From NCBI GenBank assembly GCA_900469445.1, contig UBXM01000033.1, positions 131,732 through 195,731 of the forward strand: DNA of 64,000 nt, given 5' to 3'. Origin of the DNA: Hyphomicrobiales bacterium (lineage in GTDB: Bacteria > Pseudomonadota > Alphaproteobacteria > Rhizobiales > Rhizobiaceae). The notes under the pieces are model-generated. The model searched no databases and was not told the origin of the DNA. It saw only the letters and a program-made list of their open reading frames with translations. Of the stretch, positions 1-64,000 are shown piece by piece (position 1 is the stretch's first letter; every line of letters begins with the position of its first letter). A program made the position numbers and the translations under genes.

Positions 1-1
1 G

Positions 2-1189
2 GAAGAGCGCGGTATTTCCATCGACCGGCAGATCCTGTCGCGCCTTTCCGGCGAGCTGGCGCAGAAGGCGGCCGCCTTCGAGGACGAGATCTACGAACTC
101 GCCGGCGAAAAATTCACTATCGGCTCTCCGAAGCAGCTCGGCGATATCCTGTTCGGCAAGATGGGTCTTCCCGGTGGTTCCAAGACCAAGACCGGCCAAT
201 GGTCGACCTCGGCGCAGGTTCTGGAAGATCTGGCGGCCGAAGGTGCGCCGCTGCCGCGCAAGATCGTCGACTGGCGCCAGCTGACCAAGCTGAAATCCAC
301 CTATACGGATGCGCTGCCGGGTTATGTCCATCCCGAGACGAAGCGGGTTCACACCTCTTATTCTCTCGCCTCGACCACGACCGGCCGCCTGTCGTCGTCA
401 GAACCCAACCTGCAGAACATTCCGGTCCGTAATGCCGAAGGCCGCAAAATCCGCACCGCCTTCATTGCGTCGCCTGGCCACAAGCTTCTGTCTGCCGACT
501 ACAGCCAGATCGAACTGCGCGTGCTTGCGCATGTGGCGGACATCCCGCAGCTTCGTCAGGCCTTCGCAGATGGTGTCGATATCCACGCCATGACGGCGTC
601 GGAAATGTTCGGCGTTCCGATGGAAGGCATGCCGAGTGAAGTGCGCCGCCGTGCCAAGGCGATCAATTTCGGCATCATCTACGGCATTTCCGCCTTCGGC
701 CTTGCCAATCAGCTGTCGATAGAGCGGTCGGAAGCGAGCGACTACATCAAGAAATATTTCGAACGCTTCCCCGGCATTCGCGATTACATGGATTCAACCA
801 AAGCCTTCGCCCGCGAGCATGGCTATGTGGAAACGATCTTCGGTCGCCGCGCCCATTACCCGGAGATCAAGTCGTCCAATCCCTCGATGCGCGCCTTCAA
901 CGAGCGTGCGGCGATCAACGCGCCGATTCAAGGGTCAGCGGCGGATATCATTCGTCGTGCCATGGTGAAGATGGAGCAGGTATTGGCCGATGCCGGGCTT
1001 GGCGAACGCGTTCGCATGCTCTTGCAGGTCCATGACGAACTGATCTTCGAAGTCGAAGATGCGGATGTCGAAAAGGCGATGCCGATTATCGTCTCGACCA
1101 TGGAACAGGCTGCAATGCCTGCCATTTCGATGAAAGTGCCGCTCAAGGTGGACGCGCGCGCCGCGTCCAACTGGGATGAGGCGCACTGA
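2..1189 (+). CDS. polA: DNA polymerase I, C-terminal part (5' end outside window)
   Basis: This is the polymerase domain of DNA polymerase I, which fills gaps during repair and removes Okazaki primers. The reading frame is open from base 2, so the gene begins before the window. The three palm and finger motifs of family A polymerases are visible: motif A with DYSQIELR (near base 499), motif B with RRRAKAINFGIIYG (near base 645) and motif C with QVHDEL (near base 1027), supplying both catalytic aspartates and the O-helix lysine and tyrosine. Only about 395 residues are inside the window, so the 5' nuclease and 3'-5' exonuclease-like domains cannot be judged. The next gene is convergent. Confidence 0.97.
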   Translation, partial: EERGISIDRQILSRLSGELAQKAAAFEDEIYELAGEKFTIGSPKQLGDILFGKMGLPGGSKTKTGQWSTSAQVLEDLAAEGAPLPRKIVDWRQLTKLKSTYTDALPGYVHPETKRVHTSYSLASTTTGRLSSSEPNLQNIPVRNAEGRKIRTAFIASPGHKLLSADYSQIELRVLAHVADIPQLRQAFADGVDIHAMTASEMFGVPMEGMPSEVRRRAKAINFGIIYGISAFGLANQLSIERSEASDYIKKYFERFPGIRDYMDSTKAFAREHGYVETIFGRRAHYPEIKSSNPSMRAFNERAAINAPIQGSAADIIRRAMVKMEQVLADAGLGERVRMLLQVHDELIFEVEDADVEKAMPIIVSTMEQAAMPAISMKVPLKVDARAASNWDEAH

Positions 1190-1226
1190 CAGCTGCCGCT
1201 TCCATATGACCGGCGCTTGGCGTCGG

Positions 1227-1553
1227 TCAGGCAGAGCCATTCTCTGGATAAAGAGAGGTCAATGCCGTGGCAAGCAGCTCCTCGGCATAGGTATCTGCCG
1301 TTTCCTGCGCATCCTTGGTCAGGCCGACCTCGCGCGATCGTTGTCGCACGGTATCCTGGATCAGTGCCGCGATACCGCGGGCCTGATCGGAATTGCCGTT
1401 GTCGGAGGTGTCGAGCGTTAACGCCAACGCGGTCATGGCAACGATCTCCAGCACGACTATTCGTGCTTCCAGATCCGTATTCGTCACGCCGTCAGGGTCA
1501 GCTCCATCCTTTGCTCGTGTTTCAATCACCGCCCCAGCTCCATTTGGCTCCAC
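1227..1553 (-). CDS. small conserved-looking hypothetical protein
   Basis: A 108-codon frame lies tail to tail with polA and just downstream of phnN on the same strand. It starts at a GTG with no strong ribosome binding site, so an internal start is possible. The product is acidic, helical in appearance and rich in Ala, Thr, Asp and Glu, with no signal peptide, no membrane segment and no recognised domain. Codon use looks like that of its neighbours and no better frame covers the interval, which is why I call it. Its function is unknown. Confidence 0.55.
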   Translation of the reverse strand: MEPNGAGAVIETRAKDGADPDGVTNTDLEARIVVLEIVAMTALALTLDTSDNGNSDQARGIAALIQDTVRQRSREVGLTKDAQETADTYAEELLATALTSLYPENGSA

Positions 1554-1617
1554 ATCTATTAGGTGTGGCGAATAAATCAGGTAGGGGAGCCGATGGAACT
1601 TTAAAGCATGTCAGGTT

Positions 1618-2226
1618 TTATTTTTCTTTCGAAGTGACAGAATGGGATAACAAAGTCGAAATGGCGTCGACGATCGCTTTGCCCGAAACGTCCATTTCGC
1701 CGCTATTGTCGATCGTGATGACATTATAGTCGCCGGCGACACCAAGCGAACCCCGGTTCAGTCGGCGCAGAATGTCTTCCCTGGTTTCCCGTCCACGCGC
1801 TTCAAGGCGTAATGCCAGCACTTCCGGGCGTGCCGTCACGTTGATGACGACGAGATTTGGATATGCTTCCCGAAACAGGCCGAGCGCTGAACGGGATCCA
1901 TTCGCAATCACGATCGCACCGCGGGACACGGCCTGCTTCGTTTCGACGGGTATGCCGTAGTGCAATCCGTGCGCTTCCCATGAAACTGCAAAGCGGCCAT
2001 CGGCTTTCAGTTTTTCAAACTCTGCGTCGCAGACGCCGTCATGATCCTCACCACCGGCAGAGGCATCACGGGTGATCACGCGACGGGCAAACACGATGTC
2101 AGGGCGGTCCGAAAAGGCTCGGGCCGCGTAAGCCATCAAAGTGTCCTTGCCGGCGCCGCTTGGACCGACGACTGCGATCATGCAGCCTTCGTTATCATCT
2201 CTGCAGGGTTCGGAGGATCCGTCCAT
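1618..2226 (-). CDS. phnN: ribose 1,5-bisphosphate phosphokinase PhnN
   Basis: PhnN phosphorylates alpha-D-ribose 1,5-bisphosphate to PRPP, the last step that returns the ribose carrier of the C-P lyase pathway to metabolism. The protein is about 202 residues, normal for the family, with a guanylate-kinase-like P-loop GPSGAGKDTL near the N-terminus. I choose the ATG at 2226 because it overlaps the phnM stop as TGATG, which suggests translational coupling; an in-frame start 27 bases upstream is possible. It is the last gene of the phn operon, and a 65-bp gap follows. Confidence 0.93.
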   Translation of the reverse strand: MDGSSEPCRDDNEGCMIAVVGPSGAGKDTLMAYAARAFSDRPDIVFARRVITRDASAGGEDHDGVCDAEFEKLKADGRFAVSWEAHGLHYGIPVETKQAVSRGAIVIANGSRSALGLFREAYPNLVVINVTARPEVLALRLEARGRETREDILRRLNRGSLGVAGDYNVITIDNSGEMDVSGKAIVDAISTLLSHSVTSKEK

Positions 2227-3362
2227 CACGCCACCCGACGTCCCTGCCGCCATACGGCGCGCGACACGGGCACGCCTGCTTCGCGGTGAACCCGCACGAG
2301 ATCTGCGCGCAAGCCCGTAGCGATCCGGCCACGATCGGCAAGGCCCGCAGTGCGTGCTGGGGTGGACGTCACCATCGAGATCGCCTTCGACAACGAAATC
2401 CCCTCGACTTCATCGGCAAGGATGAAGGGAGCGTAAAGCAGGCTGAGAGGCACGTAGTCCGAGGAGAGAACATCGAGAACATCCCCGGCAGCGAGATCGC
2501 GTGCGGCGATATTGCCCGAATGCGACTTGCCGCGCACCACATTCGGCGCGCCCATCAACACGCTCATGCCGGCCTTGTGCGAGGCGGCGGCAGCTTCGAA
2601 GCTGGTCGGGAATTCGGCAAGCTTGACGCCGTTTTCGATCGCCTCGTCGACATGGGCAAGCGTCGCGTCGTCATGGCTGGCGACCGTGATGCCGCGCTCC
2701 GCGCAATGTTTTGCGATGGCGATACGATGCGGCGTCGAGTTGCGCTGCGATTCCGCCACGCGCTTGTCGACGAAGATCTTGAAGGCCTCATCGGTCAGGC
2801 CGCGCTTCTTCTGGTAGTAGAAGATATACTGGTCCATCGTCTGGAACTGACGCTGGCCCGGCGCGTGGTCCATCAGCGAAACAAGCCGTACATGGCTGTC
2901 ATTCTCGAAATCGGCAAAATGCTCCAGAACGTTGTCGGCCGAAACCTCGCAACGCAGATGGATCAGGTGCTCGGAGCGCAGCCGCCCTTCGCGTTCGGCT
3001 GTCTGGATGGCGTCGGCCATCTGGCGCATTTCGCCATGCTCGAAGCCGCCATCTTCGTCCGACCCCATGCGCAGGCAGTCGAACACGGTGGTGATGCCGG
3101 AAGAGGCGATCTGCGCGTCATGCGCCTGGATCGCCGCCGTCGGGTTCCAGCGTACACCGGGACGCGGGGAGTAATGCGTTTCGAGGTGGTCGGTGTGAAG
3201 TTCCACCAGGCCCGGGATGAGGTAGTCGCCCTCGAAATCCTCGCCGGTCTGAACATTGCCTTCGGAAATGTCGGCGATCTTGCCGTCACGGATCTGCACG
3301 GAGCCGGAGACAATGCTGTCTTCCAGCACGATGCGGGCGTTCTTGAATACGGTCTCGGTCAT
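2226..3362 (-). CDS. phnM: alpha-D-ribose 1-methylphosphonate 5-triphosphate diphosphatase PhnM
   Basis: PhnM is an amidohydrolase-superfamily enzyme that removes diphosphate from the ribose 1-alkylphosphonate 5-triphosphate intermediate before C-P bond cleavage. The 378-residue protein has the expected length. It shows a metal-binding motif HTDHLE about 60 residues in and a later SHDDATLAHV segment consistent with a second metal-site His/Asp cluster. The ATG at 3362 overlaps the DUF1045 stop as ATGA; the frame stays open further upstream, but that part is only a shadow of DUF1045. The stop overlaps the phnN start. Confidence 0.96.
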   Translation of the reverse strand: MTETVFKNARIVLEDSIVSGSVQIRDGKIADISEGNVQTGEDFEGDYLIPGLVELHTDHLETHYSPRPGVRWNPTAAIQAHDAQIASSGITTVFDCLRMGSDEDGGFEHGEMRQMADAIQTAEREGRLRSEHLIHLRCEVSADNVLEHFADFENDSHVRLVSLMDHAPGQRQFQTMDQYIFYYQKKRGLTDEAFKIFVDKRVAESQRNSTPHRIAIAKHCAERGITVASHDDATLAHVDEAIENGVKLAEFPTSFEAAAASHKAGMSVLMGAPNVVRGKSHSGNIAARDLAAGDVLDVLSSDYVPLSLLYAPFILADEVEGISLSKAISMVTSTPARTAGLADRGRIATGLRADLVRVHREAGVPVSRAVWRQGRRVA

Positions 3363-4072
3363 GGGGCGGTCTTTCTGGTCTCTAAGGCCGGCTTCAGGGG
3401 CAGCCAGCGATGGGCAATGAAGTCTGCACCGCGGGCAGGCTCGACGAAGAGCGCGATACCATCGATGGAAAGGGGCTTGTTGATGAACTCGGCAAATCGC
3501 GGCTCGAGAGCGGCACGCATGGCGGGTGCCTGCTCGGGCGGAACTTGGCCAGAGAGGGTCATGTGGAAACGGAATTCGTCCATCACATGCGGATAACCCC
3601 AGCGCATCAGATTGGCGCGGTGCTCCGGCGACAGCGTGTCTGGCTTGCGGCGGGCGATATCGGCATCCGAAAGCGGCGCGCGGAACGGTTCGAAGTCCTC
3701 GACGATACGGGCAGCGAAGGCCTGCAGCTCGGGATAGACCTGATCCGGCACTAGCGCGAAGAAACGGCCGAGCTGGCCGACAATGACATTCGGAATATCG
3801 AACGCCTGTGTCGTTGCGGCAAATTGTTCGAATGCCGCAACAAGCTCCGCCTCGGTTTTGCCTTCCGCCAGCTCGAACGGCGCCTTCAGCGTCGCGTGAA
3901 ATGCATAGCGACGAGGATCGGCAGTCAGCGCATGAACCTCCTCCGGCGAAAGACCGTCGACCTCGGGTGTCGAAAAAGCTTCGCCGGTAAAGGCATCGCG
4001 GCCGAGCCAACGGGATGCGGTCTTCGTCAGCGGATGGTCCGCAGCGGGGGAAAAGTAGAGAGCGTAACGCAA
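3359..4072 (-). CDS. phosphonate-operon DUF1045 protein, 2H phosphoesterase-like
   Basis: The 237-residue protein belongs to the family found in C-P lyase operons under the name DUF1045. Two HxT motifs, FHATLKAP near residue 58 and FHMTLSG near residue 168, are the mark of the 2H phosphoesterase fold, which hydrolyses cyclic phosphates. No phnP gene is visible in this operon, so an attractive inference is that this protein opens the 5-phosphoribosyl 1,2-cyclic phosphate made by C-P lyase, the step that PhnP performs in Escherichia coli. The sequence alone does not prove that activity. It is translationally coupled to phnM by a 4-base overlap. Confidence 0.9.
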   Translation of the reverse strand: MRYALYFSPAADHPLTKTASRWLGRDAFTGEAFSTPEVDGLSPEEVHALTADPRRYAFHATLKAPFELAEGKTEAELVAAFEQFAATTQAFDIPNVIVGQLGRFFALVPDQVYPELQAFAARIVEDFEPFRAPLSDADIARRKPDTLSPEHRANLMRWGYPHVMDEFRFHMTLSGQVPPEQAPAMRAALEPRFAEFINKPLSIDGIALFVEPARGADFIAHRWLPLKPALETRKTAP

Positions 4073-4180
4073 GGCATCATTCCGGAATCGGGAAGGGGCA
4101 GAGACGGAAGTCTAGACATCCGTCGTATCCGAAGACAGGCCCTGCGCCTAAAAGATTTCCATGACAGAATGATGATGTGG

Positions 4181-4198
4181 GCGCACTTTGGTGCGCCT
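4181..4198 (-). other. perfect hairpin immediately after phnE2
   Basis: GGCGCAC and GTGCGCC form a perfect 7-bp stem with a 4-base loop just past the phnE2 stop codon and about 110 bp upstream of the DUF1045 start. On the minus-strand transcript no U-tract follows it. An RNA-stabilising or weak attenuating hairpin between the transport and processing genes is more likely than a full terminator. Confidence 0.45.
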
Positions 4199-5554
4199 TT
4201 AATGCGTCGGGCCACCAATCAGTCGCGAGCGGATGGCGTTTGAAATGTTGTCGAACAGGAAGACGACGAAGAGGATCAGAAGCACCATATAGGCGACCTT
4301 GTCCCAGTCGGCATTGGTGCCCATCGCTTCAAGCAGCTTGAGACCGATGCCGCCGGCACCCACGGCGCCGATGACGGTGGCCGAGCGGGTATTCGATTCC
4401 CAGAAATACAGCGACTGCGAAATGAACACCGGCAGAACCTGCGGCACGACGCCGAACCGATTGACGATGACGGGCGAGGCGCCAACGGACTTCACGCCCT
4501 CACGCTGCTTGTCATCGACGTTCTCGACCGCTTCCGCATAGACCTTTCCGAGCGCACCGGCATCGGTGAAGAAGATCGCCGCGATACCGGGGATCGGTCC
4601 CGGGCCGAATGAGCGGGTGAAGAACAGGGCCCAGATCAGCATGTCGACGGAGCGCAGGAAGTCGAACAGCCGTTTCATGCCCCAGTTGGCGGCGCGGCTG
4701 CGTGTGATGTTGCGCGCCGCGATAAAGGCAAGCGGGAAGGCGAAGATCGTGCCGAGCAGCGTGCCGACAAAGGCCATGACCAGGGTCTGCATCAGCTTCG
4801 ACAGAATGTCGGCATGCTGCCAGACATTGTTGCCGAGGAAATCGTCGACCATATGGGAAATGTTGGAGCGCGCCGGATCAAGCCGTTCGCCAACCGTGGC
4901 GAGGCTGATCAGCTCGCCCCAGCTCTTGCGCCAGAAGTCGGATTTCGTGTCGAACAGGAAGTTCGCCCAGCCAAGGAAACGACGCTGGACATAGACCTGC
5001 GAGGTGCGGATTTCCGCCTGTCCCTCGAAACCGTAATGGACGAGAACCTTGGAACCATCCTGCTGGATTGCCGCTGGTGCATTGGCCGGTGCCGTTGCCG
5101 CATCCTCGGTGATCGTGACGGGATAGGCTGTGCCGTTGACATAGACGTCGACGCGGCTCGGTGTGACTTCAAGACGGTCGTTTTCGCTGCCATAGTCGAC
5201 CGTATAGCCGCCTGTTGCAGTCGGCTTCAGCCAGAAGATCTCGGCGCCTTGAGCATATTGGCCGCGGCTCGACCATTGTGCCCGAACCGTTCCGTCATCC
5301 TCGAAGCGCAGGCGCGGCTGGGCGCGCCAGGAATACCAGTCCTGAATATAGAGCGAGGCTCGTTCCCATTGGCCGTTCATGAAGGCCGGGCCGACATTGA
5401 AGGCAAAGAAGCAGACAATGAGATAGAGGGTCACGATACCGGAGCCGATAAGCAATCCGTAACGCTTCATGATGGAGCGATGAAAGACTTCAGGATGCGC
5501 GGCGCGCAGGCGCTCGCGATCGGAAGCGTTGATCGTGGGGACCGAAGACGTCAT
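4199..5554 (-). CDS. phnE: phosphonate ABC transporter permease PhnE (second copy, enlarged)
   Basis: This is a membrane subunit of the phosphonate importer, paired with the shorter PhnE encoded just upstream. The C-terminal 200 residues hold a normal permease with five or so membrane segments and the ATPase-contact EAA loop (EGVKSVGAS, followed by VPQVLP). The protein is 451 residues, far longer than a basic PhnE of about 260. The extra length is one N-terminal membrane segment (about 33-54) followed by roughly 190 predicted periplasmic residues rich in beta-type sequence. Its ATG overlaps the stop of the first phnE as TGATG. PhnE pairs are common in rhizobia; the role of the extra domain is not known to me. 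Confidence 0.93.
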   Translation of the reverse strand: MTSSVPTINASDRERLRAAHPEVFHRSIMKRYGLLIGSGIVTLYLIVCFFAFNVGPAFMNGQWERASLYIQDWYSWRAQPRLRFEDDGTVRAQWSSRGQYAQGAEIFWLKPTATGGYTVDYGSENDRLEVTPSRVDVYVNGTAYPVTITEDAATAPANAPAAIQQDGSKVLVHYGFEGQAEIRTSQVYVQRRFLGWANFLFDTKSDFWRKSWGELISLATVGERLDPARSNISHMVDDFLGNNVWQHADILSKLMQTLVMAFVGTLLGTIFAFPLAFIAARNITRSRAANWGMKRLFDFLRSVDMLIWALFFTRSFGPGPIPGIAAIFFTDAGALGKVYAEAVENVDDKQREGVKSVGASPVIVNRFGVVPQVLPVFISQSLYFWESNTRSATVIGAVGAGGIGLKLLEAMGTNADWDKVAYMVLLILFVVFLFDNISNAIRSRLIGGPTH

Positions 5555-6531
5555 CAGGCTGCTCCCCTGCCGAATTCAAAGGACTGGTGACCGATCAGCC
5601 GGCGGCGAAGCCAGCCGGAGAACTGGTCGATGATGATGATGCTGACGAGCAGCAGGATGATGATCGCATAGGTCTTGGCGGCATGGTCGCGGCCGATCGC
5701 CAGGCGGAAGACTTCACCGATGCCGCCACCGCCGACGGCGCCGATAATGGTCGAGGCGCGCACGTTGATCTCGGCGCGCAGCAGCGTGTAGGAGACGAAA
5801 TTCGGCAGAACCTGGGGAACGATGGCGAAACGCACACGCTCTACCCAGCTTGCACCCGCCGCGCGCAGGCCTTCATCCGGCTTCATGTCGGAATTTTCCA
5901 CCACTTCGAAGAACAGCTTTCCGAGTGCGCCAATCGTATGAACGGTGATGGCGATGATTGCGGCGATCGGGCCGATCGACAGGATCGCGGTCAGAAGACC
6001 GGCGATGACGATTTCGGGAAAGGCGCGCATGACTTCCATGATGCGACGCACGACAAAACGCGTGGCACCTGCGCCGACGAGGTTTGTCGAGGCGAAAAAG
6101 CAGAGCAGGAAGGCAAAGGTCGCACCGACAATGGTCGAAACCAGCGCGATGTTGATGGTGATGATCAGCTGATAGATGAAGTGCGGGATATAGAACGTGT
6201 CGGTAATGTAGTGTCGGTCAGAGGTATAATTGTATTTCAGCGAGCCATCGGCATAGGGCGACGGCAGGTCGAACATCGCCCGGAAGATTTCCATTGGGCT
6301 GTCCGGCACGAAGCTGCGGATGAAATCGAAAAAGTATGGCAGGCGCTCGAAGAACTTGCCGGCATTCGCATCGTTGGCGAATTGCAGCGAATAGAACAGC
6401 GCGATGAGGAAAACGGCAATCGAGATCCCGGTATAGATACGGCGTGTCCGCAGCTGCTGCCGGTAGTGCTGCATCACCATGGATGCGGCTGGGCAAAGCC
6501 CGCCATTATTCTGTTCGGTGATGGTCGCCAT
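5554..6531 (-). CDS. phnE: phosphonate ABC transporter permease PhnE (first copy)
   Basis: This is an inner-membrane permease of the phosphonate importer, 325 residues, with an N-terminal membrane segment near 35-52 and a C-terminal permease core. The EAA loop that docks on PhnC is EGLRAAGASWVERVRF followed by VPQVLP. The start at 6531 is the most upstream ATG; a second ATG 17 codons in is a possible alternative, as no strong ribosome binding site decides between them. A strong terminator separates it from phnD, so its expression depends on read-through or a weak internal promoter. Confidence 0.94.
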   Translation of the reverse strand: MATITEQNNGGLCPAASMVMQHYRQQLRTRRIYTGISIAVFLIALFYSLQFANDANAGKFFERLPYFFDFIRSFVPDSPMEIFRAMFDLPSPYADGSLKYNYTSDRHYITDTFYIPHFIYQLIITINIALVSTIVGATFAFLLCFFASTNLVGAGATRFVVRRIMEVMRAFPEIVIAGLLTAILSIGPIAAIIAITVHTIGALGKLFFEVVENSDMKPDEGLRAAGASWVERVRFAIVPQVLPNFVSYTLLRAEINVRASTIIGAVGGGGIGEVFRLAIGRDHAAKTYAIIILLLVSIIIIDQFSGWLRRRLIGHQSFEFGRGAA

Positions 6532-6549
6532 GATCCGCGCTCTTCGTTG

Positions 6550-6582
6550 AAAAAAAACGGCGGCGCTCGTGGAGCGCCGCCG
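6550..6582 (-). terminator. intrinsic terminator between phnD and phnE1
   Basis: A perfect 11-bp GC-rich stem (6558-6568 with 6572-6582) around a 3-base loop is followed on the minus strand by eight consecutive Ts (6557-6550). It lies 18 bp after the phnD stop and 19 bp before phnE1. This is a textbook rho-independent terminator in the middle of an operon, probably a partial one that makes phnD transcripts more abundant than permease transcripts. Confidence 0.92.
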
Positions 6583-6599
6583 CCTGATGTTGGAAAAAA

Positions 6600-7505
6600 T
6601 CAGCCGCCGATAACGGACTTACGAGCGTCGATGATCGTCTGGTAGAAGGACTGATCGACCTTGATGTATTCCTTGTTGTCGCCCTGGGTGTAGGACTTGA
6701 AGCAATCGTGGTCCTTCTTGGGGAGGTCCATGAAGTAGGCTTCGACCTTGGCGCGCATGTCTTCCGGCAGCTTGTTGTTGACCATCAGCGGGCCGTTCGG
6801 GATCAGCGGCGACTTCCAGACTTCGACGAGGTCGTCCATGTCCAGGTTACCCTTGTTGACCATCTGGTGCAGGTTGCCGCCAGTGTAGCCGTCTTCCCAC
6901 TTGCCAACGCCCGAACCGAAGGTCGTGCCGACGTCGAACTTCTTGTCGAGAACGGCGAGAACGAGGTTCTCGTGGCCGCCGCCGAAGCCGCTTTCAGAGA
7001 AGTATTCCTTGACCGGCGCGCCGATTTCCTTCGGCAGGGCGACGTTCGGAACGAGGTAACCGGAGGTCGAATCAGGGTCGGCGAAGCCGATCTTCTTGCC
7101 CTTGGCGTCGGCGAGCGTCTTGATGCCCGAGTCCTTGCGGGCAACCATGATCGAGTAGTAACCGCTGGAACCGTCCGACTGGGTGTAGGTCAGGATCGGG
7201 TCGACAGCGTTCGGGTCCTTCAGCGCGATAGCGGCGTAGGAGGAGGCGCCCATAGAAGCGATGTCGATCGTGCCACCGAGCAGGCCCTGGATGACGCCGT
7301 TATAGTCCGGCGACGGGAAAATCTGCACTTCCGGAACGCCGGTCGCAGCCTTCAGGCCATCGGCGACACACTGGGTGTTGCGGATCTGGTCGGCTTCGTT
7401 TTCCGAGCCGTCGAGACCGATGCGCAGAACCTTGACGTCCTGTGCCATTGCGGAACCTGCAACGACGCTCAGCGCGACGGCAGCAAGAAGAGTTTTCTTC
7501 AGCAT
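6600..7505 (-). CDS. phnD: phosphonate ABC transporter periplasmic binding protein PhnD
   Basis: PhnD captures phosphonates in the periplasm for PhnCE. The 301-residue protein starts at the ATG at 7505, behind an AGGAGAT ribosome binding site, and has a clear signal peptide ending in AMA before residue 22. The body follows the PhnD pattern, with DSTSGYLVPN near the ligand-binding loop and an SGFGGGHENLV segment. An in-frame ATG lies 39 bases upstream, but it would add non-signal sequence ahead of the signal peptide. Confidence 0.96.
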   Translation of the reverse strand: MLKKTLLAAVALSVVAGSAMAQDVKVLRIGLDGSENEADQIRNTQCVADGLKAATGVPEVQIFPSPDYNGVIQGLLGGTIDIASMGASSYAAIALKDPNAVDPILTYTQSDGSSGYYSIMVARKDSGIKTLADAKGKKIGFADPDSTSGYLVPNVALPKEIGAPVKEYFSESGFGGGHENLVLAVLDKKFDVGTTFGSGVGKWEDGYTGGNLHQMVNKGNLDMDDLVEVWKSPLIPNGPLMVNNKLPEDMRAKVEAYFMDLPKKDHDCFKSYTQGDNKEYIKVDQSFYQTIIDARKSVIGG

Positions 7506-7588
7506 GGTGATCTCCTGTTTCCGGATCATCCGGAGTTGGGTCATGAATGGTGTGCCCTTTACGCGGGCTGTCGATCTGGGTGCGGGTT

Positions 7589-8443
7589 TCAGGCGCTGGC
7601 GCTTGCCAGCGTGCCGATACCGCCCGATTCCTGTTCCCTGCTCGCCTGTGCGGCAGGAATGTTGATGCTGGTCGATGTCATCGTTTCATCAATGCCGGCG
7701 CCATGCTTGTCGGAGCCGTAGATTTCCTGCACGGCATCGGCATTGAGCGCAGAAGGAGGACCGTCGAAGACGACACTGCCATGCGCCATGCCGATGATCC
7801 GCTCGCAATAGCTGCGAGCCGTATCCAGCGTGTGCAGGTTGGTGATGACGGTAATGCCTTCGCGCTCGTTGATGTCACGCAGAGCGTCCATGACGATCTT
7901 TGCGTTGAGAGGATCGAGCGATGCGATCGGCTCGTCGGCCAGAAGCATCTTCGGCGCCTGCATCAGGGCTCGTGCGATCGCCACACGCTGCTGCTGGCCG
8001 CCGGAAAGCGTGCCTGCGCGCTGCATGGCAGTCTGTTCGATGCCGAGGCGCTCGAGTGCGGCGATTGCAGCCAGGCGCTCGTCGTCCGAGAAGATGTTGA
8101 GCAGGCTCAGCATCGTCGAACGATGGTTCAGCCTGCCGAGCATGACATTGGTCAGAACGTCCAGGCGCGGCACGAGATTGAACTGCTGAAAGATCATCGC
8201 ACAGTCGCGCTGCCAGTTGCGCAGGCTTGCGCCTCTGAGCGAGGAAACTTCTACATCGCCGAAATGCATGGAGCCGGAGCTCGGCTCCTGCAGCCGGTTG
8301 ATCATCCGTAGCAGCGTGGACTTGCCGGCGCCGGAGCGGCCGATAATGCCGACCATCTGGCCCTGGGGAATTTCAACGTTGACGGCATTGACCGCGATAC
8401 GATCGCCGAAACGTCGAGTGATATTCCTCAGTTCAAACTTCAT
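7589..8443 (-). CDS. phnC: phosphonate ABC transporter ATP-binding protein PhnC
   Basis: PhnC is the ATPase of the phosphonate importer. The 284-residue protein carries Walker [10 protein letters not shown] near residue 36, the signature LSGGQQQR and Walker [12 protein letters not shown], all intact. About 30 C-terminal residues beyond the conserved domain are of low complexity. It is the first gene of the transport block. The upstream gap contains a palindrome and a PHO-box-like repeat, so phnCDE may have its own promoter inside the larger phn run. Confidence 0.96.
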
Positions 8444-8454
8444 GTTCTAAGCCC

Positions 8455-8486
8455 GTCTAATCCCCTTGGTGGCGATGGGATTAGAC
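8455..8486 (-). promoter_or_regulatory. perfect 10-bp inverted repeat just upstream of phnC
   Basis: GTCTAATCCC at 8455-8464 and GGGATTAGAC at 8477-8486 are exact reverse complements separated by 12 bp, ending 11 bp upstream of the phnC ATG. Its outer half-sites GTCTA/TAGAC are the same as in the palindrome in front of phnG, though the spacing differs. It could be an operator for PhnF or an mRNA hairpin that hides or exposes the phnC ribosome binding site. Confidence 0.5.
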
Positions 8487-8504
8487 GTGGTTGATGAAGC
8501 CTGA

Positions 8505-8522
8505 ATGTCGATTCGATGTCAG
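8505..8522 (-). promoter_or_regulatory. PHO-box-like direct repeat upstream of phnC
   Basis: On the minus strand CTGACAT, a 4-bp spacer and TCGACAT repeat with an 11-bp period, which is the layout of PhoB-binding PHO boxes (CTGTCAT-N4-CTGTCAT). The first half matches six of seven bases and the second only four. It lies about 62 bp upstream of phnC. This is a weak candidate. Confidence 0.33.
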
Positions 8523-8545
8523 TTTTATTACATGCATGACGCGTC

Positions 8546-8563
8546 TGTAACGCTTTCGTTACA
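8546..8563. other. perfect palindrome at the end of the acetyltransferase gene
   Basis: TGTAACG and CGTTACA flank a 4-bp loop and overlap the last codons of the acetyltransferase gene. No T-run follows on the minus strand. It may act as a transcript-end hairpin or as a protein-binding site in the phnC control region. Confidence 0.4.
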
Positions 8564-9176
8564 ACGCATAGCGAGAAATGAAATCTTCCGCCGAAAGTGC
8601 CCGGAAATCATCGAGCGCCTTGCGTAGTTTCAGGTGATCCCAATCCCACCATGCAAGCCGGTCCATGCCTTCGCCGACTTCCTTGGTGAAGCGCTCGCGG
8701 ATCAACTTGGCCGGTACGCCGCCGACGATCGTATAGGGCGCGACATCCTTCGACACGACGGCGCCGGCGCCGATCACCGCGCCATTGCCGACGGTGACGC
8801 CGGGCAGCACGGTGGCGCCATGGCCGATCCACACGTCATGGCCGATCGTCACGCGGTTCTCGCGCCGCCATTCGAAAAAGTCCGTCTCGTTTTCGGCGTC
8901 GTCCCAATAATTGGCGGCGCGGTAGGTAAAGTGATGCAGCGTCGCGCGCCAGGTCGGGTGGTTGGTGGCATTGATGCGCACCGATGCCGCCATGTTGACG
9001 AATTTGCCGATCGTTGCACACCAGATCGATCCGTCCTGCATGATGTAGGAATAATCGCCGATTTCGGCCTCATCGATACGGCAGCGCTCGGCGATTTCCG
9101 TATAGCGACCGATCTTTGAATTGCTGACGGAGGCCGTCGGATGGATTGCGGGTTCGAGCCCGACCTTGACGCTCAT
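8559..9176 (-). CDS. phosphonate-operon hexapeptide-repeat acetyltransferase
   Basis: The 205-residue protein has the left-handed beta-helix pattern of hexapeptide acyltransferases: repeated [LIV]GxxxxI units, an [17 protein letters not shown] segment and an [11 protein letters not shown] coil close to the C-terminus, as in chloramphenicol/xenobiotic acetyltransferases. Members of this family recur in C-P lyase operons. A plausible role, by analogy with the unrelated acetyltransferase PhnO, is acetylation of aminoalkylphosphonates, but the substrate cannot be read from the sequence. The start overlaps the phnL stop by 4 bases (ATGA). Confidence 0.88.
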
Positions 9177-9883
9177 GCTGCGATAGCCTTTCGCGGAGAG
9201 AATGCGCTGACATCGAGAATACGGTCGGCCACTGCCTCGCGCACTTCCTCGTCATGGAAGATGCCGAGCATGGCGACGCCCTCTTCTTTTTTCGCCGCGA
9301 TCATCTCGACCACCACACGGCGGTTGGTGGCGTCGAGCGAAGCGGTTGGTTCATCGAGAAGCAGGATGCGATGGCTGGTGATGAAGCCGCGGGCGATGTT
9401 GACGCGCTGCTGCTCGCCGCCGGAGAAGGTGGAGGGCGGCAGCGACCACAATTCGCGCGGCAGGTTCAGTCGGGAAAGCAGTTCGGCGGCATTCTCCTTC
9501 GCAATCGCCGCCTCGATGCCGCGGGCAACCAGCGGCTCTGCCACGACGTCGATTGCGGCGACACGCGGTACTGTGCGCAGGAACTGGCTGACATAGCCCA
9601 TCGTTTGCCGGCGCACGTCGATGATCGTGCGCGGATCGGCTTTGGCGATGTCGACGATCCGGTCCTGGTGGTTGACGAGAATCTGGCCGGCATCGACGGC
9701 GTAATTGCCGTAGAGCATTTTCAGGATCGAGCTTTTCCCGATACCCGACGGGCCGCCAAGCACAACGCATTCGCCGGCAGCGACCGAAAAATTCACATCG
9801 TTGACGACCGGCAGCTTGATGCCGTCGCGCAGATGCATGGTGAAGCTCTTGAAGACTTCCGAGACGACGAGGGGAGTGGCCAT
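9173..9883 (-). CDS. phnL: C-P lyase system ABC-type protein PhnL
   Basis: PhnL is an ABC-type ATPase that is not a transporter component; in Escherichia coli it binds the C-P lyase core through PhnK and couples ATP hydrolysis to the complex. The 236-residue protein has Walker [11 protein letters not shown] near residue 43, signature FSGGEQQR and Walker [12 protein letters not shown]. It follows phnK after a 10-bp gap and overlaps the acetyltransferase start. It has no membrane partner in the vicinity, in agreement with a soluble role. Confidence 0.96.
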
Positions 9884-9893
9884 CGATATTACC

Positions 9894-10670
9894 TCACACC
9901 TGGAGAATGGAAGAGACGAGAAGCTGGGTATAGGGCTCGCGCGGATCGTCGAGCACTCGGTCGGTCAGGCCGTGTTCGATCACGAACCCGTCCTTCATCA
10001 CCATCATCCGGTGCGAAAGCAGGCGGGCGACAGCGAGGTCATGAGTGACGACGATTGCGGCAAGCCCCAGATCGTTGACGAGGCCGCGCACGAGATCGAG
10101 CAGGCGCGCCTGTACCGAAACGTCAAGACCGCCGGTTGGCTCGTCCATGAACACGAGGCGCGGGCCGGTGACCAGATTGCGGGCGATCTGCAGGCGCTGG
10201 CGCATGCCGCCGGAAAAGGCGCGCGGCTGGTCGTCGATCCGGTCGGCGGAAATTTCCACCCGGCCCAGCCAGTCGGTCGCCGTCTCGCGGATTTTTCCGT
10301 AGTGCCGGTCGCCGACCGCCATCAGCCGCTCACCGACATTGGCGCCGGCAGAGACTGTCATGCGCAGCCCGTCGGCCGGGTTCTGGTGGACAAAGCCCCA
10401 GTCCGTGCGCATCAGGAAACGGCGTTCCGCCTCGCTCATGTGATAGAGATCGCGGAAATTGCCGTCGCGCATCCGGTATTCGACACTGCCCGCTGTCGGT
10501 AGCAGGCGGGTGGAGATGCAGTTCAGCAGCGTCGTTTTGCCGGAACCGGACTCACCGACGATGGCGAGAACTTCGCCGGGCCACAGCTCGAAGTTGACAT
10601 CCTTGCAGCCAATGCGGCTGCCATAGAATTTCGACACGCCGCTGACTTTGAGAAGGGGATTGTCGCTCAT
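9894..10670 (-). CDS. phnK: C-P lyase complex ABC-type protein PhnK
   Basis: PhnK is an ABC-type ATPase that docks on PhnJ of the C-P lyase core. The 258-residue protein carries [17 protein letters not shown] and LVFMDEPTGGLD. The ATG at 10670 overlaps the phnJ stop as ATGA; the frame is open 22 codons further upstream, but that stretch lies inside phnJ and is not needed. It resembles the oligopeptide-importer ATPase class, as PhnK proteins do. Confidence 0.96.
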   Translation of the reverse strand: MSDNPLLKVSGVSKFYGSRIGCKDVNFELWPGEVLAIVGESGSGKTTLLNCISTRLLPTAGSVEYRMRDGNFRDLYHMSEAERRFLMRTDWGFVHQNPADGLRMTVSAGANVGERLMAVGDRHYGKIRETATDWLGRVEISADRIDDQPRAFSGGMRQRLQIARNLVTGPRLVFMDEPTGGLDVSVQARLLDLVRGLVNDLGLAAIVVTHDLAVARLLSHRMMVMKDGFVIEHGLTDRVLDDPREPYTQLLVSSILQV

Positions 10671-11551
10671 TCCGCGGCCTCCTGGTTTGGAGCAAGCATC
10701 GCGCCGACATGGCCGTGCTCGCGGCGGTCTTCGCAATGGTCGGTATCGGAGCAGACGAACATCCGTCCGCCCTTGTCGTCGAGCACGACTTCATCGAGAT
10801 AGACACCGTGTGCACCGCAAAGGGCGCAGTCCTGCTCGAATGTCTGGATTTCGAACGGGTAATCCTCGAAATCGAGGCTGACCACGTCCGTATGCGGCGG
10901 TACCGCGTAGATGCGTTTTTCACGGCCGGCGCCGAAAAGCTGCAGCGCATCGGACATGTGCATTTTCGGATTGTCGAATTTCGGTGTCGGCGACGGGTCC
11001 ATCACGTAGCGGCCGTCGACCTTCACCGGATAGGCATAGGTCTTGGAGATACGGCCGTTGATGGCGATGTCCTCGTAAAGCTTCACATGCATCAGGCCAT
11101 ATTCTTCCAGCGCATGCATTTTCCGCGTCTCGGTTTCGCGAGGCTCGAGGAAACGTAAGGGCTCCGGGATCGGCACCTGATAGACGAGAACCTGGCCTTC
11201 GGTGAGCTTCGCTTCCGGAATGCGGTGGCGCGTCTGGATGATCGTCGCATCCTTGGTATGCGTCGTCACCGCAACGTCTGCGACCTTCTGGAAGAAGGCG
11301 CGGATCGAGACCGCATTCGTTGTGTCGTCCGCGCCCTGGTCGATCACCTTCAGCACATCCTCCGGCCCGATGATCGAGGCGGTCACCTGCACGCCGCCGG
11401 TGCCCCAGCCATAGGGCATCGGCATTTCGCGCGAGGCGAACGGCACTTGGTAGCCGGGTATCGATATCGCCTTCAGGATCGCACGGCGGATCATCCGCTT
11501 GGTTTGTTCGTCCAGATAGGCGAAATTGTAGGTGGCGAGATCGGCACTCAT
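10667..11551 (-). CDS. phnJ: alpha-D-ribose 1-methylphosphonate 5-phosphate C-P lyase PhnJ
   Basis: PhnJ is the radical SAM enzyme that breaks the carbon-phosphorus bond. The 294-residue protein ends with a cysteine set C242-x2-C245-x21-C267-x5-C273. This matches the Escherichia coli enzyme, where the first three ligate a 4Fe-4S cluster and the last forms the catalytic thiyl radical, so all four essential cysteines are present. It overlaps phnI and phnK by 4 bases at each end, fitting assembly of PhnG, PhnH, PhnI and PhnJ in one core complex. Confidence 0.98.
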   Translation of the reverse strand: MSADLATYNFAYLDEQTKRMIRRAILKAISIPGYQVPFASREMPMPYGWGTGGVQVTASIIGPEDVLKVIDQGADDTTNAVSIRAFFQKVADVAVTTHTKDATIIQTRHRIPEAKLTEGQVLVYQVPIPEPLRFLEPRETETRKMHALEEYGLMHVKLYEDIAINGRISKTYAYPVKVDGRYVMDPSPTPKFDNPKMHMSDALQLFGAGREKRIYAVPPHTDVVSLDFEDYPFEIQTFEQDCALCGAHGVYLDEVVLDDKGGRMFVCSDTDHCEDRREHGHVGAMLAPNQEAAE

Positions 11552-12654
11552 TCGGCGGCATCCTTCATCTCGGTTTCACCGTTGCGCGCGGCTTCGATAT
11601 CGGCGCGCATCTTGCGGACCATGGCGAGTTCCGCCTGGAAGTCGACATAATGCGGCAGTTTCAGGTGTTCGACGAAACCGGTCGCCTGCACGTTGTCGGA
11701 ATGGGAAATGACGAATTCCTCGTCCTGCGCCGGCGCGGTAATGTCCTCGCCAAGCTCTTCGGCACGCAATGCGCGGTCTACCAGCGACATCGACATCGCC
11801 TTGCGTTCGCTCTGGCCGAAAACCAGGCCGTATCCGCGGGTGAATTGCGGCGGCGCCTTGGACGAGCCCTTGAACTGGTTGACCATCTGGCATTCGGTCA
11901 CGCGGATCTGGCCGAGCGAAACGGCAAAGCCGAGCTCCGGCACTTCCATCTCCACCTCGACCTCGCCGATGCGGATTTCGCCGACAAACGGATGGTTGCG
12001 GCCATAGCCGCGCTGCGTCGAATAACCGAGGGCCAGAAGAAAACCTTCATCGCCGCGTGCGAGCGCCTGCAGGCGCAGATCGCGGGCCATCGGAAACTCC
12101 ATCGGCTCGCGCGTCAGGTCGCTGGCCTGGTGATCCTGCGGCAGTTCGCCATCCGCTTCGATCAGGCCTTCATGCGCGAGAATGTCGGAGACGCGCATGA
12201 TCTCCTCGTCGCTGGCATCCCTGCGTGCAGGTTCTTCAACCGCCTCGTCGGACAGCAGCGAAGGGTCGAGAAGACGATGGGTATAATCGAAGGTCGGCCC
12301 GAGCAGCTGCCCGCCTGGCAGATCCTTGTAGGTTGCCGAGACACGGCGTTCGACCAGCATGTCGGCAGTGTCGAGCGGCACGGAATTGCCGAAGCGGGGC
12401 AGGGTGGTGCGATAGGCGCGCAGCAGGAAGATCGCCTCGATCAGGTCGCCGCGCGACTGGCGCACGGCAAGCGCTGCAAGCGACCGGTCGTAAAGCGAGG
12501 CTTCGGCCATCACCCGGTCGACGGCCAGTCCCAGCTGTTCGGCGATCTGATCGATGGTGACGGAAGGCAGCGAGCGGTCACCCCGGCGCCGGTCGGCGAG
12601 AAGCCGGTGAGCGTTGCTGATGGCGGCTTCGCCACCCTTGACGGCAACATACAT
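11548..12654 (-). CDS. phnI: C-P lyase core subunit PhnI (nucleosidase)
   Basis: PhnI, together with PhnG and PhnH, displaces adenine from ATP with the phosphonate to make a ribose 1-phosphonate 5-triphosphate. The 368-residue length matches the family, and the sequence is collinear with PhnI from the N-terminal MYVAVKGGEAAI onward. An AAGGAGAG ribosome binding site precedes the ATG at 12654, 20 bp after the phnH stop. The stop overlaps the phnJ start. Confidence 0.96.
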   Translation of the reverse strand: MYVAVKGGEAAISNAHRLLADRRRGDRSLPSVTIDQIAEQLGLAVDRVMAEASLYDRSLAALAVRQSRGDLIEAIFLLRAYRTTLPRFGNSVPLDTADMLVERRVSATYKDLPGGQLLGPTFDYTHRLLDPSLLSDEAVEEPARRDASDEEIMRVSDILAHEGLIEADGELPQDHQASDLTREPMEFPMARDLRLQALARGDEGFLLALGYSTQRGYGRNHPFVGEIRIGEVEVEMEVPELGFAVSLGQIRVTECQMVNQFKGSSKAPPQFTRGYGLVFGQSERKAMSMSLVDRALRAEELGEDITAPAQDEEFVISHSDNVQATGFVEHLKLPHYVDFQAELAMVRKMRADIEAARNGETEMKDAAE

Positions 12655-12674
12655 GGTCTACTCTCCTTGAGGCT

Positions 12675-13274
12675 CTAAGCCGCGATCTTCGTTGTGCGCG
12701 GCAGGCACAGGAAACTGCGTCCTGCCGTCAGAACCACATCGACGCCGCGCGGAAACAGTGGCCGGTTGTCCGCCCACAAACGCAGGAAGGCTTCCGGCAG
12801 ACCGGTGATCTCGACCGCCTTCGACTGAAGGATGCCGGGTCCCGACAGGGTGAATGATTGCCCGCGGCCAAGCTCCGCCACCTCGATCACCAGCGTCGTC
12901 GAGCGGTCCGGGTATTCCTGTGTGCCGAGCGAGAAGAGGCCGAAGGAGGAAAGCGTCGCTCCCGCCTCGACAAAGGCGAAACGTGCCTCTGCCTTTTCAC
13001 GCGTCAGCGCCGCGCCGGAATGGAAACCGATCCATTCGCCAACGGCCGACTTGGAAAAACCGGCGCTGAGCCAGACCGGCGTATCGTGATCGCAAAGCGT
13101 CAGTGCGATCGCCCCGGCTGCCGGCCCGAGCGGGTCGGGCTGCCCGGCGTCGTGTTCAACCGTATGGATCGAACCCGGCCGTGCCATGCCATCCATCAAC
13201 ATGCGGAATATGCTCTGGGACTGGAACACCGGATCGGAAAAACCGCCGGTAAAGGCGTTTGTATTGGCAGACAT
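12675..13274 (-). CDS. phnH: C-P lyase core subunit PhnH
   Basis: PhnH is a non-catalytic subunit of the C-P lyase core with a PLP-transferase-like fold but no cofactor site. The protein is 199 residues, typical for the family, with the conserved N-terminal FRMLMDGMARPGS segment. The ATG at 13274 overlaps the phnG stop as TGATG. No anomalies were seen. Confidence 0.95.
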   Translation of the reverse strand: MSANTNAFTGGFSDPVFQSQSIFRMLMDGMARPGSIHTVEHDAGQPDPLGPAAGAIALTLCDHDTPVWLSAGFSKSAVGEWIGFHSGAALTREKAEARFAFVEAGATLSSFGLFSLGTQEYPDRSTTLVIEVAELGRGQSFTLSGPGILQSKAVEITGLPEAFLRLWADNRPLFPRGVDVVLTAGRSFLCLPRTTKIAA

Positions 13275-13744
13275 CAGTCCTCTCCCCGAACCATGGTGAA
13301 GAAATCGACCCGGGTCGCTGCGGTCTCTTCGGCCTTCGCCTTGTTTTCCGCTTCGACGCGACGTTCGACGGGTGTGAGCACTGCGTTCTCGACATGCTCC
13401 CGCGTGGCGTCTTCCTGCCAGAGCGCATCGAAGATCGCGGCAAGCTTGACCTTCTGCTTGTTCGTGCCCAGCGCCTGCGCATGTCCGACCGTGCCGGATG
13501 CGAGCGCGACGGTTGCGCGTGTTACCGTCGCTTCGCCGAGGTTGAACGGGCTGCCGCCGCCGCCGATGCGACCGCGTACCATCACCAGTCCCGTCTCAGG
13601 ACCGCGAACCGGCTTCGTTTCGGGCTTGTCTTTCAATGCGTCCCACGCGGCGTGAAGTTCTTCCGCCGTCGCGCCGGCGAGAAGAGAGGCGCACCGCCTG
13701 CGGCCTGCCTGTTCGGTCGGCAGGGTCTGCTCTGCAACATCCAT
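13274..13744 (-). CDS. phnG: C-P lyase core subunit PhnG
   Basis: PhnG is a small subunit of the C-P lyase core and works with PhnH and PhnI in the nucleosidase step. The 156-residue protein includes the family segment PFNLGEATVTRA. I start it at the ATG at 13744 because GGAGA lies six bases upstream; a TTG two codons earlier would be too close to that site. It is the first gene of the operon, and the operator-like palindrome lies 16 bp upstream. Confidence 0.95.
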   Translation of the reverse strand: MDVAEQTLPTEQAGRRRCASLLAGATAEELHAAWDALKDKPETKPVRGPETGLVMVRGRIGGGGSPFNLGEATVTRATVALASGTVGHAQALGTNKQKVKLAAIFDALWQEDATREHVENAVLTPVERRVEAENKAKAEETAATRVDFFTMVRGED

Positions 13745-13759
13745 GGCCAATCTCCAAAA

Positions 13760-13777
13760 TGTCTATTGATATAGACA
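13760..13777. promoter_or_regulatory. candidate PhnF operator
   Basis: TGTCTAT and ATAGACA form a perfect 7-bp inverted repeat around TGAT in the phnG-phnF gap. GntR/HutC regulators such as PhnF recognise sites built on GT-N-TA-N-AC-like half-sites, and this is the only strong palindrome in the gap. Its place between the presumed phnG promoter and the phnG start suits a roadblock repressor; it also lies upstream of phnF itself. Confidence 0.65.
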
Positions 13778-13811
13778 ACTATACAAGGTAACTTAGCCAT
13801 AACTTTTGGAT

Positions 13812-13829
13812 ATAACAAGCGTGTGACAT
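13812..13829 (-). promoter_or_regulatory. PHO-box-like element of the phnG promoter
   Basis: On the minus strand ATGTCAC, ACGC and TTGTTAT form a direct repeat with an 11-bp period and match five of seven bases in each half of CTGTCAT-N4-CTGTCAT. A TATGGC hexamer follows about ten bases further on, where the -10 box of a PhoB-dependent promoter should be. It overlaps the phnF start codon on the other strand. This would place the phn operon under phosphate-starvation control. Confidence 0.5.
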
Positions 13830-14568
13830 GGATATGCAGGGAGCAGCCGTTCGTCGGCAAAACGGGGTGGCACTCTGGCGGCAGATCGCCGACAGAATAC
13901 GCTCGGCGATAGCTAGCGGAGAATACGACGATACGGGCAAGGTACCGCCGGAAATCGTGCTGGCGGCGCAGTTCGGCGTCAATCGCCACACGGTGCGCAG
14001 CGCGCTTGCAGCCCTTGCACAGGAAGGCATAGTCCAGGCGGTGCAGGGGCGCGGCACGCTGATCCTGCGCAAGGAAAGGCTGAATTTTCCGATCTCGCGG
14101 CGCACGCGCTTCAACCAGGGTATCGGCGATCAGGCGCGTGAAAAGGAAGGCCTGTTGCTCGCCTCATCGGAAGAAGCCGCGACTGCCGATCTCGCCGCAC
14201 GATTGCAACTGCCTGTCGGCGCGCGGCTCATTCGCCTGGAGACGCTGAGAAAGGCGGATCGCCGGCCCGTCTCCCGCGCGACAGCTTGGTTTCCGGCGGA
14301 TCGGTTTGCCGGAATGGCCGATGCCTATCGCGATAGCGGGTCGATCACCGCCGCTTTCGCTACCGTCGGCCTGCCGGATTATGTCCGCGTATCGACGGAA
14401 ATCACTGCCATCCATGCGGATAACGACGATCTCTCGTCTCTTGAATTGTCACCGGGCGCAATCGTGCTGGTCACGCGTGCCCTGAATGCCGATCAGGATG
14501 GACGACCGGTCCAGTATGCAGTTAGCCGCTTCTCCGCCGATGCGGTGCAGTTCACTATCGAGAACTGA
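13828..14568 (+). CDS. phnF: GntR/HutC-family transcriptional regulator of phosphonate use, PhnF
   Basis: The 246-residue protein has an N-terminal winged helix-turn-helix typical of GntR regulators (FGVNRHTVRSALAALAQEGI, about residues 50-69) followed by a UTRA ligand-binding domain. It is divergent from phnG and shares an 83-bp gap with it that contains the candidate operator. By analogy with other PhnF proteins it probably represses the phn genes until phosphonate or low phosphate is sensed. No good ribosome binding site precedes the ATG at 13828, so the exact start is uncertain; a second ATG lies two codons later. Confidence 0.93.
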   Translation: MDMQGAAVRRQNGVALWRQIADRIRSAIASGEYDDTGKVPPEIVLAAQFGVNRHTVRSALAALAQEGIVQAVQGRGTLILRKERLNFPISRRTRFNQGIGDQAREKEGLLLASSEEAATADLAARLQLPVGARLIRLETLRKADRRPVSRATAWFPADRFAGMADAYRDSGSITAAFATVGLPDYVRVSTEITAIHADNDDLSSLELSPGAIVLVTRALNADQDGRPVQYAVSRFSADAVQFTIEN

Positions 14569-14577
14569 AAACAGAAA

Positions 14578-14608
14578 ACGCCAGCCGAAAATTTCTTTCG
14601 GCTGGCGT
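14578..14608. terminator. terminator between convergent phnF and gpmA
   Basis: A perfect 13-bp stem (14578-14590 with 14596-14608) with a 5-base loop lies between the two stop codons. On the minus strand it is followed by TTTTCTGTTTT, so it ends gpmA transcripts. In the plus direction the tail is A-rich rather than T-rich, yet the hairpin may still serve phnF. Confidence 0.9.
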
Positions 14609-14633
14609 CAAAATCGTCAGACTGAAGTGGCGC

Positions 14634-15269
14634 TTAATGCGCGCCGGACATGTCGCCCAGCACGTCCTTGGAAGCGACGGTGGAGTCTGCATTGAGCTTG
14701 TAGACCATCGGAACGCCGGTTGCGAGATTGACGCCGAGGATCTGCTCTTTGGTCAGCTTGTCGAGCACCATGACCAGCGAGCGCAGCGAGTTGCCGTGAG
14801 CTGCAACCAGAACCTTTTCGCCGCGCAGCACGCGGGGCAGGATTTCCGTCAGGTAATAGGGCCACACACGAGCGCCGGTATCGCGCAGGCTTTCGCCGCC
14901 CGGAGGCGGGACGTCATAGGAACGGCGCCAGATGTGAACCTGCTCCTCGCCCCACTTGGCGCGGGCATCGTCCTTGTTGAGGCCGGAAAGATCGCCGTAA
15001 TCGCGCTCATTGAGCGCCTGATCCTTGATCGTCTTCAGGTCCGGCTGGCCAACCTTGTCGAGCACGATCTTCAGGGTCTTCTGCGCGCGCTGCAGATCCG
15101 AGGTAAACGCGATGTCGAACTTGATGCCGGTCTCGGCAAGCGCCTGACCACCGGTCTCGGCTTCCTGGATACCGAGCGGAGTAAGGTCGGGATCCTTCCA
15201 GCCGGTGAACAGGTTTTTGAGATTCCAGTCGCTCTGGCCGTGGCGAACGAGGACAAGGGTACCGCTCAT
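14634..15269 (-). CDS. gpmA: 2,3-bisphosphoglycerate-dependent phosphoglycerate mutase
   Basis: The enzyme interconverts 3- and 2-phosphoglycerate in glycolysis and gluconeogenesis. The 211-residue protein starts with the catalytic [10 protein letters not shown] motif and has the second histidine in [11 protein letters not shown], with [11 protein letters not shown] between them. The shorter alphaproteobacterial form is typical. GGAGGT upstream of the ATG at 15269 fixes the start. It is the last gene of an exporter-dapB-gpmA run. Confidence 0.97.
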
Positions 15270-15288
15270 GAATAAAGACCTCCGTATA

Positions 15289-16113
15289 TTATTGATTTGA
15301 GAGCCCGAGCACGTCGAGCATCGAATATTGACCGGGCTTCTTATCGCGCGCCCAGAGTGCCGCTGCAACTGCCCCACGGGCGAAAATCGAGCGGTCACGG
15401 GCGCTGTGCGACAATGTAACCAGCTCGCCTTCGCCGGCCAGGATCACGGAATGGTCGCCGACCACCGAGCCACCGCGCAGCGTTGCAAAACCGATCGTTC
15501 CGCCGGGCCGCGGGCCGGTATGGCCGTCGCGCACGCGCACGGACTGAGCGGCAAGGTCGATGTCACGCCCTTCGGCGGCGGCTTCACCAAGCAGAAGAGC
15601 CGTGCCCGATGGCGCATCGACCTTGTGTTTGTGATGCATCTCGACGATCTCGATATCCCAGCCGTCTGCGGGCAGCGCACGGGCCGCCTGTTTCGTCAGA
15701 ACACTCAAGAGATTGACGCCGAGGCTCATATTGCCGGATTTCACCACCCGCGCATGACGGCCTGATGCGGCAAATTTCTCTTCATCGTCGAGGGAGCATC
15801 CGGTCGTACCGATCACATGCACGATGCGCGCCTGGGCGGCGAGCCCGGCGAAGGTCACGCTGGTGGCAGGCGTGGTGAAATCGATGACGCCTTCCGCATC
15901 GAGAAAGGCTTGCAAGGGATCGCTTGTCACTGGAACGCCAAGCGGTCCGGTTCCCGCCAGGTCCCCGGCATCCTTGCCGATGAAGGGTGAGCCTTCGCGC
16001 GCGACAGCAGCATGGAGAGTGACGCCCGGCGTCTCGTGGATGATGCGGATCAGCGCCTGGCCCATTCGCCCGCCGGCACCCACGACGACCAGCTTCATCT
16101 CGTTTTCACTCAT
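15289..16113 (-). CDS. dapB: 4-hydroxy-tetrahydrodipicolinate reductase
   Basis: DapB reduces the product of DapA with NAD(P)H in lysine and diaminopimelate synthesis. The 274-residue protein has the nucleotide-binding GAGGRMGQ motif near residue 12 and the signature [16 protein letters not shown] with the catalytic histidine and lysine. It sits 17 bp after the exporter gene and 19 bp before gpmA. An in-frame ATG five codons into the gene is a minor alternative start. Confidence 0.97.
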
Positions 16114-16130
16114 GTCCTGACTGTTCCTGC

Positions 16131-17912
16131 TTATTGCTGTTGTGGTGCCTGCAGATTGTTCAGGCGAGCGTAGAGGCCCTGTTTGCGCTGTGCAAGTTCC
16201 TCATGCGTGCCTTCCTCGACCACACGTCCGTCCTGCATCACCACGATCTTGTCGGCGTTGACGACCGTCGAGAGACGGTGGGCGATAACGATCACGGTGC
16301 GGCCGCGCATCGCGGTATCCAGCGCCTTCTGCACTAAGGCTTCCGACTCGTTGTCGAGTGCCGAGGTCGCCTCATCGAGCAGCAGGATCGGCGCATTGCG
16401 CACCAGCGCGCGGGCGATCGACAATCTCTGTCTCTGTCCGCCGGACAGGGTCACGCCGTTTTCGCCGACCGGCGTTTCATAACCCTCAGGCTGCGCCATG
16501 ATGAACTCGTGCGCGTTTGCCAGTTTCGCGGCTTCCTCGATTTCCTCATCCGTGGCCTCCGGACGTCCGTAGCGGATGTTGTCGCGGATCGAACCCTCGA
16601 ACAGATAAGGCTGCTGCGAGACATAGGCTAGCTGATGGCGAAGCGAGGATTTGGTCACTTCCGCGATATTCTGTCCGTCGACCAGGATTTCGCCTTCAGC
16701 AGGATCGTAGAAACGCGGAATGAGGTTGATGATCGTCGATTTGCCGGCACCCGAAGGTCCGACAAGCGCGGTTGTCTTGCCGCCCTCGGCGACAAGGCTC
16801 ACACCGCGCAGGATCGGCGAACCGGCGGCGTAGGAGAAGGTGACGTCCTTGAGTTCGACCTTTGCCTCGCTGATGGCGAGGTCCGGAGCGCCGGGTTTTT
16901 CTCGCTGCGCCGGCTGCAGGTCGAGAAGCGCGTAGATCATCTGGGCGTTGACCACGGCACGGTCCATCTGCACCTGCAGCTTGGCAAGCCGGCGAGCCGG
17001 ATCATAGGCCATCAGAAGGGCGGTGACGAAGGCGAAGAAGGCGCCCGGCGGCACATCGTGGTAAATCGAGCGGAACGCGGCATAGGCCAGCACGCTCGAT
17101 ATGGCAAAACCGGCGAATGTTTCGGTCAGCGGCGAGGTGCGCTCGGACAGTCGTGCAATGCGGTTTGAGCGAGCTTCTGCCGTTAGAATGATCTTGTTGA
17201 CCTTCTTCTCCAGCTCCTGCTCCATGGTGAAGCCCTTGACCACGGCAATGCCCTGGACGGTTTCCTGCATGGCGCCAAGAACGCGGCTGTTGACTTCGAC
17301 CGATTCCCGGGTCGCCAGTCGAAGTCGACGCGATACATAACGAAGCGCATAGAGAAGCGGCGGCGCGACGGCAAAGACGATCAGCGACAGGACCCAGTCC
17401 TTGGACACCATCACGCCGATCAGCGCGACGAGGGTCAGAAGATCCCGCGCGGTCGAGGTGACCGTCAGGTTCATCACATCGCGGATGCCCGCAATGTTCT
17501 GGCTGATCTGGGCGGCAAGATGCGAGGAGCGCGCTTCCGAGAAGAAGCCGACCGACAGCGTCATCAGATGGCTGTAGAGCCGGCGCTGGTAGCGCGCCAC
17601 GATATTGTTGCTGATCTTCGAGAGCGCAACGGCCTGGCCATAGGTGGCGAAGCCGCGCAGCACGAAGGCGGCGAGGATCGAGCCACAGATCAGCCAGACG
17701 ATATCGGCGCGACGATTGGCAAAAGCCTCGTTGACCACCTTTTCCATGATCCAGGCGGTAAATGCGGTCGACAGCGCCACGAGGACGAGGCAGCCGATAG
17801 CGAATGCATATCCGCGGACATGGTCGCGGCCATTTTCCGAAATGATGCGTTTCAGCACGCTGACGACGGTGCTGGAATCAACGTGGCGTTTTTTTTCTTT
17901 TTCAGCCTTCAA
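16131..17912 (-). CDS. MsbA-like ABC exporter (half transporter)
   Basis: The 593-residue protein has an N-terminal six-helix exporter domain (about 35-325) and a C-terminal ATPase with Walker [10 protein letters not shown], signature LSGGQRQR, Walker [12 protein letters not shown] and H-loop IAHRLST. All catalytic residues are intact. The pattern is that of lipid A/lipid or multidrug exporters that work as homodimers, but the substrate cannot be assigned. It is the first gene of the run that continues with dapB and gpmA. Confidence 0.9.
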
Positions 17913-18031
17913 TGGAAAGTCCCAATTCGGCAGGGTTACTGCGTGGTCTTAAGAAAGGGCTTGTTAACCCCTCAGGCTTGGTTTTGCCAGCCGACCCTGC
18001 CGGATTCGTTAACGGTGTGACTTTCCGGCAT

Positions 18032-19054
18032 TCAGCGGCGCCAGCACCGACCCTCTGTAGCAATACCATAGGATGCCGGTTTGCGGGCATAGCTGGCAAG
18101 GCCCGCAAGTGCTGCCTGCGGATGGGTAACGACAAAGGTCGGTATCGTCTTCATCAGCTCCTTGTGCGGCGCCTTGTCCTCGAATGCGGCTCGGAAGATC
18201 GGTTTTTTCAGCTCCGGCAGAATTTTCGGCGAGATGCCACCGCCAAGGAAAACGCCGCCGCGCGCCATGAAGACAAGCGCAAGATCGCCGGCCAGACGGC
18301 CAAGATAAGTCACGAAAAGCTCCAGCGCTTCCGCGGCCTGGGTGTTCTTTCCGCTCAAGCCCTCTTCCGTCACGTCAGCCGGGCGCTTCATGCTCGGTGC
18401 AACGCCATCGGCGGCGCAGACGGCATTATAGATGTGCAGAAGCCCACGTCCGGAAATGACTTCTTCGGCCGAAACGCGTCCTTCGATGGTCGCAAGATGC
18501 GGGAAGATTTCCAGATCGCGCGGCGTGCGCGGCCCGATATCGACATGGCCACCTTCTCCCGGGACGGGAAACCACGTGTCATGGGCGTGAAGCACACCGG
18601 CAACTCCAAGGCCGGTTCCGGGGCCGAGCACGACGCGGGTTGCATCGACTGCGGGCGTGATCGGACCGATCGGCTCGCGGTCGCTCTCCGTCAAGGTTGC
18701 GACTGCAAGCGCCTGCGCCTCGAAGTCGTTGAGGACAAGCACGGCGTCGAAGCCGAGTTCACCGATCATTTTCTTCGGCCGCACGATCCAATCGCAATTG
18801 GTCAGATCGATTTCATCGCCGTCAATTGGTCCGGCGATCGCAAGTATCGCCGAACGCGGCTTGGGTAGATCCGCATTGTTGAAGACTTTGTCGATGATCG
18901 CGTCGTCGATCGTCTCGTAATCCGCTGTCTGGACATGGACGAAATCCGTCGCCTTGCTTTCGGCATCGGCAAGAATGGAGAAACGGGCATTGGTGCCGCC
19001 GATATCTCCGATCAGGATAGGAAAGGGCAGTGCTTCGGAATGAACATTGGCCAT
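18032..19054 (-). CDS. glk: glucokinase
   Basis: The 340-residue protein is a bacterial glucokinase that makes glucose 6-phosphate with ATP. The phosphate-binding motif [10 protein letters not shown] is near residue 16, followed by LGPGTGLGV and the EGGH motif that contacts glucose. It follows mgsA after 18 bp. After its stop comes a 119-bp gap with 9-bp inverted arms at 17928-17936 and 17994-18002 and otherwise nothing recognised. Confidence 0.96.
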
Positions 19055-19072
19055 ATGAACGGATCTCGCAGA

Positions 19073-19450
19073 TTACTGGAAGTCGATGAGATGTTCTGCA
19101 GTGGCGCGATTGAGCGCCATCGGGATGTCATAGACGGTCGCGAGCCGCGTCAGCGCCTTGACATCCACATCATGCGGAAGTGCGGAAAGGGGATCGATGA
19201 AGAAGACCAGCATGCTGACTTCGCCGGTCGCGATCATCGCGCCGATCTGCTGGTCACCGCCGAGCGGGCCGCTTTTCAGTCGCGTGACATCGAGACCGGG
19301 AGCAGCCTCTTGAACGCGGCCACCGGTCGTACCTGTCGCGACGATCCTGAATTTCGAGAGTGCCGTTTGGCGTTGGCGGGCAAAATCCGCCATGTCGTCT
19401 TTTTTCAGATCATGCGCGATGAGCGCGATGCACGGCTTGGCCGGTTCCAA
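19073..19450 (-). CDS. mgsA: methylglyoxal synthase
   Basis: MgsA turns dihydroxyacetone phosphate into methylglyoxal and phosphate, a bypass that relieves sugar-phosphate build-up. The 125-residue protein has the family motifs: [10 protein letters not shown] at the N-terminus, [20 protein letters not shown] and [14 protein letters not shown] with the catalytic aspartate. The start is a TTG at 19450: GGAGG lies six bases upstream and no ATG is suitably placed. Placement next to glk suggests control of upper glycolysis. Confidence 0.96.
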
Positions 19451-19567
19451 GGCATTCCTCCATCAGGCCTGTGAAGGCCAAATCCATTTGCCTTGGCGTT
19501 CTATCGTGCTGCTATCGATAAGGGAAGGCTCGGCGTTGTCGCTGCACCGGCAGGATATTCGATGCGC

Positions 19568-20629
19568 TTAACGGAAGGGGCGCTCGCGCGGCAGCGGCAC
19601 CTCTGCGGGAACGTTGGCGGGATCGGACGCGATTGCATCATCAATCTGACCGACGGCTGCAGGCGGCGCTGGCTGGCTCGAATAGGCGACAGGCTCGCCT
19701 CCATAGGTGGCTTCGGCTTCCGAGTGCGATGGAGCCGCAAGCACCGCAGTACATGCCTTCGGCAGATCCGACAGCATCACCTGGCGCGGTTTGACCGGCT
19801 TCTTGTTCGGGTCGGCTGGTTTCGGCGGAGCCCAGGGTTCTTTTGTAAACCACCAGGCAAGCGCCTTGCTGTCGCAATCGTCCGTGGAAGGCGTTGCCGC
19901 CTGCCGCTCACAGCCGGCAGCGCCGGGCGGGCAATTCATGCGGATATGAAAATGTTCGTCATGCCCGTAGACCGGGCGCACCTTGCCGAGCAGGCTTCGG
20001 TCGCCGGTCCAGGTCTGGCAGAGCTTTTTCTTGATTGCGGGATTGACGAAGATACGCTGAACCTGGGGATAACTCGCCGCCTGCATCACGAGGCGAGCAT
20101 GTGTACTCGTCCATTTGCGTGAATCGACCGTGAGGAACTTGCTCTTGTCCAGCATGGAGGTGAAAGGCAGATTTTCCCGCTGCTGGGCCGTCATCGGCTG
20201 GCCAGGTTTTGGCGTAAACCAGATGTCGGCATCAAGGCCGATCTGGTGCGATGCATGGCCACTCGGCATCGGTCCGCCACGGGGCTGGGAAATATCGCCG
20301 ACCAGAATGCCCGTTCCCCAACCGAGACCTGCAGCATCGCGGGAAAACTGTTCGAGCAGATCGATCATCGCAGGATTGCCCCAGCGGCGGTTGCGCGAAA
20401 GCCGCATCGCCTGCCAGGTCGGTCCATCGGTCGGCAAAGCCACGGCACCGGACATGCAGCCCTTGGCATAAAAGCCGAGAGGCGCGGGAGGTGCGGCATT
20501 CGGCAGCCTGACGGCGCCGAAAAGCTGTTTGGCGGGCGTGCCGTCCTGCGCCATCGACGGCTCTGCCAGAGAGCCGCACAACATAGCCGTTGCTGCCAGT
20601 CCGAGGACCATGTTTGAAATCGATTTCAT
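19568..20629 (-). CDS. mepA: penicillin-insensitive murein endopeptidase MepA
   Basis: MepA is a periplasmic LAS metallopeptidase that cuts D-Ala-DAP cross-links in peptidoglycan. The 353-residue protein begins with a signal peptide at the ATG at 20629 (cleavage near residue 27, after SMA). It has the zinc motif SGHASHQIGLDAD at about 123-135 and the second site GHDEHFHIR further on, plus several cysteines likely to form disulfides. The C-terminal 60 residues are proline-rich or low complexity. The frame is open five codons further upstream to a TTG. Confidence 0.93.
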   Translation of the reverse strand: MKSISNMVLGLAATAMLCGSLAEPSMAQDGTPAKQLFGAVRLPNAAPPAPLGFYAKGCMSGAVALPTDGPTWQAMRLSRNRRWGNPAMIDLLEQFSRDAAGLGWGTGILVGDISQPRGGPMPSGHASHQIGLDADIWFTPKPGQPMTAQQRENLPFTSMLDKSKFLTVDSRKWTSTHARLVMQAASYPQVQRIFVNPAIKKKLCQTWTGDRSLLGKVRPVYGHDEHFHIRMNCPPGAAGCERQAATPSTDDCDSKALAWWFTKEPWAPPKPADPNKKPVKPRQVMLSDLPKACTAVLAAPSHSEAEATYGGEPVAYSSQPAPPAAVGQIDDAIASDPANVPAEVPLPRERPFR

Positions 20630-20804
20630 GAACTTCCGCCGCAAATCACTTGTCCTGCGAGTTTAATCTGAAATGCGATTTTGGTGAAATGGAGATCGCC
20701 GCAAGTCGCCGGTCGCGATAAATAGCTTGTGAGCGCACGCTCCTGTTTTTTGCCTCCTTTTGCCTTATGCTTCGATGCAACAAATCGAATGAAAAGGGAA
20801 AAGC

Positions 20805-22640
20805 ATGGATTTGGCCCGGCTGCAGAAGGGTATCGCAATCGTCTTGGCGGCTTCGGTCATGGCATCATGGGCGGTGGCTGATGAGCTGAAATGGCGCCAC
20901 GGCATGGCCGTGGTCGGTGAACCTGAACTGCCGGCAGATTTCAAGGAGCTTCCCTATGTTGATGTGAACGCGCCCAAGGCCGGCGAACTCAAGCTGGCGC
21001 AGGAAGGCACATTCGACAACCTGAACCCGGTGATCGATCGGGGCGCCATTGCAGCCAGCGTAACCATGATTTTCGACACGCTGATGAAGCGCTCGGAAAA
21101 CGAGGTGTTCGGCACCTATGGTCTGCTGGCCGAATCGGTTGCTTATCCCGATGACATGTCGTCGGTCACCTTTCGCCTGAGACAGGAAGCCAAATGGGCC
21201 GATGGTGAACCGGTGACCCCGGAAGACGTGGTGTTCAGCCTGGAAATGCTGAAGCAGCATAGCGCTTTTTATTCCGGCTACTATCGGCACGTGACCGGCG
21301 TGGAAAAGACCGGTGATCGCGAAGTGACCTTCCGCTTCGACGAGAAGAACAACAAGGAACTGCCGTCGATCGTCGGTGATTTCCCGATCCTGCCGAAACA
21401 CTGGTGGGAAGGCACCGACGCTCAGGGCAAAAAGCGTGATATCTCGCGCACTACGCTGGAAGTGCCGATGGGGTCCGGACCTTACAAGGTCGCCTCGGTA
21501 CAGCCGGGCTCGGTCATTCGTTATGAATTGCGGGATGATTATTGGGGCAAGGATCTGCCGATCAATCGCGGCCAGTATAATTTCCGCACCATCAGCTACA
21601 CCTATTTCTCCGACTCCGACGTGCAGTTCGAGGCGTTCCGGGCCGGCAATGTCGATTACCGGCAGGAAAACAGCTCCAGCCGTTGGGCCACACGCTACGA
21701 TTTCGATGCGGTCAAGGATGGTCGCGTCACCAAGGAAGTTCTGACCAACCCATTCAAGGCGGTCGGTGTGATGCAGGCCTATGTGCCGAATATGCGCCGC
21801 GACATCTTCAAGGATGCACGCGTCCGCGAGGCATTGAATTACGCCTATGACTTCGAAGACCTCAACAAGAACCTCGCCTTTGGCGGCTTGAAGCGGGTCG
21901 ACAGTTTCTTCTGGGGAACCGAGCTTGCCTCTTCCGGCCTGCCTGAGGGCAAGGAACTCGAAATCCTCAACGAACTGAAGGACAAGGTCCCGCCGGACGT
22001 CTTCACCAAACCCTATGCCAATCCGGTGGGTGGCGATCCGAACAAGGTGCGCGACAATCTTCGCACGGCGGTTGGCCTGCTGAAACAGGCAGGCTTCGAG
22101 CTGAAGGGCAACCGCATGGTCAACACCAAGACCGGCCAGCCCTTGGGCTTTGAAATCCTGTTGAACAATGCCGGCCAGGAACGCACGGTGACGCCCTATA
22201 TCAACAGCCTCAAGAAGATCGGCATCGATGCCCGCATCCGCACCGTCGATGCGTCGCAATATATCAACCGTATCCGCAGCTTCGATTACGACATGATTTT
22301 CAGCGGCTGGGCGCAGACCATGAACCCCGGAAACGAACAGAACGAATATTGGGGCTCTGAATCCGTCGACCGACAGGGATCGCGCAACTATGCCGGTATC
22401 GCCGATCCGGCAGTCGACATCCTGATCAAGAAGATCGTCTTCGCTCCCAACCGCGAGGATCAGGTTGCCGCGATCAAGGCGATGGACCGCGTACTGCTCG
22501 CCAACCACTATGTGGTGCCGATGTTTTATTCCGGCGAAGAAAAGATCGCCTACTGGAACAGGATCGGCCATCCGGAAAAGCTCCCGGAATATGATACCGG
22601 TTTTCCTCATGCATGGTTTGCCAAGCAACCCGGCAAGTAA
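20805..22640 (+). CDS. yejA: ABC transporter periplasmic binding protein, YejA type
   Basis: This is a family-5 binding protein for peptides or related compounds, 611 residues, with a signal peptide of about 25 residues. The long form with KWRHGMAVVGEPELP near the mature N-terminus and the order of partner genes point to YejA, which in enterobacteria is linked to import of peptide-like compounds including microcin C. It is divergent from mepA. A 179-bp gap with a palindromic element separates it from yejB. Confidence 0.9.
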   Translation: MDLARLQKGIAIVLAASVMASWAVADELKWRHGMAVVGEPELPADFKELPYVDVNAPKAGELKLAQEGTFDNLNPVIDRGAIAASVTMIFDTLMKRSENEVFGTYGLLAESVAYPDDMSSVTFRLRQEAKWADGEPVTPEDVVFSLEMLKQHSAFYSGYYRHVTGVEKTGDREVTFRFDEKNNKELPSIVGDFPILPKHWWEGTDAQGKKRDISRTTLEVPMGSGPYKVASVQPGSVIRYELRDDYWGKDLPINRGQYNFRTISYTYFSDSDVQFEAFRAGNVDYRQENSSSRWATRYDFDAVKDGRVTKEVLTNPFKAVGVMQAYVPNMRRDIFKDARVREALNYAYDFEDLNKNLAFGGLKRVDSFFWGTELASSGLPEGKELEILNELKDKVPPDVFTKPYANPVGGDPNKVRDNLRTAVGLLKQAGFELKGNRMVNTKTGQPLGFEILLNNAGQERTVTPYINSLKKIGIDARIRTVDASQYINRIRSFDYDMIFSGWAQTMNPGNEQNEYWGSESVDRQGSRNYAGIADPAVDILIKKIVFAPNREDQVAAIKAMDRVLLANHYVVPMFYSGEEKIAYWNRIGHPEKLPEYDTGFPHAWFAKQPGK

Positions 22641-22717
22641 GATGCTTGCGCGGTGGAGGCCCAACTGTTCCAAATGGCCGGATTGATTCGCTTGGAGAAG
22701 TTCCGGCAAAAGCGCGA

Positions 22718-22742
22718 AGCGGCTTTCCGTTTGGAAACCGCT
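22718..22742. repeat. palindromic intergenic element between yejA and yejB
   Basis: AGCGGCTTTCC and GGAAACCGCT pair around GTTT, with one bulged base. The surrounding words (GGCAAAAGCGCGAAGCGG) look to me like a repeated intergenic palindrome common in rhizobial genomes. This is recalled from pattern and no second copy was found in this window. Confidence 0.4.
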
Positions 22743-22819
22743 CTAGGAATGAAGGAAGCCCGATTGATCGTTGCAGGGAACCGCGGTGATATGACCGAAC
22801 CGTTCGGCGGGATGTTCTG

Positions 22820-23902
22820 ATGGGCGCCTATATTCTACGACGTCTGCTGCTGATGATCCCGACGATTGTCGGCATCATGGCGATTTCGTTTCTGATCGTG
22901 CAGTTCGCGCCGGGCGGTCCTGTCGAACAGATCATCGCACAGGTTCAGGGACAGGATTCCGGCGACCGTCTGTCGGGAGCCAGCAACGATCTGTCGGCTC
23001 AGGGCGTCAGCGCCGAATCGAACTATCGCGGCGCCCAGGGTCTCGATCCGGAATTCATCAAGAAGCTCGAGCAGCAGTTCGGTTTCGACAAGCCGCCGCT
23101 CACCCGTTTCCTCGACATGATGTGGAACTACATCCGCTTCGATTTCGGCGAGAGCTTCTTCCGCAACACGCCGGTGATCGATCTCATCATCGACAAGCTG
23201 CCGGTCTCCATCTCGCTCGGCTTCTGGATCCTGATCGTCTCCTACCTGATCTCCATACCGCTCGGCATCCGCAAGGCGGTGAAGGACGGATCGAGCTTCG
23301 ACATCTGGACGTCGGGCGTCATCATCGTCGGTTATGCGGTACCGAGCTTCCTGTTCGGCATCCTGCTGATCGTCATGTTCGCCGGCGGTTCCTTCTTCGA
23401 CTGGTTCCCGCTGCGTGGCCTCGTTTCGGACAATTTCGACGATCTGACCTGGTACCAGAAGATCGGCGACTATTTCTGGCACCTCACATTGCCGCTGATC
23501 GCCATGTCGCTCTCGGCCTTCGCCACGACGACATTGTTGACGAAAAACTCCTTCATCGACGAGATCAAGAAACAGTATGTCACGACTGCCCGAGCGAAAG
23601 GCCTGAACGAGCGTCAGGTTCTCTACGGACACGTCTTCCGCAACGCCATGCTGATAGTCATCGCCGGTTTCCCCGGCGCCTTCATCTCGGCCTTCTTCAC
23701 GGGTTCGCTGCTGATCGAGAATATCTTCTCTCTCGATGGTCTCGGACGGCTCGGTTACCTCTCGATCGTCAATCGCGACTATCCGATCGTCTTCGGCACA
23801 CTCTTCATCTTTTCGCTGATGGGCCTCGTCGTGAACCTCGTCTCCGACCTGATCTATACCTGGATCGATCCGCGTATCGATTTCGAGCGGAGGGACGTCT
23901 GA
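22820..23902 (+). CDS. yejB: ABC transporter permease, YejB type
   Basis: This is the first membrane subunit of the YejABEF importer, 360 residues, with one N-terminal and about five further membrane segments. It has a long periplasmic loop after the first helix and the DppB-type cytoplasmic loop [22 protein letters not shown]. The gene begins 179 bp after yejA, and its stop overlaps the yejE start as TGATG. Confidence 0.94.
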
Positions 23903-25047
23903 TGAACGCACCCTCTGCAGCGCCGGCCGCTATGGCAGCCCCCGCCAAGCGCCCGTTCCTGTCGCCGACCAGCAAACGCCGGCTCGCCAATTTCAAGGCG
24001 AACAAACGTGGCTTCTGGTCGTTCTGGATCTTCCTCGTTCTGTTCACCTTGAGTCTGTTTGCCGAATTCATCGCCAATGACCGGCCGATCGTCGCCTCCT
24101 ACAAGGGCGAGATCCTCTATCCGGTTCTGGTCGATTACCCCGAAGAGAAATTCGGCGGCTTTTTGGCGACGACCGACTACCGGTCCGATTTCATCCAGGA
24201 AGAGATCAACACCAATGGCTGGATGATCTGGCCTCCGATCCGCTATTCCTACCAGACGGTCAATTCGCAGATCCCCCATTCGGCGCCGACTGAGCCCTTC
24301 TGGCTGATGGCCAAGGCCGATCGCTGCAAGGCCTATCCGCAAGGGGATCAGGATCCGAACTGCATCATCGGCAATCTGAATTGGCTCGGTACCGATGATC
24401 AGGCGCGTGATGTCATGGCGCGGATGATCTACGGTTTCCGCATTTCCGTCCTTTTCGGTCTGGCGCTCACCATCTGCTCGGCCATTATCGGCGTCGGAGC
24501 CGGTGCCGTGCAGGGGTATTTCGGCGGCTGGACGGATCTTTTGATGCAGCGTTTCATCGAGATCTGGTCGGCCATGCCGGTGCTCTACATCCTGCTGATC
24601 ATCGCCTCCATATTGCCGCCCGGCTTCTTCATCCTGCTCGGCATATTGCTGCTCTTCTCCTGGGTCAGCCTCGTCGGTGTGGTGCGGGCAGAGTTCCTTC
24701 GCGCCCGCAATTTCGAATATGTGCGGGCCGCCCGTGCGCTCGGCGTCGGCAACTGGACGATCATGTATCGCCACCTCCTGCCGAACGCGATGGTCGCGAC
24801 GCTGACCTTCCTGCCCTTCATTCTGTCCGGTTCGATCGCGACCCTGACCTCGCTCGATTTCCTCGGCTTCGGCATGCCGCCCGGCTCGCCGTCGCTGGGT
24901 GAAATGATCGCCCAGGGCAAGAACAATCTTCAGGCGCCCTGGCTGGGGCTCACCGCCTTCTTCACCATGTCCATCATGCTGTCGCTCCTGATCTTCATCG
25001 GCGAAGCGGTGCGTGATGCCTTCGACCCCCGCAAGACGTTCCGGTGA
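23902..25047 (+). CDS. yejE: ABC transporter permease, YejE type
   Basis: This is the second membrane subunit of the YejABEF importer, 381 residues. An N-terminal cytoplasmic tail of about 45 residues precedes the first helix, a large periplasmic loop follows, and the DppC-type core ends with RAARALGVGNWTIMYRHLLPN and FLGFGMPPG motifs. The ATG at 23902 overlaps the yejB stop; the frame is open upstream, but that region is a shadow of yejB. Confidence 0.94.
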   Translation: MNAPSAAPAAMAAPAKRPFLSPTSKRRLANFKANKRGFWSFWIFLVLFTLSLFAEFIANDRPIVASYKGEILYPVLVDYPEEKFGGFLATTDYRSDFIQEEINTNGWMIWPPIRYSYQTVNSQIPHSAPTEPFWLMAKADRCKAYPQGDQDPNCIIGNLNWLGTDDQARDVMARMIYGFRISVLFGLALTICSAIIGVGAGAVQGYFGGWTDLLMQRFIEIWSAMPVLYILLIIASILPPGFFILLGILLLFSWVSLVGVVRAEFLRARNFEYVRAARALGVGNWTIMYRHLLPNAMVATLTFLPFILSGSIATLTSLDFLGFGMPPGSPSLGEMIAQGKNNLQAPWLGLTAFFTMSIMLSLLIFIGEAVRDAFDPRKTFR

Positions 25048-25048
25048 T

Positions 25049-26680
25049 ATGATGACAGACGCTCTCCTTTTCGTCCGGGACCTGTCCGTAGCCTTCCATC
25101 AGGGGGAAGCGGAATCGCTCGCCGTCGATCACGTCTCTTTCGATATCCAGCCGGGCGAAGTTCTCGCACTGGTTGGCGAATCGGGATCGGGCAAGTCGGT
25201 CTCGGCCAATTCGATCCTGAAGCTTCTGCCCTATCCGGCCGCAAGCCACCCGTCGGGCGAAATCCTCTTCCAGGGCAAGGATCTCTTGAAGGCATCCGAA
25301 GCGGAGCTGCGCCATGTGCGCGGCAACGACATCACGATGATCTTCCAGGAGCCGATGACGTCGCTCAATCCGCTTCACACGATCGAGAAGCAGATCGGCG
25401 AAATCCTTGAAATGCACCAGGCGATGACCGGGAGCGCTGCCCGCGGCCGTATTCTGGAACTGCTTAATCAGGTCGGCATCCGCGAACCGGAAAAGCGTCT
25501 GACCGCCTATCCGCACGAACTCTCCGGTGGCCAGCGTCAGCGCGTGATGATCGCCATGGCGCTTGCCAACCGGCCGAAGCTTCTGATCGCCGACGAGCCG
25601 ACGACGGCTCTCGACGTCACCGTGCAGGCGCAGATTCTGGAATTGCTCAAAACGCTGAAGGGCGAGCATGGCATGTCCATGTTGTTCATCACCCACGACC
25701 TCGGCATCGTCCGCAAATTTGCTGATCGCGTCTGCGTCATGACCAAGGGCAAGATCGTCGAGGAAGGCTCGGTCACCGATGTCTTCGAACGTCCACAGCA
25801 CCCTTACACGCAGCATCTGCTCGCCTCAGAGCCTCGGGGCGAACCGCCTGTCGCCGATCCGGCGCGTCCGGTCGTGATGGAAGCGAAGGACTTGCGTGTC
25901 TGGTTCCCGATCAAGGCCGGCTTCATGCGCAAGGTCGTCGATCACGTAAAGGCTGTCGACGGCGTCGACCTGACGCTCAGGGCCGGTGAAACGCTGGGTA
26001 TCGTCGGCGAATCCGGTTCCGGCAAGACGACGCTCGGTCTGGCACTGGCAAGGCTGATCGCTTCGGAAGGCCGGATCGTCTTCATCGGCGATGCGATCAA
26101 CGGCCATTCCTTCAAGCAGATGCTGCCCTATCGCAGCCGTCTTCAGGTGGTCTTTCAGGATCCCTTCGGTTCGCTCAGCCCCCGCATGCCGGTGGGTGAA
26201 ATCATCGCGGAAGGCCTCAAGGTCCATGAGCGCTCGCTTTCCGCCGATGAGCGCGACCAACGCGTTGCATGGGCTCTGCAGGAAGTCGGTCTCGATCCTG
26301 AAACCCGCTGGCGTTACCCACACGAATTTTCCGGCGGCCAGCGGCAGCGTATCGCCATTGCCCGCGCCATGGTGCTCAAACCCCGTTTCGTCATGCTGGA
26401 CGAGCCGACCTCTGCACTCGACATGACGGTGCAGGCGCAGGTCGTCGATCTCCTGCGCGATCTGCAGGCCAAACATGATCTCGCTTATCTCTTCATCAGC
26501 CATGACTTGAAGGTGGTGAAGGCGCTTGCCAACCATGTCATCGTCATGCGCATGGGCAAGGTGGTGGAGGAGGGGCCATCGGAAGTGATCTTCCGGGCGC
26601 CGAAAGAAGATTACACCAAGGCGCTGATGGCCGCGGCCTTCAAGATGGAAGCGGTCGAAACCGGCGCGGTTGGTCAATAG
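25049..26680 (+). CDS. yejF: ABC transporter ATP-binding protein with two ATPase domains, YejF type
   Basis: The 543-residue protein fuses the two ATPases of the YejABEF importer. Each half has GESGSGK-type Walker A, FSGGQRQR or LSGGQRQR signature and a DEPT Walker B, so both sites look active. Two adjacent ATGs (25049 and 25052) directly follow the yejE stop and either could be used. A hydroxyacid reductase gene follows after 18 bp. Confidence 0.95.
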
Positions 26681-26698
26681 CAGCAGGAGGAGGATAAA

Positions 26699-27649
26699 TT
26701 GTCGGATAAGGGCTCGGTCGTTATCGACCTGAAATTCGAACGCCGTGACGTGGATCGCGCCTTGGCTGGCGCGCTCGCCGGGCGGCAGGTCCAGCATGCC
26801 TCCGATAAATCGGCCGATTTATCCAATGCAAGCTATGCATTCCTCTGGAAACCGGATCTCGATCTGTTCGAGCGTGCGCCAAATCTGAAAGTGCTGTTTT
26901 CGGGTGGTGCCGGTGTGGATTCGATCCTCGCCACTCCCGGCTTGCCCGATATCCCGATCGTCCGTTTCGTCGATGACAGCCTGACGACGCGCATGAGCGA
27001 ATGGGTCGTGCTTCAGTGCCTCAGCCACCTGCGTCAGGTTCCGGCCTATCTCGTCCAGCAGCGCTCCCGCACATGGAAGGAGCTTCCCCAGCCGGAAGCC
27101 AAAGACGTGACCGTCGGCGTCATGGGGCTCGGCGTGCTTGGGCAGGACGCAGCGCGCAAGCTGAAGGTCATGGGCTTTAATGTCATCGGCTGGTCGCGCA
27201 CCGCCAAGGCCGTCGAAGGCATCGAAACCTACGATTCTTCCGGGCTCGATGCCTTTCTGGCGCGCACCGATATTCTTGTCGGGCTGCTGCCGCTGACGAA
27301 CGAAACCCGAGGCATCTTCAATGCATCGCTCTTCGCCAAGCTTCGTCGGGATGGCGCGCTTGGAAAGCCGGTCTTTATCAATGCCGGACGTGGCGGCAGC
27401 CAGGTCGAACCGGATCTGATCGCCGCTCTCGAAAATGGCGTCCTCGGTGGAGCATCCCTCGATGTTTTCGAGCGGGAGCCTTTGTCGCCCGACAGTCGTT
27501 TCTGGTCCATGGACAATGTGATCGTGACACCCCACGCAGCCTCCGCCTCAGATGTCCGGGCGCTGTTGCGCAATGCGGAAGTGCAGATGGAGCGTTTCGA
27601 AAGAGGCGAGCCGTTACAGCATGTCGTGGACAGGACGACCGGCTACTAG
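26699..27649 (+). CDS. D-isomer-specific 2-hydroxyacid dehydrogenase, GhrA-like
   Basis: The 316-residue protein is an NAD(P)-dependent 2-hydroxyacid dehydrogenase close to glyoxylate/hydroxypyruvate reductase A. It shows a Rossmann motif GVMGLGVLGQ near residue 138, the catalytic arginine in INAGRGG, and the catalytic histidine in VTPHAAS. It starts at a TTG with a strong AGGAGGAGG site seven bases upstream. It is likely cotranscribed with yejABEF, but a functional link is not evident. Confidence 0.9.
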   Translation: MSDKGSVVIDLKFERRDVDRALAGALAGRQVQHASDKSADLSNASYAFLWKPDLDLFERAPNLKVLFSGGAGVDSILATPGLPDIPIVRFVDDSLTTRMSEWVVLQCLSHLRQVPAYLVQQRSRTWKELPQPEAKDVTVGVMGLGVLGQDAARKLKVMGFNVIGWSRTAKAVEGIETYDSSGLDAFLARTDILVGLLPLTNETRGIFNASLFAKLRRDGALGKPVFINAGRGGSQVEPDLIAALENGVLGGASLDVFEREPLSPDSRFWSMDNVIVTPHAASASDVRALLRNAEVQMERFERGEPLQHVVDRTTGY

Positions 27650-27742
27650 GTCGAGCTTCTGCCGGCAGCGGGAACGAAATCCGCCGGGCGTTCGTTTGTT
27701 TCCATGCGCCGGGTACGACCGGCAGAACAAGGAGCGCAAGCG

Positions 27743-28069
27743 ATGGATACCCGTTCCGACCCGCGGGAAGCAGACGCCCGCCACCCGAACCCGATAGGTT
27801 CTCCCGTCGAAGAGACGGCAACCGAAGCCCGGCAGGGCAGCAAGGGCACCCCGGTGCTGAAGATGCTGGTTGCCGGCCTCGTGCTGGCAGGGCTGGCATG
27901 GGGTGCGGCGGAATGGTGGGGCCAGACTACAGCGCCGCCGGCTGAGCAGACCGCCACACCTCCGGCCGGTGAAAATACCCCAGGCAATTCCGGGGCGGCG
28001 CCCACCAACGATCCCGTAACCCAGCAAAACGCGCCCGCCACAACCGACAGGCCATCGGGAAATCCATGA
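27743..28069 (+). CDS. small single-pass membrane protein of unknown function
   Basis: The 108-residue protein has a hydrophilic N-terminus of about 35 residues, one membrane segment (VLKMLVAGLVLAGLAWGAAEWW, about residues 38-59 in part) and a C-terminal tail rich in Ala, Pro, Thr and Asn that would be disordered. AAGGAG eight bases before the ATG at 27743 supports that start over an upstream one. No family was recognised. Confidence 0.65.
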   Translation: MDTRSDPREADARHPNPIGSPVEETATEARQGSKGTPVLKMLVAGLVLAGLAWGAAEWWGQTTAPPAEQTATPPAGENTPGNSGAAPTNDPVTQQNAPATTDRPSGNP

Positions 28070-28086
28070 TACCCTGAAAGCGGTAG

Positions 28087-28109
28087 CGGCCGCAGTACCG
28101 CTGCGGCCG
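28087..28109 (+). terminator. hairpin after the small membrane protein gene
   Basis: CGGCCGCAG and CTGCGGCCG form a perfect 9-bp stem with a 5-base loop 18 bp after the stop codon. A run of seven Ts follows about 22 bases later rather than at once, so it is a terminator-like element of uncertain strength ahead of pncB. Confidence 0.5.
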
Positions 28110-28229
28110 AACTGTGTTCTGGACTTAATCGATTTTTTTCTCGATAAAGCTGCCGGGAGGTAGGATCGTTAGCTTGCCTCTTTAGCGAGTGAGGCCGACC
28201 GGTCACAGGCGACCGGGACAGGGGCAGGC

Positions 28230-29534
28230 ATGACCAAGACCGATATCGCAACCAGGGTGTATAATCACAGCTGGAAGCTCGATCCGATCATCCGCAGTCT
28301 GATCGATACCGACTTTTACAAACTTTTGATGTTGCAGATGATCTGGAAACTTTATCCGGATGTCGATGCGACATTTTCCGTCATCAACCGTACGACCAGT
28401 GTCAGGCTGGCGGATGAGATCGATGAAGGCGCTCTGCGCGAGCAACTGGATCACGCCCGCACCGTGGGCCTCTCCAAGAAGGAGATGATCTGGCTGGCGG
28501 GTAATACGTTTTATGGCCGCAACCAGATCTTCGAACCCGAATTCCTCACCTGGCTTTCAAGCTACAAGCTGCCGGAATACGAGCTGTCCAAGTGCGACGG
28601 GCAATACGAGCTGAATTTCCATGGCAAGTGGGTCGACACCACGATGTGGGAGATCCCGGCACTCGCGATCATCAACGAGATGCGCTCGCGCTCTGCCATG
28701 CGTTCGCTCGGTTATTTCACCCTCGATGTCATCTATGCGCGTGCCAAGGCCCGGATGTGGGAAAAGGTCCAGCGCCTGCGTGAATTGCCGGGTCTGAGGA
28801 TTTCCGACTTCGGCACCCGCCGCCGTCACAGCTTCCTCTGGCAGCGGTGGTGCGTCGAGGCGTTGAAAGAAGGGATCGGCAGCGGTTTTACCGGCACCAG
28901 CAATGTATTGCTGGCTATGGACAGCGATCTCGAAGCCGTCGGCACCAACGCCCACGAGCTTCCGATGGTCGCCGCCGCGCTGGCTCAGACCGACGAAGAG
29001 TTGCGCAATGCCCCCTATCAGGTCCTCAAGGACTGGAACCGGCTTTATCACGGTAACCTGCTGATCGTCCTTCCGGATGCCTTCGGTACTGCCGCCTTCC
29101 TGCGGGATGCGCCGGATTGGGTCGCGGATTGGACGGGTTTCCGCCCCGACAGCGCTCCACCGATCGAAGGTGGCGAGAAGATTATCGACTGGTGGAAGAA
29201 GATGGGCCGCGATCCGAAGGAAAAGCTGCTGATCTTTTCCGATGGTCTCGATGTCGACGCCATCATCGATACCTACAAGCACTTCGAGGGCCGGGCGCGC
29301 ATGAGCTTTGGTTGGGGAACCAATCTCACCAACGACTTCGCCGGTTGCGCGCCGACGGAAATCAACGGGCTGAAGCCGATTTCGGTCGTCTGCAAGGTCA
29401 GCGAAGCCAATGGCCGCCCCGCCGTGAAGCTCTCCGACAACCCCCAGAAGGCGACCGGAGACGCGAATGAAGTACAGCGCTACATTCGCCTTTTCGGCGA
29501 GGAGGATCGGGTAAGTCAGACACTGGTGGTCTGA
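28230..29534 (+). CDS. pncB: nicotinate phosphoribosyltransferase
   Basis: PncB makes nicotinate mononucleotide from nicotinate and PRPP in the NAD salvage pathway. The 434-residue protein has the N-terminal [13 protein letters not shown], the [14 protein letters not shown] segment and TGTSNVLLA near the PRPP site, all typical of the bacterial enzyme. A GGGGCAGG site precedes the ATG. A clear terminator follows. Confidence 0.97.
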
Positions 29535-29556
29535 ATTTTCAGGTCGTTCCAAATGA

Positions 29557-29583
29557 AAAGCCCCGCCACATTGGCGGGGCTTT
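29557..29583 (+). terminator. intrinsic terminator after pncB
   Basis: AAAGCCCCGCCA pairs perfectly with TGGCGGGGCTTT around a 3-base loop, 22 bp after the pncB stop. The stem ends in T and A tracts on both sides, so it may also serve the convergent DUF1236-like gene. Confidence 0.88.
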
Positions 29584-29601
29584 CTGCTGTCGATCCGGCC
29601 A

Positions 29602-30000
29602 TTACTCGATGATCTGCACCACAGTGTGGGTCTGCGGATCGACGATCACACGCTGATTGTTGACCACCGTGTAGGCATATTTCGTATTGCTCGGCACGGG
29701 CGTCAGAACCACCGTCTCGGGAACCGGCTTGCCGACAACGATCGGCTGTTCCACGGTGACTGCAGTGGTCGGTGCCGGCTGCTGCTCGACATAGGTTACC
29801 ACTTCGCGCGGCGGCGGATCGATTGCCGTGCCGGCAATTGCGCCAACGACACCACCAACAGCCGCGCCGACGGGGCCGCCAACGACTGCGCCAGTTACCG
29901 CGCCACCGGCGGCGCCGGTAACCGTGCTCTGTTGTGCATAAGCTTGACCTGCAAGCGTTGCTGCAAAGATTGCACAGGAAGCAAGAATGATCTTTTTCAT
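29602..30000 (-). CDS. secreted glycine-zipper protein with DUF1236-like C-terminus
   Basis: The 132-residue protein has a signal peptide (MKKIILASCAIFAATLAGQAYA ends near residue 22 in a typical AxA site). A glycine-rich stretch of alternating GAVVGG and GAAVGG units (about 28-58) resembles membrane-inserting glycine zippers. It ends with YTVVNNQRVIVDPQTHTVV, the pattern I associate with DUF1236 in rhizobia. GAGGAGAAG precedes the ATG at 30000. Its role is unknown; an envelope or stress function is a guess. Confidence 0.8.
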   Translation of the reverse strand: MKKIILASCAIFAATLAGQAYAQQSTVTGAAGGAVTGAVVGGPVGAAVGGVVGAIAGTAIDPPPREVVTYVEQQPAPTTAVTVEQPIVVGKPVPETVVLTPVPSNTKYAYTVVNNQRVIVDPQTHTVVQIIE

Positions 30001-30032
30001 GGTTCTTCTCCTCTTTTGACTTCCGGGCAAAG

Positions 30033-30058
30033 AACCCCTGGATCGATAAAACTGTTCC
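30033..30058 (-). promoter_or_regulatory. EcfG-like promoter candidate for the DUF1236-like gene
   Basis: On the minus strand GGAAC is followed after 17 bases by GGTT, close to the GGAAC-N16/17-CGTT pattern of general-stress EcfG sigma factors in Alphaproteobacteria. It lies about 35 bp upstream of the start codon. The first base of the -10 element deviates and the spacer is at the upper limit. Confidence 0.35.
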
Positions 30059-30273
30059 GGATGCCTGCTCACCTTTACGCCGCCTGTGAAATATTTTGGG
30101 ATCAATCGGTCGTTTCCTGTCGGAACTTCCCCTGTGCATCCGATTGTACGCCTGGAGCCTAAAAGCCGCGGCGTTCAAAGACTTAACCACAGCCGGAAAA
30201 ATGGCCGGGATCGGCACGCTGCCTATTGCCAAGCGATCAACGCCGACTATTTGCCGCTTGAGTGATGGGAGAC

Positions 30274-30675
30274 ATGCCCGTGGAATATCGCTTTCTGATT
30301 GTCGAAGACAGCCTGCTTGTGGCGATGGACATCGAGGATGCCGTTCAGCGCAGCGGTCATGATGTGGTCGGTATCGCGCCCGATATGAAGGTGGCGCTGA
30401 ATTACACCCGGGATACGGATATCGCCTTTGTAGACGTGCGGCTTGCCGATGGTGAAACCGGCCCGGAGATCGCAAGGGTCCTGGCGGAATACGGTATCGT
30501 TGTCATCATGATCACCGGCAACCCGGGTGTCGTATCCTCCGGCGTGAATGGCGTCGTCGGCGTCATGGCGAAACCGCTTACCGATCAGGCGTCGATGGAT
30601 CTCATCCAGTTTGCCGTCGATCGCAAGAACGGCAAGCCCGGTGTTCCGCCGGCACGTCTGAGGCTTTTCCATTAG
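30274..30675 (+). CDS. single-domain response regulator (receiver only)
   Basis: The 133-residue protein is one CheY-like receiver: an acidic pair in LIVEDS near the N-terminus, the phospho-acceptor aspartate in AFVDVRLADG, the conserved threonine in IMITGN and the lysine in VMAKPL. There is no output domain and no histidine kinase gene in the neighbourhood, so it is an orphan. The start is uncertain: ATGs at 30265 and 30274 and a GTG at 30280 are in frame, and GGGAG is best spaced for the GTG. Confidence 0.87.
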   Translation: MPVEYRFLIVEDSLLVAMDIEDAVQRSGHDVVGIAPDMKVALNYTRDTDIAFVDVRLADGETGPEIARVLAEYGIVVIMITGNPGVVSSGVNGVVGVMAKPLTDQASMDLIQFAVDRKNGKPGVPPARLRLFH

Positions 30676-30736
30676 CCAATCGTTGCTTCGACCCGTTTGA
30701 TTGGGTAAGTGATCCCCATCAACGGCGAAAGCAGAC

Positions 30737-31744
30737 ATGCGCTTTTTCATTACCGGTACTGCAGGTTTCATCGGATTTCATCTGGCGCGCAAGCTGCTGC
30801 AGGATGGTCATGAGGTCTTAGGCTTCGACGGCATGACGCCCTATTACAGCCTTCGGCTGAAGGAGGCGCGCAATGCCGGGCTTGCGCAGTTCCCGTCATT
30901 CCGTTTCGTGCAGGGCATGCTGGAAGACAAGTCTCTGCTTGAAGAGACGGTCAAGACCTTCAAGCCCGACGTGATCGTCCATCTGGCCGCCCAGGCCGGT
31001 GTGCGTTACAGCCTCGAAAATCCCAAGGCCTATCTCGATTCCAACCTGATCGGCTCGTGGAATATTCTCGAGATCGCCCGCGAAATCGGTGTCGGGCACC
31101 TGATGCTCGCATCGACATCGTCCATCTACGGCGCCAATCCGAGCATTCCTTTCCGGGAAACGGACAAGGCCGACGAGCCTTTGACCTTTTACGCCGCCAG
31201 CAAGAAGTCGATGGAGGTGATGGCGCATAGCTATGCCCATCTCTACAAGGTTCCGACAACGGCTTTCCGCTTCTTCACGGTCTATGGCCCCTGGGGCCGG
31301 CCGGACATGGCTCTTTTCAAGTTCGTCAAGGCGATGCTCGATGACCGGGAAATCGAGATCTACGGCGAAGGCAGGATGAGCCGTGACTTCACCTATATCG
31401 ACGATCTGGTCGATTCCATTATCGACCTTTCGAACGTGCCGCCGTCCGAGGCCAATCGTGTTGCGAACGTCGATACGCTCTCAGTCGAAGGCCCCTTCCG
31501 CACGGTCAATCTCGGTGGCGGCCAACCGGTCGGGCTGCTCGATTTCATCGAAGTGATCGAAAGGGCCTTGGGTAAGCCGGCGAAGCGCAAGATGCTGCCG
31601 ATGCAGAAGGGCGATGTGCCCCGCACTTTCGCCAGCCCGGAACTGCTTCTGGCGTTGACGGGCCGCAAGCCGGAAACCGGCCTCGAAGAAGGTGTCGGCG
31701 CCTTCGTGCGCTGGTATCTGGACCATCGTTCCGAAATCGACTGA
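30737..31744 (+). CDS. NAD-dependent sugar-nucleotide epimerase, UDP-glucuronate 4-epimerase-like
   Basis: The 335-residue protein is an extended short-chain dehydrogenase with the GTAGFIG nucleotide motif (residues 7-13), the SSIYG region and the catalytic Y152-x3-K156. Overall it resembles rhizobial LspL/LpsL, which makes UDP-galacturonate for lipopolysaccharide. The substrate is inferred from similarity of pattern. A nucleotide-sugar 6-dehydrogenase about 14 kb away could supply a uronic acid substrate. Confidence 0.85.
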
Positions 31745-31961
31745 GTAGTGGTGCAAGGCCTGTTCATCCGGTAACGGCGTTATCACGTCTGCCGGAAAAG
31801 GCTTGTGCTCAAGGCTCTCGCATCCCAGTTCGGGGGCGCACTATCGTCCAAGACAGTATCGGCGGGATCGGTTAGCTACGATTTTGGCCGACTTGGATTC
31901 GCTTTTGAAAGACTTTATGTTGCCGCGAAAGACAGATCAGATGTTACCGAAGGTCAAGGGC

Positions 31962-33170
31962 ATGTCACAGGGTTTCAAAGATGCCCGCATCCTCATGTAC
32001 AGCCACGACACGTTCGGGCTCGGCCACATCCGCCGCTGCATGACCATCGCCAACCACCTGGTGGAAACCTTTCAGGGCGCGCATGTCCTGATCATTTCCG
32101 GTGCGACGATCGCGGGCGCCTTCGATTACCGTTCCCGTGTCGACTACGTGAAGATCCCGAGCGTGATCAAGCTGCGCAATGGCGACTACACGTCGATGGA
32201 CGAGCACATCAATCTGGAAGAGACGCTGGAGATGCGCCAGGCGATCATTCGCCAGACGGCGGAATCCTTCCAGCCGGATATCTTCATCGTCGACAAGGAG
32301 CCGTTGGGCCTGCGCCGCGAAGTGGAAGATACGCTCGTTTATCTGAAAAGCCGCGGCACGCTTCTGGTGCTTGGTCTGCGCGACGTCATGGATGCACCGC
32401 ATCTCCTGGATGCCGAATGGCGCCGTAACGATGTCATGGCCAAGATCGACCAGCTTTACGACCACGTCTGGGTCTATGGACCGCCGGATTTCCACGACCC
32501 GCTGACCGGTCTCGATGTACCGCCGTCGCTTCGTCGCAAGATGACCTTCGTCGGCTTCCTGCAGCGCAAGGCCTGGGCGAGCCGCACGACCTCTCTGCCG
32601 AAACGTGACGGTTATATTCTTGTGACGACTGGCGGCGGTGGTGATGGCTACGATCTCGTCCGCGACGTCATCAATGCTTATCAGGCTGATGCGACGTTGA
32701 CCGAGAAGGCGCTGATCGTACTCGGCCCTTATATGCCCGGTGAGCAGCGAACCGAATTGATCAAGGCGGCCGAGCCATATGACTGTCTCGAGGTCATCGA
32801 GTTCGACAACCGCATGGAAGACCTGATCGCCAATGCACGGGCGATCGTCGCCATGGGCGGTTACAACACCTATTGCGAGATCCTCTCCTTCGACAAACCG
32901 GCCTTGATCATTCCGCGCATGGTGCCGCGCCAGGAACAGTTGATCCGTGCGGTGCGGGCGACCGAACTGGGGCTCGTCGCCATGCTGCATCCCGATCATT
33001 CTTCCGATGGCTTGAGGCTTTCGGAGGCAATCAAGGAGCTGCTGCTGCGCGATCCGCCGTCGGTGACCGCACCCGATTACCGCCTCGAAGGCCTGCCCAA
33101 TCTTTCCGCCATCGTACAGGAATGGCTGGAGGGAAAACGCCCGGATTATCTCACCGTCGTCGAAAGCTGA
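31962..33170 (+). CDS. MurG-like glycosyltransferase (paralog A)
   Basis: The protein of about 402 residues has an N-terminal nucleotide-sugar-transferase-like domain opening with MYSHDTFGLGHIRRC. The C-terminal half contains TTGGGGDGYD and AMGGYNTYCEIL, where MurG/GT28-type enzymes bind the nucleotide sugar. I set the start at the ATG at 31962 because GAAGG is eight bases upstream; in-frame ATGs at 31917 and 31941 are possible. It ends only 2 bp from the convergent paralog B. Acceptor and donor are unknown. Confidence 0.82.
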   Translation: MSQGFKDARILMYSHDTFGLGHIRRCMTIANHLVETFQGAHVLIISGATIAGAFDYRSRVDYVKIPSVIKLRNGDYTSMDEHINLEETLEMRQAIIRQTAESFQPDIFIVDKEPLGLRREVEDTLVYLKSRGTLLVLGLRDVMDAPHLLDAEWRRNDVMAKIDQLYDHVWVYGPPDFHDPLTGLDVPPSLRRKMTFVGFLQRKAWASRTTSLPKRDGYILVTTGGGGDGYDLVRDVINAYQADATLTEKALIVLGPYMPGEQRTELIKAAEPYDCLEVIEFDNRMEDLIANARAIVAMGGYNTYCEILSFDKPALIIPRMVPRQEQLIRAVRATELGLVAMLHPDHSSDGLRLSEAIKELLLRDPPSVTAPDYRLEGLPNLSAIVQEWLEGKRPDYLTVVES

Positions 33171-33172
33171 TT

Positions 33173-34315
33173 TCAGCCGGCCTGGCCGAGCTGCTGGCGC
33201 AGCAATCGCGCCGTTTCCCGCGCGCCATCCATGTTGAGGTCGGGGAGCGCCTTGCCGCGCTGCATAAGTGCCGTTTCGATGCCGGCCGCAACCGCTTCGG
33301 GGGTGATTTCTGCTTCTTCGATATACTGCGCCAGACCTAGCTCGTTGAGCTTCACGGCGCGAGCGGTCTGTTCCGTTTCGCCGCCCGCTGCGAATGGCAC
33401 GAGGAGCGAGCCGCAGCCGGCTCTCAGCACATCGCAGACCGTATTGTAGCCGGCTTGCGAGATCGACAGCTCGGCACTGCCGAGCAGCTGCCGGAAATCG
33501 CTTCTGAAGCGGAATACATCCATATCCTTGCCGCCGTGCGACGCAAGTGCGTCGAAGCTTGCGGCATCGAGGTTAGGGCCGGTGATCACGCACCAGCGGC
33601 CGGGTGCGCCCATCAGGCTGCGGGCCGCAACGGCGGCATTCAGCAGTTTCTGCCCTACAGCACCGCCGCCGGCGGAAACCACCACCCGGTATTGCTCGGG
33701 TGAGGGAACCGGTGCCGCCGGTGCGACGAGACCGGTATAAAGGATCTTGTCCGCGATCTCGCTTGCCAGCGGAAACGTATCTTCGATCCGTGTCAGGTTC
33801 CGGTCGCCATGCACGAGCACGCGATGAAAGTGTTCCCTGACCAGCGCCACGGTCTCTTCGTCACGCCCCGGTTTCTTGTTCACCTGCAGGATGTCACGGA
33901 TCGAGGCGAAAAGCAGCGGTTTTGGCCGCATCGCCCTGATCGCGTCGAGAAACGGCAAAAGCTCGAACCGCATCTGCCTGCGGCCGAACGGGAATGCTTC
34001 GGTGATGACGATATCCGGCCGGGCCTCACCGAGCACCGCCAGCAACTGTTCCATGCGCTGGCGCTCGCCGTCTCCATCGAGCACGGTTCCGTTGATATCC
34101 TGCAGCCCCGAAAAGCCTTCGCGGGAGGTAACTTCAGGCATCAATCGGACATGCCGGATCCCAGGCCCGGGAAAACCGGGCACCGGCAGGCCACCCGTCA
34201 CCATGGTCACATCGAAACCGTCTTCCGCCAGAGCGGAGGCAACAAGGCTTGCCCGGGCGATATGACCGATCCCCAGCAGATGCTGAACATAAAAGAGAAC
34301 GCGCGGTGACGTCAT
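33173..34315 (-). CDS. MurG-like glycosyltransferase (paralog B)
   Basis: The 380-residue protein shares the layout of its convergent neighbour: FYVQHLLGIGHIAR near the N-terminus, VSAGGGAVGQ in the middle and SQAGYNTVCDVL in the C-terminal donor-binding half. The start at 34315 overlaps the stop of the upstream GT4 gene by 4 bases, which suggests a pair that acts in the same glycan pathway. Specificity cannot be read. Confidence 0.83.
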   Translation of the reverse strand: MTSPRVLFYVQHLLGIGHIARASLVASALAEDGFDVTMVTGGLPVPGFPGPGIRHVRLMPEVTSREGFSGLQDINGTVLDGDGERQRMEQLLAVLGEARPDIVITEAFPFGRRQMRFELLPFLDAIRAMRPKPLLFASIRDILQVNKKPGRDEETVALVREHFHRVLVHGDRNLTRIEDTFPLASEIADKILYTGLVAPAAPVPSPEQYRVVVSAGGGAVGQKLLNAAVAARSLMGAPGRWCVITGPNLDAASFDALASHGGKDMDVFRFRSDFRQLLGSAELSISQAGYNTVCDVLRAGCGSLLVPFAAGGETEQTARAVKLNELGLAQYIEEAEITPEAVAAGIETALMQRGKALPDLNMDGARETARLLRQQLGQAG

Positions 34316-35574
34316 GGTTCTCGGCGCTCCTTGATGTCCGAATAGGCCGATGAGAACAATCTCTCGAGGTCCGATATGCTGGTCCTGTGGTCGAAATGAC
34401 CGCGGACCTTCTCTTCCGCATTCCTGGCCATCCGGTCGCGCTCCAGCGGATTGCGGATGGCCTTTTCTATCGCCATGGCCAGTCCCTGCGGATCCTCCGG
34501 CTCGACCAGAAGGCCGTTCTCGCCATCGACGAACAGTTCCGGAATGCCGGAGATCGTTGTCGAGATGCAGAGGATGCGCTGGCTGGCAGCCTCGACAAGC
34601 ACGTTCGGCAACCCGTCGCGATCGCCATCCTTGCCAATGCGGCAGGGCAGGGCGAAGATGTCGGCCTCGCCATAACGCTGCAGCACCTCCTGCTGCGACA
34701 TGGCTCCATGCCAGCTGACGCGGTCGGACAGCCCGAGCGCTTCCGCAAGCGGCTTCAGGGTCTTGAGTTCGTCCCCCCCGCCGACATGATCGAGCTTCCA
34801 ATGCAGATCAGCGGGGAGCAGCGCCAGTGCCCGGAGCAGGATATCAAAACCCTTTTTCGGCACGGCGCGACCGACGGCAAGGAGCGCGATCGGGTCATCG
34901 GGATTGGAGCCGTCACGCGTGGCGGGCGCCCTCTCTGGAGAGGGAAAACGGCTGAGATTGAGGCCGTGATAGCTCAGATGCACTTTGCCTGGCTGATCGG
35001 AAAGCGTGCGAAGATGCTCCGCTCCTCCGCGTGTGCAGGTCACTGTCCAGCGGGCGTCGTCCAGCTTGTCGGAAAGCTCCCAGTCCGGGCTCGTCCATAT
35101 GTCCTTGGCGTGAGCGGAGACGGTGAAGGGTATATTCAGCAGCTGCGATGCATAGCGTCCGACCGAGGCCGGTGTATGGATGAAATGCACATGCAGCCAG
35201 TCGGCATCCTTCGGCCACTCGCGGGCAAGCACCAGCGCCTGTCCGAAACGGCGAAAACGGTTGCGGCTGATATCGCGCGGCAGATCCTTGAAAAATGCCT
35301 TGGCGGTCGCGCCGAAAGATGGCTTGCCGATCCAGTGAAACAGCGCCTTGGCGACCCTGATCGGCTCCTCGTGCAGATACTCCGGCAGATAATGGACGGG
35401 CGCTTCGATCTCGTCATGCACCGGATGCCGTTTTTTGTCGGTCGGCCGGCGCATAGACATCAGTTCGAGTTTGAAGCCGGCGAGTTCCAGCCCCCGCAAT
35501 TCCTGCGCAATAAAGGTCTCTGACAGGCGCGGATAACCCTTCAGCAGCACGACCATCTTTTTCGGTATGTTCAA
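34312..35574 (-). CDS. GT4-family glycosyltransferase
   Basis: The protein of 420 residues has the GT-B fold pattern: YPRLSETFI near the N-terminus, HVHFIHTPASV, the donor-loop segment VPKKGFDILLRAL and the C-terminal GLPNVLVEAASQ. It probably adds a sugar to a lipid-linked or surface glycan. I place the start at a TTG at 35574, five bases after AGGATCG; the frame is open farther upstream but would then overlap the permease gene. It is coupled to paralog B. Confidence 0.85.
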   Translation of the reverse strand: MNIPKKMVVLLKGYPRLSETFIAQELRGLELAGFKLELMSMRRPTDKKRHPVHDEIEAPVHYLPEYLHEEPIRVAKALFHWIGKPSFGATAKAFFKDLPRDISRNRFRRFGQALVLAREWPKDADWLHVHFIHTPASVGRYASQLLNIPFTVSAHAKDIWTSPDWELSDKLDDARWTVTCTRGGAEHLRTLSDQPGKVHLSYHGLNLSRFPSPERAPATRDGSNPDDPIALLAVGRAVPKKGFDILLRALALLPADLHWKLDHVGGGDELKTLKPLAEALGLSDRVSWHGAMSQQEVLQRYGEADIFALPCRIGKDGDRDGLPNVLVEAASQRILCISTTISGIPELFVDGENGLLVEPEDPQGLAMAIEKAIRNPLERDRMARNAEEKVRGHFDHRTSISDLERLFSSAYSDIKERREP

Positions 35575-35662
35575 AGTCGATCCTATGCGGTCCGTGACGG
35601 CCGATGCCTCGCGTGAGGGCCGGCCGGCAAAACCAGTATCCGCGTGCTTCTGCACGCGCAAG

Positions 35663-36838
35663 TCAGTGATAGGGGTCCGCCGCGTCTCGCAAGCCATCGC
35701 CCAGGAAGTTGAAGGCGAGGATGACGAGGATGACCGGAATGACCGGGATCAGAAGCCAGGGATAGAGCGCCACCACGTTGACCGTCCTCGCCTCTGTGAG
35801 CAGCACGCCCCAACTCGTCACCGGCGGCCTGAGACCCAATCCGAGAAAGCTCAGCGTCGTCTCGCCGAGGATCATGCCGGGAATGGTCAGCGTTGCGCTG
35901 GCGATAAGATGCGACATGAAACCGGGGATGAGATGCCGGCCGATGACCCGCCAGTGATTGGCCCCCATCAGTTGCGCGGCCATCACATAGTCTTCTTCGC
36001 GCAGCGCCAGCAGTTTGGAACGTACGGCGCGGGCAAGCCCCGTCCAGTCCAGCAGGCCCAGAATGAAGGTAATGCCGAGATAGATGACGAACGGGCTCCA
36101 GTCGACCGGCATGATGGCGGCAAGCGCCAGCCACAGCGGAATGCTCGGGATCGATTGCAGCACCTCGATGATGCGCTGTACCACCAGATCGAACTTTCCG
36201 CCCCAATAGCCCGCAAGCCCGCCGATCAGGATGCCCAGAACGAAGCTCGTGGTGATGCCGAGAAGGCCGATCGTCAGCGAAATCCGCGCGCCGTAAATCA
36301 CCCGCGACAGGACGTCTCGCCCAAGCCTGTCGGTTCCGAACAGGAACATCTGGCCACCTTCTGCCGGGCATACGAGATGACGCTCAGCGTCGATAAAGCC
36401 CCAGAACTGGTAGGGATCGCCCTTGCAGAAGAAGCGCAGTCGCTGCACCTGGTTGGGGTCGTCGCGATAGTCCCGCCGCAGATTTTCCATGTCGAGCGTC
36501 ATCGCCTGTCCATAGACGAATGGACCGACAAATTTGCCGTCATGAAACAGATGCACCGATTGCGGCGGCGCATAGATGTGATCCATGTTGCGCGTGTGAA
36601 GGTTATACGGCGCCAGAAACTCGGCGATAATGATCGACAGGTAGGCAAGCAGCAGGAATATGCCGGAATAGAGCGCCAGCTTATGGCGCTTGAAACGCCA
36701 CCACATCAGGCGAAGCTGCGAGGCCCGTTTGGCAAGCGGCACACCCTGGCCGGTCTTGTCGAAAGCGTAGGGGTCGAAAGGCGCCTCGGAAACGTAATGC
36801 GGCAGCGGCTGGCCGTCGGGGGGGAGTTGCATGCTCAT
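35663..36838 (-). CDS. peptide/oligosaccharide ABC transporter permease (DppC/OppC type)
   Basis: The 391-residue inner-membrane protein has a cytoplasmic N-terminus of about 50 residues, a large periplasmic loop (about 75-165, with two cysteines) and the DppC-type core with TDRLGRDVLSR, GANHWRVIGRHLIPG and FLGLGLRPP. It is the last gene of a binding protein-permease-permease operon coupled by 4-base overlaps, and pairs with the adjacent DppB-type subunit. Confidence 0.92.
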   Translation of the reverse strand: MSMQLPPDGQPLPHYVSEAPFDPYAFDKTGQGVPLAKRASQLRLMWWRFKRHKLALYSGIFLLLAYLSIIIAEFLAPYNLHTRNMDHIYAPPQSVHLFHDGKFVGPFVYGQAMTLDMENLRRDYRDDPNQVQRLRFFCKGDPYQFWGFIDAERHLVCPAEGGQMFLFGTDRLGRDVLSRVIYGARISLTIGLLGITTSFVLGILIGGLAGYWGGKFDLVVQRIIEVLQSIPSIPLWLALAAIMPVDWSPFVIYLGITFILGLLDWTGLARAVRSKLLALREEDYVMAAQLMGANHWRVIGRHLIPGFMSHLIASATLTIPGMILGETTLSFLGLGLRPPVTSWGVLLTEARTVNVVALYPWLLIPVIPVILVILAFNFLGDGLRDAADPYH

Positions 36839-37833
36839 CGCGTTCGGCCTCCATAAAGGCGAATGCGGGGATCGAAGAGCGCAAGCGCGATGTCCGAAAT
36901 CAGAACGCCGACCACGGTCAGTATGGCGAGGAACATCAGGAACGAGCCTGCAAGATACATGTCCTGCGTCTGCAGTGCCTTGATCAGCATCGGCCCGGTC
37001 GTCTCGAGCGACAGGACGACGGCGGTGATTTCCGCACCGGAAATGATCTGCGGCAGGATCGAGCCGATATCCGAGATGAAGAAGTTGAGCGACATGCGCA
37101 GCGGGTATTTCGTCAGCACCTTGAACGGATGAAGACCCTTCGCCCGCGCCGTCATCACATATTGCTTGCGCAATTCGTCGAGCAGGTTGGCGCGCAACCG
37201 TCGCACCATGCCGGCAGTGCCCGCCGTGCCGATGATGATCACCGGGATCCAGAGATGTTCGAGGATCGACATCGCCTTGTCCCAGCTCATCGGCTGGTTC
37301 AGGTATTTCTGGTCCATCAGGTGGCCGATCGACGTTCCGAACCAGACATTGGCGAAATACATCAGGATGAGGGCGAGCACGAAATTCGGCACGGCAAGGC
37401 CGATAAGCCCAAGAAGCGTCAGCCCGTAATCACCCCAGCTATACTGGTGGGTCGCGGAGTAGATGCCGATCGGGAAGGCGAGCAGCCAGGTGAGGATGAT
37501 CGTCACGACCGAAACGAGAATGGTCAGCCACAGCCGGTCGCCAACCACATCCGAAACGGGCAGGCGGTATTCGAAGGAATACCCGAAATCGCCGACCAGC
37601 ATGCCGCCGACCCAATGAAGGTAGCGGATCGGCAACGGCTTGTCGAAGCCGTAGCGGGCCCTGAGCTCCTCGATTTCCTGCATGTCGGCCGGCTCGCCGA
37701 TCGCCCGCATTTCGGCAACATAGCTTTCGAAATAGTCACCCGGCGGCAGCTCGATGATGGTGAAGACCAGCATGGAAATCAGGATGAGCGTCGGGATCAT
37801 GACGAGGATCCGCCAGAGAATGTAGCGGATCAT
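36835..37833 (-). CDS. peptide/oligosaccharide ABC transporter permease (DppB/OppB type)
   Basis: The 332-residue protein has about six membrane segments and the DppB-type loop TARAKGLHPFKVLTKYPLR, which contacts the ATPase. Four-base ATGA overlaps link it to the binding-protein gene upstream and the second permease downstream. The embedding within glycan genes suggests the import of a sugar-containing compound or muropeptide, but this is only context. Confidence 0.92.
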   Translation of the reverse strand: MIRYILWRILVMIPTLILISMLVFTIIELPPGDYFESYVAEMRAIGEPADMQEIEELRARYGFDKPLPIRYLHWVGGMLVGDFGYSFEYRLPVSDVVGDRLWLTILVSVVTIILTWLLAFPIGIYSATHQYSWGDYGLTLLGLIGLAVPNFVLALILMYFANVWFGTSIGHLMDQKYLNQPMSWDKAMSILEHLWIPVIIIGTAGTAGMVRRLRANLLDELRKQYVMTARAKGLHPFKVLTKYPLRMSLNFFISDIGSILPQIISGAEITAVVLSLETTGPMLIKALQTQDMYLAGSFLMFLAILTVVGVLISDIALALFDPRIRLYGGRTR

Positions 37834-39734
37834 ACGTGATCCTCCTCATACCAGAATGTGTCGGGCATATAGACGCCGAGAAACGAGGTCGGGTCGTAGC
37901 CGAACAACCCTTTTTCGGGAATGTTGCGCAGTTTCGAAGAGTGGACAAGCGGCTGGAGCGCCTGATTGACAATGCCGATGGTAAAGACGTTTTGCGTGAA
38001 TATGGTCAGCATCGAATGCCAGATAGCTTCCCGCTCCTCGTGGGTTCCTGCTGTCTTCCAGTCATTCAGGAGATCGAGAAGCTGAGCGGCTTCCGGCAAA
38101 TCCGGAGGATGGCCATCGCGTCCGCCCGAAAGGTAGTGCAGGCCCCAGACCGGCCACTGCATCTGGTCATCGAAGGTGGGTGCAAGTTCGTTAGGCGACA
38201 TCTCGGCCGTCGGCACGCCGTTGTCGAGGCCCATCCACACGCACATCAGGGTTTCGCCGCCGATCACCCGTTTGCGGAAGATCTCGCGCTGCGACACGCG
38301 GGTGAAAATTGCAATGCCGATCTTCGCCCAGTGATCGGTAATCAGCTCAAGCACATCGCTCTCGAACGTGCTTTCTCCGGCACTTTCGACGATGATCTTT
38401 GCGGGGCGGCCGTCGGGCAAAAGCCGCAGGCCATCCTCGTTGCGGTTCACAAGGCCTGCCTCGTCCAGAAGCCTGTTGGCCATGTCGACATCATGGTTCG
38501 CCCAAGCTTGCTCATATTCGGTTTTGAACAGCGGGCTGTCGGGCAGGATCGAGTTTCCGGCTTCATGCGCCAGACCGAAAAAGGCCGCTTTGTTGATCTC
38601 CTCGCGGTCGATTGCGAGCGACAGTGCTCGCCTTACCCGGACATCCTGGAATAGCTTGCGCCAGACATCGTCCTTGCAATTGAGATTGGGAACCAGCGCC
38701 ACGCGCGACCCCTGGGTTCGCTTCCACAGGTCCACCTTTATCGGCAGCCGCTTTTCGGCCGCCTTCAGGAACGTGTAGTCGGAAAAATCGACATTGGCGA
38801 ACTGCAGGTCGCTATCCCCCGATCCCGCCTTGGCGGCAATCAGATCCGGCGAGCTGACATTCAGCACCATTTTGTCGATATACGGAAGCTGCAGCCCATT
38901 TTCGTCCACGCGATGGAAATAGGGGTTGCGCAGGAAGACGAATTGTCCAGCCGGTGGCTTGGTACTGTTATACCAGGGATCGAGTGTCGGCAGCGCCGGG
39001 TTCTCGGGCCGCACGGTGCGCGACATCCGCTGGTGCAGATCGCTCCAGTCCTGCGCCTTGTGGGTCTTCAGTAGCTCGGCAATCTTATCCGCGCTTTGGT
39101 AGTTTGGATGAAACTGCTTCAGATAGGCGGACGGCATGTAGATGACGAGCGGCGACGGTTTCGCCAGTTGCGCCAGAAAATCCGGATTGGGCTCATCCCA
39201 GCTGTATCTGACCGAGCGCTCGTCCAGAACCTCGAAAGTCGGTCCCTTGCCGTTCACTCTGAGATCGACCGGAATGCCGCCGCGATGAAGCTCCTTGTTG
39301 TTCATCACGTCTTCCCAGCTGTAACGGAAATCTTCCGTTGTCAGCGGCGAACCGTTTGACCACCTGTGTCCTTCCCGCAGCGTGAGGGTGAAGACACGGC
39401 CTTCTTCGGATGTGAAGCTTTCCAGAATATCGGCCTGGAGGTTCAGGTGTTCGTCATATCCGACAAGACGTGAATAGCTGTTGATCGGCATCAGGCGGAT
39501 ATCGCGCTGACCGCCGATCAGCATGCGCACAACCCCGCCGTGACGCCCTGGCTGCAGGTTTTTCGCACCGACATTGACGACACGCGGGTTGCGCGGCAGG
39601 CGCTCCGCGACATCCGGCAGCTTGCCGGCCTTGATCTCGTCAGCGAGATAGTCCGATCCGGTAAAGGCGGCCTTCGCATGGAAGGGAACAAGCGCGGTTG
39701 CCATCAGGCCGAGCATGGTTCGGCGTTTCATCAT
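37830..39734 (-). CDS. family-5 ABC transporter periplasmic binding protein
   Basis: The 634-residue protein has a short signal sequence starting MMKRRTMLGLMATALVP and the family-5 solute-binding core (LREGHRWSNGSPLTTEDFRYSWED and DVRVRRALSLAIDREEINKA in two stretches). It is divergent in sequence from the yejA product of the same window. The start overlaps the ATPase stop by 4 bases. The ligand class, peptide or oligosaccharide, cannot be decided. Confidence 0.9.
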   Translation of the reverse strand: MMKRRTMLGLMATALVPFHAKAAFTGSDYLADEIKAGKLPDVAERLPRNPRVVNVGAKNLQPGRHGGVVRMLIGGQRDIRLMPINSYSRLVGYDEHLNLQADILESFTSEEGRVFTLTLREGHRWSNGSPLTTEDFRYSWEDVMNNKELHRGGIPVDLRVNGKGPTFEVLDERSVRYSWDEPNPDFLAQLAKPSPLVIYMPSAYLKQFHPNYQSADKIAELLKTHKAQDWSDLHQRMSRTVRPENPALPTLDPWYNSTKPPAGQFVFLRNPYFHRVDENGLQLPYIDKMVLNVSSPDLIAAKAGSGDSDLQFANVDFSDYTFLKAAEKRLPIKVDLWKRTQGSRVALVPNLNCKDDVWRKLFQDVRVRRALSLAIDREEINKAAFFGLAHEAGNSILPDSPLFKTEYEQAWANHDVDMANRLLDEAGLVNRNEDGLRLLPDGRPAKIIVESAGESTFESDVLELITDHWAKIGIAIFTRVSQREIFRKRVIGGETLMCVWMGLDNGVPTAEMSPNELAPTFDDQMQWPVWGLHYLSGGRDGHPPDLPEAAQLLDLLNDWKTAGTHEEREAIWHSMLTIFTQNVFTIGIVNQALQPLVHSSKLRNIPEKGLFGYDPTSFLGVYMPDTFWYEEDHV

Positions 39735-41614
39735 GGCTGCAGCTCCCTGATGCTTGTCTGCGGCTTGGCCAGAACGAAGTGACCGCCGCCAAGATCGATC
39801 TGGGTCAGCCGCTCGCCTTCGTCCTGAACGAAGGCCGGATGCCAGTCCTGCGTCGGCTTTTTCGGCATGTCGAGCTGGTCAAGGTTCAGCGGACGATCGA
39901 GATCCGGGATCGGCACGGCTGCGATCAGCCGTCGCGTATAGGGATGTGCCGGGTTGCGCATGATGATCTCGCAAGGGCCGATCTCGACAATGCGCCCCGC
40001 ATACATGACCGCAACACGGTCGGCCATGTAGTTCACCACCGCAAGATTGTGCGAAATGAACAGATAGGTCAGCCCCAGATCCCGCTTGAGGTCCTTCAGG
40101 AGATTGAGGATCTGCGCCTGGATCGACACATCGAGCGCCGATACCGGTTCGTCGCAGATCAACAGTTCGGGGCCGAGCGCCAGGGCCCGGGCAATGCCGA
40201 TACGCTGCCGCTGGCCACCCGAAAAACTGTGCGGGTAACGGCTGAGCGCATTGTCATCGAGACCGATGGTGCGCAGCAGGCGCCGAACAGCCTCCAGCCG
40301 CGTGGCGCGCGAGCCGCGACCATGAATCTCCAGTCCCTCGCCGATGATTTCCCTGACCGTCATGCGCGGCGAAAGCGATGAGATCGGATCCTGGAAAACC
40401 ATCTGTATGCGCTGGCGCAGCATGTCCAGATCTTCGCCCTGAGCGGAAAGGACATCAATCGGCCCCTTCTCGCTTTCGAAGATGACGGAACCCTTATCCG
40501 CGGTCAGTCCGCGCATCAGGATCTTGCTCAGCGTGGTCTTGCCGCAGCCGCTTTCGCCGACCAGACCCAGGCTTTCGCCGCGCCGGATGTCGAAACTGAC
40601 GTCATCGACGGCGAGCGTCAGATTGCTGTCGTGGCTGCCGAGCTTCCGCTTCTTTGTCTTGAAGGTTTTGCTGATATGGTTGACGGAGAGGATCGTCCGC
40701 GAACCGCCGGAATTGAGGTAACCGGTTTCCATCATGCTGGCAGTATCGACTGAGATTTCGCGCAGCGGCTTCAGGCGCTGGTCGCGCTCCATCTCGAAGG
40801 TCGGGATCGCCGAGATCAGGCCTTTCGGATAGGGATGTACGGGCCGGCGGAAGATATCGTCCACAGTGCCGGCTTCCATCACCTCGCCGCGATAGGCGAC
40901 GACCACCTCATCGGCGAGATTGGTGACGATGCCGAGATCATGGGTGATCAGCAGCATCGCCATGTTGAAGCGGGATTGCAGATCGCGCAGCAGCTTGAGG
41001 ATCTGCGCCTGGATCGTCACGTCCAGCGCCGTTGTCGGCTCGTCGGCGATCAAAAGGGCCGGGCGACAGACAAGCGCCATGGCGATCATCGCACGCTGGC
41101 GCATCCCGCCGGACAGCTCGAACGGATACATGGCGTGGACTTTTGCGGGATCCTTGAACCCAACGAGAGACAGCGTCTCTTCGATCCGCTCCCGCTGCTC
41201 GGCGGGTGATGACGCGTCGTGGATCCGTAGCGCCTCGTCGATCTGGTTGCCGATCGTGTGCAGCGGCGACAGCGAGGTCATCGGCTCCTGGAAGATCATC
41301 CCGATCCTGTTGCCGCGGATCGCACGGATCTGCCGTCCGTCCTGTGGCAACTTGAGCAGATCGACCGGCCCTTCCGCACCCGCCGGGTCGTTGAACAGGA
41401 TTCGGCCCTGGATGGATGCGAGCGGGCTTTCGATCCCCACGATCGTACGGCCGATGACCGATTTGCCGGATCCGGATTCTCCGACCAGCGCCGTGACCTT
41501 GCCCGGTCTTATCCGCATGCTCAGATTGTTGACAGCCTGGATCCTGCTGCCGAACACAGGAAAGCTCACGCTCAGATTTTCAATCCGCAGCAGATCGGGC
41601 TCGAATGGTGTCAT
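39731..41614 (-). CDS. ABC transporter ATP-binding protein with two ATPase domains
   Basis: The 627-residue protein fuses two importer ATPases. Each half carries Walker A ([18 protein letters not shown]), a signature ([16 protein letters not shown]) and Walker B with DEP ([18 protein letters not shown]), so both sites look competent. The ATG at 41614 is preferred over one 42 bases upstream, which would add residues before the domain. It is the first gene of the importer operon and is divergent from the GT32-like gene. Confidence 0.93.
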   Translation of the reverse strand: MTPFEPDLLRIENLSVSFPVFGSRIQAVNNLSMRIRPGKVTALVGESGSGKSVIGRTIVGIESPLASIQGRILFNDPAGAEGPVDLLKLPQDGRQIRAIRGNRIGMIFQEPMTSLSPLHTIGNQIDEALRIHDASSPAEQRERIEETLSLVGFKDPAKVHAMYPFELSGGMRQRAMIAMALVCRPALLIADEPTTALDVTIQAQILKLLRDLQSRFNMAMLLITHDLGIVTNLADEVVVAYRGEVMEAGTVDDIFRRPVHPYPKGLISAIPTFEMERDQRLKPLREISVDTASMMETGYLNSGGSRTILSVNHISKTFKTKKRKLGSHDSNLTLAVDDVSFDIRRGESLGLVGESGCGKTTLSKILMRGLTADKGSVIFESEKGPIDVLSAQGEDLDMLRQRIQMVFQDPISSLSPRMTVREIIGEGLEIHGRGSRATRLEAVRRLLRTIGLDDNALSRYPHSFSGGQRQRIGIARALALGPELLICDEPVSALDVSIQAQILNLLKDLKRDLGLTYLFISHNLAVVNYMADRVAVMYAGRIVEIGPCEIIMRNPAHPYTRRLIAAVPIPDLDRPLNLDQLDMPKKPTQDWHPAFVQDEGERLTQIDLGGGHFVLAKPQTSIRELQP

Positions 41615-41793
41615 CGGGCAGTTTTTCCTGGCATGCGACTCAGTAGAGCATCGCATTTTCGCATGACGGCAAAATCAAGTTCGTCGGAATGCATCTTTCG
41701 GCACCTGATCAGGTTGACGCTGGAACGGAATTGAACGTAGCGCAGAGCTATGATGATAGTCCATGCCATAAGAAGCCTGCCGGATAGCTGCCG

Positions 41794-42741
41794 ATGATTA
41801 ACGAACAAGACTATAAAAGGATGCTTGGTGAAGCCAAGTCGCTGATCCGGTGCGGGAGTTTTGCAGAAGCGCGCGATCTGCTGCAGCAAATTCAAGCGAA
41901 TGATCTGGGCAAAGACGATGCTTTGACGGCACTCGGCCTGCCAAGGCGGCTGCAATCGGCACTGTTGAAGCTGGCGAAAGCCGAAGGCGATGCGGTGGCA
42001 AGGAGCGGCTATCAGGTCCACCTCGTTCCGCCACCCCAAACGCTCGCGCGATATGGCGTCTTTTCACCGGCCGAGCAGGCAAGAATGGTCGAGTTGTCGC
42101 GCGTAACGGCTCCGCGATGCATTCACCAGATATGGCTCGGTTCAAGACCTGTCCCTCCGACGGTTGACGCCTGGGCAGCACATGCCAAGGAGAATGGCTA
42201 TCAGCATAAACTGTGGCGCGAAGCCGATCTTGCCGAAAATGGTTATGATCGGCACACAGCACTTCATCATATGCTGCAGCAAGGCGATTTTCCCGGCGCG
42301 GTAGACGTGGCTCGCTACATGATCCTGCGCGATCTCGGAGGCATATATCTCGATTGTGACTGGTATCCGGCCAGCAACACGGGAAGCTTTCACGATTTCC
42401 TGCCGCTGACGGGGCTTTCCGTCTTCGCAGAAGAGATCCCGCGCAACACCGGTGCCGGAAGTACGCTGTTTGCCAATTCCTTCATCGCAACGCCGGCAGG
42501 CAATCCGGTTTTCTCAAGATTGTGTGACGCGCTTGCGTCGGTGATAGAGGATCTGGGCGACGCTCCCGCATGGTGGTCGACCGGTCCGCTGATCTTCACC
42601 GTCGTCGCCCGGTCCGGCCCGGTCAGCCTTGCAGGAGCCGGGTTCGTTGCACCCTCCGCGCCTGCCGGAGCATCGCTTTTAGATGTTCAGGCCCAGGCAG
42701 CCGATGCCGAGGGCCTGCTCATCGCCTGGAAGCCCTGGTAG
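41794..42741 (+). CDS. GT32-like glycosyltransferase with DXD motif
   Basis: The 315-residue protein contains IHQIWLGSRPVPP (residues 110-122) and DVARYMILRDLGGIYLDCDW with the metal-binding D187-x-D189, the hallmark of the OCH1-like/GT32 sugar-transferase family. The first 70 residues are helical and separate. It is divergent from the ABC importer operon and ends 2 bp from the convergent deacetylase gene. The acceptor is unknown. Confidence 0.85.
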   Translation: MINEQDYKRMLGEAKSLIRCGSFAEARDLLQQIQANDLGKDDALTALGLPRRLQSALLKLAKAEGDAVARSGYQVHLVPPPQTLARYGVFSPAEQARMVELSRVTAPRCIHQIWLGSRPVPPTVDAWAAHAKENGYQHKLWREADLAENGYDRHTALHHMLQQGDFPGAVDVARYMILRDLGGIYLDCDWYPASNTGSFHDFLPLTGLSVFAEEIPRNTGAGSTLFANSFIATPAGNPVFSRLCDALASVIEDLGDAPAWWSTGPLIFTVVARSGPVSLAGAGFVAPSAPAGASLLDVQAQAADAEGLLIAWKPW

Positions 42742-42743
42742 GT

Positions 42744-43484
42744 TCAAGCGCCACTCATCAACTCGCGAACCGGAACCCATCGGCAGGCCGGCTGCCTGGC
42801 GGTCAGTTCGAAAAAGTCGTCAAGAAACGCCCAGACGGCATCGTCATGCACGAGATGGTGGGTGAGAATACCGAGGCTTGTTTTTCTACCGGTCCCGGCA
42901 TCGAGGCGGGCCGCAGCTTCGGCATAAAGCACCTCCATCGCGCGTCCCCCACGCGTCCCCCTCCAGTCGATGACATCGACATGCGTATTAACCAGGCGGA
43001 TCGGCGTCTCCACCCGCTCCGGGCCGAAAACGGACAGGGCTTCGTATCCGAGTGACGGTAGATGACCGAGAAGCGGCTGCGCGATACGGTTCCATGGCGG
43101 TACCAGCAAGGGCACCGCGCGATCGCCAAACAGGGTCGTGATCCGCTCCAGCCCTTCCGCCAGGCGGGCGAGCACGGCTGCCTCGCCACGATGAAGGCCG
43201 AGTTCCTGCTTTTTCTCCGATGCCGGCGCGTGGTTCATATGATCCCAACCATGCACGGCGACGGATATCAGCGGCAATTCCTGCAGAAGTTCTGCCAGTG
43301 CCGTTGTGGCATGGACGGGGATGGCAGCGATCGTCAGCGGCGCATCCCAGCGTTTCGACAGGCCGAGAAGCTGCGACAGCGCTGGGGTCGGTTCAATGGC
43401 GTCGTCGTCCCGCAGCCACAGCTGAACCATCCTGCCTTCTTCGGCATAGGCGTCGAGCATTTCGATGAAGTGTTGTCTGCTCAT
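42744..43484 (-). CDS. polysaccharide deacetylase-like (NodB-fold) protein
   Basis: The 246-residue protein shows the NodB-fold set in order: LRDDDA with the aspartate pair near residue 25, VHGWDHMNH as the metal site near 78, PPWNR near 130 and a C-terminal LTHHLVHD. Enzymes of this fold remove N- or O-acetyl groups from polysaccharides. It lacks a signal peptide, so it would act in the cytoplasm on a precursor or lipid-linked sugar. It lies 4 bp after the GT4 gene and is probably cotranscribed with it. Confidence 0.83.
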   Translation of the reverse strand: MSRQHFIEMLDAYAEEGRMVQLWLRDDDAIEPTPALSQLLGLSKRWDAPLTIAAIPVHATTALAELLQELPLISVAVHGWDHMNHAPASEKKQELGLHRGEAAVLARLAEGLERITTLFGDRAVPLLVPPWNRIAQPLLGHLPSLGYEALSVFGPERVETPIRLVNTHVDVIDWRGTRGGRAMEVLYAEAAARLDAGTGRKTSLGILTHHLVHDDAVWAFLDDFFELTARQPACRWVPVRELMSGA

Positions 43485-43488
43485 CGCG

Positions 43489-44589
43489 TCATCTCACATG
43501 GCTATCCAGGATACGGACCAGGATACGGCGCAGACTTTCCGCCGCGCCGCTGATTGACCGTTCTCCGGTCGCAAAAATCCGTGCCTCTTTCGCGAGGCGA
43601 GATCTGGTTTCAGCGTCGGACAACAAGTGGCCGATCGCTTCTGCAAAGGCATGTCTGTCGCCGGGCGGCGTAAGCAAACCTGTCCTGTCGTGTTCCACGA
43701 CCTCCGGAACGCCCGCAATCGCCTCGGCAACGACGGGAAGGCCGGCAGCCTGCGCTTCCAGATAGGCAAGCCCGTATGCTTCCCCATGCCCCGGCCAGAG
43801 GAATATGGACCCGCGTGAAAGCAGCTCGGCGATATCCTCCTGCTGAAGCGCTCCCAGCCATTCTATCCGCTCTAGGCCGAGTGGCGCAAAAGCCCGTTCC
43901 ACTTCCGGCCGGCATTCCCCATCCCCGGCGATGGAAAGCGTCCACGGCAGATGCTGGATGAGGCGAAGGCTTTCGGCCAGCGCCTGATAGCTGGAAAGCT
44001 TGTCGCCCGGCCGCATCATCGCCACGGTGACCAGCCGTCCCGGTTCCGGGGCTGGTGTGCGCTGTAGATAGGGTTCGCTATCGATAAAGGGCGCGATCAG
44101 TTCGAGCCGGGCCTCCGGCACCGCCGCCTTCAATCCATCCCGGTCGCGGCGTGTGAAGCACAGATTGACTGCAGCATGTCTGAGGCTGTCGAGCAGCATC
44201 TCCTGCGACGTCCGCCATGCCCCTATGTTCCGGCGCGAAGAATAAGAAGCTTCCGCATTGATCAAGGGGATACCGAAATGCCGCGCCAGCGCCGGGCCGA
44301 GAAGATCAGGCGCCTTGTAATAGGGGTGATAGGTGAACCAGAGGTCCGGCGCGGATGACCCGGAATGTTCGGCCGTGATACGCTCGATCTCCCGCGCGGC
44401 ATCCGCCACGTTTGCTTCCAAAGCATCCGCCATCTCGGATGAACGCATGAAACTGCGCATTTCGGAGGCGATGAAAACCTCGTGCCCGAGGCTTGTCAGT
44501 GCGCGAACCAAAAGCCGCGCCATCAGCCTGTCGCCGGAAGGGACTGGATGATTGGGCGATTTCAGCGGCGAATAGAACAGGATTTTCAT
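43489..44589 (-). CDS. GT4-family glycosyltransferase
   Basis: The 366-residue protein is a GT-B glycosyltransferase with the N-terminal SGDRLMARLLVRAL, a donor loop around GEAYGLAYLEAQAAGLPVVAE (E-x7-E motif in the glycine-rich region) and VPEVVEHDRTGLL. It is distinct in sequence from the GT4 enzyme at 34-35 kb. Together with the deacetylase gene it forms a two-gene unit that reads away from the dehydrogenase gene. Confidence 0.87.
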   Translation of the reverse strand: MKILFYSPLKSPNHPVPSGDRLMARLLVRALTSLGHEVFIASEMRSFMRSSEMADALEANVADAAREIERITAEHSGSSAPDLWFTYHPYYKAPDLLGPALARHFGIPLINAEASYSSRRNIGAWRTSQEMLLDSLRHAAVNLCFTRRDRDGLKAAVPEARLELIAPFIDSEPYLQRTPAPEPGRLVTVAMMRPGDKLSSYQALAESLRLIQHLPWTLSIAGDGECRPEVERAFAPLGLERIEWLGALQQEDIAELLSRGSIFLWPGHGEAYGLAYLEAQAAGLPVVAEAIAGVPEVVEHDRTGLLTPPGDRHAFAEAIGHLLSDAETRSRLAKEARIFATGERSISGAAESLRRILVRILDSHVR

Positions 44590-44697
44590 AGGCCTGGCAT
44601 CATGCGGATCTGATCATCTCCCCGTGACCACTCTTGACACGTCGGCGCATCTCTCACAACTGTCAGCCACTGCCTCATCGCTAGGATTTCTCCCGTC

Positions 44698-46038
44698 ATG
44701 ACCGATACTTCCCTTTCCTCGACGCTTCATGCGAAGATCACAGCACGTACGGCAAAAGCCGGCGTCGTGGGGCTTGGCTATGTCGGATTGCCGTTGGCGA
44801 TGGCCTTCGGCCGGGCAGGGTTCTCGGTTACCGGTTTCGACATCGACCCATCCAAGATCGAATTCATCGATCGCCGGGAAAGCTATATCGAAGCGGTGCC
44901 GACGGACGTGCTGAAAGCCGAATGCGAGGCTGGCCGGTTCGTCGCCACCTGCGACTTCGATCGTCTGGGCGAATGCGATATCGTGGCGATCTGCGTGCCG
45001 ACGCCGCTGACGGCGCATCGTGATCCCGACCTCTCCTATGTGGCGAAAACGGCAGAAGCGATCGCCAGGACCTTGCGCCCGGGCCAGCTGATCGTGCTGG
45101 AATCGACCACCTATCCCGGCACCACCGATGAAGTCGTGAAGCCGATACTCGAAAAGACCGGCCTGAAGTCCGGTACCGATTTCTTCCTCGGTTATTCGCC
45201 CGAACGTGAAGACCCGGGCAACCGTCAGTTCCATACGGCGAGCATCCCGAAAGTCGTCGCCGGTGATGGTGAGGCGGCGGCCAGCCTGATGCAGGCCTTT
45301 TACGGCGCAACCGTATCGACCATCGTGCCGGTATCGACCACCGCCACGGCCGAAGCCGTAAAGCTTACGGAAAACATTTTCCGCGCGGTCAATATCGCCC
45401 TCGTCAACGAGTTGAAGCTCGTCTACGACGCCATGGGCATCGACGTGTGGGAAGTCATCGATGCGGCCAAATCCAAGCCTTTCGGTTACATGCCCTTTTA
45501 TCCGGGCCCCGGTCTCGGCGGTCACTGCATCCCGATCGATCCATTCTACCTGACCTGGAAATCACGCGAATTCGAAACCCCGACGCGGTTCATCGAGCTG
45601 GCCGGCGAGATCAATACGGCAATGCCGCACCATATCGTGACGCGGCTGGCAGAGGCGCTGGATATCCGCAGCGGCAAGGCGCTGAGCCGCTCCAGGGTCC
45701 TGCTGATCGGCCTTGCCTACAAGAAGAACGTGCCCGACATCCGCGAAAGCCCGTCATTGCGCCTGATGGAACTGATCGAACGCCGCGGCGGATCGGCCGA
45801 TTATTTCGATCCCTACGTCCCGGAAATCCCCTCGACGCGCGAATATGCCGAACTGAAGGGCCGCCGATCGATGGACTGGAGCGAAAGCGCCCTGAAAGCC
45901 TATGATGCGGTCGTCATCGCAACGGACCACGACGACGTCGATTATGAAGCGATCGCAAGGCATGCTCCCTTGATTGTCGATACGCGCAATGTCTTTGCCC
46001 GCAGGGGAATTTCCGCGGACACCATCGTCAAAGCCTGA
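44698..46038 (+). CDS. nucleotide-sugar 6-dehydrogenase (WecC/TviB/WbpA type)
   Basis: The 446-residue protein oxidises C6 of a UDP-sugar to the acid with two NAD. It has VGLGYVGLPLA (residues 24-34), the GYSPERE motif and the catalytic cysteine C277 in GLGGHCIPIDPFY. The subfamily with PEREDPG and the VPTPLT segment acts on UDP-GlcNAc or related sugars in Vi antigen and O-antigen synthesis, so UDP-N-acetylhexosaminuronate is the likely product. The methyltransferase gene follows after 15 bp. Confidence 0.9.
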   Translation: MTDTSLSSTLHAKITARTAKAGVVGLGYVGLPLAMAFGRAGFSVTGFDIDPSKIEFIDRRESYIEAVPTDVLKAECEAGRFVATCDFDRLGECDIVAICVPTPLTAHRDPDLSYVAKTAEAIARTLRPGQLIVLESTTYPGTTDEVVKPILEKTGLKSGTDFFLGYSPEREDPGNRQFHTASIPKVVAGDGEAAASLMQAFYGATVSTIVPVSTTATAEAVKLTENIFRAVNIALVNELKLVYDAMGIDVWEVIDAAKSKPFGYMPFYPGPGLGGHCIPIDPFYLTWKSREFETPTRFIELAGEINTAMPHHIVTRLAEALDIRSGKALSRSRVLLIGLAYKKNVPDIRESPSLRLMELIERRGGSADYFDPYVPEIPSTREYAELKGRRSMDWSESALKAYDAVVIATDHDDVDYEAIARHAPLIVDTRNVFARRGISADTIVKA

Positions 46039-46053
46039 GATACTGGAAACCCC

Positions 46054-46536
46054 ATGAGCCGTCTCGATACCTTCATCAATCGCATGTCCGCCCAGCGCGA
46101 CATCCTCAATCATGTCGCCCGTGATCTGGGCCTTCCGCCGCAAGGGGATGTTCTGGAAGTCGGGCTGGGCAATGGGCGAACCTATAGCCATCTGCGCGAA
46201 TTGTTCGCCGACCGCCGCGCGATTGCCTTTGACCGGGCGATGAATGCGCATCGCAGCTCGGCCCCCCATGAAGACGATTTCGTCATGGGTGAAATCAACG
46301 AGACGGGTTTGAGATTCGCGGGAACCGGCGCGGCGCTCGTCCATGCCGATATCGGCACGGGTTATCCGGATAAGGATGCCATCACCTTGTCATGGCTGCC
46401 GCAGATGGTTGTCGCCATGCTCCAGTCAGGCGGTTATGCCGTCAGCGGCCTGCCGCTTGAGCACCCGGAACTCGACGAGCTTCCACGCCTGCCCACGGTC
46501 AACGAAGGCAGGTATTTCATGTATCGCAAGCTGTGA
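46054..46536 (+). CDS. small class I SAM-dependent methyltransferase
   Basis: The 160-residue protein carries a SAM-binding motif I, VLEVGLGNGRTYSHLRE, near residue 33, an acidic post-I residue (AFDR) and a compact Rossmann fold. The size matches a family of short S-adenosylmethionine methyltransferases found in rhizobia. Its target, perhaps a glycan residue, is unknown. It is likely cotranscribed with the dehydrogenase and is convergent with the cyclic-nucleotide-binding gene. Confidence 0.8.
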   Translation: MSRLDTFINRMSAQRDILNHVARDLGLPPQGDVLEVGLGNGRTYSHLRELFADRRAIAFDRAMNAHRSSAPHEDDFVMGEINETGLRFAGTGAALVHADIGTGYPDKDAITLSWLPQMVVAMLQSGGYAVSGLPLEHPELDELPRLPTVNEGRYFMYRKL

Positions 46537-46548
46537 TGGTAAGGCCGA

Positions 46549-47004
46549 TCAGGCCTTCTGCAGAGCGCGAACCTGGTCCAGCTCGGAAGACGTCAGCCGC
46601 AGTCGCTCGGCTATTGCGCGCGTCATCTTCATGGTCATGCCGGGGCAATCGTCCATGATGCGGAACAGATAATCCTTGTTGATCTTCAAGGCTTCGACCA
46701 CACCTTCAGCCTGAACGGTGGAGCTGCGCGGTCCATCGCACAGAAGCGATATGTCGCCGACGATCGAGTTCGGTCCGCGTTCGCTGACCTTGACCGGGCC
46801 ATCCGGGGTGCTCACGAGAAAATCGACGGTGCCGCTGAGAATGAAGTAAGCGGAATCTCCGCTGTCGCCTTGGGTAAAGAGACGCTGGCCAGCCTTGAAC
46901 GTCACGCGCTCGGAAGCGAACGCGAGGAGTTTAAGCTTGCACGTATCCACTTCCGCAAAATACGGAAGTTTCCGCAGCAGCTGGACTTCATCACATAGCA
47001 ACAT
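46549..47004 (-). CDS. small cyclic-nucleotide-binding-domain protein
   Basis: The 151-residue protein is nearly only a cyclic-nucleotide-binding domain: a beta roll with GDSGDSAYFILSGTVDF and a phosphate cassette GDISLLCDGPRSSTV, whose arginine binds the cyclic phosphate. The glutamate usual in this cassette is replaced by aspartate. There is no helix-turn-helix, so it is not a Crp-type regulator. The start is the ATG at 47004; GGCGGAAGAG precedes it. Position 31 bp downstream of the degenerate ABC gene suggests that the two products work together. Confidence 0.85.
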   Translation of the reverse strand: MLLCDEVQLLRKLPYFAEVDTCKLKLLAFASERVTFKAGQRLFTQGDSGDSAYFILSGTVDFLVSTPDGPVKVSERGPNSIVGDISLLCDGPRSSTVQAEGVVEALKINKDYLFRIMDDCPGMTMKMTRAIAERLRLTSSELDQVRALQKA

Positions 47005-47035
47005 CGCTCTTCCGCCTTTCCTGTCGGATCGATGG

Positions 47036-49759
47036 CTAAGCCACCAGAGCCTTGAAGGTTCCGCTCTCCTGCTCAAGGGTCTCATACGAGCCTTCTTCGA
47101 GGATTGCGCCTCCGTCAAACATTACAACCTTGTCAAACAAACGTGACAAAGAGATATTTGACAAGACCCAGATTACAGCTGGATCATTCTCTTGTTGACC
47201 CAGAAATGCAAGCACGTTTTGAACAATTTCCTCCTGGGTGTGTCTTTCCAGCCCCGGAAGAGGTTTGTTGAACACGTAATAATCGGACCGCCGAATGAGC
47301 GCGCGGGCAAGATTTAGTTTGCGCCGCTGGATCGGTGTCAGGCGACGTCCGCCAGCGCCAATATCGTAATCAAGTCCGGCCTTTAGAAGCTGATTGGCAA
47401 AGCCAAGCTCGCGGGAAACACTGCCTGCCAGGGTGCGAAGCTCAAGAATGCCATCCGCATTGCTGTTGCTCAGCTTGCCAAAGACGATGTTTTCACGAAG
47501 TGTTGCGACCGAAACGTATTTGTCAGGGTCATACCGCTCGATGAGCTCCCGCAGATGAGCCGGCAGCTCGGTGTAAAACAGTTCGCGCGAGCCCACGATC
47601 TTGTCTTGCAACTCGCTCGTCAGAATACCCAGACGGTAGCGCGGCTCGATATATTCCAGCGTGAGCCGGATAAACGCCTTGTCGGCGCCCGATAGCCGGA
47701 AATTGGCCGGCTTGGGTTCGTTCTTCCGTTGCAGCAGGCCCTGATAAAAGCTGATGTCTTCCGCCGAAAGTGTCGTGACCTGACGGAAGAAGGGGTGGTC
47801 TGCCGGAAGGCCGCCAAAGATCTCGACGAGGTTTCTGGCGACTGTCCGTCCCATTTCCACGAACGGGCGTTGCAGCCCCACCTTGTGGAGCGCGGTATAG
47901 AAATGCTCGCTGGACAGCAGTTCGTTGTCCGGATTGAGAGGCGCCATTGTCGCCCCGAAGAGCAGGTTTTCGGCAACTGTGGCTTGGGAATTGTATCCGT
48001 CCGGTTGGAACGGGATGACGAGAGATTCCATGCCCAATTCGTTCATCCGCGCGCGCAGCGCATGGCGCATCTCGACAACCCGCGTGGCAAATTCCGGATC
48101 CTCGTCCGGATTGATTGTCGAATGAAGCGCGAGCTCGAGCACGTCGTCGGTCAGCTGCACGGCATCCAGTGCTGCCAGAAGCGACTTCTGCAAATCCTCC
48201 TTGGCGCCGTTGCCAAGCGCCGCATAGCTGTAATCCACCCAGCCGGCTCTGATGTCGAGATGCGGATTGCCCGCCTTCTTGGCTTCGCGGATTTCCCACA
48301 GCCGCTGCCGCATCTCCTTGCCCTCATACGCATATCTCTTAACGGGCGCGTGTTTCAGGCCGTAGAGAAGATTGTCCTTCAGGCTTCCATGGAAGAAGTA
48401 GCTGTCCGTCGAAACATAGGAAATATGGCGCCCGGTGACGGATTCCGGAAGCTCTCTTATGTCCTGGTCGCCAAGGCAGATCCTGCCGCTCGATGGCCAT
48501 GCGAGCCGGCCGAAGGCTTCCGCCATCGCTTCGGCGCCGCGGCCCGTATGATCCACCATGGCAACCGTTTCGCCTCGATCGATCTTCAGCGTGACATGAT
48601 CGACGACTTTCGCGCCGCTATCGTCGTTAAGGGATACCGAAACGGCATGAAGTGTTTCGCGCTTCGGCCGGGCGGATGCCGGCGTGAGGGTGTGAATGGC
48701 CGGGTTGATGAGATCCTCGACCTCGAAATTCTCGAAGACCTGCTCGTATTTCACCTGCACGTCCTGGCGTGCCTGATCCCAGTCGATCAGTTCCTTCAGC
48801 GGTCCCGGCAGATCCTTGTAGGCATTGATCACGGCCACGAGCTGACCGACGTCGAGCGTGCCGCGCAGCGTCAGGTAACCGCCGATGAGATAGAACAGGA
48901 ACGGGGTTACCTGCGACAGGAAGTTGTTGAGAAATTTGACCAGGAACTTCCACTGGTAAAGATCGTAGCGGATCCGGTAGATTTCGCCGAGCCGGCTCGC
49001 CACGTCGGCGCGCTCGAAATTCGACGTATCATAGGCATGGATCGTCCCCAGCCCTTCGACAACCTCATTCACCTTGCCGGCCAGTCGCCGCGCCGTGATC
49101 TGTCGCTGTCGGCCAAGCTCGATCAGCCTGCGGCGCATTTTCGGAATGATGATGACCTGGATCGCGACCATGAAAGCCGCGACCATGCCCAGCCAGAAGT
49201 TCTGCAGGATGATGAAGAACAGGGCGGCCAGCGCCTGACCGCCGAGAAGTGCAGGCTGGACGAAGGCATCCCCCGTGAAACCGCCGAACGGCTCCACTTC
49301 GTCCTTGATCATGCTGGCGATTTCGGCGCCGTTCAGGCTCTTTGCGTGGCGGGGCGGAAAACGCAAGACGCGGTCAACGAGCTCGAAGCGGATACGGCGC
49401 AGCAGGCGCTCGCCGAGCCGGCCTTTATAGGTATTGATGTAATATTTGAATGCACCGTTGATGATCACCAGAAGCAGGAAGACGCTGCTGAGTGCGACCA
49501 GGGTTTGCATACGGTCGAGCGGAAAGCCGCCGAAGCCGAACGTATAGTTCGTGAACGGAATGGTAAGCGAGAAATCCAGAAAATTCTGGGTGGTGCTCAG
49601 ATCCTCGAAACCCTGGCCCTGGATCGGGCCGTTGATGATCTGTTTGGGAAGGTCGAAGGCAAGGAAATAGGGGACCATCGACAAGGCGACGATCATCAGG
49701 ATGAAGACCTGCTGCGGCCTCGTATGCGTCCAGATATAACGTAGCAGCGTTTTCTGCAT
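47036..49759 (-). CDS. ABC-exporter-like membrane protein with degenerate, expanded nucleotide-binding half
   Basis: The 907-residue protein has an ABC exporter membrane domain (helices between about 15 and 325, including AGKVNEVVEGLGTIHAYD as coupling region). The C-terminal ATPase half is about 540 residues, roughly twice normal. The Walker A position reads VDHTGRGAEAM (402-412) without the lysine; the signature position reads LTPIQRRKLNLARAL (807-821); the Walker B position reads DYYVFNKPL without acidic residues; the H-loop reads VLSNIS without histidine. Three motifs of type D-x-Y-x5-[ST]-[LV]-x-[DE]-N-[LI]-[LV]-[YF]-G occur near 451-467, 586-602 and 745-761. It probably cannot hydrolyse ATP. 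The role is unknown; sensing or scaffolding is a guess. Confidence 0.9.
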   Translation of the reverse strand: MQKTLLRYIWTHTRPQQVFILMIVALSMVPYFLAFDLPKQIINGPIQGQGFEDLSTTQNFLDFSLTIPFTNYTFGFGGFPLDRMQTLVALSSVFLLLVIINGAFKYYINTYKGRLGERLLRRIRFELVDRVLRFPPRHAKSLNGAEIASMIKDEVEPFGGFTGDAFVQPALLGGQALAALFFIILQNFWLGMVAAFMVAIQVIIIPKMRRRLIELGRQRQITARRLAGKVNEVVEGLGTIHAYDTSNFERADVASRLGEIYRIRYDLYQWKFLVKFLNNFLSQVTPFLFYLIGGYLTLRGTLDVGQLVAVINAYKDLPGPLKELIDWDQARQDVQVKYEQVFENFEVEDLINPAIHTLTPASARPKRETLHAVSVSLNDDSGAKVVDHVTLKIDRGETVAMVDHTGRGAEAMAEAFGRLAWPSSGRICLGDQDIRELPESVTGRHISYVSTDSYFFHGSLKDNLLYGLKHAPVKRYAYEGKEMRQRLWEIREAKKAGNPHLDIRAGWVDYSYAALGNGAKEDLQKSLLAALDAVQLTDDVLELALHSTINPDEDPEFATRVVEMRHALRARMNELGMESLVIPFQPDGYNSQATVAENLLFGATMAPLNPDNELLSSEHFYTALHKVGLQRPFVEMGRTVARNLVEIFGGLPADHPFFRQVTTLSAEDISFYQGLLQRKNEPKPANFRLSGADKAFIRLTLEYIEPRYRLGILTSELQDKIVGSRELFYTELPAHLRELIERYDPDKYVSVATLRENIVFGKLSNSNADGILELRTLAGSVSRELGFANQLLKAGLDYDIGAGGRRLTPIQRRKLNLARALIRRSDYYVFNKPLPGLERHTQEEIVQNVLAFLGQQENDPAVIWVLSNISLSRLFDKVVMFDGGAILEEGSYETLEQESGTFKALVA

Positions 49760-49995
49760 ATGCCTTCACCAAAGCGACAGCGTTATCAACGGGGCGTCGG
49801 ACAAGCTGCATCCGGCATTGTATAGCGCGTCTTCCGGGTTTTAACGAGTGCTCTAGAATAGCCCACGTGACCGCAATGAAGGCGGGATCCGGCACAGATA
49901 TATGCTCGGCCCGCGCGCATTGCGACAAATTGGCATCTCGTGTCGCTTGGTCAGCGCTTCAAGATGAGGTTGAAATTATTCTTGTCGTGTTGCAA

Positions 49996-50013
49996 CTCGG
50001 CTTTGCAGCCGAG
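49996..50013 (-). other. hairpin after surf1
   Basis: CTCGGCT and AGCCGAG form a perfect 7-bp stem with a 4-base loop 15 bp after the surf1 stop. No U-tract follows, so it is a transcript-end hairpin rather than a clear intrinsic terminator. The rest of the 268-bp gap to the degenerate ABC gene shows nothing recognisable apart from the promoter that gene must have. Confidence 0.4.
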
Positions 50014-50027
50014 CTTTGGAAATGCCC

Positions 50028-50747
50028 TCAGGCCTCCTTGCGCAGGAAGCGCGGGATCAGGACCATGGCTGCAAAGGACATGATTGCCAGAGAGAACCAC
50101 GTCAGCGCATAGACGAGGTGGCTGTTTCTGAACTGAATGACGGTCAGGCCCCCGACCGGATAGCCGCCGTCATTTGCCGTTGCATCGGCATCGATGAAAT
50201 AGGGGGCGAGATCGGCAAGCCCCTTGTTTTCACCGATCGCATCCACGTCGCGGGAATACCAGTTCCCCGCCGCGGGATTGTTGCTGCGAAGAAACGCCCC
50301 GCCGGGTTCTGTAAGGCGCAGCAGCCCCGTGACTTTGACCTCGCCCTGAGGCTGGCCTTGCGCCCGGGATGCCGGATCACGCCGATCCGGCGGTACGAAG
50401 CCGCGATTGACCAGAACCGTTTCGCCCTCGGCGGAGGTGAGCGGTGTGACGACCCAGAAGCCGGGGCCTCTTTCCGTCACAGCCTGAACGAGGGCCTCGC
50501 GTGAATTGTCGAAAGTTCCGGCAAGCGTGACATGCCGATATTCGGCATCGCCAGGCGCGATCGCCGGCCATTCTGCCTTCGTCGGAGGCGCGACGGCTTC
50601 GGCATGGACACGGGCATCGACGCGGGCAATCAGGTCGAGCTTCCAGAAGAGCCGCTGGACCTGCCAGCTGCCGAGCGCGGTGAAGACGAGGGCCGAAAAA
50701 AGCAGAAACGCCCGAAAGCCAAGATATGATTTCACGGGCGTTTCCAT
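50028..50747 (-). CDS. SURF1-family oxidase assembly protein
   Basis: SURF1 proteins assist heme insertion into subunit I of heme-copper oxidases. The 239-residue protein has two membrane segments at the ends (about 10-28 and 210-228) and a periplasmic domain between them with GSWQVQRLFWK near the first helix and LVNRGFVP in the middle, as in the family. It follows cyoD after 58 bp, so it most likely serves the quinol oxidase. Confidence 0.92.
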   Translation of the reverse strand: METPVKSYLGFRAFLLFSALVFTALGSWQVQRLFWKLDLIARVDARVHAEAVAPPTKAEWPAIAPGDAEYRHVTLAGTFDNSREALVQAVTERGPGFWVVTPLTSAEGETVLVNRGFVPPDRRDPASRAQGQPQGEVKVTGLLRLTEPGGAFLRSNNPAAGNWYSRDVDAIGENKGLADLAPYFIDADATANDGGYPVGGLTVIQFRNSHLVYALTWFSLAIMSFAAMVLIPRFLRKEA

Positions 50748-50805
50748 TTCTTAAAATATGTAAGCCAGTCCGTCAGGTCTGGATCGAGGTAGCCTTAGAG
50801 CGACC

Positions 50806-51207
50806 TCAAGGCAAGTTCTTCATCATCTCCGGCGACATGACCATCATGTTCGTGTTGAGATGATGCATGACCCACAGCGAGCCGATCAGCGCGATCGCCA
50901 CGATGATGACCGTGAAGATCAGTGCCATCATCGTCCAGCCGCCTTCCGACTTCGTGTTCATGTGCAGGAAGTAGACCATGTGGACGACGATCTGGATCGC
51001 GCCGATGATCATGATCGCTGCAATGGTGGCAACCTTGCTGTCGAGCACGTCACCCATGACCAGCCAGAACGGGATAGCCGTCAGGATCACCGACAGGATG
51101 AAGCCCGTCATGTAGCTCTTGAACGAACCGTGTCCGGCTTCGTGGCCATGGCTATGGCCGTGATGGGCTTCGTGCGCATCTTCGTGCGAGGTGGAGTTGG
51201 TGGTCAT
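50806..51207 (-). CDS. cyoD: cytochrome o ubiquinol oxidase subunit IV
   Basis: CyoD is the small accessory membrane subunit of the bo-type quinol oxidase. The 133-residue protein has a histidine-rich N-terminus and three membrane segments, the last ending with the IGSLWVMHHLN motif. The start at 51207 overlaps the cyoC stop by 4 bases. The histidine-rich tail is longer than that of enterobacterial CyoD and might bind metal, which is a guess. Confidence 0.95.
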   Translation of the reverse strand: MTTNSTSHEDAHEAHHGHSHGHEAGHGSFKSYMTGFILSVILTAIPFWLVMGDVLDSKVATIAAIMIIGAIQIVVHMVYFLHMNTKSEGGWTMMALIFTVIIVAIALIGSLWVMHHLNTNMMVMSPEMMKNLP

Positions 51208-51827
51208 CCGACGACTCCCATGAGATAGACGACAGAGAATACGCCGATCCAGACGACGTCGAGGAAGTGCCAGAACATCGACAGGCACATCAGGCGGCGG
51301 CGGTTTTCGTGGATCAGGCCATGCTTGGAAACCTGAACCATCAGCGTCACCAGCCAGATGATGCCGAAGGTGACGTGCAGACCGTGCGTGCCGACCAGCG
51401 TGAAGAAGGCCGACAGGAACGCCGAACGCTGCGGCGTCGCACCTTCATGGATCATGTGATAGAACTCATAGAGTTCGATACCCAGGAAGGCGAGGCCGAA
51501 AAGGCCGGTAATGCCGAGCCAGAACAGGGTCTCCTGCTTGGCGCCGCGTTCCATCTGCAGCATCGCAAACCCGTAGGTGATCGACGAGAACAGCAGCATG
51601 GCGGTGTTGATTGCCACGAGCTTCAGGTCGAACAGGTCGGCCGGCGAAGGGCCGGCCGCATAATTGCGGCCGAGCACGGCGTAGGTCGCGAACAGCGTCG
51701 CGAAGATGAGGCAGTCGCTCATCAGGTACAGCCAGAACCCGAGGTTCGTGCTGCCTTCCGGATGATGGTCTTCCTCGAGATAGAATTGCGGCTTTTCCGC
51801 AGATTGGCTCTGAATATTGCTGCTCAT
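51204..51827 (-). CDS. cyoC: cytochrome o ubiquinol oxidase subunit III
   Basis: CyoC is the five-helix subunit III of the quinol oxidase. The protein of 207 residues has LGFWLYLMSDCLIFATLFATY, the GFAMLQMERG loop and HFLDVVWIGVFSVVYLMG at the end. A GTG two codons upstream overlaps the cyoB stop as GTGA and is an equally plausible start. I chose the ATG because AGG lies seven bases before it. Confidence 0.95.
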   Translation of the reverse strand: MSSNIQSQSAEKPQFYLEEDHHPEGSTNLGFWLYLMSDCLIFATLFATYAVLGRNYAAGPSPADLFDLKLVAINTAMLLFSSITYGFAMLQMERGAKQETLFWLGITGLFGLAFLGIELYEFYHMIHEGATPQRSAFLSAFFTLVGTHGLHVTFGIIWLVTLMVQVSKHGLIHENRRRLMCLSMFWHFLDVVWIGVFSVVYLMGVVG

Positions 51828-51829
51828 TG

Positions 51830-53833
51830 TCACACCTGCTTCGCCAGCAGTTCGGTACGCTTTCCTTCTTCCGTGGAAACGGTTTCCGCCGGAATGTAGT
51901 AGTCACGCTTGTAGTTGAAGGTATGGCCGATCGCGACTGCGATGATGGCGATGAACGATACGGCGACCAGCCACCACATGTACCAGATCAGGCCGAATGC
52001 CAGGGCAACGTTGAGAGCTGCCAGGATTGCACCCGTGCCGGTGTTCTTCGGCATGTGGATCGGCTTGAAGCCCTGAAGCGGACGCTCGAAACCACGGTTC
52101 TTCATGTCGTACCAGCTGTCATGGTCATGAACGACTGGGGTGAAGGCGAAGTTGTATTCCGGCGGCGGCGAAGACGTCGACCATTCCAGAGTACGGCCGT
52201 GCCACGGGTCGCCCGTCTCGTCCTTCAGTTCCTCGCGCTTGATGTAGCTGACGACGAGCTGGATGATGAAGGACAGGATGCCGATGGCGATCATGCCCGC
52301 GCCGACGGCGGCGATGATGAACCAGATCTGCAGCGACGGATCTTCGAACTGCGACATGCGGCGGGTAACGCCCATCAGGCCGAGGACGTAGAGCGGCATG
52401 AAGGCGAAGTAGAAGCCGACGAACCAGAACCAGAAGCTCATCTTGCCCCAGAAAGGGTCGAGCTTGTAGCCAAAGGCCTTCGGGAACCAGTAGGTGACGC
52501 CGGCCATCAGGCCGAACAGCACGCCGCCGATGATGACGTTATGGAAGTGAGCGACCAGGAACAGCGAATTGTGCAGCACGAAGTCTGCCGGCGGAACCGC
52601 CAGCATGACGCCGGTCATGCCGCCGATGACGAATGTCACCATGAAGCCGATCGTCCACAGCATCGGAACTTCATAACGGACGCGGCCACGATAGATCGTG
52701 AACAGCCAGTTGAAGATCTTCGCCCCTGTCGGGATCGAGATGATCATCGTGGTGATGCCGAAGAAGGCGTTGACCGAGGCGCCCGAACCCATCGTGAAGA
52801 AGTGGTGCAGCCACACGAGATAGGACAGGATCATGATCGCGCAGGTGGCGTAGACCATCGAGGCATAACCGAACAGGCGCTTGCCGGAGAAGGTCGCGAC
52901 CACTTCGGAGAAGATACCGAAGGCGGGCAGGATGAGGATGTAGACTTCCGGGTGACCCCAGATCCAGATGAGGTTGACGTACATCATCGGGTTGCCGCCG
53001 AGATCGTTCGTGAAGAAGTTCGTACCGACATAGCGGTCGAGCGACAGAAGAACGAGGGTTGCGGTCAGGATCGGGAAGGTGGCGACGATCAGGATGTTGG
53101 TGCAGAGCGAGGTCCAGGTGAAGACAGGCATCTTCATGAAGGACATGCCCGGCGCGCGCATCTTGACGATTGTGGCGATCAGGTTGATGCCTGACAATGT
53201 CGTACCGACACCGGCGACCTGAAGTCCCCAGATGTAATAGTCGACACCGACGCCCGGGCTGTAATCCGCGCCCGAAAGCGGCGGGTAGGCCAGCCATCCG
53301 GTGCGTGCGAATTCACCGACGAACAGCGAGATCATGATGATGATCGCGCCGGCAGTGGTCATCCAGAACGAGAAGTTGTTGAGGAACGGGAAGGAAACGT
53401 CACGGGCGCCGATCTGCAGCGGCACGACATAGTTCATGAAACCTGTCACGAAAGGCATCGCGACGAAGAAGATCATGATCACGCCGTGGGCAGTGAAGAT
53501 CTGGTCGTAGTGGTGAGCGTTGAGGTAGCCCTCGTTGCCGTTGAAGGCGATAGCCTGCTGGATACGCATCATGATGGCATCCGCGAAGCCGCGCAGCAGC
53601 ATTACGATTGCCAGGATGATGTACATGATGCCGATCTTCTTGTGGTCGATGCTGGTAATCCAGTCATGCCACAGGGGACCCCACCATTTCATGTAGGTGA
53701 TAAGACACAAAAGCGCGATGCCGCCAAGCGCAACAGCAGTGAAGGTCGCGACGAGGATAGGCTCGTGATAGGGGATCGATTCGAGTGTCAACCGACCGAA
53801 GATGAACTTCAGGAGGTCTGGATCAGAAAGCAT
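51830..53833 (-). CDS. cyoB: cytochrome o ubiquinol oxidase subunit I
   Basis: CyoB is the catalytic subunit that reduces oxygen with electrons from ubiquinol and pumps protons. The 667-residue protein has about 15 membrane segments, [13 protein letters not shown] with the Cu(B) histidine and cross-linked tyrosine, LVWLHHFF with the two further Cu(B) ligands, and [11 protein letters not shown] with the heme ligands. The [11 protein letters not shown] segment near the N-terminus is typical of the quinol-oxidising branch. Confidence 0.98.
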
Positions 53834-53877
53834 GGGACAACCCGTTCATTGATGTCATACGACGCAAAGCGCCAGGT

Positions 53878-55011
53878 TTAGTTGTTGTTGAGCTGGGCCG
53901 GCGCCGGCCCCTCATTGTTCGTTTCAGGCGTCGAATGACCGCCTTCATGCGGAGCCTCTTCGCTCTTGGCCGGCTCGCCCGATGCCGGGACAGTCGCCCC
54001 GATGGCAGCAGGTGCAGCGTGGCCGGCGGAATAGTGCTCCAGATGGCGATTGTCGTAGCGCAGCTTCTCGCGGTTCTCGTGGCTCTCGACGCCGCCGCCG
54101 CCCATCATGTCGATATGCATCATTTCATTCATGCACATCCGGCCTTCTTCGGCACACATGTTGAGGACACGCTGGTAGAGGCCGTCGGCGACCGTGGCGA
54201 AATACCGGACCGGTTCGCGTTCACTCGGCTTTTCAAGCTTCAGGTAGGCGTCCTGGTTGAGCGCCGTGCCGTTCTGCTTGACGCGGGCGATCCAGCCGTC
54301 GAAACCTTCCTGGTTGACGCTGTGGAACTTGAAGCGCATGTGCGAGAAGCCTGCACCGCTGTAGTTGGCGGAGAAACCGTCGAACACGCCTTCCTTGTTG
54401 ATGACCGCGTGCAGCTTGGTTTCCATGCCCGGCATCGCATAGATCATGCCGGCAAGCGCGGGAACGTAGAACGAGTTCATCACCGAAGACGACGTGATCT
54501 TGAAGGTGATCGGGCGATCGATGGGAGCCGCCATCTCGTTGACCGTGGCGATGCCGTATTCCGGATAGAAGAACAGCCACTTCCAGTCCAGCGCCACGAC
54601 TTCCACTTCGAGCGGCTTGGTGCCTTCCGGAATGCTGCGTTCAGCGTCGATGCGATCGAGCGGACGGAACGGGTCGAGCTTGTGAGTGCTGATCCAGGTG
54701 ATTGCACCAAGCGCGATGATGATCGCAAGCGGGGCGGACCAGATCACCACTTCGAGGCGGGTCGAGTGGTGCCATTCAGGGTCGTACTTGGCATTGGTGT
54801 TCGAGTGGCGGTAGTGCCACGCGAAATACAAGGTCAAGAACAAGACCGGCACGATGATCAGCAGCATCAGCACGGTCGACACGACGATCAGGTCGGCCTG
54901 CTGCTGAGCGATATCGCCCGACGGAGACATGACCACGAGGTCGCATCCCGCCATGAATGGGAGGAAAAGAAGGGGGGAAAGCTGGCAAAGACGCCTTACG
55001 ATTGGGGACAT
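53878..55011 (-). CDS. cyoA: cytochrome o ubiquinol oxidase subunit II
   Basis: CyoA is the lipoprotein subunit II of the quinol oxidase. The 377-residue protein starts with a lipoprotein signal ending in LPFMAGC, then two membrane segments and a cupredoxin-like periplasmic domain without the Cu(A) ligands of cytochrome c oxidases. A C-terminal tail of about 60 residues, rich in Ala, Glu and Pro, is low complexity and longer than in Escherichia coli. The ATG at 55011 is chosen over a TTG four codons upstream. Confidence 0.95.
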   Translation of the reverse strand: MSPIVRRLCQLSPLLFLPFMAGCDLVVMSPSGDIAQQQADLIVVSTVLMLLIIVPVLFLTLYFAWHYRHSNTNAKYDPEWHHSTRLEVVIWSAPLAIIIALGAITWISTHKLDPFRPLDRIDAERSIPEGTKPLEVEVVALDWKWLFFYPEYGIATVNEMAAPIDRPITFKITSSSVMNSFYVPALAGMIYAMPGMETKLHAVINKEGVFDGFSANYSGAGFSHMRFKFHSVNQEGFDGWIARVKQNGTALNQDAYLKLEKPSEREPVRYFATVADGLYQRVLNMCAEEGRMCMNEMMHIDMMGGGGVESHENREKLRYDNRHLEHYSAGHAAPAAIGATVPASGEPAKSEEAPHEGGHSTPETNNEGPAPAQLNNN

Positions 55012-55328
55012 TGATCTGCTCAAATTTGCTTTTTATCTAGTTCGCCTATCGGAGCGTTGCTCCGATCTCCATGAGGTGTTTCGTCGCAGTGCTACAATTT
55101 TTCGCACTGCAAATCACCACCTGCTCCATTTCGATGGAGGGCGGCCCTGCGGCGCGCAATCTAGTCCATAAAGTTGACAGAAGACATACCTTATCGCGCG
55201 AAACCTCACGATTGTGGCAAAATTTGCTAATTTTCGAATTTTCACAAATTCACAGTTGAAATCTTGATTGACAGCAAGTGCGGCCAACATACTCATTGTT
55301 GCAATGACGCGAAGGAGGAACGTTAGTC
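55012..55328. promoter_or_regulatory. divergent control region between cyoABCD and the MFS gene
   Basis: This 317-bp AT-richer gap must hold the promoters of both units. A perfect palindrome ATCGGAGC-GTT-GCTCCGAT lies at 55048-55066, 37 bp upstream of cyoA, and could be an operator or leader hairpin. TTGACA at 55268-55273 is a full -35 hexamer for the MFS gene, with only a poor -10 match about 16 bases later. No clear FNR/FixK box was found. Confidence 0.5.
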
Positions 55329-56681
55329 ATGGCAGAGGCAACAATTCCGGCGACTGGTCCGTCGTCATCGGCACTGGAGCGGGACGCAAGGCATATTCAC
55401 GATGACAAGCCGATTTCGGCGGGTAATATCGCCATCGGTGTCGTGATCGGTCGAACATCCGAATTCTTCGACTTCTTCGTTTTCGGCCTGGGGTGTGTGC
55501 TGGTCTTTCCCCGGCTGGTCTTCCCCTTTGCCCCGGATCCGGTCACTGCAACGCTTTATTCGTTTGCCATCTTTTCGCTCGCTTTTCTGGCACGGCCCGT
55601 CGGTTCGTTCGTCTTCATGTGGATCGACCGGACTTTCGGCCGCGGTACCAAGCTGACAACGGCTTTGCTCATTCTCGGCGGCTCGACGGCATCCATCGCC
55701 TTCCTGCCGGGTTATGAGACGATCGGCCTGTGGTCCGTGGCGCTGCTGGCGCTGTTCCGGCTCGGTCAGGGTTTTGCGCTTGGAGGAGCGTGGGACGGTC
55801 TGGCCTCCCTGCTGGCGATGAACGCGCCGCCGAATCGTCGGGGCTTTTATGCGATGATCCCGCAGCTGGGTGCGCCGGTCGGTTTCGCATTGGCCAGCAT
55901 CCTCTTCGGATATTTCGTCGTTAATCTGTCGGATGCGGACTTCCTCGATTGGGGCTGGCGTTTTCCTTTCTTCGTCGCATTTGCGATCAATGTCGTAGCC
56001 CTGTTCGCAAGGCTGCGTATCGTCGCTTCGCATGAATTCGGCACGGCGATGGAAAATCATGAGCTTGAAGCCAAGCCGATCTCCGAAATGCTGCGGGTCC
56101 ATGGTTTCGATGTCGTGATCGGTGCCTTTGCGCCGCTCGCCAGCTTCGCCATGTTCCATCTGGTCACGATTTTCCCGTTGAGCTGGGTGACCCTTTATGG
56201 CGGTCAGTCGGCCGGCGCCTTCCTTTTCGTCCAGGTTCTGGGAGCGCTCTGCGGTTTCGCAACCATCATGCTGTCGGGTTACCTGGCCGATCGCATCGGA
56301 CGTCGACGCCAGCTGCTGATCGGCGCTTTCATCATCGCCATCTTCAGCTTCACCGCGCCGTTCCTTCTCAATGCAGGAGGTGTGGGACAGGCAGCCTTCA
56401 TCATCCTGGGCTTTGCAATCCTCGGTCTTTCCTTCGGTCAGGCTTCCGGATCTGTCTCCTCACGCTTCAGCGCGGGTTACAGATATACCGGCTCGGCGCT
56501 GACATCCGACCTTGCCTGGTTGATTGGTGCAGGTTTCGCGCCATTGGTGGCGCTTGGCCTTGCCAGCAATTTCGGCATCATCTTCATTGGCGGTTATCTG
56601 ATTTCCGGCGCGATCTGCACGATCCTCGCGCTCATCCTCAGCAGCACCATTGATACCGCCGACACACCGGCAAAACCATAG
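55329..56681 (+). CDS. MFS transporter of the metabolite:proton symporter type
   Basis: The 450-residue inner-membrane protein has 12 predicted helices. Motifs near the N-terminus (GRTSEFFDFFVFG, FLARPVGSFVF) and the loop DRTFGRGTKLTTALLILG match the ProP/ShiA-like metabolite:H+ symporter subfamily. The second half repeats the loop as YLADRIGRRRQLL. AAGGAGG lies ten bases before the ATG. The substrate is unknown; the gene is divergent from cyoA. Confidence 0.88.
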   Translation: MAEATIPATGPSSSALERDARHIHDDKPISAGNIAIGVVIGRTSEFFDFFVFGLGCVLVFPRLVFPFAPDPVTATLYSFAIFSLAFLARPVGSFVFMWIDRTFGRGTKLTTALLILGGSTASIAFLPGYETIGLWSVALLALFRLGQGFALGGAWDGLASLLAMNAPPNRRGFYAMIPQLGAPVGFALASILFGYFVVNLSDADFLDWGWRFPFFVAFAINVVALFARLRIVASHEFGTAMENHELEAKPISEMLRVHGFDVVIGAFAPLASFAMFHLVTIFPLSWVTLYGGQSAGAFLFVQVLGALCGFATIMLSGYLADRIGRRRQLLIGAFIIAIFSFTAPFLLNAGGVGQAAFIILGFAILGLSFGQASGSVSSRFSAGYRYTGSALTSDLAWLIGAGFAPLVALGLASNFGIIFIGGYLISGAICTILALILSSTIDTADTPAKP

Positions 56682-56690
56682 AAACCGGGC

Positions 56691-56719
56691 GCAGCGGGAC
56701 GGATATCTCGTCCCGCTGC
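56691..56719 (+). terminator. hairpin after the MFS gene
   Basis: GCAGCGGGACG and CGTCCCGCTGC form a perfect 11-bp stem with a 7-base loop nine bases past the stop codon. The tail CCTCTCATCT has only scattered Ts, so this is a strong hairpin but not an ideal intrinsic terminator. Confidence 0.65.
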
Positions 56720-56892
56720 CCTCTCATCTGCGTGGCGGCTCTTATAGGGCATGTGTGTTGTTCCGCGTGGCGCTGGCTCATGCTGGAGAAGTATCGATCT
56801 GTACAAAAAGTCGATTTGCCGCTTGCGCTTGTCATGAACCTATGGCAATAGGCCGCTCACCAACGACGCGGCACAGACCGCGCCGCCTGAAT

Positions 56893-56967
56893 GCTGCTAT
56901 AGCTCAGGGGTAGAGCACTCCCTTGGTAAGGGAGAGGCCGAGAGTTCAAATCTCTCTAGCAGCACCA
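56893..56967 (+). tRNA. tRNA-Thr (anticodon GGT)
   Basis: The 75-nt sequence folds as a full cloverleaf. The acceptor stem GCTGCTA pairs with TAGCAGC, and the D arm follows. The anticodon stem CTCCC/GGGAG encloses the loop TTGGTAA with GGT as anticodon, and the T arm contains GTTCAAAT. The CCA end is encoded. No integrase gene or partial duplicate of the 3' end was seen nearby, so the site does not appear to be used by an integrative element. Confidence 0.96.
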
Positions 56968-57100
56968 TTTTCCATTTGATTACAATCACCTGAAAAGCGA
57001 TCCGCTGCGGTAAAACGTATGTCCGCGTTGCCATGCGCAGGCTATCGAGATATCCTTGTTGCCTTGAAAGCCGGAACTCTAGGGGAAAAGGATCTGCGCG

Positions 57101-57427
57101 ATGAAACTATTGCGGACATTTTTCCATTTTCTGAGTTTTGCGGCACTGGCAGCGGCAGTTCTCGTCGGCACGATCGACTCAATCCAGTCCGTTTCGTCGT
57201 CGGATGTAGTCTTGACCAGTCTCGGCAATGCCTGGCTCAATCTCGATCCGGAAAGTCTGACACTGGCAGAACTGTCGGCAGATGACTATATCAGCGCAGA
57301 TATATGGCGACCCTATGTGGCGCCGGTTCTGGCGCAGCCGGCCGGTGCCGTATTTCTCGTCCTGGCTTTGCTTTTCTGGATGGTGGGCTACAAGAGAAAG
57401 TCCTTTGCCGGACGGTTCTCGGCCTGA
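57101..57427 (+). CDS. small two-helix membrane protein of unknown function
   Basis: The 108-residue protein has an N-terminal hydrophobic segment (about 5-24), a mainly acidic periplasmic middle of about 55 residues, and a C-terminal membrane helix ([14 protein letters not shown]) with a basic tail that should be cytoplasmic. AAAAGGAT lies eight bases upstream of the ATG. msrA starts 59 bp after its stop. No family was recognised, although such proteins appear typical of Rhizobiaceae. Confidence 0.7.
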
Positions 57428-57486
57428 ACGGCAAGCAATTCCAGGCGAAAGCTCGAAAAACAATGTCGCCGGATGAGGAGGCAGAT

Positions 57487-58146
57487 ATGTTCCTGAATGA
57501 GATCTTCAACAAGAAGACTGCAATGCCCTCGTCGGAGACGGCCTTGCCCGGACGGCAGGAGGCGATCCCGACCGCCGAAACCCATTTCGTCAATGGGAAG
57601 CCGATTGATGGGCCGTATCCGGACGGCCTTGAGGTTGCTTATTTCGGTATGGGATGCTTCTGGGGCGCCGAGCGCCTTTTCTGGAAAATGCCGGGTGTCC
57701 ATGTCACCGCCGTAGGTTATGCGGGCGGCATCACGCCCAACCCGACCTATCATGAAACGACAACCGGGCTCACCGGCCATGCCGAAATCGTCAAGGTCGT
57801 CTTTGATCCGAATGTCATCTCCTACCGTCAGTTGCTGAAGGCGTTCTTTGAAGAGCACGACCCGACCCAGGGCATGCGGCAGGGCAATGATATCGGCACG
57901 ACCTACCGTTCCGCGATCTACACGACGAGTGAAAGCCAGGCTGGCCAGGCGCGTGAGGCGCTGGATGCCTTCCAGGAAGCGCTGAACAAGGCCGGTCGCG
58001 ATACGCCGATAACCACGGAACTCGCACCCGTGCCGACCTTCTATTATGCGGAAGATTACCACCAGCAGTATCTTGCCAAGAATCCGGCGGGCTACTGCGG
58101 TCTCAAGGGCACCGGTGTTTCATGCCCGGTCGGCCAGGCGGCTTGA
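57487..58146 (+). CDS. msrA: peptide methionine-S-sulfoxide reductase MsrA
   Basis: MsrA reduces S-epimers of methionine sulfoxide in oxidised proteins. The 219-residue protein has the catalytic GMGCFWG motif with C57, the TGHAE motif and two C-terminal resolving cysteines in [12 protein letters not shown]. The ATG at 57487 is chosen because GAGGAGG lies upstream at normal spacing; an in-frame ATG 24 bases earlier is possible. There is no signal peptide, so it is cytoplasmic. Confidence 0.96.
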
Positions 58147-58169
58147 ACCTGCAATAATATGATTTGAAA

Positions 58170-58197
58170 CGCCGCGGATTTGTGCAGGTCCGCGGCG
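58170..58197 (+). other. hairpin after msrA
   Basis: CGCCGCGGA and TCCGCGGCG pair over nine bases with a 10-base loop, 24 bp past the msrA stop. No T-run follows. The remaining ~180 bp up to the BMP gene is leader sequence; it has a further GTCC/GGAC stem but no riboswitch that I recognise. Confidence 0.45.
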
Positions 58198-58378
58198 AAT
58201 TCGTGCAGGCTGCCAAAGGGATAGGCGCTTTTGCCAGATGAAAAAAATCTGGTGAATTTTTCTGGCGCACATGCGAGAGTAGGTATAGCCAAGCCTTTGA
58301 AGAGGGGCGGGTGACCGCATGGCGTCCGTAGGCCGGACCCGCGGGAGGACCTAACAGTAAAAAAAACAGGGCTGCACG

Positions 58379-59371
58379 ATGAAGAAAACCCTTTTGAGCC
58401 TTCTTGCCGTGGCTGCGATGTCGACGACAGCGCTGGCCGCCGAGATCAAGCCGGCGCTGGTCTATGGCACCGGTGGAAAATTCGATAAATCCTTCAACGA
58501 GGCCGCCTATGCCGGCGCCGAAATGTACAAGAAGGAAACCGGCACCGAATACCGCGATTTCGAGCCGACCAGCGATACGCAGGGCGAGCAGGCGATCCGC
58601 AATTTCGCGAGCCGCGGCTATAACCCGGTCATCGCCGTCTCCTTCGCCTGGACCTCGGCCATGGAAAAGGTCGCCGGCGAATTTCCGGATACTAAATTCG
58701 TCATCGTCGACTCGGTCATCGATCTGCCGAACGTCCGCTCCGTCGTCTATAACGAAGCCGAAGGCTCCTATCTCGTCGGCCTGCTCGCCGGCATGGCCTC
58801 CAAGACCGGCAAGGTCGGCTTCGTCGGCGGCATGGATATTCCGCTGATCCGCAAGTTTGGCTGCGGCTATGTGCAGGGCGCCAAGGCCGCCAAGCCCGGC
58901 ATGCAGGTCTTCCAGAACATGGTCGGCACCACCGGCGCTGCCTGGAATGACCCGGTGCGTGCAGGTGAACTCACCAAGAACCAGATCGATCAGGGCGCCG
59001 ACGTGATCTATGCGGCTGCCGGTGCATCCGGTCTCGGTGTGCTGCAGACCGCAGCCGACAACAAGAAACTGTCGATCGGCGTCGACAGCAACCAGAACCA
59101 CGTCCATCCGGGCTCGGTTCTGACATCGATGGTCAAGCGCGTCGATCTGGCTGTCTATAATGCCTATAAGGATGCCGCAGAAGACAAGTTCACTGCAGGC
59201 GTTCAGTCGAACGGCATCAAGGATGACGGCGTCGTTGCCGCGATCGACGACGACAACAAGGCGCTCATTACGCCGGAAATGCAGGCTGCGCTCGATAAGG
59301 CAAAGGCGGACATCATTGCCGGCACCGTCAAGGTGCATGACTACATGACGGACAATTCCTGCCCGATGTAA
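58379..59371 (+). CDS. BMP-family nucleoside-binding ABC transporter substrate-binding protein
   Basis: The 330-residue protein has a signal peptide cleaved near residue 21 (ALAA) and the basic-membrane-protein/PnrA-like core, with YGTGGKFDKSFNEAAY at the mature N-terminus, NEAEGSYLVGLLAG and KVGFVGGMDIPLI. Members bind purine nucleosides. The following ATPase, permease, cytidine deaminase and phosphorylase genes agree with nucleoside uptake. A terminator follows its stop codon. Confidence 0.94.
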   Translation: MKKTLLSLLAVAAMSTTALAAEIKPALVYGTGGKFDKSFNEAAYAGAEMYKKETGTEYRDFEPTSDTQGEQAIRNFASRGYNPVIAVSFAWTSAMEKVAGEFPDTKFVIVDSVIDLPNVRSVVYNEAEGSYLVGLLAGMASKTGKVGFVGGMDIPLIRKFGCGYVQGAKAAKPGMQVFQNMVGTTGAAWNDPVRAGELTKNQIDQGADVIYAAAGASGLGVLQTAADNKKLSIGVDSNQNHVHPGSVLTSMVKRVDLAVYNAYKDAAEDKFTAGVQSNGIKDDGVVAAIDDDNKALITPEMQAALDKAKADIIAGTVKVHDYMTDNSCPM

Positions 59372-59384
59372 GTCAAGGATCGAA

Positions 59385-59419
59385 GGGGCGCATGGCGAAA
59401 ACCGCCATGCGCCCTTTTT
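59385..59419 (+). terminator. intrinsic terminator after the BMP binding-protein gene
   Basis: GGGCGCATGGC (59386-59396) pairs perfectly with GCCATGCGCCC (59404-59414) and five Ts follow. It lies within the operon, 14 bp after the stop, and ends 26 bp before the preferred ATPase start. It probably lets only part of the transcripts continue into the ATPase and permease genes. Confidence 0.9.
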
Positions 59420-59444
59420 GCATATAGAGAGCAAGGTCGAACCA

Positions 59445-60971
59445 TTGAACCTTCAGTCTTCAGCGAATGAGCCCGCGATCGAGCTTGTCGGCATCGACAA
59501 GAAATTCGGCGCAGTCCACGCCAACAAGAATATCAACCTTTCCGTCGGCAAGGGATCGATCCACGGGATCATCGGCGAAAACGGTGCCGGAAAATCGACA
59601 CTGATGTCGATCCTCTACGGCTTCTATCATGCCGACGAAGGCGAGATCCGCATTCAGGGCAGGCCGGTTTCGATCCGCGACAGCCAGGCCGCGATCGCCG
59701 CGGGCATCGGCATGGTCCACCAGCATTTCATGCTGGTGGAAAATTTCACCGTGCTCGAAAATGTCATGCTTGGCGCCGAAGGCGGGCAGTTGCTGGCCAA
59801 GGGTGTGGCCGGTGCGCGCAAGGAGCTGAAGCGGCTCGAGACGGATTACGGCCTGGAAGTCGATCCGGATGCGCTGATCGAGGAACTGCCTGTCGGCAGG
59901 CAGCAGCGCGTCGAAATCCTCAAGGCCCTTTATCGCGGTGCCGATATTCTCATTCTCGATGAACCGACGGGCGTCCTCACGCCGGCCGAAGCCGACCACC
60001 TGTTCCGTATTCTTCAGGTCCTGCGTGATCAGGGCAAGACAATCATCCTCATCACCCACAAGCTGCGCGAAATCATGGCGATCACCGACACGGTGTCGGT
60101 CATGCGCCGCGGCGAAATGGTCGCGACCCGCAAGACTGCCGAAACGACGGTTGCCGAACTTGCCGAATTGATGGTGGGCCGCCGCGTGCTGCTGCGCGTT
60201 GAAAAACAGGAAGCAAAGCCCGGCCCGGTTCTTCTGTCCGTTAAGAACCTGATCGTGAAGGATGGCCGCGGCGTCACCATGGTCGACGACGTGTCTTTCG
60301 ATGTCCGGGCCGGTGAAATCGTCGGTATCGCCGGTGTCGCCGGCAACGGTCAGTCGGAACTGCTGGAGGCGCTGGCCGGCATCCGTAAGCCCGTCTCGGG
60401 CGAAATCTTCATCGACGGCAAGCCGGTCGAAGCCGCCGATCCGGCACTTCTGCGCCAGCTCGGCCTTGCGCATATCCCGGAAGACCGGCACCACATGGGG
60501 CTTGTGCTGAAATTCGAGGAATACGAAAACTCCATCCTCGGTTATCACCACGACCCGCGTTATGGCCGCGGCGCGATGCTGGATCTCGATGCGATCCGCA
60601 GACAGGCCGAGGAACAGATCGCCAAATATGACATCCGCCCGCCGAATGCGCAGCTGAAGACCGCCAATTTCTCAGGCGGCAACCAGCAGAAGATCGTCGT
60701 TGCCCGCGAGATCGAGCGCGATCCGAAAATGCTTCTGATCGGTCAGCCGACCCGCGGCGTCGATATCGGCGCGATCGAATTCATTCACCGCCGCATCATC
60801 GAGATGCGGGATACCGGGAAGGCGGTTCTCTTGGTTTCGGTCGAGCTCGACGAAATCCGTTCGCTGTCGGATCGTATCCTCGTCATGTTCGCCGGCAAGA
60901 TCGTCGGTGAAAAGCCGTCGGATGCGGATGAACAGACGCTTGGCCTGATGATGGCGGGGATCGCGGCGTGA
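59445..60971 (+). CDS. nucleoside ABC transporter ATP-binding protein (two ATPase domains)
   Basis: The protein of 508 residues has two ABC domains, as in sugar and nucleoside importers of the RbsA type. The first half shows Walker A GENGAGKST and DEPTGVLTP. The second half has a degenerate Walker A (GVAGNGQSE) and FSGGNQQK with GQPTRGVD. No regular LSGGQ is visible in the first half (ELPVGRQQRVEILKAL instead), which is usual for this class. The start is a TTG at 59445 after AAGG; an upstream TTG at 59418 sits in the terminator tail and is less likely. Confidence 0.92.
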   Translation: MNLQSSANEPAIELVGIDKKFGAVHANKNINLSVGKGSIHGIIGENGAGKSTLMSILYGFYHADEGEIRIQGRPVSIRDSQAAIAAGIGMVHQHFMLVENFTVLENVMLGAEGGQLLAKGVAGARKELKRLETDYGLEVDPDALIEELPVGRQQRVEILKALYRGADILILDEPTGVLTPAEADHLFRILQVLRDQGKTIILITHKLREIMAITDTVSVMRRGEMVATRKTAETTVAELAELMVGRRVLLRVEKQEAKPGPVLLSVKNLIVKDGRGVTMVDDVSFDVRAGEIVGIAGVAGNGQSELLEALAGIRKPVSGEIFIDGKPVEAADPALLRQLGLAHIPEDRHHMGLVLKFEEYENSILGYHHDPRYGRGAMLDLDAIRRQAEEQIAKYDIRPPNAQLKTANFSGGNQQKIVVAREIERDPKMLLIGQPTRGVDIGAIEFIHRRIIEMRDTGKAVLLVSVELDEIRSLSDRILVMFAGKIVGEKPSDADEQTLGLMMAGIAA

Positions 60972-61050
60972 CGATGTCTGCATATGATAAGATTTCGGAG
61001 TATGGGATGAACGAGGCACGGATCGAAACCGGGCGAAAGGGGAGGCGCGC

Positions 61051-62154
61051 ATGAGCACGGCTTCGGTCCCATTGCCCGCCTGGATCAACTACGGCGTCAT
61101 CCCGCTGTTGAACCTCGTCCTGGCTTTCTTCTTTTCCGGCCTCGTCGTCTGGGCGATCGGCGAAAACCCGTTCGATGCGCTCAATTTCCTCATTCAGGGG
61201 GCGCTTGGTCGCGGTGATGCGATCGGGTTTACCCTGTTTTACGCCACGAGCTTCATCTTCACCGGCCTTGCGGTCGCTGTTGCCTTCCATGCCGGCCTCT
61301 TCAATATCGGGGCGGAAGGTCAGGCCTATGTCGGCGGTCTGGGAGCCGCTCTGGTGGCTCTGTCGCTAGATCATTACGTGCCGTGGTATGTCACCATGCC
61401 CTTTGCCGTCATCGGTGCGGCCCTCTTTGGTGCTGCCTGGGCGTTCATTCCCGCGTGGCTGCAGGCCAAGCGCGGCAGCCACGTCGTCATCACCACCATC
61501 ATGTTCAACTTCATCGCCGCCACGCTGATGGTCTATCTGCTGGTGAATGTCTTCATCGTTCCAGGCAAGATGGCGCCGGAAACGCGGACGTTCCTGGCCG
61601 GCGGGCAGCTTCCCAAGCTGGATTGGCTAATGGCGCTGTTCGGCCTCAAGCTCGGTCCGGCGCCGTTCAACGTGTCGTTCATCATAGCGCTCGTGATGTG
61701 TTACCTCGTCTGGCTGCTGATCTGGCGCACCAAGCTGGGCTACGAGATGCGCACGCTCGGCGTCAGTCCCACCGCCGCCGTTTATGCCGGCATCCCTTAC
61801 GTCCGCACTGTCATCATCGCCATGCTGATTTCCGGTGGCTTGGCCGGCATGATGTCGCTCAATGCCGTCATGGGAGCCTCGGCCCGCCTGCAGGTGGAAT
61901 TCGTTGCCGGTGCAGGTTTTGTCGGCATCGCCGTTTCGCTGATGGGACGCAGCCATCCGGTCGGCATCATCCTTGCCGCCATCCTGTTCGGTATTCTTTA
62001 TCAGGGCGGCGCCGATCTCTCCTTCGAGATGCCGAACATCACCCGCGACATGATCGTGGTCATCCAGGGCCTCGTCATCTTTTTTGCCGGCGCGCTGGAA
62101 TACATGCTGCGCCCGGCCATGGTGCGGCTCTACCAGACTGCGACGGGGAAATAG
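61051..62154 (+). CDS. nucleoside ABC transporter permease (first subunit)
   Basis: The 367-residue protein has about ten membrane segments and the pattern of BmpC/YufP-like permeases: FHAGLFNIGAEGQAYVGGLGAA near the middle of the N-terminal half and SHVVITTIMFNFIA. GGGGAGG precedes the ATG at 61051. It pairs with the next gene. A 79-bp gap separates it from the ATPase gene. Confidence 0.93.
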   Translation: MSTASVPLPAWINYGVIPLLNLVLAFFFSGLVVWAIGENPFDALNFLIQGALGRGDAIGFTLFYATSFIFTGLAVAVAFHAGLFNIGAEGQAYVGGLGAALVALSLDHYVPWYVTMPFAVIGAALFGAAWAFIPAWLQAKRGSHVVITTIMFNFIAATLMVYLLVNVFIVPGKMAPETRTFLAGGQLPKLDWLMALFGLKLGPAPFNVSFIIALVMCYLVWLLIWRTKLGYEMRTLGVSPTAAVYAGIPYVRTVIIAMLISGGLAGMMSLNAVMGASARLQVEFVAGAGFVGIAVSLMGRSHPVGIILAAILFGILYQGGADLSFEMPNITRDMIVVIQGLVIFFAGALEYMLRPAMVRLYQTATGK

Positions 62155-62156
62155 CC

Positions 62157-63128
62157 ATGGAATATTTCGACACTTTCGTCAGCATTCTGGGGTCGGCGAT
62201 CCGCCTGTCCATCCCGCTGCTCTTCACCGCGCTTGCAGGTCTTTTCTCCGAACGGGCCGGCATTTTCGATATCGGCCTTGAAGGCAAGATGCTGGCATCG
62301 GCCTTCGCCGCCGCCTGCGCCGCCTATTGGACCGGCAATGCCTGGGCCGGCCTCGGGGCCGGCATCATGGTCGCGATCATCTTCTCGCTGCTGCACGGCT
62401 TTGCTTCGATCACCAATCGCGGCAACCAGATCGTCTCCGGCGTGGCGCTGAACTTCATTGCTGCGGGACTGACCATCGTGCTCGGCACCGCCTGGTTCAA
62501 CCAGGGCGGTCGTACCGGTCAGGTTCCGCCGGAAGGGCGTTTCTCCGGCATCGTCCTGCCGGGTGCGGAGATGATGCGCGACGTGCCGATCATCGGCCCG
62601 CTCTATGCAAACGTCATCTCCGGCAACAACATCCTCACCTATATCGCTTTCCTCATGGTGCCGCTCTCCTGGTGGGTTCTCTATCGCACCCGCTTCGGCC
62701 TGCGCCTGCGCGCCGTCGGTGAAAATCCGGGTGCCGTGGATACGGCAGGTGTCTCGGTTGTCTGGCTGCGCTATCGTGCACTGATCGTCACGGGCTTCCT
62801 CGCCGGCTTTGCCGGCACCTATCTGTCGATCGCCCAGTCCGCCGCCTTCATCAACAACATGTCCGCCGGCAAGGGCTATATCGCGCTCGCGGCTCTGATC
62901 TTCGCCAAGTGGAAGCCGGTGCCGGTCATGTTCGCCTGCCTTCTGTTCGGTTTTCTCGATGCCTTCGCCAATTTCATGCAGGGCAAGTCTCTGCCGATGA
63001 TCGGCGAGGTTCCGGTGCAGATCTTCCAGGCATTGCCCTACATCCTCACCTGCATCCTGCTGGCCGGTTTCATCGGCGTCGCCCGCCCGCCCAAGGCCGG
63101 TGGCGTCGCCTATACGAAGGAACGTTGA
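62157..63128 (+). CDS. nucleoside ABC transporter permease (second subunit)
   Basis: The 323-residue protein is the partner permease, with the matching GIFDIGLEGKMLASAFAAA segment, NRGNQIVSGVALNFIAAG and a conserved RAVGENPGAVDTAG loop that contacts the ATPase. It starts 2 bp after the first permease and ends 4 bp before cdd. The frame is open far upstream, but that part is a shadow of the first permease. Confidence 0.93.
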   Translation: MEYFDTFVSILGSAIRLSIPLLFTALAGLFSERAGIFDIGLEGKMLASAFAAACAAYWTGNAWAGLGAGIMVAIIFSLLHGFASITNRGNQIVSGVALNFIAAGLTIVLGTAWFNQGGRTGQVPPEGRFSGIVLPGAEMMRDVPIIGPLYANVISGNNILTYIAFLMVPLSWWVLYRTRFGLRLRAVGENPGAVDTAGVSVVWLRYRALIVTGFLAGFAGTYLSIAQSAAFINNMSAGKGYIALAALIFAKWKPVPVMFACLLFGFLDAFANFMQGKSLPMIGEVPVQIFQALPYILTCILLAGFIGVARPPKAGGVAYTKER

Positions 63129-63132
63129 TCCG

Positions 63133-63525
63133 ATGTCTCACGAATTGTTCGAGGCCGCCCGAGAGGCGATGACCAGGGCCTATGCGCCCTATTCGAAATT
63201 CCCGGTCGGCGTTGCTCTGAAGGCCGATGACGGCAAGGTCTATCTCGGCGCCAATATCGAGAACCTGTCCTTTCCTCAGGGCTGGTGCGCCGAACCGACG
63301 GCGATCGGCGCCATGGTTATGGGCGGTGGAAAGAAGATCGTCGAGCTGGCGGTAATTGCCGAAAAGCTGCCGCTCTGCACGCCCTGCGGCGGCTGCCGGC
63401 AGAAGATTTCGGAATTCGCTTCGGCCGATACACGCATCTATCTGTGCAACGAGGTCGGCGTGGCAAAGACCGTCACCATGGCCGAACTCCTGCCCTATGC
63501 CTTTGAAACGGATGTCCTCGGATGA
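63133..63525 (+). CDS. cdd: cytidine deaminase
   Basis: Cdd deaminates cytidine and deoxycytidine to uridines. The 130-residue protein has the zinc site C52-A-E54 (in QGWCAEPTAIGAM) and PCGGCRQ with C85 and C88, in line with tetrameric bacterial enzymes. The ATG at 63133 is 4 bp after the permease stop, and its stop overlaps the next start by 4 bases. The context shows that imported nucleosides are salvaged at once. Confidence 0.96.
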   Translation: MSHELFEAAREAMTRAYAPYSKFPVGVALKADDGKVYLGANIENLSFPQGWCAEPTAIGAMVMGGGKKIVELAVIAEKLPLCTPCGGCRQKISEFASADTRIYLCNEVGVAKTVTMAELLPYAFETDVLG

Positions 63526-64000
63526 CGACGGTAACCGATCTGCTGGTTGAACGGCTGGATGGCCTCGTGCCGCGTGTGGCGATCGTGCTGGGCTCCGGTC
63601 TCGGCTCGCTGGTGGATGGCGTGACCGATCAGATCCGCATCTCCTACAGGGAACTTGAAGGTTTTCCGGTAAGCGGCGTCACCGGCCATGCGGGCGAACT
63701 CGTGGCGGGTTATCTCGGCAGCCAGCCGGTGATCATGTTGTCCGGTCGTGCCCACTATTATGAGCATGGTGATCCCAAGGCCATGCGCTTTCCGCTCCAG
63801 GTGCTGAAAGGGCTTGGCGTCCAGTCGCTGATCCTCACCAATTCGGCAGGCTCGGTGCGCGAGGACATGCCCCCCGGTTCGGTCATGCAGATCACCGACC
63901 ATATCAACTATTCCGGCATGAACCCGCTGATCGGCGAACATGGCGATCAGCGCTTCGTCGGTATGACGAGCGCCTATGATGCCGATCTCGCATTGAAAAT
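63522..64000 (+). CDS. purine nucleoside phosphorylase, partial (3' end outside window)
   Basis: The first 159 residues are present. They show the trimeric purine nucleoside phosphorylase pattern: IVLGSGLGSLVD near residue 22, SGVTGHAGELVAG, the GRAHYYEHGDP segment and TNSAGSV, with phosphate-binding and base-binding residues in place. The enzyme releases the base and ribose 1-phosphate from purine nucleosides. The start overlaps the cdd stop as ATGA. Confidence 0.94.
   Translation, partial: MTTVTDLLVERLDGLVPRVAIVLGSGLGSLVDGVTDQIRISYRELEGFPVSGVTGHAGELVAGYLGSQPVIMLSGRAHYYEHGDPKAMRFPLQVLKGLGVQSLILTNSAGSVREDMPPGSVMQITDHINYSGMNPLIGEHGDQRFVGMTSAYDADLALK

Follow-up and report, generated by a model that had tools for sequence, protein, structure and literature searches.

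Relation to described ABC exporters

Among the closest described systems to the locus analysed here are the homodimeric exporters of the MsbA/Sav1866 type (ABCB-like), in which an exporter membrane domain is followed by a nucleotide-binding domain (NBD). The same order is found in a gene at positions 47036..49759 (minus strand) of the window, a 64,000-nucleotide stretch of a Hyphomicrobiales genome, and the NBDs of exporters match the predicted NBD of its product at Z scores of about 26-27. Unlike these exporters, the product, referred to below as the pseudo-exporter, has no catalytic motif, carries an NBD insert of about 300 aa and is accompanied by a cyclic-nucleotide (cNMP)-binding partner. 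Its best NCBIfam match is MsbA_lipidA, but assignment to the MsbA lipid A flippase (TIGR02203) was rejected because the score of 148.7 bits is far under the curated cut-off of 602. TmrAB, TM287/288, TAP, CFTR and SUR, each with one degenerate site, likewise combine an ABC fold with non-canonical residues, and structural matches of the pseudo-exporter include TmrAB, TAP1 and SUR2. Such exporters form a familiar class (PMC7756269, in excerpt). They keep one active site, whereas every motif is gone from the pseudo-exporter chain.

A further point of comparison is the S. meliloti MsbA2 (SMb21191) operon, which also combines an ABC exporter with glycosyltransferases and serves a polysaccharide of unknown identity, according to excerpts of PMC3687685 and PMC12239276. 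The S. meliloti homolog of the pseudo-exporter lies on pSymB as well, at 842-844 kb in strain 2011, but a fragment of the msbA2 operon lies near 938 kb; a distance of about 95 kb separates the two, if strain coordinates compare, and identity with msbA2 was rejected. The homolog may be SMb20813, named as the S. meliloti msbA homolog in part of PMC10945364. SMb20804 and SMb20805 affect the K-antigen (PMC5539429, excerpt), and pRL110056 is listed as required for root colonisation in a portion of PMC11103875. In the titles and abstract openings found among open-licence PMC papers, neither the pseudo-exporter family nor its glycosyltransferase was described.

Gene, domain layout and predicted fold

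The gene encodes 907 aa in an open reading frame from ATG to TAG, arranged as a membrane domain (residues 1-345), an N-terminal NBD part (365-480; 48320..48667, minus strand), the insert (481-785; 47405..48319, minus strand) and a C-terminal NBD part (786-907; 47039..47404, minus strand). Pfam matches were obtained both to PF00664 ABC_membrane (residues 84-311, E 2.3e-17, 64 bits against a cut-off of 28) and, partially, to PF00005 ABC_tran (residues 387-492, E 8.5e-07, 30.1 bits against a cut-off of 25). The predicted NBD aligns structurally with 3vx4_D, the ATPase domain of ComA, over 240/240 residues (Z 27.3, rmsd 2.5), so that the fold and the spacing of the motifs appear to be retained in the single-chain model, which is weak (pLDDT <50) at residues 154-172, 318-338, 343-346 and 607-611.

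None of the eight canonical catalytic residues is present in the NBD when the motif positions are placed by HMMER alignment to ABCB4, a solved ABCB protein. The N-terminal part holds the dead Walker A (VDHTGRGAEAM), with lysine replaced by A409 and serine by E410, and a Q-loop in which glutamine is replaced by T451. In the C-terminal part the LSGGQ signature reads LTPIQ, the Walker B aspartate is N831, the catalytic glutamate is K832 and the H-loop histidine is S867 (VLSNIS). The preliminary description had placed each lost motif correctly by this alignment, and its account of an exporter membrane domain followed by an ATPase-like region, in a frame intact over 907 codons and with hydrophobic spacing preserved, agrees with the Pfam matches, the reading frame and the superposition. 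Structural modelling, which it had proposed, yielded a model with the ABC ATPase fold retained.

The insert is helical and lies between the Q-loop and the signature. HHalign repeats reveal two extra copies of a Q-loop-like segment within it, near residues 589-603 and 747-762. The insert alone gave no Foldseek match at E <=0.001, and its seven best VIA-align rows are ABC ATPase segments with Z scores of 4.0-4.9, which are weak alone and agree with the HHalign repeats. The preliminary description mentioned neither the insert nor three features treated below, namely the cNMP gene, the co-occurrence with a GT28-like glycosyltransferase and a lineage that retains only the membrane domain.

The cyclic-nucleotide-binding partner

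Directly downstream of the pseudo-exporter lies a gene for a stand-alone cNMP-binding protein of 151 aa (46549..47004, minus strand), whose likely start is an ATG 31 bp past the exporter stop. Over 217 loci, the cNMP gene follows the exporter on the same strand at a distance of no more than 400 bp in 182, is fused to it in 13 and lies elsewhere in 11, and was not found in 11; counted by distinct protein (210), the corresponding figures are 176, 13, 11 and 10. Some of the loci where it was not found are full length with ample flank (L015, L190, L193).

Cyclic-nucleotide receptors are recognised by a phosphate-binding cassette motif of Gly, Glu/Asp and Arg. This cassette is intact in the partner, with Gly in 207/207 rows, an acid in 205/207 (Glu in 190, Asp in 15) and Arg in 204/207. 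The cNMP-binding fold and the intact cassette are shared with CRP/FNR regulators, but the helix-turn-helix of those regulators is absent from the partner, in which a median of 6 and a maximum of 34 residues follow the domain match (206 loci). By its cassette, the partner is a putative cyclic-nucleotide receptor that lacks a DNA-binding domain. One S. meliloti record annotates the pair as 'ABC transporter ATP-binding protein' and 'Crp/Fnr family transcriptional regulator', which would mislead for both genes. In cyclic-nucleotide-gated channels (HCN/CNG), a membrane protein is joined on its cytosolic side to a cNMP-binding domain, and the pseudo-exporter is comparably joined to one by fusion or neighbourhood; its membrane part, however, is an ABC-exporter domain and not the pore of a voltage-gated channel.

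The residue after the cassette Arg is Thr in 172/207 partner rows and Ser in the window copy. Thr at this place is tied to cGMP preference, as in the selectivity of PKG and CNG proteins, and by this analogy the sensor would probably favour cGMP. Nothing bearing on such a preference was found in an excerpt of PMC10127613; cGMP and cyst exopolysaccharide are treated in PMC4681086, an excerpt of which held no connection to the pseudo-exporter family. A cyclase gene lies near the homologs in R. johnstonii 3841 and S. meliloti, but a cyclase match is present at only 18 of 154 long-flank loci and none was found in the window, and a cyclase is therefore not a fixed component of the locus.

Linkage to glycan biosynthesis

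The pair in the window is accompanied by genes of glycan metabolism. A SAM methyltransferase of PF12692 Methyltransf_17 (46054..46536, plus strand) is transcribed convergently with the cNMP gene, and next to it lie a member of the UDP-glucose/GDP-mannose dehydrogenase family (nucleotide-sugar supply; 44698..46038, plus strand), a GT4-type glycosyltransferase (43489..44589, minus strand) and a conserved neighbour of 246 aa (42744..43484, minus strand), which resembles a polysaccharide deacetylase by eye only and has no Pfam match at E 0.01. A glycosyltransferase with a DXD sugar-binding region follows at 41794..42741 (plus strand; Gly_transf_sug, 25 bits against a cut-off of 23). Farther off are a second GT4-type glycosyltransferase (34312..35697, minus strand), which shares 65% identity with a glycosyltransferase adjoining the R. 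johnstonii 3841 homolog, two GT28_C-type glycosyltransferases (33173..34444, minus strand, start uncertain; and 31803..33170, plus strand, 67% identical to the R. johnstonii query used for co-occurrence) and a nucleotide-sugar epimerase of the NAD-dependent epimerase family (30737..31744, plus strand).

This linkage extends across genomes. Among 385 sampled genomes of the class, 125 hold both the pseudo-exporter and the GT28-like glycosyltransferase, 7 the former only, 2 the latter only and 251 neither (phi 0.95, a value that ignores kinship, as do those that follow). Of the 125 genomes with both, 85 have the two genes no more than 600 bp apart, while the GT28 gene is located on another contig in 25 and more than 20 kb away in 9. 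The corresponding counts for PF12692 are 98, 34, 3 and 250 (phi 0.79), and those for the capsule family PF05159, a control that is itself weakly associated, are 37, 95, 25 and 228 (phi 0.23, p 9e-6). Where the flanks span 3.5 kb or more, a glycosyltransferase match is present at 69/74 rhizobial loci and at 43/69 loci of other families, leaving 26 of the latter without such linkage; linkage is also absent from 9 of 11 own-genus long-flank loci, and all nine are second copies.

One lineage retains only the membrane domain beside the same glycosyltransferases. One of its members, L235, is oriented divergently from GT28/GT4 genes, and downstream of it no NBD match better than E 0.13 was found; the membrane-domain-only homologs retain 48 of 64 invariant membrane-domain columns. 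Such a lineage, together with the lack of an ATP site, the co-occurrence with GT28 and PF12692 and the short distance to the GT28 gene in those 85 genomes, would suit a protein that merely anchors and orders the glycosyltransferases through its membrane domain, moving nothing, with the cNMP protein setting assembly. The membrane domain is nevertheless the most conserved part of the protein in the rhizobial set (mean majority fraction 0.83, compared with 0.64-0.69 elsewhere), more conservation than one would expect of a pure anchor, and an ATP-independent scaffold of this kind is considered unlikely.

Conservation and selection at the degenerate site

The preliminary description had proposed asking whether the degenerate positions are conserved among homologs, and in the rhizobial clade they are. 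Among 97 distinct rhizobial proteins, 88 have none of the eight canonical residues and 9 have one, the signature Gly; the Walker A Lys, Walker A Ser/Thr, Q-loop Gln, Walker B Asp, catalytic Glu and H-loop His are each absent from all 97. The replacements are likewise shared, with an acid at 410, Asn at 831 and Arg or Lys at 832 in 97/97, or in 104/104 rows when duplicates are counted. A charge swap between positions 409 and 832 is hypothesised, in which a base occupies one place or the other: both bases occur in 1 of 217 rows, and the swap is mostly that of one clade. More distant members (110 rows) retain up to six of the eight residues, including the Walker A Lys in 66, the catalytic Glu in 56 and the H-loop His in 32, and none has all eight. 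Because many of them retain motif residues, the family may descend from a protein that used ATP, or some of its members may bind ATP. A membrane-domain tree of 117 rows, a quick tree with many weak forks, gives at least 21 motif-state changes for Lys, 13 for Asp, 19 for Glu and 19 for His.

Judged by these residues, the rhizobial-clade NBD very probably neither binds ATP canonically nor hydrolyses it. The preliminary view that every motif is lost and that ATP-driven transport is thereby precluded is supported at the level of sequence for the rhizobial clade, while distant homologs retain some motifs. An unusual use of ATP, such as binding that is not followed by hydrolysis or a site completed by residues from the insert, would accord with those distant members and with the strong constraint on the C-terminal NBD part among near relatives; it is quite improbable given the joint loss of six canonical residues and the acid at the phosphate or magnesium place throughout the distinct rhizobial proteins.

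The pseudo-exporter could also form a heterodimer, as its degenerate half, with a canonical half-transporter that supplies the working ATP site, so that the pair still pumps, as the familiar exporters with one degenerate site would suggest. Adjacent exporters were sought with a single query (E 1e-20, minimum frame length 300 aa) and counted when they lay on the same strand at a distance of up to 1 kb. At 6 of 217 loci, from four own-genus genomes (L008/L037, L009, L010, L011/L036), a canonical exporter whose Walker A and LSGGQ are intact was found 169-212 bp away, and one occurs somewhere in the flank at 25 of 154 long-flank loci; the other 211 loci, including that in the window, have no canonical neighbour. 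Moreover, a composite site needs the Walker A or the signature of this chain, both of which are gone in the rhizobial clade, whereas known degenerate halves, to our knowledge, retain the Walker A Lys. The membrane-domain-only homologs also count against such pairing, which is decidedly improbable, although a partner encoded away from the locus may exist.

Selection on the gene is strong. Whole-gene dN/dS is 0.025-0.055 against four near relatives and 0.007-0.032 in the dead C-terminal NBD part against the same four; against two farther relatives it is 0.10 and 0.27, with synonymous sites near saturation. The pseudo-exporter is under strong purifying selection and is not decaying, and this selection together with the shared replacements indicates that the degeneration of the motifs reflects more than chance. 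The family is present in 132 of the 385 genomes and, across its phylum as sampled, occurs almost exclusively in Alphaproteobacteria; it is missing from 4 of 18 own-genus genomes. More intact motifs in distant homologs and one broken second-copy paralog (G015, L027) might hint at a paralog that arose from a working exporter and is now in decay, but this was rejected as highly implausible on these dN/dS values, the near-full length of 212 of 217 rows and the identical replacement classes. Homologs with intact motifs had been put forward beforehand as a sign of decay; distant homologs do retain up to six residues, but none is complete and the rhizobial clade is constrained.

Proposed role and significance

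The explanation that we favour, at about even confidence, is a pseudo-exporter that works without ATP, is probably under the control of cAMP or cGMP acting via the cNMP protein and serves a conserved glycan pathway. The pseudo-ATPase domain would probably be a mechanical and regulatory module docked on the membrane domain, reading the state of the cNMP partner, whether this comes from the adjacent gene or is part of the same chain. The conserved GT28/GT4 enzymes and the methyltransferase of the locus would make the glycan, lipid-linked or not, that the membrane domain probably handles, holds or gates. We infer this mechanism, including the absence of ATP use, the direct contact between the cNMP protein and the pseudo-exporter, the nature of the substrate and a gating or scaffolding action rather than pumping. 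The role proposed earlier, as a receptor, channel, scaffold or lipid-handling protein, was too broad, and the surrounding genes point more narrowly to a membrane protein that is linked to cyclic nucleotides and belongs to a glycan locus. A more specific form of the favoured explanation is offered tentatively, as possible rather than probable: a cNMP-gated ABC-exporter fold in which a sensor, probably of cGMP, replaces the ATP engine, so that in Alphaproteobacteria the protein would pass a lipid-linked glycan, as a gated flippase or channel, without the use of ATP, with the rhizobial pair of acid 410 and base 832 standing in for the nucleotide.

Dead ABC sites have so far been known as one half of a working pair. 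Here a family of bacterial half-exporters has had its architecture selected for while its ATP machinery was lost, completely so in the rhizobial clade, and it offers a tractable test of what the ABC transporter fold can do when ATP is not used. The cNMP partner is a candidate non-transcriptional output of cAMP or cGMP in bacteria, and the locus points to a little-studied bacterial surface-sugar system.

Loss of the catalytic motifs

The 907-aa open reading frame at 49759..47036 (minus strand) joins an exporter membrane domain to an ABC ATPase domain, according to Pfam and to HMMER comparison with solved ABC exporters. Alignment to ABCB4 bears out the preliminary description, which held that the ATPase half lacks its catalytic motifs: the Walker A Lys-Ser is replaced by A409-E410, the Q-loop Gln by T451, LSGGQ by LTPIQ, the Walker B Asp by N831, the catalytic Glu by K832 and the H-loop His by S867. 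An AlphaFold2 model built from 34 input sequences (mean pLDDT 79.1, pTM 0.73) predicts an intact ATPase fold, matching the ATPase domain of ComA with Z 27.3 over 240 residues (rmsd 2.5). Because every aligned catalytic residue is replaced in a domain whose modelled fold is preserved, the observation of motif loss holds. The opposite strand carries an open frame of 671 codons (47729-49744, plus), which shows no sign of being a gene.

The 217 aligned loci comprise 210 distinct proteins, 207 of which carry a residue in the motif columns considered. Among the 97 rhizobial proteins, 88 retain none of eight canonical catalytic residues and nine retain one (a signature Gly), and all 97 share an acid at 410, Asn at 831 and Arg or Lys at 832, so that these degenerate positions are indeed conserved among the rhizobial homologs. 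The other 110 proteins retain 0 to 6 of the eight (Lys409 in 66, Asp831 in 18, Glu832 in 56, His867 in 32). Homologs with intact motifs had been proposed as a sign of decay; among these 110, some are partly intact and none fully. Judged by these sequence counts, the ATP site is labile within the family as a whole and has been lost throughout the rhizobial clade. On a membrane-domain tree (117 rows), the minimum number of changes is 21 for Lys, 13 for Asp, 19 for Glu and 19 for His. A base is found at 409 or at 832, with both in just 1 of 217 rows, mostly reflecting one clade; through this charge swap, an internal ion pair may take the place of the nucleotide.

An insert of about 300 residues (481-785), mostly helical, lies between the Q-loop and the signature and was overlooked in the preliminary description. 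Two of its stretches, near residues 589-603 and 747-762, are similar to the Q-loop segment 455-468; the HHalign value is 99% for the insert copies against each other and 90-92% for either copy against the Q-loop segment. Folded by itself, the insert reaches pLDDT 76.3; Foldseek returned no match to this fold alone at E 0.001 or below, and the insert's seven top structural rows are ABC ATPase segments (Z 4.0-4.9). Duplication of the ATPase domain's own helical part is tentatively suggested as its origin. At three loci (L213:4534-7122, L237:5941-8580 and L242:4072-7119), a similar insert-bearing pseudo-ATPase domain is joined to a strongly diverged membrane domain, the family-model match chiefly spanning the insert and the C-terminal part.

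Distribution and constraint

The pseudo-exporter gene is under constraint, with dN/dS of 0.025-0.055 against four near relatives (0.007-0.032 for the dead C-terminal part) and of 0.10 and 0.27 against two farther relatives, for which synonymous sites are near saturation. A family member (32-97% identity) occurs in 17 of 30 kin genomes, namely 14 of 18 from its own genus (not found in G001, G002, G008 and G014) and 3 of 12 others. At E 1e-60, a match was present in 132 of 385 genomes sampled from the class and in 32 of 398 sampled from the phylum, the widest group sampled; 31 of these 32 belong to the class, and the remaining one, from outside it (G519), has the membrane domain only. At least 499 pattern-matching stretches were confirmed as relatives in a scan of GTDB species genomes, in which two patterns were used and one gene may count twice; the best 80 of these loci were retained. 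Low dN/dS against near relatives and the replacements shared by the rhizobial proteins reject a decaying copy; the pseudo-exporter represents a conserved family.

The genome that contains the window holds a second full-length copy (contig C61:24237-26945), about 50-55% identical and likewise catalytically dead. Similar second copies occur in several relatives, that of G015 (L027) being split in two frames.

No description of the family was found in the open-licence literature. A review (PMC7756269) covers ABC exporters with degenerate sites in one half. Identity with the S. meliloti msbA2 operon (PMC3687685, PMC12239276) was rejected, msbA2 being, provided that the coordinates of the two strains are comparable, a different locus from the pseudo-exporter homolog.

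In principle, an obligate partner exporter encoded next door could supply a working ATP site. Canonical exporters with intact Walker A and LSGGQ do lie 169-212 bp away on the same strand at L008, L009, L010 and L011 (L037 and L036 are the same genes as L008 and L011, respectively), in four own-genus genomes in all. This arrangement is nonetheless unlikely to be obligate, because only 6 of 217 loci have a canonical exporter on the same strand no more than 1 kb away and none lies beside the window gene. We conclude that the rhizobial-clade protein is an ATP-independent pseudo-exporter, its motifs strongly implying that ATP use is absent.

Membrane-domain-only homologs

Six loci (L215, L216, L232-L235) carry homologs of the membrane domain without an ATPase domain, in frames of 360-425 aa, among them L215:5725-6948 (plus), L216:5926-7200 (minus) and L235:2197-3276 (minus). 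A full-length copy is also present in four of the six genomes (G136, G408, G734, G737) and was not found in G519, where L234 begins at a contig end, or in G353, a 1.6-Mb genome. In the latter, the short gene (L235) stands in a glycan locus, where GT28- and GT4-like genes face it in head-to-head orientation, and has no cyclic-nucleotide-binding match; NBD sequences compared with the 2.2 kb downstream gave a best match of just E 0.13. Genes adjoining L215 and L216 were read by eye as encoding cation-efflux-like and copper-chaperone-like proteins.

In 212 full-length members, 64 columns reach a conservation of at least 95%, and the six homologs retain 48 of them. Nine of the 16 less-kept columns fall at residues 98-150, the rest at 159, 163, 205, 232, 283, 337 and 345. 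By analogy with known exporters, several would lie in or near the cytoplasmic loops that touch the NBD, which suggests that the pseudo-ATPase domain of full-length members is still mechanically coupled.

Cyclic-nucleotide-binding partner

The next gene downstream (46549-47004, same strand) encodes a stand-alone cyclic-nucleotide-binding domain. Across the 217 loci such a gene lies within 400 bp downstream in 182, is fused to the exporter C-terminus in 13, lies elsewhere in 11 and was not found in 11, some with short flanks; by distinct protein (n = 210) the counts are 176, 13, 11 and 10. The phosphate-binding cassette is intact in the window copy and those of 206 loci (207 rows: Gly in 207, Glu in 190 and Asp in 15, Arg in 204). 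None of these 207 has a helix-turn-helix, since at most 34 residues extend beyond the domain match. Thr directly follows the cassette Arg in 172 of 207 rows; in PKG and CNG proteins a Thr at this position is a sign of cGMP, an analogy that hints at cGMP as the ligand, although the window copy carries Ser there.

Linkage to a glycan pathway

Around the pair, the window encodes two GT28-type, two GT4-type and one DXD glycosyltransferase, a nucleotide-sugar dehydrogenase, an epimerase and a PF12692 methyltransferase. Counterparts of three of these glycosyltransferases and the methyltransferase adjoin the homolog on pRL11 of R. johnstonii 3841, and counterparts of one glycosyltransferase and the dehydrogenase adjoin that on S. 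meliloti pSymB. Both loci carry an adenylate/guanylate cyclase gene (L220:29504-30847 and L219:1742-3091, respectively), a match found in just 18 of 154 loci. Within the glycan region, 35663-41656 encodes what, by eye and by synteny, is an ABC importer of the peptide type, with two permeases, a solute-binding protein and a double ATPase; in 52 of 74 rhizobial loci the gene for the binding protein is found close to the pseudo-exporter. The genes adjoining the pseudo-exporter at 50028-55023 were read by eye as SURF1-like and as cytochrome o ubiquinol oxidase genes, and cyoABCD and SURF1 are likewise close to the R. johnstonii homolog.

Where at least 3.5 kb of flank was available on both sides, 69 of 74 loci in rhizobia, 43 of 69 in other families and 2 of 11 in the window's own genus had a GT28/GT4 match; the nine own-genus loci lacking one are second copies. 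Genome-wide, the pseudo-exporter and the ortholog of the R. johnstonii GT28_C-type glycosyltransferase, which has a window counterpart, occur together in 125 of 385 genomes (exporter only 7, glycosyltransferase only 2, neither 251; phi 0.95, kinship ignored). Of the 125 genomes, 85 have the two genes within 600 bp of each other and 6 have them 0.6-20 kb apart; in 9 they share a contig but are separated by more than 20 kb, and in 25 their contigs differ. The corresponding counts for PF12692 are 98, 34, 3 and 250 (phi 0.79, kinship ignored), and those for the control capsule family PF05159 are 37, 95, 25 and 228 (phi 0.23, still significant at p 9e-6, kinship ignored).

Constraint, the partner gene and the linkage to glycan genes are established by the figures above; gating, scaffolding and substrate are matters of inference. 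The pseudo-ATPase domain probably passes the state of the cyclic-nucleotide sensor to the membrane domain, which would probably serve a conserved alphaproteobacterial glycan pathway.
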